This document shows positions 1 to 43,343 of a stretch of DNA of 43,343 bases, piece after piece. Both the position numbers and the translations under genes were made by a program. Origin of the DNA: an uncultured SAR86 cluster bacterium (GTDB taxonomy: Bacteria > Pseudomonadota > Gammaproteobacteria > Magnimaribacterales > D2472); NCBI GenBank assembly GCA_902602185.1, contig CACKPV010000006.1:1-43343 (forward strand), in the 5' to 3' direction. Every line of letters starts with the position of its first letter. Position 1 is the stretch's first letter. The notes under the pieces are model-generated. The model was not told the origin of the DNA. It did not search any database and saw only the letters and a program-made list of their open reading frames with translations.

Positions 1-1006
1 GGTTTGCACTTAATTCAATTTCTTTATTCAAAATTCTTTTTGCCTCATAGTGCGACTGAAATGGCTGGAAAAGAGATTTAATAGAAGATGTTATTCTGTC
101 AGCAGCAAGATCATATGAGTTCTCTTGATTTGAGAAAGTTAGAGGTTCACCAATATTTAAACAAATTTTTCCTTTCTTACCAGAAATTCCCCTTGATATG
201 CTCTCTAGGTCCTCATTTTTAGATTTTTTATAAAATCCATATTTATCAATTGAAATAAGTTCTTGTGCTTTGTAAATATCATTTGGGTCATACTCGTATG
301 TGATGGCAGTGGGAATAATCCTTAAAGAATTCAGATATTCATTAAGGGGATAATCTTTTCTCATATGTAAATGCAACATTTTAAGAATTGCAGGATCAGT
401 TAAGTCTATTCCGTCTTTAGCTCTTCCCTGTCTTTGAGCAATCCATACTGATTCGTTCTTAATACTAATTGTTTGATGAATAAATTCGGACACTAATTTA
501 AGTGACTTATAGATTTCTTTTTTAGTTTGTCCTGATCGTGGGATGAGAAAGCTTTTATTCAGCCGCATTAAATCGGCAACCCACTTTTTATCAAACAAGT
601 TGCTGCCTACAGCAATGTTAACCGTAGGTAATGAGTTTTGATGCAATGCTAAATTTAATAATGCAGGATCCAAAGTTATATCTCTGTGGTTAGATATAAA
701 TAAATATGATTTATCTGGTTTTAGATTAGTAAAACCATTACAACTAAACCCATCAGAGGTTTTACTAATTATATCGAGTAAGATTTTCTCAAAAAGGTTC
801 TGATAATCTTGAACTGTAATTATTTTTTTAAATCTTTTTTTAAGAAAATACGGGAGGAGAAATTTTAAAAATTGATTAATAAAATTATTTTTGTGACCTC
901 GTGAATATAAAAAAACTTCTAGAAATTCTGATGAGTGAATTAATCCCTGAAGAATATTTTGAACTTCATTGTCATTGTAGGGTCTTATTTTGCTGAACTT
1001 ATCCAA
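1..1006 (-). CDS. Lysophospholipid acyltransferase (LPLAT/PlsC-like) protein, 3'-truncated
   Basis: The reverse strand stays open for 335 codons to the window edge, so the C-terminus is missing. About 90 residues from the N-terminus is SNHRDITLDPALLN, the block-I histidine/aspartate motif of a glycerolphosphate-type acyltransferase group; these transfer fatty acyl chains onto lysophospholipids at the inner membrane. The frame has no ATG near its beginning. The TTG at 1004-1006 opens LDKFSKIRPYNDNEV, the usual N-terminus of this group (M..F..IRPYNDDEV), so TTG is taken as the start; a stop lies ten codons further up. A divergent glycerophosphodiesterase begins 34 bp away, so the two may share a lipid-remodelling role, but this is inference. 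Family assignment is good; the acyl acceptor is unknown. Confidence 0.8.
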   Translation of the reverse strand, partial: MDKFSKIRPYNDNEVQNILQGLIHSSEFLEVFLYSRGHKNNFINQFLKFLLPYFLKKRFKKIITVQDYQNLFEKILLDIISKTSDGFSCNGFTNLKPDKSYLFISNHRDITLDPALLNLALHQNSLPTVNIAVGSNLFDKKWVADLMRLNKSFLIPRSGQTKKEIYKSLKLVSEFIHQTISIKNESVWIAQRQGRAKDGIDLTDPAILKMLHLHMRKDYPLNEYLNSLRIIPTAITYEYDPNDIYKAQELISIDKYGFYKKSKNEDLESISRGISGKKGKICLNIGEPLTFSNQENSYDLAADRITSSIKSLFQPFQSHYEAKRILNKEIELSAN

Positions 1007-1010
1007 GTTG

Positions 1011-1016
1011 TATAAT
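1011..1016 (+). promoter_or_regulatory. Candidate -10 element for the GDPD gene
   Basis: A perfect TATAAT sits 24 bases upstream of the GDPD ATG. The best -35-like sequence, TTGCTG at 990-995, is only 15 bases away, so the promoter is weak by consensus. In AT-rich DNA chance matches are common. Confidence 0.3.
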
Positions 1017-1040
1017 AGTTGAGAATATTTTACCTAATAT

Positions 1041-1784
1041 ATGCATAATTATCTCAACTACAAAGGTCTTGCAATCATTCCTCATAGAGGTGGAGCTACT
1101 GAGGCACCAGAAAATACATTGGCGTCTTTTGAATACTCAGTAAATCTTGGAGCAGAGATTATAGAAACTGATGTTCAAGTTTCAGCTGATGGGATTCCTT
1201 ATATTTTTCATGATAATAACTTGTTAAGAATAACTGGAGTTAATAAAACATTCAGTCAATGTAATTCAAAAGAGATTGATCAAATTAAAATTTTTAAAAA
1301 TCATCACATACCCAAACTTGAGGAAGTTCTCCATAAGTTTCCTAATACAAAGTTTCAAATAGATTTAAAAACAGATGATGTTGTAGAGCCGGCATTAAAG
1401 ATATTAAATAAGTTTAATACTCAGAAAGAAAATATTTGCCTTGCCAGTTTCTCGAGTAGTAGATTAAATCGGGCAAGGAAATTAATCGATGGTGTAATTT
1501 TTTCGATGGGACCAAATGAAATCGTTAAAATGAAACTCAAAAATATTGGATTTAAGATAAATCATATTCAAGGTGACTTTATGCAAGTTCCTATCTATAG
1601 GTATGGATTAAAAATTGTTACAAAAAGTTTTGTATCATTTGTGCAGGAACAAAACGTTAAAATTGCCGTTTGGACAATTAACAAAGAGTCAGAAATGAAA
1701 TACTTAATTGAATTAGGTGTTGACGGAATTATTACTGATGTTCCAAATAAACTCAAAAATTTAATCAATTTACATAAAATTTAA
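1041..1784 (+). CDS. Glycerophosphodiester phosphodiesterase (GDPD)
   Basis: This 247-residue protein hydrolyses deacylated phospholipids (glycerophosphodiesters) to glycerol-3-phosphate and an alcohol. The catalytic set of the GDPD TIM barrel is visible: HRGG with His15 and Arg16, PENT at 23-26, the metal ligands Glu42 and Asp44 in ETDVQ, and His57-Asp58 in FHD. The C-terminal VWTIN..(x)..LGVDGIITDVP is also typical. No signal peptide is seen, so it is probably cytoplasmic and acts on imported or recycled glycerophosphodiesters. No clear Shine-Dalgarno precedes the ATG. Its 3' end overlaps a convergent small ORF by 20 bp. It is the first of several phosphorus-related genes in the window. Confidence 0.93.
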   Translation: MHNYLNYKGLAIIPHRGGATEAPENTLASFEYSVNLGAEIIETDVQVSADGIPYIFHDNNLLRITGVNKTFSQCNSKEIDQIKIFKNHHIPKLEEVLHKFPNTKFQIDLKTDDVVEPALKILNKFNTQKENICLASFSSSRLNRARKLIDGVIFSMGPNEIVKMKLKNIGFKINHIQGDFMQVPIYRYGLKIVTKSFVSFVQEQNVKIAVWTINKESEMKYLIELGVDGIITDVPNKLKNLINLHKI

Positions 1785-1953
1785 CAATCAATTTTCTAGC
1801 TAAATAGTACATCGGGATTATCACTAACGAGCATATCAGGATCTCAATCCAAAAATTATAATTAATTATTGATCTAATAAACCTTGCAATCACTAGACTG
1901 AAAATTCCCATAATTGAATAAAAAATTATGGAATTGAGACTAAATAATTTCAT
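1765..1953 (-). CDS. Small two-helix membrane protein, unknown function
   Basis: This encodes 62 residues with two hydrophobic stretches (about 9-27 and 35-52) and a basic C-terminus (ARKLIVKFYVN). Its ATG overlaps the last 14 bases of the upstream MFS transporter gene, which suggests translational coupling at the end of the phytase/receptor gene string. It also overlaps the convergent GDPD end by 20 bp. I do not recognise a family. It could be a transporter accessory protein or a chance ORF; the overlap and the membrane character favour a real gene. Confidence 0.5.
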   Translation of the reverse strand: MKLFSLNSIIFYSIMGIFSLVIARFIRSIINYNFWIEILICSLVIIPMYYLARKLIVKFYVN

Positions 1954-3241
1954 TTGTATTTTGGAAATTACTTGGATTTACTTTTACAAAATATAAGATA
2001 GCTGCACCAAGAAAAAATAAAATTATAACAGGTAATAATGCAATCCTTATACTTTCAAATATAGCGATGAACAGACCCACCAAAGCTGGACCCATCACTG
2101 CACCAGCTCTTCCAAAAGTATTATACAAACCAAAAAATTCACCGGATTGGTGAGGAGGAATAAGTTTAGAAAATAAACTTCTTGATGCAGCTTGAATACC
2201 TCCTTGAACCGAACCAATTAATGCTGCCAAAATAAAAAACTCAGTCGAAGTACTCAAAAACATTGAAAAAATTACACCACAAAAATAAATAAAAATTGTT
2301 GAATAAATTACAAACTTATCTGAGAACTTATTTCCTATATAAGACCAAAATAGTGTTGCAGGAAATCCAACAAACTGAACAACTATCAATGCTGTTATTA
2401 TAGAGGATTGTTCAATTCCGATATTATCACCAAAAATTGCCGCAAGAGACATTACGGTATGCACTCCATCAATATAGAAGAAAAAGGCAATTAAAAAAAT
2501 TAAAGCATTTCTGTTAGATGCATTTTGTGCAATTTTCGAAAAACTTTTTAGAGTTTCATAAACCGAAAAAAGTGCATCTTTAAGATTGCCTTGGGCTTGA
2601 ATTGGACGATTATCATAATTTAATACTAACGGTATCAAAAAGATCGTCCACCACACTGCAACAGTTACAAAAGCCCATTTTGTTGCATCTACAGCATCAT
2701 TTAGTCCAAATAAACTTGGTTCTAAGACCATGAATGCATTCACAGCAAACAGGAAACCCCCTCCAAGATATCCAAAAGCATAACCATAACTGGATACTTT
2801 AGTTAATTGATCATGACGAGCTATTTGAAGAAGCATTTTATCGTAAAGTACGATACCGGAGGATGCAGAAAAAAGAGCAATGCCATAAAGTATCAATGGG
2901 GTAAGATATTCACCTTGATCAATAAAGAAAAAAGAGCCAACTAGACAGGCACCAAGTAATGTAAAAAAAATAAATAATTGTTTCGTTAGATTCATAAAAT
3001 CTGAAACAGCTCCAATAATAGGAGCGCACAATAAAATAAATAAATTAGTAATAGTTAGGCAAATGGTTAAATATTGTGTTGAGATTAGATCTTCTAATCC
3101 ATCTGACCAATAACTGGCAAAAAAGAGAGGGAAAAAAGCTGCTAAAACTGTGGTAAAAAAAGCTGAATTCCCCAGGTCATATAATATCCATGACTTCACT
3201 TCAATGTTAAACTTATCTTTTTTATTGGTTGTAGAAATCAT
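1940..3241 (-). CDS. MFS transporter, UMF1/Atg22-like family
   Basis: This 433-residue protein has about 12 hydrophobic segments. Its N-terminus, WILYDLGNSAFFTTVLAAFFP, matches the hallmark W-x-L-Y-D-x-x-N-S-x-(F/Y) opening of the UMF1 branch of the major facilitator superfamily (relatives of yeast Atg22). The pattern RSLFSKLIPPHQSGEFFGLYNTFGRAG (written here in two parts, RSLFSKLIPP and GEFFGLYNTFGRAG) is the conserved second-half loop of the same branch. Members sit in the inner membrane, and the bacterial substrate is generally unknown. It lies 92 bp downstream of the HIT gene and overlaps the small membrane protein that follows. Export of a small solute is the safest statement. Confidence 0.85.
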   Translation of the reverse strand: MISTTNKKDKFNIEVKSWILYDLGNSAFFTTVLAAFFPLFFASYWSDGLEDLISTQYLTICLTITNLFILLCAPIIGAVSDFMNLTKQLFIFFTLLGACLVGSFFFIDQGEYLTPLILYGIALFSASSGIVLYDKMLLQIARHDQLTKVSSYGYAFGYLGGGFLFAVNAFMVLEPSLFGLNDAVDATKWAFVTVAVWWTIFLIPLVLNYDNRPIQAQGNLKDALFSVYETLKSFSKIAQNASNRNALIFLIAFFFYIDGVHTVMSLAAIFGDNIGIEQSSIITALIVVQFVGFPATLFWSYIGNKFSDKFVIYSTIFIYFCGVIFSMFLSTSTEFFILAALIGSVQGGIQAASRSLFSKLIPPHQSGEFFGLYNTFGRAGAVMGPALVGLFIAIFESIRIALLPVIILFFLGAAILYFVKVNPSNFQNTNEII

Positions 3242-3337
3242 ATGGATGACGAAAAGACTATCAGATATGCTGCATTATTTTTTGTGGGAATTGCTTTACT
3301 TGTTATTTTGCTTGGCATCGGTGCATACCTTTACTAG
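3242..3337 (+). CDS. Candidate 31-residue single-helix membrane microprotein
   Basis: A 31-codon frame opens at ATG 3242 with a charged N-terminus (MDDEKTIRYA), followed by a strongly hydrophobic helix (ALLVILLGIGAYLY). It fills exactly the 92-bp gap between two minus-strand genes. Its ATG abuts the MFS start codon at 3241, and its TAG overlaps the HIT stop codon in the shared CTAG at 3334-3337. No good Shine-Dalgarno is seen, and any promoter would have to lie within the MFS gene on the other strand. The protein-like sequence argues for a gene; position and missing signals argue against. Confidence 0.4.
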   Translation: MDDEKTIRYAALFFVGIALLVILLGIGAYLY

Positions 3338-3672
3338 CCTGGTGGCCAACTAAAAGGTCTCCCAGACAATAAGTGCAAATGTAAATGAAAAACTGATTGC
3401 CCTGCTTTTGCACCGTTATTTATCACTAATCTAAAATTATCTTCAATGCTTAATTTTTTAGCAATCTTATTTGCTGTGAATAATAAAATACCTAAAAGTT
3501 TTTGATCTTCTTCGGCAGCATCAGATAACATTGGAATCTCTTTTTTAGGGATTATCAAAATGTGGATAGGTGCCTGAGGAGCAATATCTTTAAAGGCAAG
3601 ACAATTATCATCTTCGTGAACAATATCAGCTAAGATTTCTCCATCTATAATCTTTTTAAATAAAGTAGACAT
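3334..3672 (-). CDS. HIT family nucleotide hydrolase (HinT-like)
   Basis: This 112-residue protein is the usual length for bacterial HinT. It has the N-terminal IFKKIIDGEI-type opening, the central PIHILIIPKK strand, and the histidine triad FHLHLHLLSGRP near the C-terminus, ending in the W-P-P-G tail common in the family. HinT enzymes hydrolyse purine nucleoside phosphoramidates and aminoacyl-adenylates in the cytoplasm. Its start overlaps the preceding small gene's stop by one base (TAATG), so it is translationally coupled within the receptor/phytase string. Confidence 0.95.
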   Translation of the reverse strand: MSTLFKKIIDGEILADIVHEDDNCLAFKDIAPQAPIHILIIPKKEIPMLSDAAEEDQKLLGILLFTANKIAKKLSIEDNFRLVINNGAKAGQSVFHLHLHLLSGRPFSWPPG

Positions 3673-3863
3673 TAAAAAAATATTCTTGGAATTAATCGGA
3701 TCGCAATAAATAAAATTCCAGCTGTCATTAATAACCCAAGAAAGATCACTAAAAAATCCCTGAGATACTCTGATAAAGTCCCCGACCTCTTAGCTTTTAC
3801 TAATTGAAACAAAAAAATACCGATAGCAGCAATTGCACAAACTAGGATAAATAGAGATAACAT
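3672..3863 (-). CDS. Small two-helix membrane protein, unknown function
   Basis: This encodes 63 residues with hydrophobic segments at about 2-20 and 37-58, separated by a charged loop (KAKRSGTLSEYLRD). The ATG follows the DedA stop directly (TAAATG), and its own stop overlaps the HIT start (TAATG). This tight packing makes it a likely real gene. I do not recognise the family. Between a DedA protein and a HIT protein, a membrane-associated helper role is possible but unproven. Confidence 0.6.
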   Translation of the reverse strand: MLSLFILVCAIAAIGIFLFQLVKAKRSGTLSEYLRDFLVIFLGLLMTAGILFIAIRLIPRIFF

Positions 3864-4367
3864 TTATAAAATAGAAGATAATCCAGTAGTTAATATTATA
3901 AGGCCAACTCCCCAAGTAAGCACAGCTAAAACAGCAGCCTTATAAAAGTTCAGGAACTTCATTTCACTGATGCCCAATAAAAATGGTACAACCGGTCTAA
4001 TTGCAGGTACCCACCTCCCAATAACTACTGTATAAGGTCCAAATCTCTTTATAAATCTATTTGCTTTTTCAATAATATGCTGTCGTTTTTTTATAAATGT
4101 CATATTTAAAAAAATGTCACCAGATTTTTTTCCAATGTAAAAACTTGTCGTATCACCAATATGTGCACCAATTACTGCAATTGGGACAATACTATTTAAA
4201 TTCAATATTCCATTGTTATAAAGAAAAACACAAATTGAAAATAAGATAGCGCTACTTAGAATGCTTCCCACTACAACAAGAGATTCACAAAAAGCAAATA
4301 TAAAAATTAAAACTAAGGCGTATTCTGAATTTGCAGAAATAAATTGAAGAATTGCATCAAGGGACAT
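3864..4367 (-). CDS. DedA/VTT family membrane protein
   Basis: This 167-residue inner-membrane protein has the DedA core: an acidic residue in the first segment (FAFCESLVVVGSILS), the G-x-x-x-G-D motif (GAHIGDTTSFYIGKKSG), and the basic re-entrant motif FGPYTVVIGRWVPAIRPVVPF with essential-type arginines. DedA/VTT proteins act as lipid flippases/scramblases, including undecaprenyl-phosphate and phosphatidylethanolamine recycling, and support proton-motive-force homeostasis. It is on the short side for the family (about 200). It overlaps the end of the phytase gene by 11 bp. Confidence 0.9.
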   Translation of the reverse strand: MSLDAILQFISANSEYALVLIFIFAFCESLVVVGSILSSAILFSICVFLYNNGILNLNSIVPIAVIGAHIGDTTSFYIGKKSGDIFLNMTFIKKRQHIIEKANRFIKRFGPYTVVIGRWVPAIRPVVPFLLGISEMKFLNFYKAAVLAVLTWGVGLIILTTGLSSIL

Positions 4368-5457
4368 CTACTGCTTCCAAGATATCTTGAAATGAAACAA
4401 ATTTGAAATTTTGTTTTTTAGACCATAATCCATCTTTATTATATCCATCTTGTGCAATCATTATGCCCTCTGGGTACTCATCACTCAGCTTGAAGTTGAT
4501 TGTTTCTATGCCATCTGTATCAGTAACATTGTCTATACTCTTTGAAGAGCCTATTCTAAAGCTGGTTATATAATCATAAGGGTAATTTCTATCATATAGA
4601 TTGAACTTACTATCTCCTTGAGAGGATAAAATTAAATAACCTGAATTGTTTGGTGTCTTATACAAAGAAACACCCTCTGGATCACCACCAATTTGACCAT
4701 CTCTAGAATCAACAATATAGGGCTCAGAAAAATCAAAACTATCATCGAGTCTATATGCTTTTAAAACTCCTCTTACTTCTTCTTCTGATATAAAAAGAGT
4801 TCTATTTTGGTCATCGTAGACACACCCTTCTGATTCTCCACCATTATTGAAAGTTGTTATAAGATTTAGACCGTCTTCAGTTAGATTCCATACTTCAACT
4901 CGTGGACCAGTATCTTCTGTTAAAAAAGCAACTAATCCATACTTTGGATCTATTCCAGCACATATACCATATACGATAATATCTGATTTGCCTCTAAATG
5001 ATGGTTTTGATGGAACTTCCCATGAGTTATTTTCAAGTTTTTCTCTTGTTTCATTATCTTCAAATACCCATAAATCGACCGATCCTAACGTTCTATTAGA
5101 TGCAAAAAGGAAAGTGAAATCCGAGACATTCTCATCATCTCCAACATTGATAGTTCTTGTATCAATGTTATTAATGTTACCAAGATTTGTATAGCTCAGT
5201 TCTTGCCCTTGAAGGTTGTAACTATAAATTCCACTTTTTTTATCAGTACCAAAGATGATTGAATTTGAGGGATTTCTCTTATTTACCCATATTGCAGGAT
5301 CATCTGCAGCATCACCCTTAGTTACAACTGGTGGTGTCTCATAAATTGCCTCAACCTCAACAATTTCTGAATTGATTGAAACAGATAAGAAAAAGGCAAG
5401 TATAAAACTTGCCTTTTTAAGATAAAAATAATTTTTAATACTTGTAAGTGAAACCAA
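4357..5457 (-). CDS. Beta-propeller phytase (3-phytase), exported
   Basis: This hydrolyses phytate (inositol hexakisphosphate) to lower inositol phosphates and phosphate in a Ca2+-dependent reaction. The two signatures of beta-propeller phytases are present: DAADDPAIW near the mature N-terminus and NNIDTR about 55 residues later. The acidic GGESEGCVYDD and GGDPEGVSLY blades add likely calcium and phosphate ligands. A hydrophobic signal peptide (FILAFFLSVSINS) precedes the mature part. An in-frame ATG at 5535 would overlap the receptor gene by 101 bp and put some 40 residues before the signal. I prefer the TTG at 5455-5457 (23-bp overlap); an ATT at about 5436 is also possible. It directly follows a TonB-dependent receptor, a known pairing for this enzyme class. 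Confidence 0.9.
   Translation of the reverse strand: MVSLTSIKNYFYLKKASFILAFFLSVSINSEIVEVEAIYETPPVVTKGDAADDPAIWVNKRNPSNSIIFGTDKKSGIYSYNLQGQELSYTNLGNINNIDTRTINVGDDENVSDFTFLFASNRTLGSVDLWVFEDNETREKLENNSWEVPSKPSFRGKSDIIVYGICAGIDPKYGLVAFLTEDTGPRVEVWNLTEDGLNLITTFNNGGESEGCVYDDQNRTLFISEEEVRGVLKAYRLDDSFDFSEPYIVDSRDGQIGGDPEGVSLYKTPNNSGYLILSSQGDSKFNLYDRNYPYDYITSFRIGSSKSIDNVTDTDGIETINFKLSDEYPEGIMIAQDGYNKDGLWSKKQNFKFVSFQDILEAVDVP
5390..5418 (-). terminator. Hairpin terminator-like element inside the phytase signal-peptide coding region
   Basis: A perfect 11-bp inverted repeat, AAAAAGGCAAG (5390-5400) and CTTGCCTTTTT (5408-5418), has a 7-base loop and an A-tract/U-tract on both sides. On the minus strand it lies 17 bases after the receptor stop codon, where an intrinsic terminator would be expected. 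It also lies inside the phytase reading frame (codons for KKASFILAFF). It could attenuate read-through from receptor to phytase. Confidence 0.6.
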
Positions 5458-7957
5458 CTGTTGCACTTCTACCGTATTCATCATATTGAGAAAGTCTTGA
5501 TGGGTTACCCCAGTAATAGTATTCAGGTTCATCATTTATATTTATAAGATCAAATTTAAGGGTTAGATTATCATTCAAATAGTACTTTGCTGTAAAGTCT
5601 AATTGTGAATGATCATCAGTAAATCTAATATTATCATAATTTAAATCTTCAACGGTTGTCTCAATATCATCATCAGCTAAATAGTCCAGATAGTCACTTC
5701 TTCGGGCTATTGAAAGTCTCATATCTATATTTCCTTTATCGTAACCAATTGAAATATTGCTCGTTCTATCAGCTAATTTTCTAAAAGGAACTGTAAACAC
5801 ACCATTATCGCTTGGGATGTCACTCGAAGCATCTATATCAGTTATATTTACAGATATGAAAAGACCATCAAAAGGATCTGGAAGAGAGTCAAACTCTCTG
5901 AAAAGGTTAAACTCCATTCCATCAACAGTTGAAGATTCGCTGTTAACATAAGTTAGAAGTTCACTAAAGTTATAACCTGCAACAACACCTTGTGTTAATT
6001 GGGGATAAATTGCATTGTCTATATTTTTCTTAAATAGTCCGAATGAAACGGCACCATTATCGCTATACCTTTCGATAGTTAAATCAAAATTATCAGCCTC
6101 ATAAGGATCGAGATCAGGATTACCCATTTCACCTTCATAAGTTCCGTCAGCTTCAAGTTCGATATCAGCTACAGGAGCAGATTCACCAAAACCTGGTCTT
6201 GAAAGAGCTCTAAAAAAAGCACCTCTAACAATGGTGTTGTCATTAAGGAAGTATTTAACATTTATGCTTGGTGAAACAAATGTGTAATCATTGCTTCCTG
6301 AAATAATATCGTCTGGATCCCCATCATTGTAACCAATTGTGCTAAAGCTAGTATCTTCGACTCTAATACCCGCAATTACAATTGCATTATCAAATTCAAA
6401 TGTACCCATTCCATAAAATGCAAAAATATCTTCCTCAGATACATAATCGTCCCCAAAATCGCTAGTCCCATAAGGTCCAAACGTTCCCTGTAATGCATAG
6501 ATTGTTGCTGGATCAGCCATTGGTCCAAATCTAGTTGGCCAAGGCCAATTCAATGGAGTCAAATTAGGATTATAATCAGCTTGAGTTGTATCAGGTTCCC
6601 ATCCATAACCCTCAACATTTTTCTCTTTCTCTCTTGTACTGTATTTGAGACCCCATTTTACTGTTGTTGGAGTATTCATTACTTCAAAACCATCTTTAGT
6701 AAAATCTACTTTTATTGAAGATTCAGTATCTTGTATAACGGAATCCTCTTCTTCAATTTCATCAACGCCTAGTTCAGAAGGATCATAAATAGCTTGTGCG
6801 CCTTCAGTTAAAACCATGTAAGGTCTCTTTGGGTCACTATAGTCAAAATATCCACATGGGCCCCCACAATCATCAGCATCAAAGGTGCTGCTTCTAAACT
6901 TAGCATCGACATTATCTGTATCATCTTCTTCAGCAAATGAACTAGTAAAAGCAAACTCTGTGTCCCAACCATTGGTTATAGTATTTCCGCCAAGAATAAA
7001 AGTTCTTATTGTTCGTACTTCTTCTCTTACCCTTACTTCAGCATCTCTTCTTATTTCAGTAATTGTACTTCCTGTAGCTGTGACATCAGTTTGATCATCT
7101 CTCATTCTGTATTCATCTTTGTACCTTAACTCATCGTCCACGTACTCATTCCAAAGTATATTTGCGAATAATGAAGTCTCGTCGTTTAATCGATAATCAA
7201 TATCATATGTAAGGCCTAATCTCTCTCGTGTTAAATCATAATATCTACTTTCAAAATCGTCAGCTATTGCATAGTTACCATTATCAAATAGATCCCAAGC
7301 AGGGAAACCTGTCTCGTTGTTGAAAGTTTCAATTTGTTTTTCTGAAGAAGTAAAACCAATAATATGTCCAACATTTTCAGAGATCATATCTCCATATGTC
7401 ACAGAAAATTTAGGGTTATTACTATGTGAGATATGTTCATTCCAAAGTGTGTTAGCTTTTACTTTAAAATAAACTCCATCCAAATCCAGGGCACTTTTAG
7501 TATTAAATTCAACTCTACCACCAATAGAATCTGCATCTTGATCTGGTGTCAAAGACTTATAAACTTCAATTGAGTCTAGAAGTTCTGTTGGAAGACCATC
7601 AAGCATTACCTTCCTTCCTCCTTCAGGAGCTGGAACTAGTGCTCCATTAACAGCGATTGTATTTAAATCTCCAGATAAACCTCTGATAGTTACATACCTG
7701 CCTTCACCTTGATCGTTTTCAACCGAAATACCTGAAATCCTTCTTAATGCTTCTGCAGCCGTAGTATCAGGAAATTCACCCAATGCATCAGAATCAACAA
7801 CAGATACAATCTGATTAGATTCCCTCTGCTTTTCAATAGCTGAGATAATACTGGCTTTTGTACCAACAACAACAACCTCCTCTACATCGGTGCTTTCTTC
7901 TTGCGCAATAATTGAAATAACACACAAAGGAAGGATAAAAATTGATAAATTTTTCAT
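5435..7957 (-). CDS. TonB-dependent outer-membrane receptor paired with phytase
   Basis: This 840-residue protein has a signal peptide (MKNLSIFILPLCVISIIAQ), a TonB-box-like VEEVVVVG at about 25-32, a plug domain (TTAAEALRRISGISV, YVTIRGLSGDLN, IGGRVEFNTKSAL) and a long beta-barrel ending in the aromatic terminus GFTYKY. The plug resembles the large Xanthomonas/Caulobacter-type receptor group. Such receptors import large or scarce ligands through the outer membrane using TonB energy. The adjacent phytase suggests phytate or partly dephosphorylated inositol phosphates as ligand (inference from synteny). An AGAGGA Shine-Dalgarno lies 9 bases before the ATG. A divergent TetR gene and a palindrome upstream suggest repression. 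Confidence 0.93.
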   Translation of the reverse strand: MKNLSIFILPLCVISIIAQEESTDVEEVVVVGTKASIISAIEKQRESNQIVSVVDSDALGEFPDTTAAEALRRISGISVENDQGEGRYVTIRGLSGDLNTIAVNGALVPAPEGGRKVMLDGLPTELLDSIEVYKSLTPDQDADSIGGRVEFNTKSALDLDGVYFKVKANTLWNEHISHSNNPKFSVTYGDMISENVGHIIGFTSSEKQIETFNNETGFPAWDLFDNGNYAIADDFESRYYDLTRERLGLTYDIDYRLNDETSLFANILWNEYVDDELRYKDEYRMRDDQTDVTATGSTITEIRRDAEVRVREEVRTIRTFILGGNTITNGWDTEFAFTSSFAEEDDTDNVDAKFRSSTFDADDCGGPCGYFDYSDPKRPYMVLTEGAQAIYDPSELGVDEIEEEDSVIQDTESSIKVDFTKDGFEVMNTPTTVKWGLKYSTREKEKNVEGYGWEPDTTQADYNPNLTPLNWPWPTRFGPMADPATIYALQGTFGPYGTSDFGDDYVSEEDIFAFYGMGTFEFDNAIVIAGIRVEDTSFSTIGYNDGDPDDIISGSNDYTFVSPSINVKYFLNDNTIVRGAFFRALSRPGFGESAPVADIELEADGTYEGEMGNPDLDPYEADNFDLTIERYSDNGAVSFGLFKKNIDNAIYPQLTQGVVAGYNFSELLTYVNSESSTVDGMEFNLFREFDSLPDPFDGLFISVNITDIDASSDIPSDNGVFTVPFRKLADRTSNISIGYDKGNIDMRLSIARRSDYLDYLADDDIETTVEDLNYDNIRFTDDHSQLDFTAKYYLNDNLTLKFDLININDEPEYYYWGNPSRLSQYDEYGRSATVGFTYKY

Positions 7958-8000
7958 TAAATCGGTCCTCTAAATTAGAATAGTTGTATACTAAATTTGT

Positions 8001-8022
8001 TTTGTGACAACACAGTTACAAA
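8001..8022. promoter_or_regulatory. Candidate TetR-family operator
   Basis: TTTGTGAC, six bases, then GTTACAAA: the 8-bp arms are complementary at 7 of 8 positions. It lies in the 129-bp spacer between the divergent receptor and TetR genes, 44 bp from the receptor ATG. A -35-like TTGTCA for the receptor (complement of 8005-8010) falls inside it, so binding would block transcription. Confidence 0.5.
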
Positions 8023-8086
8023 TATTTAACTTTATTCAAAACAATTTTTTTGCAATAATCTAACTATTCAGACAAATGTCCAAATA

Positions 8087-8677
8087 ATGATTGCAAAACA
8101 GGAACGAAGCAGAAAGAGAGTAAAAATTATTCTTAATACTGCCCGTGATATCCTTGCTGAATCCAGCGTGGATGAAATAACAATTGCGAACATTGCTAAA
8201 CGTGCTAACTTAAAAAGAACATCAACATATAAATTTTTTCCTTCTCCAGAAAAAATAAAAATGATGATTATCGAAGATGATTTAGAGCAGTGTGCTAAAG
8301 ATCTTGCTTTAAATTGCGAAAATAATTCATCTGACAATCTAAAAAAGCCACTTGAGAAAATAATCATTGAATTGATTAAACTGTTAAAAGAATCTCTTTC
8401 ATTGCAAAAGCTAGTTCTTGCATCAAACATAACTCCGCCCCTAACAATATCATCTTTAGATTTATTATCTTCAGTAATTGAAGATTACATCGAAAAAAAC
8501 TATAACTTACCAAATATGTTCAATAAAAGAGGTGTGTTTCTTGTTACAACTCAAATTATTATTTCGGTCTTGTCTCTTAATTTTAAGATGAATAACACTA
8601 TCAATGATGTTGGAAAAAATGAAGCAATCAGAGCAAGTCTTGCATACTTGTTAAGTTGTACTGCTTCAGAAAATTAA
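8087..8677 (+). CDS. TetR family transcriptional regulator
   Basis: This 196-residue protein has an N-terminal TetR helix-turn-helix (about 10-57): RVKIILNTARDILAESS, then VDEITIANIAKRANLKRTSTYKFFPSPEKI, where the usual Y-Y-x-F is Y-K-F-F. The C-terminal two thirds is a helical ligand-binding/dimerisation domain without recognisable ligand class. Divergent placement next to the receptor and phytase genes, with a palindrome between, suggests local autoregulation and control of phytate uptake; this is inference. The 3' end overlaps the convergent pit gene by 4 bp. No Shine-Dalgarno is obvious, so the start rests on frame and domain position. Confidence 0.88.
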   Translation: MIAKQERSRKRVKIILNTARDILAESSVDEITIANIAKRANLKRTSTYKFFPSPEKIKMMIIEDDLEQCAKDLALNCENNSSDNLKKPLEKIIIELIKLLKESLSLQKLVLASNITPPLTISSLDLLSSVIEDYIEKNYNLPNMFNKRGVFLVTTQIIISVLSLNFKMNNTINDVGKNEAIRASLAYLLSCTASEN

Positions 8678-9942
8678 ATACCAAAAATAAATCTTAGAAG
8701 AACATAAAATAATACAGTTAAAAATGCTCCCATTGGAATGGTTACCAGCCAAGATAAAATAATGCGATAAATTTGTTTTAAGTCTAGGGCATTTACCGAA
8801 TTTACAAGGCCTACGCCGATCACAGCTCCAACAAGCGTATGAGTTGTGGAAATTGGAAATCCAAGATATGTAGCCAAAACAATTGTTGTCGATGCTGACA
8901 TGTTTGCAGAAAAACCCAGTGAAGGTGTTAATTTAGTAATTTTCTCTCCAACTGTTTTAATTACCTTATGTCCAAGTGTGGCTAACCCAAAGACAATACC
9001 AGCGGCGCCAATTAATAATATCCAAGCTGGTGAGGTCGAATCAACTGCAATTACCCCTCCGGATTGAACAACATTTACAATTGCTGCTAATGGTCCAATA
9101 GCATTGGCAACATCATTCGAGCCATGAGCAAAAGCAAGGCTGCATGCAGTAACAACCATTAAAATACCAAATGCCCCTTCAACTCCTCCAGTACCATATT
9201 TATTATTAGATTGAAGAAACGAAGCATTAACTTTTAAAAATATAAAAGTTCCAATCAATGTCATTAAACTTAAAGATAATGAAAAGATTATGACTTCATT
9301 GTCAGTCCAATTTACACCAACATATTTGAGACCTTTTTTTGCAGTGACTAGACAAATTACAAGAGTTACCAAAAAGGCATAGAAAGGAATAATATTCACA
9401 GCAGCAGCTAATTTATTTTGTCGCTCTAAAATTAGTTTTTTAGCAGATAAATATATGCAGAACGCCAACACTCCTGCGATTAGTGGTGATGTAACCCAAC
9501 TACTGGCAATCTCACCAAGCTTGCTCCATTCTACAGAACTAGTTCCTTTTGTGATAAGTGCAAATCCTACAATTGCTCCTACAATTGAATGAGTTGTTGA
9601 TACAGGCCAACCTCTTCTGGAAGCAAATAACAACCAAAAACCTGCTGCAAGCAGACAAGACATCATTCCAATGACAAAAATTGTGGGTTTGTCATCATAA
9701 ATAGTTGGGTCTACAATTTCTTTTCGAATGGTAGAGGTAACCTCACCTCCTGCAAGAAATGCTCCAAGAAACTCAAAAATAGCAGCAATGATAACTGCTT
9801 GTTTGAGGGTAATAGCCCTACTTCCAACGGAAGTCCCCATTGCATTTGCAACATCATTTGCTCCAATCCCCCAAGCCATAAAAAACCCAAGCATGGATGC
9901 AATAATTAAAATGGTATAAGGATTTTCCAATAAGAAGGTCAT
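8674..9942 (-). CDS. pit: Inorganic phosphate transporter, PiT family
   Basis: This 422-residue integral membrane protein carries both copies of the PiT signature: GANDVANAMGTSVGS near residue 27 and AHGSNDVANAIGPLAA in the second half. Internal repeat motifs also appear (GWPVSTTHSIVGAIVG and GFPISTTHTLVGAVIG). PiT proteins import phosphate (often as metal-phosphate) by cation symport at the inner membrane. It is divergent from the polyphosphate kinase gene across about 100 bp and convergent with the TetR gene. No PhoB-box pair is evident upstream, consistent with a constitutive low-affinity carrier. No pst high-affinity system is in the window. Confidence 0.96.
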   Translation of the reverse strand: MTFLLENPYTILIIASMLGFFMAWGIGANDVANAMGTSVGSRAITLKQAVIIAAIFEFLGAFLAGGEVTSTIRKEIVDPTIYDDKPTIFVIGMMSCLLAAGFWLLFASRRGWPVSTTHSIVGAIVGFALITKGTSSVEWSKLGEIASSWVTSPLIAGVLAFCIYLSAKKLILERQNKLAAAVNIIPFYAFLVTLVICLVTAKKGLKYVGVNWTDNEVIIFSLSLSLMTLIGTFIFLKVNASFLQSNNKYGTGGVEGAFGILMVVTACSLAFAHGSNDVANAIGPLAAIVNVVQSGGVIAVDSTSPAWILLIGAAGIVFGLATLGHKVIKTVGEKITKLTPSLGFSANMSASTTIVLATYLGFPISTTHTLVGAVIGVGLVNSVNALDLKQIYRIILSWLVTIPMGAFLTVLFYVLLRFIFGI

Positions 9943-10022
9943 AATTTTTTTAATAATACATTAGAAAAGAAACCCAGAGATGACAAAATTGAAAATTTTT
10001 TAAAATTCAATTATTGAATCTG

Positions 10023-10028
10023 TATAAT
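10023..10028 (+). promoter_or_regulatory. Candidate -10 element for the ppk2-ppx operon
   Basis: A perfect TATAAT ends 12 bases before the preferred ATG at 10041. Transcription from it would leave only about five untranslated bases, i.e. an almost leaderless mRNA. The -35 region (about 10000-10005, TTAAAA) is poor. Confidence 0.35.
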
Positions 10029-10040
10029 TTGGTGCTGTAT

Positions 10041-10889
10041 ATGTCACTAATTACCTTTGATCAAAGTTTATATTCAAAATTAAATCAAAAAGCTTATGCA
10101 CTTGAGAAAAGAAGATTGCAAATAGAGCTCTTAAAATTACAAGAAGATGTAATTGCAAATGAAAGAAGAATTTGTATTCTTTTTGAAGGTAGGGATACTG
10201 CTGGTAAAAGTTCGACAATAAAATTTTTTTCTGAATATTTAATGCCCAAAAGTTTTAGATATGTTGCGCTTGGAATTCCAACTAAGTGGGAGTCCTCCAA
10301 TTGGTTTAAGAGATGGCAAAAAGTTTTGCCCGAACCTGGTGAAATAGTTTTCCTTGATAGGTCATGGTATACAAGGGCAATCACTGAACCGGTCATGGGT
10401 TATTGTTCAGAAAGTCAATATAGAAAATTTATGCAAGAAGTTAATGATTGGGAAAAAAATCTTATAAAGAACAAAAAAATAGAATTAACAAAACTATATT
10501 TTTCATTATCTGAAGACCAACAAAAAATTAGAATGAAAGCTCGAAAAAATTCAAAACTTAAATATTGGAAACTATCAAAGAACGATGAACGAATTGTAAC
10601 AAAATGGGATGCTTTTACTCTGTATAAAGAACAAATGTTTGAGAGAACTGCCACAGAAACTGCTCCATGGATTTGTATAAATGCAAATAACAAAATGATT
10701 GCTCGTTTAACAGCATTGAGAGTGTTAATTAATAAAACTGATTACGAAGGAAAAAAATTATTAAAACCGGCAAGATGGTCAAAAAAAATAAATAACTATA
10801 AAGCATCTTTGGAAGGTGTAATTTTTGATAATTTAAGTTACGAGCAATATATGCTCATAACCAAATATTCAGATGATTTCAAACAATGA
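10041..10889 (+). CDS. ppk2: Polyphosphate kinase 2 family protein
   Basis: This 282-residue protein uses polyphosphate to phosphorylate nucleotides or the reverse. It has the PPK2 Walker A FEGRDTAGKSS (about 48-58; Lys56) and Walker B/lid region IVFLDRSWYTRA (Asp106, Arg107), followed by EPVMGYC and the basic lid helices. It is a single-domain form; I cannot fix its class (ADP/GDP or AMP preference) from sequence. Several residues after the Walker A differ from common class I proteins (PTKWESSNW in place of the usual PSDRE..QW). An upstream TTG at 10014 would overlap the TATAAT promoter element, so ATG 10041 is preferred. It overlaps the downstream phosphatase gene by 4 bp (ATGA). Confidence 0.93.
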   Translation: MSLITFDQSLYSKLNQKAYALEKRRLQIELLKLQEDVIANERRICILFEGRDTAGKSSTIKFFSEYLMPKSFRYVALGIPTKWESSNWFKRWQKVLPEPGEIVFLDRSWYTRAITEPVMGYCSESQYRKFMQEVNDWEKNLIKNKKIELTKLYFSLSEDQQKIRMKARKNSKLKYWKLSKNDERIVTKWDAFTLYKEQMFERTATETAPWICINANNKMIARLTALRVLINKTDYEGKKLLKPARWSKKINNYKASLEGVIFDNLSYEQYMLITKYSDDFKQ

Positions 10890-11743
10890 AGATCGCAGCT
10901 GTAGATATAGGAACTAATGCGGTTAAATCTAAAATATTTAAAACAACTCCTACCTCAATTGAATTTATCCATAGCATAAGATCTCCGATAAGACTGGGAA
11001 CGGAAGTGTTCCTTCAAGGTAAAATTCCTAAAAAAAAATTAAATGAACTTACAGTAATTTTAAAAAATTACATTCATTATTTTGCAAAAAAAAAGGTGAA
11101 GCACTTTGAAATTGTGGCAACCTCTGCATTCCGAGACACCCTTAATTCTGAGGACTCTAGGCGTTATATTGAACAAAACATCAATTGCCCAGTAAGAATT
11201 ATTTCTGGTTTTGAAGAATCAAGTTTATTAAGATTTCATCCGGATATCAGCACAAATAAGAGAAGTTTTTATGTTGATGTTGGGGGTGGCAGCACTGAAA
11301 TTTTTCAATACAATAAAAAAGGTTCTCTTATTCAATCCTTTCAATTAGGTGCAGTCAGAAATCTCCATAAAAAAGATAAACAAAAAGAATGGAGGCGCCT
11401 CAAAGACTGGATAATTTCAACTAATCTAAACTCTCATCTTATCGGTATTGGGGGCAATGTAAGAAGTTTTTTTAAGTGCCAAAAAGAAGATGAAATGAAC
11501 CAAGAAATATTTTTATTAAACATTAAAAATTTAAGAGCTCTATCGGTAAAAGATAAAATTGAACGATACAAATTTTCTAAAGATCGTGCAGATGTTATTG
11601 ATGAGGCATTAAAAATTTTTAAAAAAATTGTAACCTTGTCATCACCACAAAAAATAACTGCTACCAAATGGGGGGTTGCCGATTCAATAGCTGTGAAACT
11701 TTTCCATGAAATCTATTCAAAAAGTATTGAAATCAAAAACTAA
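10886..11743 (+). CDS. Ppx/GppA family phosphatase (exopolyphosphatase-like), short form
   Basis: This 285-residue ASKHA-fold protein has the family's P-loops: AAVDIGTNAVKSKI at the N-terminus, EIVATSAFRD about 70 residues on, then DVGGGSTEIF and LIGIGGNVRSF. Family members cleave terminal phosphate from polyphosphate or from pppGpp. It lacks the C-terminal HD-like domains of E. coli Ppx (about 510 residues) and matches the short two-domain type. It is translationally coupled to PPK2 by an ATGA overlap, so polyphosphate turnover is the most likely role. Its end overlaps the convergent gspM by 11 bp. Confidence 0.88.
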   Translation: MKIAAVDIGTNAVKSKIFKTTPTSIEFIHSIRSPIRLGTEVFLQGKIPKKKLNELTVILKNYIHYFAKKKVKHFEIVATSAFRDTLNSEDSRRYIEQNINCPVRIISGFEESSLLRFHPDISTNKRSFYVDVGGGSTEIFQYNKKGSLIQSFQLGAVRNLHKKDKQKEWRRLKDWIISTNLNSHLIGIGGNVRSFFKCQKEDEMNQEIFLLNIKNLRALSVKDKIERYKFSKDRADVIDEALKIFKKIVTLSSPQKITATKWGVADSIAVKLFHEIYSKSIEIKN

Positions 11744-12191
11744 TATAAACTAAATAATCAGAACTTTCCGAAGACTCAATTTTAACTGTTTCAGGGTTTT
11801 TTTGATAAAACAATGATAGTTCATTCACAATCTCAAGTAGATTTTTAAGATCTAGCAACCTTAATGCAACAACTGAGTTATTATTATCTTGATAAAATTC
11901 AGGCTGTGTAAACTCTAAATCTGATAACAGCTCATTATTTTCAAAAAAAACTTTGATATCAGATTCTAATAATCCAATTTGTGCCGAGGACAATGATCTT
12001 GAAATGATTTTTGCCTTATTTAATACATAACTGTATTCACTACTTGAAGTTTGATATTGATTTTTTAAAACAGATATTTTTAAGGCAACCGTATTAACAC
12101 TCCAGAACACAATTAAAATTACTAGGAGAGATAAACTCACAAAAATTAGTTTTTTTTCACGATTTGAAAGATTGTTATAAAGATTTTTCAT
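11733..12191 (-). CDS. gspM: Type II secretion inner-membrane protein GspM
   Basis: This 152-residue protein has a short cytoplasmic start (NLSNREKKLIFV), one transmembrane helix (about 17-37) and a periplasmic ferredoxin-like region. SNREKKLI is the usual GspM opening (x-x-R-E-R-x-L). GspM binds GspL and helps assemble the platform under the pseudopilus. It is the last gene of the gsp operon, overlapping gspL by 4 bp; no gspN follows. Sequence similarity is weak, as is normal for GspM, and position gives most of the confidence. Confidence 0.85.
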   Translation of the reverse strand: MKNLYNNLSNREKKLIFVSLSLLVILIVFWSVNTVALKISVLKNQYQTSSSEYSYVLNKAKIISRSLSSAQIGLLESDIKVFFENNELLSDLEFTQPEFYQDNNNSVVALRLLDLKNLLEIVNELSLFYQKNPETVKIESSESSDYLVYISF

Positions 12192-13261
12192 AAATATCTT
12201 AGAGTTATTGTTCCAAAAATTTTGTCATCCAAAGTATTCGTAGAATCATTTACTATGCTTAATCCGAAGTTTTTAAATAGGGATTTAGCAAAAGTGAATT
12301 GATTAAGAGGCATGCCTTGAATATCAATAATAATAATCTTGGAACCAATGGAAATTTCAGTAGATTTTATAAATTCCAAATTAAATCTATCTAAGAATTG
12401 AAAATAAGAATCATCAAAAGAAAATTCATCAACTATTGGCAAATTTTGACTATTTAGCAAGTTATCTATTTGGGCTCTTGGATTTACAACTCTGATATTT
12501 GGATTAAGTTGATTGAAAATTTCATTTGTAGCATTTTTATAATTATTGATAGCATTTTGCATATAAATTATCTGAAAGAATGGAATGGAAAAAAGTGTAA
12601 AAGTTAGAAAAAGCAGAAGGAATAAATCGCGTTTTACAAGTTGCAACTTCTTTTGAATGTTTTTTAAAGAAAATTTAAATCTAAACAAATTCATTGATGC
12701 AAATTTTTTATAAAAATTATCTTCACCGGAGTGTTTGAGAGCATTCTCGAGGGTGCGTTCAATTTCTACACAGTTCTTCTCAAGATTAATATTATTTATG
12801 TTGTTTGCATTCCATATTTCTTTTAGATTCTGATCTTCATAATCTGCAAAGTCCTCTTGAAGTACAATGTCTGGGAAAACTGAAACTTCACAACCTAAGT
12901 TGCTCAAGTACTTAGAAAGTTTCTCAATCATAGAAAGTTCTGTTAGGACAATTCTTTTATCATGAAAATTTATTTTAGTTTTTGAAATATCTGAAATGAT
13001 TAAATCTTCTTTTTCTGAAAAAAAACGTGCTTTATATTTTGTATCACTCTCATCATCGAGTTTTGCAAAATTAAAAACTGAATATTTTGAGGCATCTAAA
13101 AAAAGAGTTATTCGAGACTTAGTTAAGTCAAAATTTATTAAATTGTTCAATGAAATCTCATTTAAGTTTTCTTTTTCATCACCACCCCTCTTCATCACAA
13201 CCAAAGCATTGCTCTCAAAAAGGTCGACAAAAGGTTTTGAAATTAAAAAAATTGTTTCCAT
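12188..13261 (-). CDS. gspL: Type II secretion protein GspL
   Basis: This 357-residue protein has an N-terminal cytoplasmic actin-like domain (about 1-190) that recruits the ATPase GspE. A membrane helix (about 213-233, LFLLLFLTFTLFSIPFFQII) and a periplasmic ferredoxin-like domain follow. The sequence is divergent; the architecture and gene order (between gspK and gspM) support the call. It abuts gspK with a 1-bp overlap. It couples ATP hydrolysis to the inner-membrane platform. Confidence 0.85.
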   Translation of the reverse strand: METIFLISKPFVDLFESNALVVMKRGGDEKENLNEISLNNLINFDLTKSRITLFLDASKYSVFNFAKLDDESDTKYKARFFSEKEDLIISDISKTKINFHDKRIVLTELSMIEKLSKYLSNLGCEVSVFPDIVLQEDFADYEDQNLKEIWNANNINNINLEKNCVEIERTLENALKHSGEDNFYKKFASMNLFRFKFSLKNIQKKLQLVKRDLFLLLFLTFTLFSIPFFQIIYMQNAINNYKNATNEIFNQLNPNIRVVNPRAQIDNLLNSQNLPIVDEFSFDDSYFQFLDRFNLEFIKSTEISIGSKIIIIDIQGMPLNQFTFAKSLFKNFGLSIVNDSTNTLDDKIFGTITLRYL

Positions 13262-14235
13262 TAATTTATATTATAGCTTCTTGACATAATTATTGCTCTT
13301 CCATTTTTGATGTTGATAAAAGTTCTACTGCTAAAAGAAAAAGTATCAACTTGAGTAGATGTGCTTAGCAGAAATTGTTTTGAAGAAGTTTTTATTGTTG
13401 AATATGGATCTGAAAGATTGAATTCTGAGAAACTGGAAATAAACTCATCTGTAGTCTTGAATCCATTTTCTGGTATTTTGGAAATAATAAATTCAGCATC
13501 TGTTAGAGAAATATTCGGAAATATTGAAGTTAAAAAATAGTTATCATCTGCATCCATAGTATTAATGTTTACTTCATTTGAATAGGATAATGGATGCACA
13601 CAAACATTTTCAAACAACATCGAATCCGTCAAGTCCTTAAAGATAGGCAAATTATTTAACTCACTTAAGTTTATTAATAATCTTTTGTTGGTATACATTG
13701 GTCGAAAATTTATTGGCCCCGTATAAAAATAATCCTCAAACCCATTTGCGCGAGGTTGATCATCTGTATCAATCCAGTCAATGATTTGATCAATAATTGA
13801 ATTTGTATCCATTTCAGATATCTCAAGAGATATGAGCAGTCTTTTAAACTGCTCAATAGCTCTCTCGTTTGCAATAAAAGACTGATTTTGCTCAAGTACA
13901 AGAGAATTTATATTAAAACAAGATGAAAAATCTGAGAGATTGGCATTGACCGTTAATCCATTGACTTCATAGATAAAAGGGAAAGTGAGGAGTTCACTTT
14001 TTTTATTTAAATCTTGTAATTCAAGTTTAGAAAATTGATTTATCCTTTCAACTGCTAAATTTTCGATATTTCTCATCAATTGGATGGAATTCGATTGAAA
14101 TTCTAAATACCCTGAGCGTTTTAATGATTTAAGAAAATCTCCACCAAGAGTGCTCCCGATAGCCGATAAAATCAAAATAATCATCAAAACTGATATTAAA
14201 ACTACTCCTTGTCTAATTTTGATAAACATGCTCAA
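13261..14235 (-). CDS. gspK: Type II secretion minor pseudopilin GspK
   Basis: This 324-residue protein is a large minor pseudopilin. A basic leader ends in Gly (IKIRQG) before the hydrophobic VVLISVLMIILILSAIG. Like other GspK proteins it lacks the Glu at mature position 5, consistent with a pseudopilus tip role. The central region carries helix-rich, Asp-containing segments (IDWIDTDDQPR) typical of the GspK alpha domain, where calcium binds. It overlaps gspJ by 23 bp; the start could be Met1 or Met3. Confidence 0.9.
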   Translation of the reverse strand: MSMFIKIRQGVVLISVLMIILILSAIGSTLGGDFLKSLKRSGYLEFQSNSIQLMRNIENLAVERINQFSKLELQDLNKKSELLTFPFIYEVNGLTVNANLSDFSSCFNINSLVLEQNQSFIANERAIEQFKRLLISLEISEMDTNSIIDQIIDWIDTDDQPRANGFEDYFYTGPINFRPMYTNKRLLINLSELNNLPIFKDLTDSMLFENVCVHPLSYSNEVNINTMDADDNYFLTSIFPNISLTDAEFIISKIPENGFKTTDEFISSFSEFNLSDPYSTIKTSSKQFLLSTSTQVDTFSFSSRTFINIKNGRAIIMSRSYNIN

Positions 14236-14803
14236 TATTAGGGTTTACTATTAAATCAAAGCTATAGTCTTTTTTTTGAAACGTTATTTTGACCAGTTCT
14301 GGAATTTTTCTACTGGTGATAGCACCCAAAGGCCACTCATCAGACCACCGCCCTTGATTTAAAAAAGAAAAGGTCACTTGGTCAATATTTGAAAAAATTG
14401 TTGACTCTATCAATTCTGATTGAAAATAAGGATTTGCAGAAAAATATTGCTTTCTTACGAACGAGTCTGCCTCAAAAGCATATTCAATGCGGACTATTGA
14501 ATTTTCAATTAAGTCTATTTTTTTTAAATTAGTTTGTAAAATTAGTTTTTGCTCACTATTGCTCCCAATAAAACTGGAAATTCTATTGCCAAATGAATCT
14601 CTCATTGGAGCATTTACTGAAGCTAAGAAATCTCTTCTGAGGATATGTGATCCAAGATCGAATTCTCTAATCGTTTCAAGTTTGTTATCAGCTTGATTCT
14701 TTAATATGACTGACGATTGTAAAAAATTTGTAGAAACTACTGCAATAATCGAGAGTATTATTAGAGAAATTAGTACTTCAAGTAATGTGAATCCTCTATG
14801 CAT
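14213..14803 (-). CDS. gspJ: Type II secretion minor pseudopilin GspJ
   Basis: This 196-residue protein starts MHRG, then FTLLEVLISLIILSI: a very short prepilin leader with Gly at -1 and Glu at +5. The C-terminal beta-rich region has the WPLGAITSRKIPELVKITFQ strand usual near the end of GspJ. It forms the pseudopilus tip complex with GspI and GspK. It starts one base after the gspI stop. Confidence 0.9.
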   Translation of the reverse strand: MHRGFTLLEVLISLIILSIIAVVSTNFLQSSVILKNQADNKLETIREFDLGSHILRRDFLASVNAPMRDSFGNRISSFIGSNSEQKLILQTNLKKIDLIENSIVRIEYAFEADSFVRKQYFSANPYFQSELIESTIFSNIDQVTFSFLNQGRWSDEWPLGAITSRKIPELVKITFQKKDYSFDLIVNPNIEHVYQN

Positions 14804-14804
14804 T

Positions 14805-15167
14805 TTATTCCTTATTTAAAAAACCTCTGGTTTCATAAATTAATTGATTTGATTCAATTAAATAAATTTTCATTGAAAACTCCAAATATGATGTCATTGG
14901 GGTTTGAAAATATTCTTCTTCATATCTCCATGTTTTTCCAAAAAAAGTAATCTCATTTTTCCTCACATCAGGCTTCAAAGGTTTTTCAATGGTATTTAAT
15001 AAGGCAATTCTGTTGTTGGCAATTTCTCTTGCCAAAGTTCTATTCTCTAGCGAATACACGGAAAGAGTTGATGAGCTAATTGTTTGATAAACAGCAATAA
15101 CACTCACACTTAAAATAAAAAGTGCCACAGTAACTTCAAATAGACTAAATCCGCTTTTCTTATTCAT
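14805..15167 (-). CDS. gspI: Type II secretion minor pseudopilin GspI
   Basis: This 120-residue protein has the leader MNKKSG followed by FSLFEVTVALFILSVSVIA (Gly -1, Glu +5). The usual GspI downstream segment NRTLAREIANNRIALL is present (A-x-x-x-A-x-N). It nucleates the tip complex with GspJ and GspK. It overlaps gspH by 8 bp. Confidence 0.9.
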   Translation of the reverse strand: MNKKSGFSLFEVTVALFILSVSVIAVYQTISSSTLSVYSLENRTLAREIANNRIALLNTIEKPLKPDVRKNEITFFGKTWRYEEEYFQTPMTSYLEFSMKIYLIESNQLIYETRGFLNKE

Positions 15168-15651
15168 TTGCTCTAATTACCTTGCCATTTTTAGAAATTA
15201 TGATTTCAAGTTTTTTATCAATCGTTTCAAAATAAAGTTTTGCACCAGTATTCTCTCCAGATGGGTAAAAAATAATTACTGGTTCCAAACTCATTTCATT
15301 ATCTAAAAGTACTCGAGAACCCGATGAAGTTTCAACAGTTTTTGTGAAACTTTGTAATTGACCCCAATTAAAAGTATTTTTCTTGATTATTTTTTTATTA
15401 CCATCTCTTGAAATTATTGACCATTGTTGTTGAGAATCACTCAGTGACAATGCGATAATTTCTCCAGTTAATATTGATTCTTCTTTGATCAAATAAATTG
15501 ATTCTTCAATAGGACTTTTAAGGCTATTGTTACTAAATGATGAAATATTTAAAAAAATTATACTCGAAGCTAAACCTATTATTAAAAGAACAACAAGTAA
15601 CTCAACTAAGGTGAAAGCTGGTTTAGTTTTGCCAATTCCCAATATCTGCAT
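15160..15651 (-). CDS. gspH: Type II secretion minor pseudopilin GspH
   Basis: This 163-residue protein has the class III prepilin leader MQILGIGKTKPA followed by FTLVELLVVLLIIG. The start ATG at 15649-15651 is chosen because AGGTG lies 4 bases upstream and it leaves a short 12-residue leader. An upstream start at 15741 would overlap gspG by 119 bp. The residue before the cleavage site is Ala instead of the near-universal Gly; Glu +5 is kept. GspH links the tip complex to the major pseudopilin shaft. It overlaps gspG by 29 bp. Confidence 0.87.
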   Translation of the reverse strand: MQILGIGKTKPAFTLVELLVVLLIIGLASSIIFLNISSFSNNSLKSPIEESIYLIKEESILTGEIIALSLSDSQQQWSIISRDGNKKIIKKNTFNWGQLQSFTKTVETSSGSRVLLDNEMSLEPVIIFYPSGENTGAKLYFETIDKKLEIIISKNGKVIRANE

Positions 15652-16051
15652 TTTCACCTGAACCCCCTTCAATACCGTCGCTACCATAGGTAAAGAGATC
15701 ATAATTAGATTTGGTTCCAGGATAGAGGTACAAATATTCACGGCCCCAGGGATCTAAAGGAATGGATTTGATATAACCATCTACAGGATATAAAAAAGGT
15801 CTTTTTAGATTTTCTGGAGGACCAACTAGAGCAGTTAATCCTTGTTCAGTAGTTGGATAAGTTAATTCATTCAACCTGTAAACTTCCAGTGCTTTTTCAA
15901 GTTGAGTCATATCAGCTCGAATTTTTTCATAATTTGCTCTTTGGAGAAATGGATTTACATTTATTGCCACAACACTTGCTAAAATCCCAAGAATAACGAT
16001 AACTGCCATCAATTCAATTAAAGTAAATCCTGGTTTAAAATTATTTTTCAT
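15623..16051 (-). CDS. gspG: Type II secretion major pseudopilin GspG
   Basis: This 142-residue protein has the leader MKNNFKPG and mature FTLIELMAVIVILGILAS (Gly -1, Glu +5). It shows the GspG-specific LNELTYPTTEQGLTAL region, the DPWGREYLYLYPG motif, and a C-terminal calcium loop GSDGIEGGSGENADIGNW. This is the main building block of the periplasmic pseudopilus. The gene starts 4 bases after gspF ends and has a weak AGGT 7 bases before the ATG. Confidence 0.96.
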   Translation of the reverse strand: MKNNFKPGFTLIELMAVIVILGILASVVAINVNPFLQRANYEKIRADMTQLEKALEVYRLNELTYPTTEQGLTALVGPPENLKRPFLYPVDGYIKSIPLDPWGREYLYLYPGTKSNYDLFTYGSDGIEGGSGENADIGNWQN

Positions 16052-16055
16052 ATCA

Positions 16056-17252
16056 TTAACCTAATATTAGAGTATTCATTTGCATAATTGGGACAAGTAT
16101 TGCCATTACAATTAACAAAATAAATCCTCCCATAAATATGATTATAATTGGCTCGATAAGTGATAGAAAGGTAGATCTTGAAGTTTCAATATCATTTCTC
16201 AAAAAAATAGATGATTTATGAAACATTTCAGTAAGGTTTCCTGATCTATAGCCACTAGCAATTAATTGAGAAAAAATTTCAGGGAAAATCTTTTTTTGAG
16301 TCAACAATAAACCAAAATCTGATCCTTCTTTTATAGATTTTGTGATTTGCAATAGTTCAGATCTTAAATAGGCATTTGTTAGGACTTTACTGCATTCTTG
16401 AAGAGCATCATCTAAAACTAAACCTGAAGATGTTAACAAATGCATGGTACTACTAAATTTTTCTGTCTCAGATTTTAGAAGAAAAGTTCCTATAAAAGGT
16501 AATGACAAGAAAAATTTATGTAATCTAATCAGAGCATTTCGATTAGTTAAAAGTATGCTTTTAAAGAAAAAACTTCCAAAAATTATTAACAAAATAAATG
16601 TAATTATTATATATGGCAAAAAATTAGAAATAGTTAATAAAGCAGAAGTCAAAAATGGTAAATCAGCTCCAGATTTTACAAACTGTCCAACAACTTGTGG
16701 CATAACAAAAGTCAATAATGCAATGATAACGATGATTGAAAATGTAAATAAAATAAATGGATAAATTAATGCCGATCTAATTTTTTGTTTGATTGACATT
16801 GAATCCTCAAGGTAGTTTGCCAATGAATTAAACATTTTTGCTAGGTTACCAGAGGTATCTCCTGCTTTAATGAGAGAGATATAAGTATTGCTGAAGACTT
16901 TTGGAAACTTTTTCATTGCATCACCAAGTCTTTTACCTTGAACGATCTCTTCTTTAAGAGAATATAAAACTGACTTCATATTTTTGCTATTTAACTGATC
17001 TGCGGTTATTTTTAATGCATCATCAATTTGAGTTGAAGCTTCAAGTAAACTGGATATTTGTCTTGTAGCAACAACTAAATCTGAATTTTTAACTTTTATT
17101 TTTTCCTTTGTGGATTTTACTTCCCAAACCCTGATGGGTACTAAGTTTAATTTTTTAATTAATTTCCGTGCCAATCTTTCTGAATCAGCATTAATAAATC
17201 CAGTTGTTTCTTTCCCAGTTTCATCAAAGGCTTTATAACTAAATGATGGCAT
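16056..17252 (-). CDS. gspF: Type II secretion inner-membrane platform protein GspF
   Basis: This 398-residue protein has the N-terminal FSYKAFDETGKETTGFI motif and two repeated GspF cytoplasmic domains. Each repeat has the Q-x-I-x-x-L-x-x-L pattern (VVATRQISSLLEAS and TEKFSSTMHLLTSS) and is followed by hydrophobic helices; three transmembrane segments in total. The end, EPIIIIFMGGFILLIVMAILVPI (given in part), is the classic T2SF C-terminus. It overlaps gspE by 14 bp. Confidence 0.95.
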   Translation of the reverse strand: MPSFSYKAFDETGKETTGFINADSERLARKLIKKLNLVPIRVWEVKSTKEKIKVKNSDLVVATRQISSLLEASTQIDDALKITADQLNSKNMKSVLYSLKEEIVQGKRLGDAMKKFPKVFSNTYISLIKAGDTSGNLAKMFNSLANYLEDSMSIKQKIRSALIYPFILFTFSIIVIIALLTFVMPQVVGQFVKSGADLPFLTSALLTISNFLPYIIITFILLIIFGSFFFKSILLTNRNALIRLHKFFLSLPFIGTFLLKSETEKFSSTMHLLTSSGLVLDDALQECSKVLTNAYLRSELLQITKSIKEGSDFGLLLTQKKIFPEIFSQLIASGYRSGNLTEMFHKSSIFLRNDIETSRSTFLSLIEPIIIIFMGGFILLIVMAILVPIMQMNTLILG

Positions 17253-18732
17253 CTTCTTTGATATTATTTGATCTAATTAATTCTGAGCAAGAAGTAATTC
17301 CTTTTACTAACAGATCAGAGCAAGAAGAGTCTATGGAAGGATTTTTATCAAAAACATAAGAAGCTATTTCACCTTCTGATGATTGATCATGAATCATTTC
17401 TTTAATGGTTTGATCAATTTCAATACATTCAGCAATGGCAATCCTGCCTTTATAACCTGTATCATTGCATTCATTACAGCCTTTGTGAGTAAAAACTTTA
17501 GTGGATTTATCAATATTGAATAGTTTAGAAATTTTTTCATCAATAATTTCAGGTACTTTGCAACTATCACATAATCGCCTCACCAGTCTCTGGGAAATTA
17601 CAGTTTTTAAACTGGAGGAAATTAAGAAAGACTCAATGCCCATATCTCTCAAACGAGTGATAGCACCAATAGCACTATTTGTATGAACGGTAGATAGCAC
17701 TAAATGCCCAGTTAAACTTGCCTGAATTGCTATTTCAGCTGTTTCAGCATCTCTAATCTCCCCTACCATGACAACGTCAGGATCTTGTCTAAGCATTGCT
17801 CTGAGGCCTCTAGCAAAAGAGAATCCTGTTTTAGCATTCACTTGAGTTTGGCCTATGCCCTTAAGAGTATATTCAATAGGGTCCTCAACCGTTAGTATAT
17901 TCTGAGATGAATCACTTAAATATCTTAAACCCGCATAAAGTGTTGTTGTTTTACCTGAGCCGGTGGGACCTGTAACTAAAATGATTCCCTCTGTATCCTT
18001 GAGGGTTTTTTTATAAGGTTTTAGTATATATGTTGGTAATCCCAGATCATCGATATTAATTTGTGCAGATTGTTTATCTAATAGTCTTAAAACTATTCTT
18101 TCACCATACGAAGACGGCAAAGTTGAAACTCTAACATCGATACTTTTCTCTCCCAAAGACAACGTGATTCTACCATCCTGTGGAAGTCTTCTTTCCGAAA
18201 TATCTAATTTTGAAATAATTTTAAGTCTTGCAATAATTAAAGGGGCTAGTCTAAAGTCCTGGGTTATTACTTCTTTGAGAATCCCATCAATCCTGAACCT
18301 CACAGATAAAACATCCTCATAAGGCTCAAAATGAATATCTGAGGCTCTTGCTTTAATTGCTTGACTAATAATCCCATTAATTAGTTTAATAATTGGTGCG
18401 TCATCATTCCCGCTCAACAAATCTTCAGTTGCGCTAATAGACCCTGCAAAAGATTTGAGATCAAAATCATCTTTTAATTCTTCTGGTAACTCGTTATTTA
18501 CAGTTGATGCACTAAAACTTGATGTAATTAATTTATCAAATTCATCTTGTGAACATTGCTTTATAGAAAATGGGGACTGCAAAAAGCGACGTATCTCTTG
18601 AAAAAGTTCCGGACAAAAATCATTTGCATGATAGACAGTAATAACATCATTATTTTGCTCGGCAAAAACTTTATTCTCTTTAACAAAGTTATACGGCAGC
18701 AAATTAAGTGAATCTAAATTCTCTGATGGCAT
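17239..18732 (-). CDS. gspE: Type II secretion ATPase GspE
   Basis: This 497-residue cytoplasmic hexameric ATPase powers pseudopilus assembly. Visible are the N2E region with ASDIHFEPYED (about 130), Walker A GPTGSGKTTTL at about 255-265, the Asp box VEDPIEYTLKGIGQTQVN, Walker B DPDVVMVGEIRDAETA (about 317), and the His box TGHLVLSTVHTNSA. The zinc-binding tetracysteine C388-x2-C391...C419-x2-C422 is also present. Only a short N1E domain is present. It starts 2 bases after gspD. Confidence 0.97.
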   Translation of the reverse strand: MPSENLDSLNLLPYNFVKENKVFAEQNNDVITVYHANDFCPELFQEIRRFLQSPFSIKQCSQDEFDKLITSSFSASTVNNELPEELKDDFDLKSFAGSISATEDLLSGNDDAPIIKLINGIISQAIKARASDIHFEPYEDVLSVRFRIDGILKEVITQDFRLAPLIIARLKIISKLDISERRLPQDGRITLSLGEKSIDVRVSTLPSSYGERIVLRLLDKQSAQINIDDLGLPTYILKPYKKTLKDTEGIILVTGPTGSGKTTTLYAGLRYLSDSSQNILTVEDPIEYTLKGIGQTQVNAKTGFSFARGLRAMLRQDPDVVMVGEIRDAETAEIAIQASLTGHLVLSTVHTNSAIGAITRLRDMGIESFLISSSLKTVISQRLVRRLCDSCKVPEIIDEKISKLFNIDKSTKVFTHKGCNECNDTGYKGRIAIAECIEIDQTIKEMIHDQSSEGEIASYVFDKNPSIDSSCSDLLVKGITSCSELIRSNNIKEDAII

Positions 18733-18734
18733 TA

Positions 18735-20585
18735 TTAATCAGAAGTTAAATCAAGAATGGGTGACGACCCCTCTTTCAGAAGTTGCTCTGCTCTAATGAA
18801 ATTATATTTCTCTGATGATAATGAATTAACAGATTCTGAATCAACAAGTATTTTTGGACGAATAAAAACCATTAAATTTTTTTTAACTTTAGATTTTGAT
18901 GTGGATTGAAATAATTTACCAATTAATGGTATGGAACCTAGCAAAGGAACTTTTTGTAAATCTTCTTGAACATCTTCATCAATCAGTCCGCCAAGCACGA
19001 TTATCTGATTATTATCAACAAGTACTTTTGTTTCGATAGTTCTTTTATTGGTGATTAAATCCGAAGATCCTGTTAATGGACCAAGAACACTTGAAATTTC
19101 TTGCTTGATATCGAGTATTACAGAATTCCCTTCATTAATTTGAGGTTTTACGGACAATTTAATACCAACCTCCTCCCTTGCTGTAGTTCTAAAGGGATTT
19201 GCATTATTAGATCCAAGACTTTCACCTGTAGTTATTGGAATTTCTTGACCAATTAGTAAAGATGCATCTTCATTATCCATTGCAATAACAGAAGGAGTTG
19301 AAAGAATATTTGAATTTTGATCTGCTGCGATAGCATTTATGATTCCAATCATGCTGTCATCATCTTTTGAAAAATTTCCAATTCCAGCAACAATACCCTG
19401 CGAGTTCAGAAGAGAATTTGCAGCAATATTTGATAAAGTTGCATCGTCTCCTCCCTCAATTGCTGAACCAGTTAACCCAAGGAGGTCTGGTCCATTTATG
19501 TTACTAAATCTTGTAATGCCAATAGGCACTTCGCCATCCTCTGCACCAGCAAAGATTGTTTCTACTCCAAGACTTCTTGCAGCTGTTTCAGACAATTCTA
19601 CAATGATAGCCTCAACAAGAACTTGAGCTCTTCTAATATCAAGTTTAGAAATTAAATTTTTTATAATGGCTATATTTGATTCTTCACTGGAGACAATTAT
19701 TGCATTAGTTGGAGAATGATATGTAACTATAGGTTTCTCAGATTCATCTGAAACAAACCTAGATGCAACTGATGTCAAGATTCCAGCAATTTCCTCAGCT
19801 GCAGTATATTTTAGGTAAATAACTGCAATTGATCCTTCATTGACAGCATCTTGATCGAGCTGCGATAGAGTTTCTCTTATTATAGAAGTTGTTACTTTAT
19901 TGGCAGAAATGATTACGGAATTTGATGAAGTGAAAGGTATAGCAATAAAGTTGTTAATTGTAGGATTATTCTGAGCTTTTAATTTGTCTAATATTCTCAC
20001 AGCTTCAACCGATGATAAATTTTCTAAACTTATCACTGAAACTTTAGCTGTATTATCTTGATCGAGTGCTTTGGTTAATTCTTCAATTCTTGCCACATTA
20101 CTCTTTCTGTCCACAATAAGGATAGAATTGATCGAAGCTATGCTTGATAAGTTTGCCTGTCTTCCAGTAAGTGGCTTGAGAGCAGGTAATATCTCTATGG
20201 ATGATCTGTTATTTAGTTGAATAACTTTGGTAACAAAATCTCCTTCATATTCTGTTTTATATGAAGTATCCCGAGTAGACTCATTCTCAGGGACAATTCG
20301 AATAAAGTTATCACTGCTTATCGCACTAAAACCATTGACTTGTATCGTCCTTAAGTAAACTTCCCAAACTTCATCAGAAGTTAGAGAGGAGTTAGAGAAG
20401 ATAGTTACCTTACCTTTAACACGCGGATCAAGGATGATTGTTTTTTTTGAAAAGTTGGCAATATCTTGTGTGACTCTTCTTATATCAACTTCCTCATAAT
20501 TAAGAATAAAAGTTTCTTGCGATAGTAAAATAGTTGAATGAGCAATAATTACAACAACAAAAAATTTTTTTAGATATTTATTCAT
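18735..20585 (-). CDS. gspD: Type II secretion outer-membrane secretin GspD
   Basis: This 616-residue protein has a signal peptide (KFFVVVIIAHSTILLSQ), an N0 domain beginning FILNYEEVDIRRVTQDIAN, then KH-like N1-N3 repeats. The secretin core contains VLVEAIIVELSE, the gate region, VGIKLSVKPQINEG, and the closing VPLLGSIPLIGKLFQ. It forms the outer-membrane channel. It overlaps gspC by 8 bp. No pilotin gene was recognised nearby. Confidence 0.97.
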   Translation of the reverse strand: MNKYLKKFFVVVIIAHSTILLSQETFILNYEEVDIRRVTQDIANFSKKTIILDPRVKGKVTIFSNSSLTSDEVWEVYLRTIQVNGFSAISSDNFIRIVPENESTRDTSYKTEYEGDFVTKVIQLNNRSSIEILPALKPLTGRQANLSSIASINSILIVDRKSNVARIEELTKALDQDNTAKVSVISLENLSSVEAVRILDKLKAQNNPTINNFIAIPFTSSNSVIISANKVTTSIIRETLSQLDQDAVNEGSIAVIYLKYTAAEEIAGILTSVASRFVSDESEKPIVTYHSPTNAIIVSSEESNIAIIKNLISKLDIRRAQVLVEAIIVELSETAARSLGVETIFAGAEDGEVPIGITRFSNINGPDLLGLTGSAIEGGDDATLSNIAANSLLNSQGIVAGIGNFSKDDDSMIGIINAIAADQNSNILSTPSVIAMDNEDASLLIGQEIPITTGESLGSNNANPFRTTAREEVGIKLSVKPQINEGNSVILDIKQEISSVLGPLTGSSDLITNKRTIETKVLVDNNQIIVLGGLIDEDVQEDLQKVPLLGSIPLIGKLFQSTSKSKVKKNLMVFIRPKILVDSESVNSLSSEKYNFIRAEQLLKEGSSPILDLTSD

Positions 20586-20979
20586 TATTATTAAACTTAT
20601 TTTTTAATATAATTTTTTTGTTATTGTACTCAAAAATTATCTCTTCATTAGAAACACTTACAAGTTTATATTTATTTTCAAGAAAATCATTAAGTTGGAC
20701 ATCAAATTGCTTTCCACCTTTAGAAACAAATACTGAAGAATTAATAACTCCAAGTTTTACACCAATAAGATCATAATCAAAATTTTGAGATGAATTACTT
20801 ACCTGAGTTTTTTGCGGAACAAATTCTGTAAAATTAATTTGTTTATCCACTGAAAAGGTTTCAATTTTATTATCAACAGAAGAGAAGAATAAAATATTTT
20901 TTATTAATAATCCTATCACTAATGCTAACAACGATCCAAATACTAAAAACTTAATGTTTATTTTTTTTATAAGAAACAT
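20578..20979 (-). CDS. gspC: Type II secretion protein GspC, short form
   Basis: This 133-residue protein has one N-terminal transmembrane helix (about 10-30) and a periplasmic homology region: DYDLIGVKLGVINSSVF, then GKQFDVQLNDFLENKYKLVSVSNEEIIFEYNNKK (given in part). The HR domain links the inner-membrane platform to GspD N0. The PDZ or coiled-coil domain of well-studied GspC proteins (about 270-300 residues) is absent. First gene of the gsp operon, 54 bp after phoR; a TACAAT lies 6 bases before the ATG but has no convincing -35. Confidence 0.85.
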   Translation of the reverse strand: MFLIKKINIKFLVFGSLLALVIGLLIKNILFFSSVDNKIETFSVDKQINFTEFVPQKTQVSNSSQNFDYDLIGVKLGVINSSVFVSKGGKQFDVQLNDFLENKYKLVSVSNEEIIFEYNNKKIILKNKFNNNE

Positions 20980-21033
20980 CTATTCATTGTAGCTGATTTA
21001 TTAGAAATTACCTAAGATGGGTCAGTAAAATAT

Positions 21034-22794
21034 TTATGCTAAAGGAAGTGCAAACCAAAAAATTGAGCCCATTCTCTTTCTCTGTTTAACACCAACTTCT
21101 CCACCCATTGATAGGGTTAGATTTTTAACAATGGCTAGGCCAAGACCGCTGCCCGTTTTTTCATTTGCTCTTGCAGATGCAGCTCTATAAAACCTATTAA
21201 ATACTAATTCCATCTCTTCCTCAGCAACACCCATACCTCGGTCTTTGATCTGAATTTGTAAAAAATTATCATTTGTCTTCACATCAATTTCTATCTCAGT
21301 TTCATTATTTGACTTCGTATATTTAATTGCGTTATCTAGCAGATTGGTCAAAATTCTTTCAACCGCAGTGTGATCAGCTAAGACTGGAGGAAAAGATTGT
21401 TTTTTAAATTTAATATCTATCCCCTTTTTTCTTGCTGAATTAAAATATGAATCGAGAGAGGTGTTAATAATATTTTCAATGTCTATCGGTCTAATATCCA
21501 TATGAAGCTCTCCATAATCTAACCTTGATAAATCGATAAGATCAGTCACTAGACCTGAAATTCTTTGAGCATTATGCATAATTGCCTTGGAAAAAGTTTT
21601 TGCAGTCTTTTTGTTATCAATAGTTCTGTCTAAAAGAGTTTCTGCATTTGCTAAAATAACACTCACAGGTGTCCTTAATTCGTGAGATAAGTTCGATATA
21701 AAATCCCTCCGCATCGAAGCATTGATTCTAAGTTCGGTGATATCTCTGACAACTAAAATATATTCATTAGTTTGTTTAGCTTTGTTTATGGAGCCTAAAA
21801 TCCACCGTGTTTGGTTTTTTTGGATTGGGATTTCAAATTCATGTTCTACCATGGTCTCTCCCTCTGCTCTATCAAACATATTTTGCAAAGGTTTTATTTT
21901 TATCTCGTTTATGTTTGATTTAACTAATTTTTCAATATTAAGAATACGCGCAATACTTTCGTTTTCATAGGTAATATTTCCATCCAAATCAGTTACTAAA
22001 ACACCCTCTCCTAGATTATCAAGAACATTTCCAAATTCATCTCTTTGTGCAGCAATTAAACTAATTTGTTTCCTTAAATTTTCGGAGATTTCAGATACAT
22101 TTCTGGCAACTGAACCAATTTCATCTGTTCTTTGAGTAGGCAGTGCTTTCAAAAATTTTTTCTTTTGGTTGCTCAACAAATTTAAAGTTGCTGATTCTAG
22201 TTCTTTGAGATTATTCCATGTGACATTTCCTGCAACTACACTTGCGACCAATGAAACAAATATTGCTACGATTGCAATTAGTGTTACCGATAATGAGAGT
22301 CCAAAAAAAGCATCTTGCACATACGTATAGGGAACGGCAATTCTGATAAATCCTGAATTATCAAGATTTGAATCTTTGATTGCAAAATACAGTAATTCTT
22401 CTTGAAGAGTTTCGCTGTATCTAATGGACCAGCCTGATTGATTTTTACCTGCTTCTATGATTTCGGGTCTATTGAGATGATTTTCAACATATTGAAGATT
22501 ATCAAATTCAATTTCTGAATCTCCAACTACAAAACCTTGGAAATCAATTAAAGTTACTCTTGAATTTAGAGATGTTCCTACCTTGTTAGCAATAATGTCT
22601 AAATCATTTGGATTTTTATAAGAATTAATTTGCCCAATAGTGACTTTACTTAAACTAGCCTGTTTCTCTAGTTCTTCAACTATTTGATTTTCAAGTGTTG
22701 AGGAAAGATCTCTTTCAGCAACAATATAAGATAGAGTGATGCCTACAAAAAGTATTCCAAATACCGTAAAAAAAATTCGGGATCGTATTCCCAT
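21034..22794 (-). CDS. phoR: Sensor histidine kinase, PhoR-like with periplasmic sensor
   Basis: This 586-residue kinase has a first transmembrane helix (about 7-27), an extracytoplasmic region of about 130 residues with RVTLIDFQGFVVGDSE, and a second helix (about 160-190). HAMP, PAS (NVLDNLGEGVLVTDLDGNIT, 257-276) and HisKA follow, with His371 in NLSHELRTPV. The HATPase motifs are NLLDNAIKY, DRGMGV and TGSGLGLAIV. E. coli PhoR (431 residues) lacks the large external domain; this layout is closer to PhoR/WalK-type kinases of Gram-positive bacteria. Two bases separate it from the response regulator. Phosphate sensing is likely from partner and context, not proven. Confidence 0.85.
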   Translation of the reverse strand: MGIRSRIFFTVFGILFVGITLSYIVAERDLSSTLENQIVEELEKQASLSKVTIGQINSYKNPNDLDIIANKVGTSLNSRVTLIDFQGFVVGDSEIEFDNLQYVENHLNRPEIIEAGKNQSGWSIRYSETLQEELLYFAIKDSNLDNSGFIRIAVPYTYVQDAFFGLSLSVTLIAIVAIFVSLVASVVAGNVTWNNLKELESATLNLLSNQKKKFLKALPTQRTDEIGSVARNVSEISENLRKQISLIAAQRDEFGNVLDNLGEGVLVTDLDGNITYENESIARILNIEKLVKSNINEIKIKPLQNMFDRAEGETMVEHEFEIPIQKNQTRWILGSINKAKQTNEYILVVRDITELRINASMRRDFISNLSHELRTPVSVILANAETLLDRTIDNKKTAKTFSKAIMHNAQRISGLVTDLIDLSRLDYGELHMDIRPIDIENIINTSLDSYFNSARKKGIDIKFKKQSFPPVLADHTAVERILTNLLDNAIKYTKSNNETEIEIDVKTNDNFLQIQIKDRGMGVAEEEMELVFNRFYRAASARANEKTGSGLGLAIVKNLTLSMGGEVGVKQRKRMGSIFWFALPLA

Positions 22795-22796
22795 GG

Positions 22797-23501
22797 TTAA
22801 TCAGGTGTTCTTGAAAACCTATACCCTACACCTCTGATGGTTTCGACATGTTTTCCCATGATGCCAAGCTTTTCACGTAAACGCTTTACATGAGTATCGA
22901 CAGTTCGAGTAGTTATTTGTGCAGAATAGCCCCAAACATCACTTAAAAGTTGATCTCTTGTTTGAACTCTACCTCTCCTGTCAACTAAATGTTTAAGTAA
23001 TTTAAATTCTAAGGCAGTAAGGATAATCTCATTATTATCAATAAAAACTTCATGCGAGTCTGCATCTATTTTCAGTTTGCCAAATTCTTTGCTCTTATTT
23101 GAATCAACATTCTCTGAATGTGAGGTTATAGTTTTTCTTTTTAGAATTGCTTTAATTCTCAAAATTAACTCTCTGACACTGAAAGGTTTTGTGACGTAAT
23201 CATCAGCACCCAACTCAAAACCAACCACTTTATCTACTTCATCATCTTTAGCAGTTAGTATAATTATCGGAATATTATTAAATTTATTTTTTGATTTAAT
23301 CCTTTTACAAAAATCCAAACCTGAGCCATCGGGTAGCATTAAATCAAGCAAGATTAGATCAGGTGAATTGCTCTGAATCCAATCGTCTGCTTCTAACAGA
23401 TTATAAACACTGATAGGTTCAAAACCCTCAGTTAACAAATTATATGAAATTGTTTTGTTAATATCAGGTTCGTCTTCAATAACAAGTATTATGTTTTTCA
23501 T
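22797..23501 (-). CDS. phoB: OmpR/PhoB family response regulator
   Basis: This 234-residue protein has a receiver domain with acidic pocket Glu9-Asp10-Glu11, phospho-acceptor Asp53 (LILLDLMLPDGSG), Thr in IIILTAKDDEVDKV and Lys in DDYVTKPFSVREL. A winged-helix DNA-binding domain follows (LTALEFKLLKHLV, TRTVDTHVKRLREKLG, ETIRGVGYRF). The receiver closely follows the PhoB pattern, and a PhoR-like kinase follows 2 bp downstream. PhoB activates phosphate-starvation genes; the window is rich in these. I saw no clear Pho box here. Confidence 0.87.
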   Translation of the reverse strand: MKNIILVIEDEPDINKTISYNLLTEGFEPISVYNLLEADDWIQSNSPDLILLDLMLPDGSGLDFCKRIKSKNKFNNIPIIILTAKDDEVDKVVGFELGADDYVTKPFSVRELILRIKAILKRKTITSHSENVDSNKSKEFGKLKIDADSHEVFIDNNEIILTALEFKLLKHLVDRRGRVQTRDQLLSDVWGYSAQITTRTVDTHVKRLREKLGIMGKHVETIRGVGYRFSRTPD

Positions 23502-23566
23502 AATCTAAAAGAATTCTTTCTTTTTACAACAAATGATTTTAACAAACAAGACCCTTAAAGTTTAAG

Positions 23567-25237
23567 TTACAAAGAGTTTTCATACTCTTTAAAATCATCT
23601 CTTAATTGTGTTTTAGAAAATTTACCTGAAGCAACTCTAGGTAAAGGATCATTTTGGAATTTTATGAGTGATGGTATTTTGAAAGCAGCTAACCTTTCTG
23701 ATAGAAATAGTTCTAAATCTTGTTGACTAACTTCAGTATTATCTTTTAGAACAATAGCAGCACATAATTTTTCTCCTAACCTTTCTTCAGGAATTCCAAA
23801 AACACATACCTCACTTACTGCATTATGCTCATATATTGCAGATTCAACCTCTATACAGGAAATGTTTTCACCTCCCCTTATCACTAGGTCTTTTACTCTA
23901 TCTACAATATGTAAAAAAGGTCCATCAAAGTAACCCAAATCTCCTGAACGAAACCAACCATCTTCATCAATAACTTCTTTCGTTGCTGCTTCATTTTTCC
24001 AATACCCAACCATATTTGCAGGACTTTTAATAACAATTTCTCCTACCTCTCCTTCAGGTACCTCATTCTTATGCTCATCAATAATTTTGATATCGGTTAA
24101 TGGGGGAACTACTCTTCCACAGCTAGCAGGGTATTGAATGTATTCATCCCCACCATGAATACAACCCATGGCATTAGTTTCGGTTAACCCATAACCAATA
24201 GAAGGTCTTGCTTCAAAAGCCTCATCTAATTTTTTTACATGCTCAGGTGGCCTTGCAGCACCACCCCCAGCTAAGTCTTCTAAAGCTGACAAATCATAAT
24301 CTTTTAAATTTGGATGATTGAGTAATTCCCAAGTTTGAGTAGGAACGCCAGTAATGTTTGTAATTTTTTCTTTTTCGAGCAACTCTAATGCCAAAGTAGG
24401 ATCCCATTTCTTCATCATCACAATCTTTCTGCCCACTAAAACTGACATAAAAAAACCAACATGACTTCCAGTAACATGAAATAGGGGAACACAGTGCAAA
24501 ATAGATAATTCTTTGGATGGATCAAGTCCGTCATCAAAGAGTTCTACTCTAATCCTAGAGATGCAAGCCCAAGAAAAAAATCCTGAAATCATATTTCTAT
24601 GAGTGCATAAAACACCTTTAGGGTGTCCAGTAGATCCAGATGTGTAAAATATAGTTGCATTATCATGTTTAGAAATTTCTACTTCAGGCCATTCCGAAGA
24701 AAAATTTGTAATAAAGTCTTCAAAACTTACATATTGATTTGATTCATCTCTCACACTAACTTTTATGACATCAAGATTATCTAAACCTCGTAATCTTTTT
24801 TCATCAGCAAAAACTAATTTTGCATCACTATGATCCAATCCATAAATAACTTCTCTTGGAACCCACCATGAATTCAAAGGAACAGCAACGGCTCCCATAC
24901 CAAGGATACCCATTAGGGCAATAATGTATTCTGGGCAGTTAACCATGCAAATAGCTACTCTATCCCCTTTCTTGATACCTGCATCCATCAAAGCATTGGC
25001 AAGTTGTGCAGCTTTATCAAATATTTGTTTGTAGGTATATCGTTCATCTTCGAAAACTAACCAATCTTTTTCTGGATGAAAAAGGCCAAAATCAAAAAAC
25101 TTTCTTAAATTTTCAGGAATGGCTGGATTAATAAATTCTCTGTATGTAATTCCATCAGAATGCATTTTTTCAGCAAACTCAAATAGCTCCCCTTTTGCTG
25201 TCTGTCTGGCTATTGCTTCATTAAAGATATCAGTCAT
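23567..25237 (-). CDS. Class I adenylate-forming acyl-CoA synthetase
   Basis: This 556-residue enzyme activates a carboxylic acid with ATP and then CoA. It has the AMP-binding P-loop YTSGSTGHPKGV (about 205), the A5 motif YGLTETNA, the A7 aspartate motif WFRSGDLGYFD, the A8 hinge DRVKDLVIRGGENISCIEVE, and the catalytic Lys near the end (LPRVASGKFSK). The acid substrate (medium/long chain or other) cannot be read from sequence. It lies 65 bp upstream of phoB on the same strand and is divergent from a second synthetase. Confidence 0.93.
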   Translation of the reverse strand: MTDIFNEAIARQTAKGELFEFAEKMHSDGITYREFINPAIPENLRKFFDFGLFHPEKDWLVFEDERYTYKQIFDKAAQLANALMDAGIKKGDRVAICMVNCPEYIIALMGILGMGAVAVPLNSWWVPREVIYGLDHSDAKLVFADEKRLRGLDNLDVIKVSVRDESNQYVSFEDFITNFSSEWPEVEISKHDNATIFYTSGSTGHPKGVLCTHRNMISGFFSWACISRIRVELFDDGLDPSKELSILHCVPLFHVTGSHVGFFMSVLVGRKIVMMKKWDPTLALELLEKEKITNITGVPTQTWELLNHPNLKDYDLSALEDLAGGGAARPPEHVKKLDEAFEARPSIGYGLTETNAMGCIHGGDEYIQYPASCGRVVPPLTDIKIIDEHKNEVPEGEVGEIVIKSPANMVGYWKNEAATKEVIDEDGWFRSGDLGYFDGPFLHIVDRVKDLVIRGGENISCIEVESAIYEHNAVSEVCVFGIPEERLGEKLCAAIVLKDNTEVSQQDLELFLSERLAAFKIPSLIKFQNDPLPRVASGKFSKTQLRDDFKEYENSL

Positions 25238-25309
25238 TGTAGAAACTATTTTACTAGGTTTTTGAACTAAAATAATAGTATGTTTAAATAGATTTAAAGA
25301 ACAACTTTT

Positions 25310-26926
25310 ATGACAACAAAATTACATTTTGCAAAAATTTGGGAATCTAATTCTTCCCTTGTTCCAAATGAACCAGCTCTTTTTAACAATAATAAAACTA
25401 TAGATTGGAGATCATTTGATGAACTGTCTTCCAAGTTAGCAAGTTACCTTATTAAAATGGGTTTGGGTGAAGACTCAAAGGTAGGAATTTACATGCAAAA
25501 CTGTAATGAATATATGATTGCTCAGTTTGCAGCATTCAAAATTGGTGCCGTCCCCATCAATGTGAATTATCGTTATAAAAAAGATGAGCTCATCTATTTG
25601 TTTGATAATTCAGATGCTGAAGCAATTATTTTTCAATCAAATTTTCATCAGCAAATTCTATTGATTCAAAATGATTTACCTAAAGTGAAAGCTTTTGTAG
25701 AAACATCACAGAATGATTTTGATAAAGAAAGTACTTTTGACTCACTTGAAAACATTATGCAGACATTTAGTCCACTTGATCATCAAGATAGATCAGAGGA
25801 CGAAATCTATATGATCTATACAGGTGGCACGACTGGTATGCCAAAAGGTGTAATGTACAAACAAGGTGGATTTGTTATCAGTATGTTAAAAACCCTCAAG
25901 ACAATGGGTTTTTCTGTACCAAAGGAGATCGATGGTCTACCTGATGAAATCATGAAATTAAAGGAAATTAATGCACTTCCGAAAAGTTTAGTTGCATGTC
26001 CTCTCATGCATGGAACGGGAATGTGGCTGGGGGCCTTCTTACCTTTGTTAACTGGAGGATCAGTAATTACCGTTCCTAATTCAAGTTTTGATCCTGACGA
26101 GATATGGAAAGTTGTGGAACAACAAAAAGTGACGAGCTTAGTAATAGTTGGTGATGCATTTGCTAAACCACTCTTAGAGTCACTTAAGGATTCAAAAAAT
26201 AGAAATGAAATGTATGATATTTCATCTCTTCTCCTCATAATATCTTCTGGTGTAATGTGGAGCCATGAAGTAAAACAAGAGCTCCTTGAGTATCAAGATA
26301 TGATTTTAATTGATGCAATGGGTTCATCAGAAGGAGGTATGGGCTCTTCTATTACCTCAAGAAATATGCAAAGTAGCACAGCTCAATTTAAATTGAATCC
26401 AGGCGTCATAATCTTAGATGAAGATAATAATTTAGTAACTCCCGGTTCGAAAACTATTGGGAAGATTGGAACAAGTGGCTTAGTACCTGAGGGTTACTAC
26501 AAAGATCCTATTAAATCTGCTGAAACCTTTAGAGAATTCGAAGGTGTTAGATATAGTTTTCCAGGTGACTTTGCTCAATATAACCCCGATGGGACTATAA
26601 AACTTTTAGGTAGAGGGAGTAATTGCATCAATACAGCAGGTGAAAAGGTATATCCAGAAGAAGTTGAAGAGGCAATTAAAAAACATCCTAATGTTGTTGA
26701 TTGTTTAGTGATAGGAATAACAGATAAAAAATTTGGAGAAAGAGTAGCTGCAGTTGCATCACTTACTAAAGATTCTTTTCTTGAAGAGGCTGAATTAATT
26801 GATTTTGTAAAGAAAATTATTTCTAGTTATAAGGTGCCAAAAACAATAATTTTCCGGAATAAAATTGAGAGAGCTCCGAACGGAAAAGCAAATTATGATT
26901 GGGCAAAAGCTGAAATTAAAAAATAA
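25310..26926 (+). CDS. Acyl-CoA synthetase (AMP-binding), second copy type
   Basis: This 538-residue adenylate-forming enzyme has P-loop YTGGTTGMPKGVMYKQGG (Gly in place of Ser at the second position), GSSEGGMG in the A5 region, SFPGDFAQYNPDG (A7) and GRGSNCINTAGEKVYPEEVE (A8). The catalytic Lys motif is RAPNGKANYDWAK. It is not a recent duplicate of its divergent neighbour, since motifs and spacing differ. It begins a plus-strand run with yqgE 5 bp downstream. The substrate is unknown; fatty-acid activation is the family default. Confidence 0.92.
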   Translation: MTTKLHFAKIWESNSSLVPNEPALFNNNKTIDWRSFDELSSKLASYLIKMGLGEDSKVGIYMQNCNEYMIAQFAAFKIGAVPINVNYRYKKDELIYLFDNSDAEAIIFQSNFHQQILLIQNDLPKVKAFVETSQNDFDKESTFDSLENIMQTFSPLDHQDRSEDEIYMIYTGGTTGMPKGVMYKQGGFVISMLKTLKTMGFSVPKEIDGLPDEIMKLKEINALPKSLVACPLMHGTGMWLGAFLPLLTGGSVITVPNSSFDPDEIWKVVEQQKVTSLVIVGDAFAKPLLESLKDSKNRNEMYDISSLLLIISSGVMWSHEVKQELLEYQDMILIDAMGSSEGGMGSSITSRNMQSSTAQFKLNPGVIILDEDNNLVTPGSKTIGKIGTSGLVPEGYYKDPIKSAETFREFEGVRYSFPGDFAQYNPDGTIKLLGRGSNCINTAGEKVYPEEVEEAIKKHPNVVDCLVIGITDKKFGERVAAVASLTKDSFLEEAELIDFVKKIISSYKVPKTIIFRNKIERAPNGKANYDWAKAEIKK

Positions 26927-26931
26927 ATCGA

Positions 26932-27474
26932 ATGAATTATCTTAAAAATAAGTTTTTGTTTTCTCTAGAAAAAAATTCAGGTGATATTTTTCAGAATGCA
27001 CTAATTTACATATGTGAACATGATCAACATGGAGCTTTTGGTTTTATTGTAAATGATGATCGTTGGATGAAGTTTAATAACAAACAACATGAAATTTTGT
27101 CGCACCTTAATTTTTTAAAACTTTTTGGTGGGCCTGTTCAAACAGATAAAATGTTCTTAATTCATTCAAGCAAAGATATAAAATGTGATAATAGTATTTT
27201 TATAGATCATGATTGTGGTCTCAATTCTTCCAAAAATGACATAATGAATATTTCTCATAAGTTATCTCTCGAAAATTCTCGAATTTTTCTTGGATACTGT
27301 GGATGGTCATCTGGTCAATTGGAAAGTGAGATCCAACTGAATACATGGCACTCATTTGATTTGCCTCTATCAGTAATTTTTAGAGTGTCTCCTCAAGAAC
27401 TAACGTCGAAAATATCTCTAGAACTTGGGTATAATCTCAATAAAATTTTTAGATCAAATGAAATATTGCATTAG
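26932..27474 (+). CDS. YqgE/AlgH family protein (UPF0301)
   Basis: This 180-residue protein shows the family pattern: GDIFQNALIYICEHDQHGAFGFIVND near the N-terminus (given in part: YICEHDQHGAFGFIVN), LKLFGGPVQTDKMFLIHS in the middle, and IFLGYCGWSSGQLESEI near residue 125. The biochemical role of the family is not settled; it was linked to alginate regulation in Pseudomonas. It usually neighbours a Holliday-junction resolvase (YqgF); here no such gene follows. It overlaps the next gene's preferred start by 17 bp. Confidence 0.9.
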   Translation: MNYLKNKFLFSLEKNSGDIFQNALIYICEHDQHGAFGFIVNDDRWMKFNNKQHEILSHLNFLKLFGGPVQTDKMFLIHSSKDIKCDNSIFIDHDCGLNSSKNDIMNISHKLSLENSRIFLGYCGWSSGQLESEIQLNTWHSFDLPLSVIFRVSPQELTSKISLELGYNLNKIFRSNEILH

Positions 27475-29146
27475 ATATTATCTTTTATTTTTCTTATCTG
27501 CCCCTTTAATTTTTTCAGATGAAATCACTGCCTCACAGTCTTTTGCAAATGGTGGCATGGTAGTAACACAACATTACTTAGCAACTCAAATTGGTAAAGA
27601 TGTCCTTGATCAGGGAGGCAATGCCTATGATGCAGCTGTTGCCGTAGGATTTGCAATGGCAGTTGTACTGCCTCGTGCTGGAAATATAGGGGGTGGTGGT
27701 TTTATGGTAATGTATGATGCGGTCTCTGGTGATTCATCTAGTATTGACTATAGGGAAAAAGCACCGTTGTTATCATCAAGAGATATGTATTTAGATCAAA
27801 ATAATGAATTTGATTCTCTAAAATCAACGGTTGGTTATCTTTCAGTTGGAGTTCCTGGCACAGTATATGGATTATGGGAAGTGCATCAAAAATATGGCAG
27901 TTTACCTTGGTCTGATTTACTTCAACCTTCAATAGTTTTGGCAGAAAGAGGTTTTGAGATGTCAAATTATATGATTAAAACCCTAAAAAGGTATAAGCCT
28001 AAACTCTCTTATTTCGAAGAATCTAATAAAATTTTTTTTGAAGGTACTCAAGAATTAAGTTCAAAGATTTTGGTTCAAACAGATCTCTCAAAAACACTTA
28101 AAAGAATTCAAAAATTTGGTGTGAAAGATTTCTATGAAGGTGAAACAGCAAATATGATTGCTTTAGAAATGACAAAAAATGGAGGTCTAATTTCTCTGGA
28201 TGATCTAAAAAAATATCGACCAATTTGGCGAGAACCTGTTAAAGGTGACTACAGAGGTAAAGAAATTATCACAATGGGTCCTCCCTCTTCAGGTGGATTG
28301 CATTTAATTCAAATGTTAAATATTTTAGAAAATTTTGATTTAAATATGTATGAGCATAATTCACCAGATTATATTGCTTTACTCTCAGAAATTATGAAAT
28401 ATGCGTATGCAGATAGATCAAAATATTTAGGAGATCCAGATTTTTTTGATGTGCCTACCTTTGAGATTGTTAACAAAAGTTATGCAAAAAGAATATATCA
28501 AGAAATTTTAAAAAATCCTCAAAAATCTGCTGAACAGATTTTACCTGGACAATTGCTTTTTGATGAGTCCAATGAAACTACACATTTCTCCATTGCTGAT
28601 CAGTTTGGAAATGTTATCTCGAATACTTATACACTTAACTCTGCATATGGTTCTGGTGTGACGATAAGCGGAACTGGCATACTAATGAATAATGAAATGG
28701 ATGATTTCTCAGGAGCACCTGGTGTCCCCAATCAATTTAATCTTATTGGAGGTATTGCCAATGAAATTGTTCCAGAAAAACGGCCTTTAAGCTCAATGAC
28801 ACCTACTATAATTTTTGATAACGGTAGCCCATTAATGGCAGTTGGATCACCTGGTGGTTCAAGAATTATTACTACAGTTTTACAAATGATCTTAAATGTA
28901 ATTGATTTTTCAATGGATATTAATGAAGCTACTTCCGCATCTAGGATTCATCATCAATGGTATCCAGATAGAATAGATATTGAAAAAAGTAATATAAACA
29001 CAGAATCATTAATTGATATGGGTTATGAGATAAATCTTATAGATCCGGCAACATGTACTCAATCGATATACTTTGAAGATAATATGTTTATTGGCTCTGG
29101 TGATCTCAGACGGCCTGATTCACTTGCACTAGGAGTTTCAAAATGA
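27458..29146 (+). CDS. ggt: Gamma-glutamyltransferase, exported
   Basis: This 562-residue proenzyme has a signal peptide (IRYYLLFFLSAPLIFS). It transfers or hydrolyses the gamma-glutamyl group of glutathione in the periplasm. Family motifs: GGNAYDAAVAVGFAMAV, PRAGNIGGGGFM, and the autocleavage site ETTHFSIADQFGN, where the first Thr (about residue 374) becomes the N-terminal nucleophile of the small subunit. Later come YGSGV, RPLSSMTPTI and GSPGGSRIITTV. An upstream ATG at 27425 would put 11 polar residues before the signal peptide, so 27458 is preferred. Its stop overlaps a microprotein ATG (ATGA). Confidence 0.95.
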   Translation: MKYCIRYYLLFFLSAPLIFSDEITASQSFANGGMVVTQHYLATQIGKDVLDQGGNAYDAAVAVGFAMAVVLPRAGNIGGGGFMVMYDAVSGDSSSIDYREKAPLLSSRDMYLDQNNEFDSLKSTVGYLSVGVPGTVYGLWEVHQKYGSLPWSDLLQPSIVLAERGFEMSNYMIKTLKRYKPKLSYFEESNKIFFEGTQELSSKILVQTDLSKTLKRIQKFGVKDFYEGETANMIALEMTKNGGLISLDDLKKYRPIWREPVKGDYRGKEIITMGPPSSGGLHLIQMLNILENFDLNMYEHNSPDYIALLSEIMKYAYADRSKYLGDPDFFDVPTFEIVNKSYAKRIYQEILKNPQKSAEQILPGQLLFDESNETTHFSIADQFGNVISNTYTLNSAYGSGVTISGTGILMNNEMDDFSGAPGVPNQFNLIGGIANEIVPEKRPLSSMTPTIIFDNGSPLMAVGSPGGSRIITTVLQMILNVIDFSMDINEATSASRIHHQWYPDRIDIEKSNINTESLIDMGYEINLIDPATCTQSIYFEDNMFIGSGDLRRPDSLALGVSK

Positions 29147-29232
29147 TTGACAAACTATTAGTAATTACTGCATATGCAATCCCTACAGTTACTTTTTTAA
29201 TTATTTGTTATTTCATCACAAAGAAAAAGTAA
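29143..29232 (+). CDS. 29-residue single-helix membrane microprotein
   Basis: The ATG at 29143 overlaps the ggt stop (ATGA) and is preceded by a perfect AGGAG Shine-Dalgarno at 29131-29135, seven bases upstream. This is stronger than most sites in the window. The product is MIDKLLVITAYAIP, then a hydrophobic TVTFLIICYFI and a basic TKKK tail: one membrane helix, C-terminus probably cytoplasmic. It lies between gamma-glutamyltransferase and the prepilin peptidase. I do not recognise a family. Confidence 0.65.
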   Translation: MIDKLLVITAYAIPTVTFLIICYFITKKK

Positions 29233-29234
29233 TT

Positions 29235-29972
29235 TTGATTTATCTATATTGTCTTATCTTTTTTTTTGGAGCTATTCTAGGAAGTTTTGCTCACAGTTAC
29301 CTTTATAGATTTGATGAAAACCATACAAATGCAGAGGTCACAATCTTTTACCCTAGATCATTTTGTCCACAATGTAAAAATCAATTAAAAAGTTGGATGA
29401 TAATTCCAATCATTAGTTATTTCTTAACTTTTGGAAAATGCTCATTTTGTAAAAAAGATATTAAATTCAATTATCTAAGCTACGAGATTTTGTTCGGGCT
29501 TATAGCCATTTTTGTATATATAACTTCTGATGCTGAATACATTGCCTTTATAAATCTCTGTTTTGTGGTACTAATTTTTTTGCAAATTAGCTTAGATCTA
29601 AAATATTTAGTTTTATCAACCTCACTATCTTTAATAATTATCGTGCTTGGATGTTTTAAAAATTTTAATTCGTTGATGATGATAACAGAGTCTCTGATTG
29701 GAGCAGGAATTGGATTTTTATTTCTATTTCTTATCAATTATATATTTAATGTCATCACAAAAAAAAATGGTATTGGCTCAGGAGATTTTTATCTCTTGGC
29801 AGGCTTGGGATCTTTTTACGGAATCTATCTTCTCCCTTTTGTTGTCCTAATTGGAGCTATAGTTACTCTAGCTATGCATTTGCTTGGCATTACGAAAGGC
29901 AAGGTGCTTCCATTAGGTGCTGGTCTTGGTATAGGATCATATATTATTTTAGTAACACAAAATTATTTTTAA
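29235..29972 (+). CDS. gspO: Prepilin peptidase / N-methyltransferase GspO (PilD-like)
   Basis: This inner-membrane aspartyl protease cleaves and N-methylates prepilin-like proteins, here most likely GspG, H, I, J and K. About eight hydrophobic segments are seen. The N-terminal GAILGSFAHSYLYR matches the family opening (GSFLNVVIYR). The zinc-type tetracysteine is CPQC...CSFC, and the second catalytic Asp is in GSGDFYLLAGLG (G-x-G-D); the first is probably in SLDLKYL. There is no ATG start. TTG at 29235 follows the microprotein stop; TTG at 29205 would add 10 residues. It is separated from the gsp operon by about 8 kb. Confidence 0.9.
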   Translation: MIYLYCLIFFFGAILGSFAHSYLYRFDENHTNAEVTIFYPRSFCPQCKNQLKSWMIIPIISYFLTFGKCSFCKKDIKFNYLSYEILFGLIAIFVYITSDAEYIAFINLCFVVLIFLQISLDLKYLVLSTSLSLIIIVLGCFKNFNSLMMITESLIGAGIGFLFLFLINYIFNVITKKNGIGSGDFYLLAGLGSFYGIYLLPFVVLIGAIVTLAMHLLGITKGKVLPLGAGLGIGSYIILVTQNYF

Positions 29973-30089
29973 ATTCTAGGAACTTTTGCATTTTTAGTAT
30001 GTCAAAAGTAATGTTGGCCATTTCCTCTTAATTTTCCCCATATGGTCAACTGGAATTAGTTAGTTTGTCTAATTAAATTTTCAATCATA

Positions 30090-30116
30090 AAAAAGGGAGC
30101 AGAATGCTCCCTTTTT
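30090..30116. terminator. Bidirectional intrinsic terminator
   Basis: A perfect 11-bp stem, AAAAAGGGAGC (30090-30100) and GCTCCCTTTTT (30106-30116), has the loop AGAAT and T-runs on both strands. It can end the plus-strand ggt-gspO transcript and, after reading antisense through the tRNA, the minus-strand transcript of the tandem paralog genes. It is the clearest terminator in the window. Confidence 0.85.
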
Positions 30117-30119
30117 CTT

Positions 30120-30125
30120 TATAAT
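30120..30125 (+). promoter_or_regulatory. Candidate -10 element for tRNA-Gly
   Basis: TATAAT lies 17 bases before the mature tRNA 5' end and immediately after the terminator hairpin. The -35 position falls inside the hairpin and has no consensus. Confidence 0.45.
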
Positions 30126-30141
30126 TACCCAACCAACTTTT

Positions 30142-30217
30142 GCGGGTGTGGTGTTAATGGCTAGCACAATAGCCTTCCAAGCTATTGGTACGGGTTCGAA
30201 TCCCGTCACCCGCTCCA
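30142..30217 (+). tRNA. tRNA-Gly (anticodon TCC)
   Basis: This is a full cloverleaf of 76 bases with an encoded CCA end. Acceptor stem GCGGGTG pairs with CACCCGC, with discriminator T then CCA. The anticodon arm is ATAGC-CTTCCAA-GCTAT with anticodon TCC, and the T arm is ACGGG-TTCGAAT-CCCGT. It reads GGA/GGG glycine codons. The convergent minus-strand gene stops one base after it (30219). Confidence 0.97.
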
Positions 30218-30218
30218 C

Positions 30219-30977
30219 TTAATTGGAGGAAATCCTGATACGCTTACCTAAGTGACCGTATTCATCACAGTCAAACATCATATTTGCTAAATTAGGAAAC
30301 TCAGATTGATTCCATTTTTCCCTTGATGCATCTTTATCACTAAAATTTGACCATAAATCTAGCCAAACAAAATCCACACCAGAATCGAATTGTGGTTCTA
30401 ACATGATGTACCAATGTCCATCGCTCCAAGTAACACTATTAATACCTTCTTGATAGGAGTTAAGATCATCTAGCCCATATCCATCATTATAGTCACAGAA
30501 GAAAAATGAATTGACAAAAGTATCCTCGGTATTTTCAACTGCTGGAGAGCTGCCCAATGAGGTTTTGAAAAGATAAACGTCATCTGTGTTGTAAGTCATT
30601 ACTCCATCAATAGTCTCTAACCACTGAGGTTCATAATTTTGAGACCAATCTTCCCAAGCAGCATTCCTATCCTCTAAAGATGCCCATCTTAGTACCCAAA
30701 TAAAATCGACTTGATCTGATTCTTCAAGGGGTTTGAGTATATTTGCACCTACCATTTTATAACCAGCATCATCAATAATATTATTCCACTCATCAACAAG
30801 CATATTTAACTTATCTTCAGAAAAGTTTGGGCCTTCCTTATGCCAAACGTATTCAACTAAAGTTTGATTTAAAAGGGGGGAATCTACAAAATTATCACTA
30901 TCAGTTTCTGAACTACAAGATATTAAAAAAATTGCTAAAAAGCAGCTTGCAAAATAAAAATATACATTCTTTATCAT
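30219..30977 (-). CDS. Tandem paralog 1: exported lipoprotein with two repeats of an unfamiliar domain
   Basis: This 252-residue protein starts at ATG 30977 (GGGAGA about 6 bases upstream, 2 bases after the previous stop), not at the longer frame's first codon. The signal ends in a lipobox (FLISCSS), predicting a lipoprotein. Two repeats follow. The second has FFFCDYNDGYGLDDLNSY, later DFVWLDLWSN and EKWNQSE. The first has EYVWHKEGPNFSEDKL, DFIWVLRWAS and AAWEDWSQN with PQWL. The pattern (strand, loop, helix, D-F-x-W-x-x-x-W strand, W-rich helix) is compatible with a ferredoxin-like dimeric barrel, which is inference. No family is recognised. It is last in a four-gene minus-strand run. Confidence 0.85.
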   Translation of the reverse strand: MIKNVYFYFASCFLAIFLISCSSETDSDNFVDSPLLNQTLVEYVWHKEGPNFSEDKLNMLVDEWNNIIDDAGYKMVGANILKPLEESDQVDFIWVLRWASLEDRNAAWEDWSQNYEPQWLETIDGVMTYNTDDVYLFKTSLGSSPAVENTEDTFVNSFFFCDYNDGYGLDDLNSYQEGINSVTWSDGHWYIMLEPQFDSGVDFVWLDLWSNFSDKDASREKWNQSEFPNLANMMFDCDEYGHLGKRIRISSN

Positions 30978-30979
30978 AA

Positions 30980-31756
30980 TTATCTCCCTGTTGAAAAAAT
31001 CCATTCAGATGCCCAAGTCTTTGGTGGTGAACATCCTTCAATTAATGATTGTCGTTTTTCTGGTAATTTTGTTTTAGTGATAAAATCACTCCACTCTCGA
31101 TATGATGAGATCATTTCAGATCTTTTTTCAGCGTTATACCAATATGTCATATTCACAAAATCAAAATTTATGTCTTTATCAAAACCTCTGTAAGGAGTAA
31201 ATAAATTTATTCCAAAACCTTCTCTGCCAAAATCTCGGTTTGCTCTTTCATATTCAACATAAAATGTTTTTAAATCAGACATCGAAGCATTTTCAGCAAA
31301 ATTACAATTCCTCAAATCTACAAAATTTATTCTGTCATAATCATCTTGATTAATTCTTATACGCATGACAGCATGATTTCTCATTGAAACACTTGCAGAA
31401 CAAGTTCCTGCTTGAGATACATCAATGTCTTGTTCTGCGAGCCACTGGGGGTACTCATTTAAATATGCACCCCATTCTCTATATTGCTCCTGTCCATCAG
31501 GCCAATTTCCACTGAGAACATAATCATATTCTTGTTCACCAGCCCAAATTGGTGTCATAACATACCGTGTATATTTCAGACCTTTCTCTTCAAGAAATTT
31601 CTGATACTGCTTTGATTGCTCAACTACATCATTGTAGCCTTTGCCCTCATTATATTTACAAAACATAAATTCACTTCTGACAACATATTGCTCAGAAGTC
31701 TCTGCAACGCTTATTCCTGTAAGGGAAAATATTAAAAAAATTGAAAGAAATCTCAT
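30980..31756 (-). CDS. Tandem paralog 2: exported protein with two repeats of an unfamiliar domain
   Basis: This 258-residue protein has a signal peptide MRFLSIFLIFSLTGISVA (no lipobox). Repeat 1: EFMFCKYNEGKGYNDVVEQS, then PIWAGEQEYDYVLSGNW, REWGAYLNEYPQWL. Repeat 2: LRNCNFAENASMSDLKTFY, then NFDFVNMTYW and YREWSDFI. The C-x-(Y/F)-N-x-G-x4-D-(L/V) motif is shared with its neighbours. It lies 3 bases after paralog 3, with AGAG upstream of ATTATG. The paired cysteines could form disulfides in the periplasm. Function unknown. Confidence 0.85.
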   Translation of the reverse strand: MRFLSIFLIFSLTGISVAETSEQYVVRSEFMFCKYNEGKGYNDVVEQSKQYQKFLEEKGLKYTRYVMTPIWAGEQEYDYVLSGNWPDGQEQYREWGAYLNEYPQWLAEQDIDVSQAGTCSASVSMRNHAVMRIRINQDDYDRINFVDLRNCNFAENASMSDLKTFYVEYERANRDFGREGFGINLFTPYRGFDKDINFDFVNMTYWYNAEKRSEMISSYREWSDFITKTKLPEKRQSLIEGCSPPKTWASEWIFSTGR

Positions 31757-31759
31757 AAT

Positions 31760-32518
31760 TTACTCTGCTACTCTCATGCCATAAACAATATATGAAACTG
31801 CATTTCTACATTCCCAACCTTGTAAATTTTGTGCAGCTTCTGATTCTGATAATTTATCCCAAAATAAATCTGCATTTACACCCATCTCTGAAACAGAAGA
31901 TGTATACATTAATCTATGGAAATCTGCATCTGAATTAGTTTGCGTTGTTGGGACGATTAATTTTCTACCAACGGTATCACCATTCTCTTGTGCAAACTTT
32001 GCAAAATCGACATAATCATCGTAAACCATTCTTAAATTAACATCTTCTTCAAGAAAACATTCAGAATAAACTGCATACATTACTGATGATGCTTCTAAGG
32101 CACGAGGTTCAGAAATCACCCATTGCCATGTATCGACAACTGCAGTATTAGTTATTGGAATATCAGCAAATAATTCAACAGCATCTTCATCAGTTACCCA
32201 ATTTTCTAATGCTCTAAATTGTGAAGTGGGGTCAGGCCAAGTGTTTATCCACATAAAATCATGACTAGATAAATCATTGCTATATTGAGGCCTCGCAATG
32301 CCAACAGTCATTGAATCCCAAATATCACCTTGATCATCTGACCAGTCAGCAAAGTCATCGTACCAATCCATTAAATCTGATAAATCTTTTCCACGATTAA
32401 ATTTACCAAAAAAATATTCAGCCTTATTGCTTTCAGGTTCATATTTATATGAATTTTCAGATTCTTGTCCAATCAAGTTAAAGTTAAATATAAAAACAAA
32501 TAATAAAAGTATTCTCAT
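31760..32518 (-). CDS. Tandem paralog 3: exported protein with two repeats of an unfamiliar domain
   Basis: This 252-residue protein starts at ATG 32518, where GGAG lies 6 bases upstream; a longer frame from 32542 puts eight extra residues before the signal peptide (ILLLFVFIFNFNLIGQ). Repeat 1: YFFGKFNRGKDLSDLMDWYDDF, given here as FFGKFNRGKDLSDLMDW, then HDFMWINTWPD. Repeat 2: YSECFLEEDVNLRMVYDDY, then ADFHRLMYTSS. Repeat 1 has Gly where the other copies have Cys. It is next to paralog 2 (3 bp) and 64 bp after paralog 4. Confidence 0.84.
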   Translation of the reverse strand: MRILLLFVFIFNFNLIGQESENSYKYEPESNKAEYFFGKFNRGKDLSDLMDWYDDFADWSDDQGDIWDSMTVGIARPQYSNDLSSHDFMWINTWPDPTSQFRALENWVTDEDAVELFADIPITNTAVVDTWQWVISEPRALEASSVMYAVYSECFLEEDVNLRMVYDDYVDFAKFAQENGDTVGRKLIVPTTQTNSDADFHRLMYTSSVSEMGVNADLFWDKLSESEAAQNLQGWECRNAVSYIVYGMRVAE

Positions 32519-32582
32519 AATTTCTCCGTTAATTAAATACATTTTTCATACTATCACAAATGGTCTGCTTGGTTGTGACGTT

Positions 32583-33311
32583 CTAGTAAATTTTAAAAGA
32601 TTTATAATTACTAGAGGAGAAGCATTGAACTTGCTCTTCAAAGATTTGTTTGATTTCTTGAGAGGCTGAATCTTTGATCCATTTTTGAAAAAAATTGAAT
32701 TGTTCTTCTTTAGTTTGAAAGTAATTTTGCCACAAGAATCTCCCGGGAGTTTTCTGATTTTTCATGAAATCAACTTTGTAAGCTAAATCATAATTACTCA
32801 AAGATCTGATAAAAAAATCAAACTCAACAGAGAAAGTGCCATAATTAAAGCCTTCATTAAATTTGCAATCAATTACCTCTGAAATGAAAATGTCATCAGA
32901 AAGGTTTTGATAAAATAATGTTGTTACTTCATAAGAATTGGTATCTTCATTACATGTAAAAATATCACTTCCCTCTTCAATAAATTTTAAAGAAGAAGAT
33001 AAAATTTTATTTTTTCTTGACTGCTCAATTAGAATAAAATTAGATACAGTTAAAGAATTGTTATCAATAATATAAATATATAATTCATTATTATTTATAA
33101 ATTCTCGGTTACTCTGAAATATAGGAATAAATTGCTCTAGATCATTAAGGTTTTTTTTACTATTTATAGAGCAATCATGGAATCTTGAAAATAAGTTGAA
33201 GTCAGGATTGATTAATGATGACAGATTCTCATCGGAAGAAATTTTGTCATTTGAACACGATAAAAAAATAAAAGATGTTAAGAAAATGACAAAAGATAAA
33301 TTATGTTTCAT
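32583..33311 (-). CDS. Tandem paralog 4: divergent lipoprotein of the same family
   Basis: This 242-residue protein has a clear lipobox (IFLSCSND). Repeat 2 carries the family motif VIDCKFNEGFNYGTFSVEF followed by RFLWQNYFQTKEEQ and FFQKWIKD. Repeat 1 is degenerate (FHDCSINSKKNLNDLEQF). It is the least conserved of the four and the most AT-rich. It heads the minus-strand run; only 14 bp separate its ATG from the divergent PhoD-like gene, so promoters must overlap the opposing coding sequences. Function unknown. Confidence 0.78.
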   Translation of the reverse strand: MKHNLSFVIFLTSFIFLSCSNDKISSDENLSSLINPDFNLFSRFHDCSINSKKNLNDLEQFIPIFQSNREFINNNELYIYIIDNNSLTVSNFILIEQSRKNKILSSSLKFIEEGSDIFTCNEDTNSYEVTTLFYQNLSDDIFISEVIDCKFNEGFNYGTFSVEFDFFIRSLSNYDLAYKVDFMKNQKTPGRFLWQNYFQTKEEQFNFFQKWIKDSASQEIKQIFEEQVQCFSSSNYKSFKIY

Positions 33312-33325
33312 TGTACAATTAGAGC

Positions 33326-34282
33326 ATGCGATTACTTACAAACTTTTTTATAGTATGCCTTTTTCACCAACAACTTTATAGTGATGAAATTATTTTGGGT
33401 TTGGGTTCATGTCTTGATCAAGATTATCCGCAACCTATTTGGCAATCAATTAAAAAAGAAGATCTAAATTACTTTGTCTTTTTAGGTGACAATGTTTATG
33501 GAGATAGCCCTGATGGAAAGCTTGATAAATTAATATTGGCATATAAAAAGCAAAAGGAGCTGCTCCCAACTTGGTTGAAACCTGAAATGATTTTTTCTAT
33601 TTGGGATGATCATGATTTTGGATTAAATGATGGTGGTGGAAGTTTTGTAAATAAATCTGAATCTGAAAAAATATATCTGGATTTTTGGGAAGTATCAAAT
33701 ACTGATCCAAGAAGAAATAGAGACGGAATATATTACTCAAAGAAATTAAAATTATCTGATAAAACTATTAAATTAATTTTCTTAGATACAAGATTTTTTA
33801 GATCAGATTTAAAGAAAAAAAATGGGGTTTATCAAGCAAATAATGAGAACAATTCCACAATTCTAGGAGAAGATCAATGGGTATGGCTGAAGAAACAATT
33901 TCAACCATCAATAGATGCCTACATAATTTTTAGCTCTATTCAAATTCTTGCTACTGAACATAGATTTGAAAAATGGAGCAATTTCCCAACTGAAAGATCA
34001 AAATTATTAGAGTTTTTGAAAAAACAAGAGGTGCCCAAGATGCTTGTTTCAGGAGATAGACACAGGGGTGGAATTTATAAATACAATAATGGTATTATAG
34101 AGATAACAGCATCTTCACTTAACAAACCAGGTTCCGGATTTTCGGAGTTTGACTCCCTTTTAATTGGTAATACTCATAATGAAGAAAATTACGGCATTCT
34201 TAGGATAGGCAAAAATACAATTAAGGCTGAATTAAAAAATATTGAAGGTGTTATCTTGGAGAAGGCAGAATTAATCTTTTAA
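33326..34282 (+). CDS. PhoD-like metallophosphatase/phosphodiesterase, exported
   Basis: This 318-residue protein has a short signal (LLTNFFIVCLFHQQLYS). PhoD-like motifs: GLGSCLDQDYPQPIW, FVFLGDNVYGD (metal-binding Asp/Asn), IWDDHDFGLNDGG, IFLDTRFFRSD, and LVSGDRHRGGIY. The family hydrolyses phosphomono- or diesters in the periplasm or outside the cell. The protein is shorter than Bacillus PhoD and lacks its N-terminal beta domain, matching compact marine forms. It fits the phosphorus-scavenging theme. It is convergent with the next gene (17 bp). Confidence 0.9.
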   Translation: MRLLTNFFIVCLFHQQLYSDEIILGLGSCLDQDYPQPIWQSIKKEDLNYFVFLGDNVYGDSPDGKLDKLILAYKKQKELLPTWLKPEMIFSIWDDHDFGLNDGGGSFVNKSESEKIYLDFWEVSNTDPRRNRDGIYYSKKLKLSDKTIKLIFLDTRFFRSDLKKKNGVYQANNENNSTILGEDQWVWLKKQFQPSIDAYIIFSSIQILATEHRFEKWSNFPTERSKLLEFLKKQEVPKMLVSGDRHRGGIYKYNNGIIEITASSLNKPGSGFSEFDSLLIGNTHNEENYGILRIGKNTIKAELKNIEGVILEKAELIF

Positions 34283-34299
34283 TATTTGCCTTATGCGTA

Positions 34300-34713
34300 T
34301 CAATTTAAAACTAGTACTTTTCCTTTAAATTGTGTATCACAATATCCCTTGTAAAGGTTAGCTAGATAATTTTCATTATTTGATTTCAAGAATCTTACTT
34401 TCATATCACATGTTAATGAAGGGTCAATAAATCCATTATTTACTAATTGAAGATAATCGCTAAACAAACCAAAAATTACAACATCATGATGATCTTTGTT
34501 AATCGTATCAAGTACATAAATATTTGATGATTTATTTTTCACATAGCAACCAACTGAACCTATTGGACAAATTGAAGATACTTTTTCATTGTTATAAATT
34601 ACTTCGATTTCTTCAGCATCAGCTGAAAGCATTGTTTTTGCAGATTCAAATAAAGTACTAGCAGTTATATTAATTACGCTAAAAAAAGCAACAATCACAA
34701 ATATAAATTTCAT
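34300..34713 (-). CDS. Small secreted cysteine-containing protein, unknown function
   Basis: This 137-residue protein starts at ATG 34713, preceded by AGGAG; a longer frame to 34764 would read through the operator repeats. The signal peptide is MKFIFVIVAFFSVINITAS. The mature part has four cysteines (SSICPIGSVGCYV, LTCDMKV, GYCDTQF), suggesting two disulfides in the periplasm. I do not recognise the family. An unusual triple repeat overlaps its promoter, so its expression is probably tightly controlled. Confidence 0.78.
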   Translation of the reverse strand: MKFIFVIVAFFSVINITASTLFESAKTMLSADAEEIEVIYNNEKVSSICPIGSVGCYVKNKSSNIYVLDTINKDHHDVVIFGLFSDYLQLVNNGFIDPSLTCDMKVRFLKSNNENYLANLYKGYCDTQFKGKVLVLN

Positions 34714-34730
34714 GAAATTCTCCTGTTTCA

Positions 34731-34764
34731 TAAATGTAACATTTATGTTACATAAATGTAACAT
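34731..34764. promoter_or_regulatory. Triple operator: three copies of ATGTAACAT in alternating orientation
   Basis: ATGTAACAT occurs at 34734-34742, inverted (ATGTTACAT) at 34745-34753, and again direct at 34756-34764. Direct copies are exactly 22 bp apart, two helical turns. On the minus strand TTGCAA (34783-34788), a 17-bp spacer and TATGTT (34760-34765) form a promoter whose -10 lies in the repeats, as expected for a repressor site. Confidence 0.6.
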
Positions 34765-34798
34765 ATTACTTTATACGTTATTTTGCAAGTTTTTTGGG

Positions 34799-35638
34799 CT
34801 ATAAATCGCTCAATAAAAAGTTAGCGGCGTGAGTAGTCATCAATGAATTTTGGTGTCCAACACCCTCCACCACCTCTAATTTCCAACGAAAAGGTACTTC
34901 AAGTTTTTCTGCAACTGCAATATTATCCCTAAAATAAGCTAAACCTCTTTCATATCTATGTCTTCCTTGGATTTTTGCTTTACTATTATTTCTTAAATTG
35001 TCGGCATTTGGATTGACATCTTTGTCACCCAAAAGAACAGCTGCACGCAATGAAAGAAACCATTCCAATCTTTCCTGCGTTACAGGAACATCCTTGATAC
35101 CATAAGGATAATTCACATCATTAAGAAAGGTGTACCAACCAGCATTTGCCATCACTACCTTTTCAGCTCTGGCATCAACTCCAAATAATAAATATCTATG
35201 TACAAACTGAGATCCACCTGAATGACCATACATTCTGTATGTATTATCATTTAAATCAAATTTAGACTTAAAAAAGTTAAAAATTATTGATATTGAATCA
35301 CCAATGTAATTATCTGGATTTAGCAAATAACCTTCTGTTTTAGAATCAATAACAAGTGTATTAAATGATGGAAAAGAATCCTCTGAAAATTTTGGGGCAA
35401 TTACAATTATATTTTTATCAAAAGTTAGAGACTTCCAATGGTTTAAGTATCTTTCAGCAGTTCTTGAAGCACCATGAATTACAAAAAGTACCTTTGTGTC
35501 TTGATTTACTTCTTCTGGTAAATAGTAAAACACTTCGATATCGGGTTTATTCCAAGCACTAAAAGTAAAGTTTTCCTCGGAGTAAATAGTTTGTGTAAAA
35601 AAAATAAAAACTATTAAAAAATTTAGTTTAATATTCAT
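34799..35638 (-). CDS. Exported alpha/beta hydrolase (depolymerase/esterase-like)
   Basis: This 279-residue protein starts at ATG 35638, which gives a proper signal peptide (MNIKLNFLIVFIFFTQTIYS); earlier in-frame ATGs add a non-signal extension. Fold motifs: VLFVIHGASRTAERYL (oxyanion HG), the nucleophile elbow YGHSGGSQFVHRY, the acid region LLGDKDVNP, and the catalytic His in VEGVGHQNS. It resembles polyester depolymerase/feruloyl-esterase-like hydrolases, but the substrate is unknown. It is divergent from the CinA-fusion gene with 39 bp between starts. Confidence 0.85.
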   Translation of the reverse strand: MNIKLNFLIVFIFFTQTIYSEENFTFSAWNKPDIEVFYYLPEEVNQDTKVLFVIHGASRTAERYLNHWKSLTFDKNIIVIAPKFSEDSFPSFNTLVIDSKTEGYLLNPDNYIGDSISIIFNFFKSKFDLNDNTYRMYGHSGGSQFVHRYLLFGVDARAEKVVMANAGWYTFLNDVNYPYGIKDVPVTQERLEWFLSLRAAVLLGDKDVNPNADNLRNNSKAKIQGRHRYERGLAYFRDNIAVAEKLEVPFRWKLEVVEGVGHQNSLMTTHAANFLLSDL

Positions 35639-35677
35639 ATATGCATAATAAATCATAATTATTACAAATTTAGGATA

Positions 35678-36790
35678 ATGAGCAAAGATCATCGAACTTT
35701 AATAAAAAAAATTCATCAATCTGATTATAAATTTTGTATTTCTTTAAGTGGTGGTGGCACTAACCTTGCCTCTTCATTATTATCGGTTCCAGGTGCTAGT
35801 AATTCAATTCTTGAGGTTTTTGTTCCCTACTCAAGAGAATCTATACAAATTTTTTTAAATAAAATCCCAGATCATTATTGCTCACTTGAAACTACACTTA
35901 ACATGGCATCAATGTCATTTAAAAAAACACAAGAGCTCACGAAAGAGAATCATGATAAAGATGTAAAAATTTTCGGTATTGGAATAACAGCTAGTTTAAA
36001 AACAATTGATAAAAAGAAAGGTGGGCATAGATTTTATATCGTGTCTCATAATGCTGAACAAACAACTTTAATAAGCTGTAACTTACAAAATAACATGCGT
36101 TCAAGGATAGAGGAGGAGGAACTTCTTTCAGAAATGATTCTAAAATTAATTGCTAATAATTGTAATATTAAAACTGATTTTCCCGAGATTCCTGAGGGTT
36201 TCAAAATTCACACAACTGAAGCAGAACCATTGTGGTCAGATCTTCTAGCAAACAAACTTGATTTTGTATCTAACACTAAAAATAAGCCTGAGTTAATTTT
36301 TCCAGGTTCATTTAATCCTCTGCATGAAGGTCATAAAAAAATGAAAACTATTGCTGAAGAAAAAACTGGAATGGATTTATTTTATGAGATTTGTATTAAA
36401 AATGTTGACAAGCCTCCCCTCACCTTTTATCAAATTAAAAAAACTATTTCACAATTTGATTCCAGCCAGTGGGTCTTGACCACAAAAGGTCGTTTTTTTG
36501 AAAAAGCAAAACTCTTTCCTAATTCCATCTTCGTAATTGGTTTTGACACTCTCAATAGAATGCTTGATGAAAAATACTATGCTTCAAAAAAAGATATGTT
36601 GGAGAAATTAGATGTATTTAATGACTTTAATAATTCCTTCTTAGTGTTTGGTAGAAAAGATCTTAATGTTTTTAGATCAATGAAGGACATCAGCATACCT
36701 AGTCATATCAAAAAAAGATTTAGTGGATTTGGAGAAAAAGAATTCAGAGATGATGTTTCATCATCAGCATTAAGAAAAAAATATCTTTGA
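35678..36790 (+). CDS. CinA-like domain fused to a nucleotidyltransferase (NMNAT-like) domain
   Basis: This is a 370-residue two-domain protein. Residues about 15-170 resemble the CinA C-terminal (pyridine-nucleotide amidase) domain: SLSGGGTNLASSLLSVPGAS with VFVPYS, then FGIGITASL. Residues about 205-370 are a cytidylyltransferase-like Rossmann domain: LIFPGSFNPLHEGHKKM with His216 and His219 of the H-x-G-H motif, and a C-terminal SSSALRKKY equivalent to I-S-S-T-x-x-R. The pair suggests deamidation of NMN and adenylylation in NAD recycling, which is inference. The CinA ESCTGG active-site stretch is altered to LSGGGTN, so amidase activity is uncertain. It is convergent with bL33. Confidence 0.85.
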   Translation: MSKDHRTLIKKIHQSDYKFCISLSGGGTNLASSLLSVPGASNSILEVFVPYSRESIQIFLNKIPDHYCSLETTLNMASMSFKKTQELTKENHDKDVKIFGIGITASLKTIDKKKGGHRFYIVSHNAEQTTLISCNLQNNMRSRIEEEELLSEMILKLIANNCNIKTDFPEIPEGFKIHTTEAEPLWSDLLANKLDFVSNTKNKPELIFPGSFNPLHEGHKKMKTIAEEKTGMDLFYEICIKNVDKPPLTFYQIKKTISQFDSSQWVLTTKGRFFEKAKLFPNSIFVIGFDTLNRMLDEKYYASKKDMLEKLDVFNDFNNSFLVFGRKDLNVFRSMKDISIPSHIKKRFSGFGEKEFRDDVSSSALRKKYL

Positions 36791-36792
36791 AC

Positions 36793-36990
36793 TTACTTAC
36801 TATGTGGTGGTAATTTTGCTTCAACAAACCATTCATGAACCCTTTTAACAGGATTGAATTTTTTCATTCTTAATTTTGTATTCTCTAAGATAAATTTTCG
36901 AGTTTTGACCACGGTATAGTGATACGTGTGATGGTCTCTCGATTCAGTTTCAGGGATTAAATATACTTTAGTTTGTTTTTTATCAGCCAT
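36793..36990 (-). CDS. rpmG: Ribosomal protein bL33, variant
   Basis: This 65-residue protein aligns with bL33: KVYLIPETE...YHYTVVKTRK corresponds to KIKLVSSAG...HFYTTTKNKR, and LRMKKFNPVKRVHEWFVEAKL corresponds to [21 protein letters not shown] of E. coli. It is the zinc-free type with no Cys. It differs by an insertion of about four residues (SRDHHT region) and a C-terminal tail (PPHSK). The usual partner gene rpmB (bL28) is not next to it. It has its own -10-like site upstream. Confidence 0.85.
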   Translation of the reverse strand: MADKKQTKVYLIPETESRDHHTYHYTVVKTRKFILENTKLRMKKFNPVKRVHEWFVEAKLPPHSK

Positions 36991-37001
36991 ACTAGTGATG
37001 C

Positions 37002-37007
37002 ATTATA
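37002..37007 (-). promoter_or_regulatory. Candidate -10 element for bL33
   Basis: On the minus strand, TATAAT lies 11 bases before the bL33 ATG, within the 45-bp gap after glucokinase. The -35 region is poor. It suggests a short leader and transcription independent of the sugar operon. Confidence 0.4.
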
Positions 37008-37035
37008 CACAAGATATCTATATACATAAGTTTTT

Positions 37036-37947
37036 TTAAATATTCTTATTTGCAAAAACAAGTAAGCCATATAAGCATGTAAATTCTTGATCAATAATAT
37101 CAACAGAAATTTTTTCTAATATTTCGATATAAGCTTTACTTGTATGTTCTTCAAAAGTTCTTTTGAATTTACTCTTATCAATAAGTGGTTTTAACGAACG
37201 TACTAGGGATCCGGCAAGTTTTATACCATTACCTGATAAATACATTAATCCTATTTGAGACAGAAACTTTGCAAAGACCTCAATAAAAAAATTAACTACC
37301 AGTGATGCATGAGAGTCACCAGTCTCATATAAATCTAAAATCTGCTCAGCTAGAATTCTCTTGCCAGTTTGAAATTCATACAAATTTGATAAACCAGTAC
37401 CACTAATTAAATCTTCAAGTTTAGTGAATTGATGATCTTCAAATCTAGAATGCTTCAAAAACCCACTTAACATAATATCGGTATTTCCAATTTCTGATGA
37501 AATTATATTCTGATCTCCTGCTCTAACAGCCATACCCAATCCTGTTCCAGGTCCTAAAATCAAAGAAGTCTCATTAAATTTTTTTCCTTTCTTAACATTT
37601 GTAAAATTCCCTTTCTTTAATGATGGAATACAATAAGCAATTGCTTCCCAATCATTTAATAAAAAACAATTTTCTAAATGTAATTTTTTCTTAATTGTTT
37701 TTGAGCAAATTCTAAAATTACGATTCGTCATACTTATAGAATCATTTACTTTAGGCCCTGCTACGGAAAAAATTATATTTTTAATATTTTTTGATTCTAT
37801 TAAATTTTTAATAAATGTATCAAAGGATTTGAGAGATTCTAACTTAGATTTTTGAGCTCCAAAAAATTCATTTTTACCAATTCTAGTAAAAGCATACCTA
37901 ATATTAGTTCCTCCTATATCCACGAGCAAAGTATCTGGATTTAACAC
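37036..37947 (-). CDS. glk: Glucokinase
   Basis: This 303-residue protein phosphorylates glucose with ATP. It has the phosphate-1 motif LLVDIGGTNIRYAF at the N-terminus, the FLLNDWEAIAYCIPSL segment with the catalytic Asp (family NDFEA), the adenosine/phosphate-2 motif LILGPGTGLGMAV, and the SSEIGNTD segment in place of the usual E-G-G-H. The start is GTG at 37947, overlapping the GH3 gene end by 7 bp. It is the last sugar gene in the pyk-symporter-GH3-glk string and fits cytoplasmic capture of glucose released by GH3. Confidence 0.92.
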   Translation of the reverse strand: MLNPDTLLVDIGGTNIRYAFTRIGKNEFFGAQKSKLESLKSFDTFIKNLIESKNIKNIIFSVAGPKVNDSISMTNRNFRICSKTIKKKLHLENCFLLNDWEAIAYCIPSLKKGNFTNVKKGKKFNETSLILGPGTGLGMAVRAGDQNIISSEIGNTDIMLSGFLKHSRFEDHQFTKLEDLISGTGLSNLYEFQTGKRILAEQILDLYETGDSHASLVVNFFIEVFAKFLSQIGLMYLSGNGIKLAGSLVRSLKPLIDKSKFKRTFEEHTSKAYIEILEKISVDIIDQEFTCLYGLLVFANKNI

Positions 37948-40376
37948 TTAATGACTCTTTTAGACTTTCTTTGATTATTGATAGTTATCTTGTTGACATC
38001 AATGTTCCATGATCCATTAGTCATCAACATAAAGGGGCTATCTACTTTAGTTAAATCTAAACCTCTTTTTTCAAGACATTTAAAACTAATATCAACTTCA
38101 ATCCATTCACTGGATATAGAGTTATTGACTAAGTCATTAATTTGAAATGCACCATTACAGTTATTTCCACAAGTCGCAACTACAAATAAAGGGTTTTTTG
38201 AGATTTTATTTATCCTCATATTTATACTTAAATATGGTGAAGAAAAATTTGAAAAATCAAAGACGGTTGGAAGATAGATGCCCCATGCATTTAAGCGTTC
38301 GCCTTTTTTAAAAATAATATTCCTTGTGTCATATTGTTGTTTGAAGTTAATCCTTCTCAAAGAAATATTTTTCATATCACTCTCAAAGATATTGCCATTA
38401 ACTATGCTAGGCAAGTTGTTGTTTTCAATAATAAATTCATTGGAGTTTTGAAGTGTCGAGCCTTCAAAGATTATCAAATTATCAATGCTTTTTTGAATCT
38501 TTTGTTCTTCAACTAAATCCATAAAAGTTGAGTCGGAGTATGTTAAGCCATAACCAAATGGAAATAGGTGATCAGATAGAGGATCAGAAGAATTCAAAAC
38601 AGTTTGATTGTTCTTTTTCGGCCAACTAAAAGAAAGTTTTCCAGTAAAATTTTTGTAAATTTCTCCATTCTTTAAAAAAATGACATCTGAAATTCCCTCA
38701 ACCATTTGTCCAGGCAACCATGCTGTAAGAAGGCTTTCAGATAGATTCAATTCCTCATTAATAACAAGAGGTCTGCCAGTAAGAAAGATGGAGGCTATTG
38801 GCACTCCCTCATTTTTTAACTTTTGCATCCCTTTAAGATAGTTAAAATCGGAAGAGTTAAAACTAACATCATCAACATCGCCAAAAAATTCTGCGTATGG
38901 ATTCTCACCAAATACTGCAATTACAACATCTGGTTTTTTTTCATAATTACCCCTTTGCGAAAACTCAACTGACCCACCTGATTCAATGATCACCTCAGCT
39001 AATGCTTCGTATATGTTTTTTACCCCAGGAAAATCAGCATTATCTAATTCAGTACCTTGCCACGTTATTGTCCATCCCCCCATTTGATTCATGATATTTA
39101 TTGCTGCATCACCGATAATGAGAAAGTGCTGGCTGGGATCTAAAGGTAAAAGTGAATTATTATTTTTTAAAAGAACTAAAGATTTTGAAACTGCCTCTCT
39201 GGCAATTTCTTTGTGAGCATTTGAACCAACATAATTTTTATAATTATGAGGTTTTCTTCCGTCGAGAAGGCCTAGTCTGAGTTTTACATGAAGAATTCTT
39301 TGAACAGCTTCATCAAGACGTTCCATTAAAATATCTCCTGATTTAACTGCTCGCACAGTATTTGTGTATAACTCTTTCCATTCATCAGGAGCCATATAAA
39401 TATCAACTCCAGCATTAAATGATTGAGGACAATTAGCATTTGTACAGCCTGGGACCTCTCCATGTCCATTCCAATCCCCAACTACCAGCCCTTCAAATTG
39501 CATTTCATTTCTTAAAACATCAGTTAAAAGATACTCATAGCCATGCAATTTTTTTCCGTTCCAAGAATTAAAACTGGCCATAATTGATTGAACACATGCA
39601 TTAATGGCAGCATAGTAAGGCACTCCATGGATATTTTTTAATCCAGATTCATTTATTCTTGTGTCTCCCTTATCAATACCCTTAAAAGTTCCACCATCTC
39701 CAATAAAATGTTTTGCAGTTGCCATAATATGGTTCTCATCAAGAAAATTTTCTTCCTCTCCTTGAAATCCTTTTATAAAAGCTTCTCCAATATCAGAGAC
39801 TAATTTTGGGTTCTCTGAAAATCCTTCATATGTTCTTCCCCATGTATCATTTTGAGGAACAGTAACGGTAGGTGCAAAAGTCCATATTATCCCTGTAGAA
39901 AGAACTTCTCTTGCTACTGATCTTGCAATTCGATAAATCAAATCAGTATCTTGAGTTGCTCCAAGACCAATATTATGAGGAAAAACAGTTGCTCCAATAA
40001 CATTGCTATGGCCATGGACAGCATCTGTACCCCAAATAATTGGAATTATTTGATTGTTAATTACTGGTGAAGCATTATAAAAATCTTCACTTAATTTCTG
40101 CCAATCTGCTACTGAGCTATTTTTAGAATTGTTAGGCCAACTTCCTCCCCCATTTAAGATTGATCCTAAATTATATTTTTTTGCTTCTTCTGGTGTTACA
40201 TGTTGTATGTCTGGCATTATGATCTGACCAACTTTTTCTCTCAATGTCATTGAAGAAATAATGTTATTAATTCTTACAATGTCACTATCTTGTTTGCATA
40301 CAAACTCATTTGACCAATCAGTTTGAGCTGGAATAAATGGTGCAATAAGAAAAAAAACTAAAAAGTAATGTTTCAT
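37941..40376 (-). CDS. Exported GH3 exo-beta-glucanase/beta-glucosidase
   Basis: This 811-residue glycoside hydrolase family 3 enzyme has a signal peptide (MKHYFLVFFLIAPFIPAQ). The GH3 N-domain shows GTDAVHGHSNVIGATVFPHN, AKHFIGDGGT and the nucleophile motif GLVVGDWNGHGEVPGC (Asp about residue 301). The second domain shows LLKNNNSLLPLD and the C-terminal glycine-rich FPFGYGLTYSD. A further region of about 170 residues looks like a beta-sandwich, as in marine ExoP-type exo-1,3/1,4-beta-glucanases. It releases glucose from beta-glucans or oligosaccharides. ATG at 40376 overlaps the symporter stop by one base (TAATG); TTG 40382 is an alternative. Confidence 0.94.
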   Translation of the reverse strand: MKHYFLVFFLIAPFIPAQTDWSNEFVCKQDSDIVRINNIISSMTLREKVGQIIMPDIQHVTPEEAKKYNLGSILNGGGSWPNNSKNSSVADWQKLSEDFYNASPVINNQIIPIIWGTDAVHGHSNVIGATVFPHNIGLGATQDTDLIYRIARSVAREVLSTGIIWTFAPTVTVPQNDTWGRTYEGFSENPKLVSDIGEAFIKGFQGEEENFLDENHIMATAKHFIGDGGTFKGIDKGDTRINESGLKNIHGVPYYAAINACVQSIMASFNSWNGKKLHGYEYLLTDVLRNEMQFEGLVVGDWNGHGEVPGCTNANCPQSFNAGVDIYMAPDEWKELYTNTVRAVKSGDILMERLDEAVQRILHVKLRLGLLDGRKPHNYKNYVGSNAHKEIAREAVSKSLVLLKNNNSLLPLDPSQHFLIIGDAAINIMNQMGGWTITWQGTELDNADFPGVKNIYEALAEVIIESGGSVEFSQRGNYEKKPDVVIAVFGENPYAEFFGDVDDVSFNSSDFNYLKGMQKLKNEGVPIASIFLTGRPLVINEELNLSESLLTAWLPGQMVEGISDVIFLKNGEIYKNFTGKLSFSWPKKNNQTVLNSSDPLSDHLFPFGYGLTYSDSTFMDLVEEQKIQKSIDNLIIFEGSTLQNSNEFIIENNNLPSIVNGNIFESDMKNISLRRINFKQQYDTRNIIFKKGERLNAWGIYLPTVFDFSNFSSPYLSINMRINKISKNPLFVVATCGNNCNGAFQINDLVNNSISSEWIEVDISFKCLEKRGLDLTKVDSPFMLMTNGSWNIDVNKITINNQRKSKRVIKC

Positions 40377-41932
40377 TACCAAAGACTTATATAAATAATT
40401 GCGAGAAAAAAGATTACAACAAGTGTATTAATATTAAAGCTGGATGATGTTGAAAAATTAACAGTTGAAAGATCAACTGCTTTTGTATTTATACCTGCTC
40501 CCTGAATGAGAACTGTTAGATAGCATGCCAATCCAGATGAAATAAATACAACTGCCATTCTATGAATAAATGGAAAATCAGGAAAATAGAAAAAGATAAA
40601 TATCGACAACAATAACGAGGTGAATGCCGCACCAAGCACAGAAAGAGTTGTGGCTTTTCTCCAAAATAGCGCAACAAGAAAAATTACCAAAATCCCAGGT
40701 GTAAAAAATCCAGTAAAGTTTTGAATGTACTGAAATGCAGATTCTAAACTACCTAAAAGAGGTGTAGCTGCAAATACAGCAATTATAAGAGCAATAACCG
40801 AAGTTGTTCTACCAATGCTTACTAGGGTAGCATCAGAGGAGTTTGCTCTAAAACTCCTATACACATCCATTGTAAAGATTGTACTTATGCTATTTGTCAT
40901 GGATGCCAATGAAGATACAATTGCTGCGACTAAAGCTGCAAAAGTTAAACCTAGAAGGCCATTAGGAAGTAAAGTCATCATTGTTGGATATGCTTGATCT
41001 GATTTTTCTAGGACAGGAAATAGTACTGCAGCACAAATTCCAGGTAAGACTATTACTAACGGCATAAGTAGTTTTAGATATGCTGCAAACATAACACCTT
41101 TTTGAGCCTCAGGAAGGGATTTAGCACCTAAAGCTCTTTGAGTTATGTACTGATTAAATCCCCAATATGCAAAGTGAGCAATCCATAAACCTCCTAAAAG
41201 CACCCAAACTCCAGGCAAGTCAGAATATGAGGGATTATCCTCAGATAAGATCATATCAAATTTGTCTGGAACAGCTTGAAAGACAGTAATTAAGCCATTT
41301 CCAATATAACCATCTCCAATTTTTTGAAGGGCAATAAAAGATACAGCTAACCCCCCAAAAATTAAAAGAACGACCTGAATTATGTCTGTTAAAGCAACAG
41401 CTTTAAGGCCTCCCCAAAGTGAGTATGCCAAAGACAATAATGCTAACAAAACAAGTCCATAAAAAGTCTCTAAGCCTGTAAGAGTATTTATAGCTAGGGA
41501 CCCAAGCCATAAAACAGATGTAAGATTTATAAATACATAAACTGCCAACCAAAAAAAAGCAAGAACTAGACTGACTCTTTTATCAAAGCGCTGCTCAAGA
41601 AATTGTGGCATTGTGTAAATTTGTTTTTTTAGGAATAAAGGTAAAAAGTACTTTGCCATTACGATTAAAGCAATTGCCGCAGTCAACTCATATGTTGCAA
41701 TAGCCATTCCCACAACAAACCCTTGCCCCGACATACCAATTATTTGTTCTGCAGAAATATTTGCTGCTATCAAAGAGGCACCTATTGCCCACCATGGAAG
41801 TGATCTTCCTGCTAAAAAATAGTCCTCTGGACTTCTTTGTTTATTTCCTTGTCTAGATACATAAGATGCAATCGCAATTATTCCAAAACAATAAATTCCT
41901 AAAATTGCAAAATCAAGATTATTAAAATACAT
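40376..41932 (-). CDS. Sodium/sugar symporter, SSS family (SGLT-like)
   Basis: This 518-residue protein has about 14 membrane helices. SSS/SGLT motifs: PEDYFLAGRSLPWWAIGASLIAANISAEQIIGMSGQG (given in part: YFLAGRSLPWWAIGASL and ANISAEQIIGMSG), YSLWGGLKAVALTDIIQV, and YWGFNQYITQRALGAKSL. These closely follow the Vibrio SGLT pattern, so glucose or galactose is the likely substrate. AGGGG lies upstream of the ATG, 9 bp after the pyruvate kinase stop. It sits between pyruvate kinase and the GH3 enzyme, which argues for glucose import. Confidence 0.93.
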   Translation of the reverse strand: MYFNNLDFAILGIYCFGIIAIASYVSRQGNKQRSPEDYFLAGRSLPWWAIGASLIAANISAEQIIGMSGQGFVVGMAIATYELTAAIALIVMAKYFLPLFLKKQIYTMPQFLEQRFDKRVSLVLAFFWLAVYVFINLTSVLWLGSLAINTLTGLETFYGLVLLALLSLAYSLWGGLKAVALTDIIQVVLLIFGGLAVSFIALQKIGDGYIGNGLITVFQAVPDKFDMILSEDNPSYSDLPGVWVLLGGLWIAHFAYWGFNQYITQRALGAKSLPEAQKGVMFAAYLKLLMPLVIVLPGICAAVLFPVLEKSDQAYPTMMTLLPNGLLGLTFAALVAAIVSSLASMTNSISTIFTMDVYRSFRANSSDATLVSIGRTTSVIALIIAVFAATPLLGSLESAFQYIQNFTGFFTPGILVIFLVALFWRKATTLSVLGAAFTSLLLSIFIFFYFPDFPFIHRMAVVFISSGLACYLTVLIQGAGINTKAVDLSTVNFSTSSSFNINTLVVIFFLAIIYISLW

Positions 41933-41941
41933 ACCTTTCCC

Positions 41942-43343
41942 CTAATATGATTTATAGTCTATCACTCTTATTGCATCTGAATGTCTTTTTGAAAACATCC
42001 CCGAGATTACAACAAATTTTAATGGTTTTTTTCGATTTAAAAAGGATTTAATTTTTTTCTTTATTTTTACTAAGTTAGAATTATTTTCAATTATGCTTCT
42101 AAGGTAGAAGCTTTGCACTGATCCAACCATGGATAACTGCCTATGCACAATTTTGCTATTAGTAAAAGCAAAAATTGGTATGTTAGCTGGTTTTGCATTT
42201 GAGACTACATTAGCTGTGTAACCGCTCCTAGTAATCGCAATAATACCATCTGCATTAACAGCTTCAGCTAGGTCCTTTGCTGTTTTTCCAAGATGCTCCC
42301 AATCACCTCGAATTTTAAGTTTAGTTTCATATCCCAAAGTTCTGAACCTTTCTGTTTTTAAAGCAATTGATTTTAAAAATCTTACGCATTCAATAGGGTT
42401 CTTACCAATACTTGTTTCCCCGGACAACATCATGGCATCAGCACCTTCATAAATAGTATTTGCCACATCGGTAACTTCTGCTCTTGTGGGTGTAGGTTTT
42501 TCTATCATTGATTCTAATAAATGTGTTGCCACTATTGATCTTCTGCCCCACTTAGCACAGGAATACATAATTCTTCGCTGAACATTTGGTAAGTCAGCTA
42601 AATTTGTTTCAATGCCTAAATCACCTCTCGCAACCATAATAGCATCGGATGCTTTGGTTATTTCATGTATATTGTCGAGTCCTTCCCCATTTTCAATTTT
42701 TGAAATAATTTTAATTTTTGATTTTTTTTTGTCTAATATTTTTCTCAGTTGACTAACATCTTCAGGAGATCGCACAAAGGATAATGCAATAAAATCAACA
42801 TCGTTTTTAATTGCAAAGTTAATATCTTGTTTATCCTTTTGTGTAATCGATGGCAGATCTATTCTGACACCTGGCAAGTTAACACTTCTTTTACTGCCAA
42901 CCGTTCCTCCATCTAGAACTTTGCAAACTAAACGATCATCTTCTTTATTTAAAACTTTAAAATTTATTAAGCCATTGTCAACTGAGACTTTTGAACCTTT
43001 TTTTACACTATCTATTAACCCACGATAGTTTATTTTAATGGAAGAAGTTTCGACATCTATTTCATCTCGAATAGTTAGAGAAACAGTTTGCCCAATCTTT
43101 AAATCAAGTGCTATTTCTCGATCTCCAGTCCTTACTTCCGGACCTTGAGTATCAAGTAGTATGGATAAAGGTCCAAGTTTTTCATCCTGTTTATTATTAA
43201 TTTTTTTTATGATATTTATAATTTTTTTCGCACCAGCATGTGTTTCATGTGACATATTCAAGCGAGCAACATTCATACCAGCTTGATATAACTTATTAAT
43301 CATTTCTGAGGAGCAAGTAGAGGGGCCAATCGTGCAAATAACT
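41942..43343 (-). CDS. pyk: Pyruvate kinase, N-terminus beyond the window
   Basis: The frame is open to the window edge: the last codons read VICTIGPSTCSSEMINK, the usual pyruvate kinase opening, so an internal ATG at 43303 is not the start. Further motifs: AGMNVARLNMSHE, LLDTQGPEVRTG, the active-site KIISKIENGEGLDNI, AIMVARGDLGIE, and DAMMLSGETSIGKNP. A C-terminal allosteric-type domain with ADGIIAITRSGYTANVVS is present. It converts phosphoenolpyruvate and ADP to pyruvate and ATP. Fewer than about ten residues are missing. It leads the sugar operon seen here. Confidence 0.95.
   Translation of the reverse strand, partial: VICTIGPSTCSSEMINKLYQAGMNVARLNMSHETHAGAKKIINIIKKINNKQDEKLGPLSILLDTQGPEVRTGDREIALDLKIGQTVSLTIRDEIDVETSSIKINYRGLIDSVKKGSKVSVDNGLINFKVLNKEDDRLVCKVLDGGTVGSKRSVNLPGVRIDLPSITQKDKQDINFAIKNDVDFIALSFVRSPEDVSQLRKILDKKKSKIKIISKIENGEGLDNIHEITKASDAIMVARGDLGIETNLADLPNVQRRIMYSCAKWGRRSIVATHLLESMIEKPTPTRAEVTDVANTIYEGADAMMLSGETSIGKNPIECVRFLKSIALKTERFRTLGYETKLKIRGDWEHLGKTAKDLAEAVNADGIIAITRSGYTANVVSNAKPANIPIFAFTNSKIVHRQLSMVGSVQSFYLRSIIENNSNLVKIKKKIKSFLNRKKPLKFVVISGMFSKRHSDAIRVIDYKSY

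What the first reader, a model, noticed from the sequence alone, without database searches (positions are those of the whole stretch)
30219..33311. Four tandem paralogous exported proteins built from eight copies of an unfamiliar domain
Seen directly: four consecutive minus-strand genes of 242-258 residues each have an export signal (two with lipoboxes) and two repeats of about 100 residues. The repeats start with a strand and the motif C-x-(Y/F)-N-x-G-x4-D-(L/V), then a helix, a P-x-n-D-F-x-W-x-x-x-W strand and a W-rich helix. Copies include FFCDYNDGYGLDDL, MFCKYNEGKGYNDV, FFGKFNRGKDLSDL and VIDCKFNEGFNYG. I know no family with this signature. The strand-helix-strand pattern with conserved Trp suggests a ferredoxin-like dimeric barrel (NIPSNAP/EthD-like), making each protein a pseudo-dimer. 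Expansion by tandem duplication with export suggests a surface or periplasmic ligand-binding or enzymatic set.
Basis: partly seen in the sequence, partly recalled or inferred. Interest (0 to 1): 0.75.

Follow-up and report, generated by a model that had tools for sequence, protein, structure and literature searches.

The report
Exported double-barrel proteins of SAR86 bacteria
Four neighbouring genes in an ocean bacterium encode predicted exported, two-repeat barrel-shaped proteins of a family absent from the protein-family libraries searched; most sampled relatives carry it, often beside predicted exported hydrolases, and its function is still unknown.

Summary
Four minus-strand genes (30219-33311) encode proteins with export signals that belong to one family. 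A repeat profile built without the window finds 7 of the 8 repeats; the eighth (first repeat of the outermost gene) is degenerate and rests on the structure model. AlphaFold2 gives beta-alpha-beta-beta-alpha-beta twice (pLDDT 93 and 87). The best PDB matches are two-repeat alpha/beta barrels: 2PGC (a marine metagenome protein of unknown function) and sulfur oxygenase reductase. The four are not a fresh tandem expansion: they fall in four old clades, two shared with Halieaceae. The family occurs in 187 of 199 sampled genomes of the SAR86 order (1-8 matches each) but in 5 of 369 of the class, four of those from the same order. No Pfam or NCBIfam model fits. Each repeat can carry one cysteine pair, kept or missing together (no half-pair in 82 sequences). 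No histidine column exceeds 21%, which speaks against haem or iron enzymes. Recurrent neighbours are a PhoD-like phosphodiesterase, or a run esterase - this family - FAD monooxygenase - malate synthase. My best guess: periplasmic binding or processing of lipid-derived molecules. Fold well supported, function inferred.

The parts
30219..30977 (-). P1: lipoprotein-like (lipobox by eye), two repeats (residues about 41-137 and 154-240); its clade also holds Halieaceae sequences; first-repeat cysteine pair absent, second present
30980..31756 (-). P2: signal peptide by eye, two repeats, both cysteine pairs (C33/C119, C151/C242); AlphaFold2 model pLDDT 93.1, pTM 0.85
31760..32518 (-). P3: signal peptide by eye, two repeats, first-repeat cysteine pair absent; the subfamily most often met in the neighbourhood survey (63 of 86 family genes)
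32583..33311 (-). P4: lipoprotein-like (lipobox by eye), two repeats, the first degenerate in sequence; AlphaFold2 model pLDDT 87.1, pTM 0.78
33326..34282 (+). PhoD-like phosphodiesterase gene, head to head with P4; recurrent neighbour
34799..35692 (-). alpha/beta-hydrolase-like gene (NCBIfam PHB depolymerase model at E 0.0012, far below its cut-off; no Pfam match), 2-6 genes from the family genes in 20 of 101 loci

Best explanation
The four genes belong to an uncatalogued family of exported proteins. Each protein is one chain folded as two ferredoxin-like (beta-alpha-beta-beta-alpha-beta) repeats that pack as a pseudo-dimeric alpha/beta barrel, with a disulfide between the first and last strand of a repeat where the cysteine pair is present. 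I think the barrel lumen binds small, mostly hydrophobic molecules in the periplasm. The four subfamilies would take different ligands and either tailor them without a bound metal or haem (as small barrel monooxygenases and isomerases do) or hold and hand them on. The molecules would be products of the exported hydrolases encoded next door (PhoD-like phosphodiesterase, carboxylesterase, peptidases), that is, the periplasmic breakdown of membrane lipids and sterols that feeds SAR86 beta-oxidation. Shown here: one family, two repeats, predicted fold, cysteine coupling, distribution, gene neighbourhood. Read by eye: export signals. Inferred: disulfide formation, lumen ligand, lipid link, catalysis or transport.
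For: One family. Repeats. Fold: P2 pLDDT 93.1, pTM 0.85 and P4 87.1, 0.78. VIA-align for P2: 2pgc Z 14.7 (rmsd 3.4, 198 aligned), sulfur oxygenase reductases 10.6-12.1, putative monooxygenases about 11. For P4: sulfur oxygenase reductases 13.9-14.9, 2pgc 14.3 (rmsd 3.3, 191 aligned). Cysteines: in 82 full-length sequences C33/C119 are both present in 60 and both absent in 22, never one alone; C151/C242 are present in 82 of 82; on a tree the first pair changes three times, both cysteines each time. C33 and C119 lie in strands 24-35 and 117-133 of the model, the neighbouring first and fourth strands of this fold (recalled topology). Distribution. Single-repeat homologues of 124-175 aa exist, fitting an ancestor that could have formed true dimers. 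Neighbourhood: in a survey of 60 further loci, family gene - FAD monooxygenase - malate synthase G lie on one strand in 25 of 60, with an Abhydrolase_2 esterase upstream in 23 of those (identities by Pfam on one representative locus, L169, the others by BLAST cluster or by a profile made here). PhoD-like genes are present in 28 of 101 loci and directly adjacent in 25 (25 and 22 without three second copies), head to head with P4 in the window's family and tail to tail with P3 in six loci of another SAR86 family. The PhoD family includes a secreted phospholipase D (PMC4223295, abstract and passages). SAR86 is reported to invest in beta-oxidation, to have the glyoxylate shunt and putative phospholipases, and is proposed to degrade complex lipids in the periplasm (PMC11582366: abstract, passages, section 14).
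Against: No ligand, activity or expression data. Foldseek TM-scores are modest (0.40-0.49 by query length in the 50 rows shown, rmsd 6-9). Neighbours differ between lineages; some are peptidases (M64, S9, M2) rather than lipid enzymes, and in another gammaproteobacterial family the neighbour is a class V aminotransferase-like gene (my reading of the sequence; no family search was run) with an ECF-sigma-like gene, so the lipid link is not uniform. Much of the conserved gene order is shared ancestry, not repeated selection. MAPEG, which drew my eye in several loci, is adjacent in only 1 of the 60 survey loci. The cysteine coupling rests on 3 independent events and the sign test is not significant (p 0.25). 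No coordinates were available, so pocket residues were not mapped.
Confidence: 0.5

Rival explanations
1. The proteins are enzymes of the haem- or iron-dependent branch of the fold (chlorite dismutase, coproheme decarboxylase, DyP peroxidase, sulfur oxygenase reductase).
For: Foldseek ranks coproheme decarboxylases first (best E 5e-8); sulfur oxygenase reductases have Z 10.6-12.1 with P2 and 13.9-14.9 with P4.
Against: No alignment column of P2 residues 20-258 has histidine in more than 21% of 82 sequences; the known members use conserved histidine ligands (recalled). Sequence identity to the listed structures is 4-13%.
Confidence: 0.07
2. Accessory, chaperone-like or structural subunits of neighbouring exported hydrolases, or type II secretion substrates that act as scaffolds, with no small ligand.
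For: Linkage to exported hydrolases; a GspD secretin and a prepilin peptidase lie in the same window.
Against: The neighbouring hydrolases belong to unrelated families and change between lineages while the barrel family stays; other loci of single- and double-repeat forms show none of these neighbours in the stretch fetched.
Confidence: 0.2
3. Peptide or amino-compound handling rather than lipids: the family serves exported proteolysis.
For: An M64 peptidase stands upstream in the common run, an S9 prolyl oligopeptidase near the genes of another lineage, an M2 peptidase in a third; gamma-glutamyltranspeptidase is two genes away from P1 in the window.
Against: The closest partners by gap and strand in the commonest setting are an esterase, an FAD monooxygenase and malate synthase; PhoD-like genes are not peptidases.
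Confidence: 0.2

Closest known systems
2PGC, JCSG structure of a marine metagenome (GOS) protein
   Same: Best PDB fold match of P2 (Z 14.7) and tied with the best for P4 (Z 14.3); about 200 residues, aligned over nearly the whole chain; marine origin
   Different: No sequence match from the family profile A1 up to E 10; a second exported SAR86 family (c16) is the weak sequence link (E 0.23). Function of 2PGC unknown to me; PMC2557142 names it as a structure from a novel GOS family (one passage seen)
Sulfur oxygenase reductase (2cb2 and others)
   Same: Barrel fold over most of the chain, Z 10.6-12.1 with P2 and 13.9-14.9 with P4
   Different: About 307-310 residues, 4-8% identity; no conserved histidine here
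Putative monooxygenases 3f44, 3mcs, PenE 9kdp; HmoB 4fvc
   Same: ABM-like barrels (recalled), Z 8.7-13.4
   Different: No PDB chain matched by sequence better than E 8.9; the family here carries export signals and cysteine pairs
c16 family, a second exported two-repeat-like family of SAR86 (for example L038 5626-6333)
   Same: Signal peptide by eye, about 235 aa, same gene clusters (within two genes in 13 of 60 survey loci); profile comparison probability 93.5 (signal peptide columns included)
   Different: Lacks the C..NEG motif; not collected by the iterative profiles, although three of its genes were in that set

Membership tests
Dimeric alpha/beta barrel superfamily (ferredoxin-like, pseudo-dimeric members) | beta-alpha-beta-beta-alpha-beta repeat, twice per chain | tested here: met
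   AlphaFold2 models of P2 and P4; P1 and P3 not modelled
Dimeric alpha/beta barrel superfamily (ferredoxin-like, pseudo-dimeric members) | Whole-chain structural match to solved pseudo-dimeric barrels | tested here: met
   P2 to 2pgc Z 14.7 over 198 residues; P4 to sulfur oxygenase reductase Z 14.9 over 203
NIPSNAP, EthD, ABM, Dabb, DUF1330 (Pfam models) | Sequence match to the family's HMM | tested here: not met
   36 members of A1 scanned against Pfam at E 0.1: ten families, each in 1 member (best E 0.015), none of these; DUF1428 in 1 of 36 at 0.017
Chlorite dismutase / coproheme decarboxylase | Conserved proximal histidine (recalled) | tested here: not met
   No histidine column above 21% of 82 sequences
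Sulfur oxygenase reductase | Conserved 2-His-1-carboxylate iron site (recalled) | tested here: not met
   Same column count
2PGC family | Sequence homology to 2PGC | tested here: inconclusive
   Profile A1 has no match to 2pgc up to E 10; fold matches; indirect weak link through c16
Dimeric alpha/beta barrel superfamily (ferredoxin-like, pseudo-dimeric members) | Ligand or active site in the barrel lumen | not testable with these tools
   No model coordinates and no assay available

The most novel reading that the evidence does not exclude
SAR86, one of the most abundant bacterial groups of the surface ocean, keeps an order-wide periplasmic set of disulfide-stapled pseudo-dimeric barrels (this family plus the c16, c27, c63, c14 and single-repeat look-alikes) that process lipid- or sterol-derived molecules outside the cytoplasm, an exported counterpart of the cytoplasmic small-barrel oxygenases and isomerases.
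Probability: 0.25. Interest if true: 0.75.

Novelty: new variant of a known kind. Interest (0 to 1): 0.5.

Why it matters
SAR86 genomes are small (0.7-1.8 Mb in the sampled assemblies), yet 187 of 199 sampled keep 1-8 matches to this unnamed family with export signals. Its function would tell what SAR86 does with organic matter outside its cytoplasm, and a cultured isolate now exists (PMC11582366, abstract). The family also offers a possible case of single-repeat proteins becoming fused pseudo-dimers, and a compact set of genes ready for structure work and ligand screening.

Tried and rejected
Phage origin: no PHROG match of note for the four proteins (one at E 0.27); a viral-contig scan with one relative found no relative; the viral fold library gave three matches under 0.001, the best an antibiotic-biosynthesis-monooxygenase-like protein at 1.7e-05. 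Haem or iron enzyme: judged unlikely for lack of conserved histidine. Solved relatives by sequence: none for P2 and only one chance-level chain, E 8.9, for profile A1. The other exported SAR86 families c63, c14 and c27 found no solved relative up to E 10, and c14 and c27 are not joined by profile comparison (probability 34.1 and 1.2), so I treat them as neighbours with a similar look, not as proven members. MAPEG as a general partner: adjacent in loci I had seen first (L033, L034/L078, L079, L042 and, outside SAR86, L137, L139), but in only 1 of 60 survey loci (L160), so dropped as a general rule; the order-wide MAPEG list was cut before the relevant subfamily and could not serve as a test.

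Literature: a search for SAR86 with 'dimeric alpha-beta barrel' and one for antibiotic-biosynthesis-monooxygenase-like proteins with signal peptide and periplasm found no paper. The listings (1 paper; 10 listed of 121; 8 listed of 9) show nothing on this family by title. In PMC11582366, which I did not read whole (abstract, section 14 and passages for six terms seen), there was no mention of it. The library holds open-licence papers only.

Limits of the counts: the 60 rows and 82 are distinct sequences of at least 220 and 225 aa from fetched loci; shorter and duplicate rows were dropped. The 5 of 369 and 2 of 398 include the window's own genome. Searches searched genomes drawn evenly from larger groups, many incomplete. 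Matches include two pieces of one ORF in some cases (5, 9 and 4 matches are 4, 8 and 4 ORFs). The 101 loci include second copies of the same place (L080/L035, L081/L036, L082/L037, L086/L052) and one locus (L073) without a family gene. The 60 survey loci were chosen by me from the best-scoring places, so weak subfamilies are under-sampled (63 of 86 family genes there are P3-like).
Full report
Setting. Its relatives G039, G004 and G002 share contig lengths and positions with records titled SAR86 cluster bacterium (QOPD01000007, CACLBJ010000005, CACNRI010000003), so I call the host SAR86 (order Magnimaribacterales in PMC11582366, abstract seen).

Observation. Four minus-strand ORFs lie at 30219-33311. 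Gaps are 2 bases (P2-P1), 3 (P3-P2) and 64 (P4-P3), so they look like one operon; P4 and the PhoD-like gene start 14 bases apart on opposite strands. P1 and P4 carry lipoboxes, P2 and P3 ordinary signal peptides (by eye). Pairwise BLAST among the four is weak (best 4e-06, P2-P3), but iterative profiles from each of the four converge on the same 42 of 501 ORFs, and a repeat HMM built without the window finds 7 of 8 repeats at 5.3e-12 or better. The first repeat of P4 is degenerate in sequence (0.028, against 0.064 for the best of 2000 shuffles) but present in its model. First-half against second-half profile comparison gives probability 99.0 against 1.0-1.4 for reversed controls.

Fold. The P2 model (36-sequence alignment) has pLDDT 93.1 and pTM 0.85, with the order strand-helix-strand-strand-helix-strand twice; P4 (43 sequences) has 87.1 and 0.78. 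Foldseek's top PDB hits for P2 are coproheme decarboxylases and an anthrone-oxidase-like protein (best E 5e-8, but TM-scores of only 0.40-0.49). VIA-align puts 2pgc first for P2 (Z 14.7, rmsd 3.4, 198 residues), then sulfur oxygenase reductases (10.6-12.1) and putative monooxygenases (about 11). For P4, sulfur oxygenase reductases (13.9-14.9) and 2pgc (14.3) are tied. By my recall these are two-repeat alpha/beta barrels. A shared fold shows no function.

Cysteine staples. Across 82 full-length sequences, the second-repeat pair (C151, C242 in P2) is present in all; the first-repeat pair (C33, C119) is present in 60, absent in 22, and never half present (42/18/0 in an earlier set of 60). On a tree built without these two columns the pair changes three times, both cysteines together each time; with three events the sign test cannot be significant (p 0.25). 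I read this as one disulfide per repeat, expected for exported proteins. No histidine column exceeds 21%, so haem and iron enzymes of this fold are unlikely.

Who has it. With profile A1 at E 1e-5, 187 of 199 sampled genomes of the order have the family, 1-8 matches each; 38 of 40 of those at least 90% complete. With profile A2, 5 of 369 genomes of the class match, four of them from the window's order, and 2 of 398 of the phylum sample, one being the window's own genome. The fifth class hit leads to an unnamed gammaproteobacterial family in which 36 of 61 genomes match. Three genomes whose records are titled Halieaceae or Luminiphilus have 5, 9 and 4 matches (4, 8 and 4 ORFs) at E 0.001. The window's own genome has six clear copies and one weak hit, the latter a member of the c16 family. 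Single-repeat homologues exist in SAR86 (L048), Halieaceae (L120, L121, L123) and the other family. Of ten short one-repeat proteins scanned against Pfam, three had a hit at E 0.021-0.035, below cut-off, and seven none up to 0.1.

History. In a tree of 82 proteins (quick method, SH-aLRT only), P1, P2, P3 and P4 fall in four separate starred clades; the P1 and P2 clades include Halieaceae. In loci of the window's genus (L035-L037, L083-L085) the order PhoD-P4-P3-P2 is kept; other SAR86 loci have P4-P3, or P4 with P1. So the array gathers old subfamilies; it is not a recent expansion.

Neighbourhood. Three recurring settings were seen. (a) A PhoD-like gene next to P4 (head to head) in the window's family, and next to P3 (tail to tail) in six loci of another SAR86 family; 28 of 101 loci hold such a gene, 25 directly adjacent. 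(b) A one-strand run, esterase - family gene(s) - FAD monooxygenase - malate synthase G, the last three in 25 of 60 survey loci, 23 with the esterase upstream; a DUF1330 gene often follows, and an M64-like peptidase gene and the exported c16 family often stand before the esterase (c16 within two genes in 13 of 60). (c) In a further SAR86 family, TspO-like, SnoaL-like and cupin-like genes, a PETase-like hydrolase and an M2 peptidase (the TspO-like label is my recognition, and the cupin match is below Pfam's cut-off). In the other gammaproteobacterial family a class V aminotransferase-like gene stands on the same strand within 240 bases of the nearest family gene in 10 of 24 loci fetched, many with short flanks (label by my reading). 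The common thread in SAR86 is exported hydrolysis, plus malate synthase, a central step of growth on fatty acids, in the commonest setting.

Mechanism. Putting this together I favour periplasmic barrels that bind or tailor hydrophobic products of lipid breakdown. PMC11582366 reports that the order invests in beta-oxidation and has the glyoxylate shunt and putative phospholipases (section 14 read), and proposes periplasmic degradation of complex lipids (passages). The PhoD family includes a secreted phospholipase D (PMC4223295, abstract and passages). My rough odds: fold 0.95, export 0.9, ligand in the lumen 0.6, lipid-derived ligand 0.35, catalysis rather than carriage 0.5. The window also holds two AMP-binding (acyl-CoA-synthetase-like) genes nearby, which fits but proves nothing.

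Verdict. A real family of a known fold without a model in Pfam or NCBIfam, unusual in carrying export signals and paired cysteines, in being fused into pseudo-dimers, and in being nearly universal in the sampled genomes of an abundant marine order. Function open but testable.

Noticed in passing
L038 5626-6333, L044 4022-4714, L043 4901-5635, L073 3335-4072, L077 8426-9136, L074 5526-6233, L148 7646-8353: A second exported family (c16, about 235 aa) clusters with this one; its profile's best PDB match is 2pgc (E 0.23) and two histidine columns are invariant in the six sequences aligned. L148 was put here by eye.
   Followed up: partly
L043 5645-6358, L045 2953-3639, L078 261-701, L074 7337-7765: Further exported-looking proteins of 140-237 aa (c63, c27, c14, FAM142); the two scanned have no Pfam match above cut-off (for L074; for L078).
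   Followed up: partly
window 11733-20979: A run of minus-strand genes with a GspD secretin (18735-20585) that looks like a type II secretion cluster; a prepilin peptidase gene lies at 29205-29972, next to the family genes.
   Followed up: no
window 33311-33326: Divergent starts of P4 and the PhoD-like gene only 14 bases apart, leaving no room for ordinary promoters between them unless a start lies further in.
   Followed up: no
window 30142-30217: ARAGORN reports a tRNA-Gly (tcc) on the + strand, one base from the end of P1.
   Followed up: no
L140, L141, L144, L145, L146, L149, L150, L151, L071, L124: In another gammaproteobacterial family the family gene lies next to a class V aminotransferase-like gene, and in seven of these ten loci an ECF-sigma-like gene is also present (labels by my reading).
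   Followed up: partly
L079 (CAJXMP010000086.1): A contig filed under an uncultured Lewinella MAG carries SAR86-like gene order and sequences and is probably misbinned.
   Followed up: no
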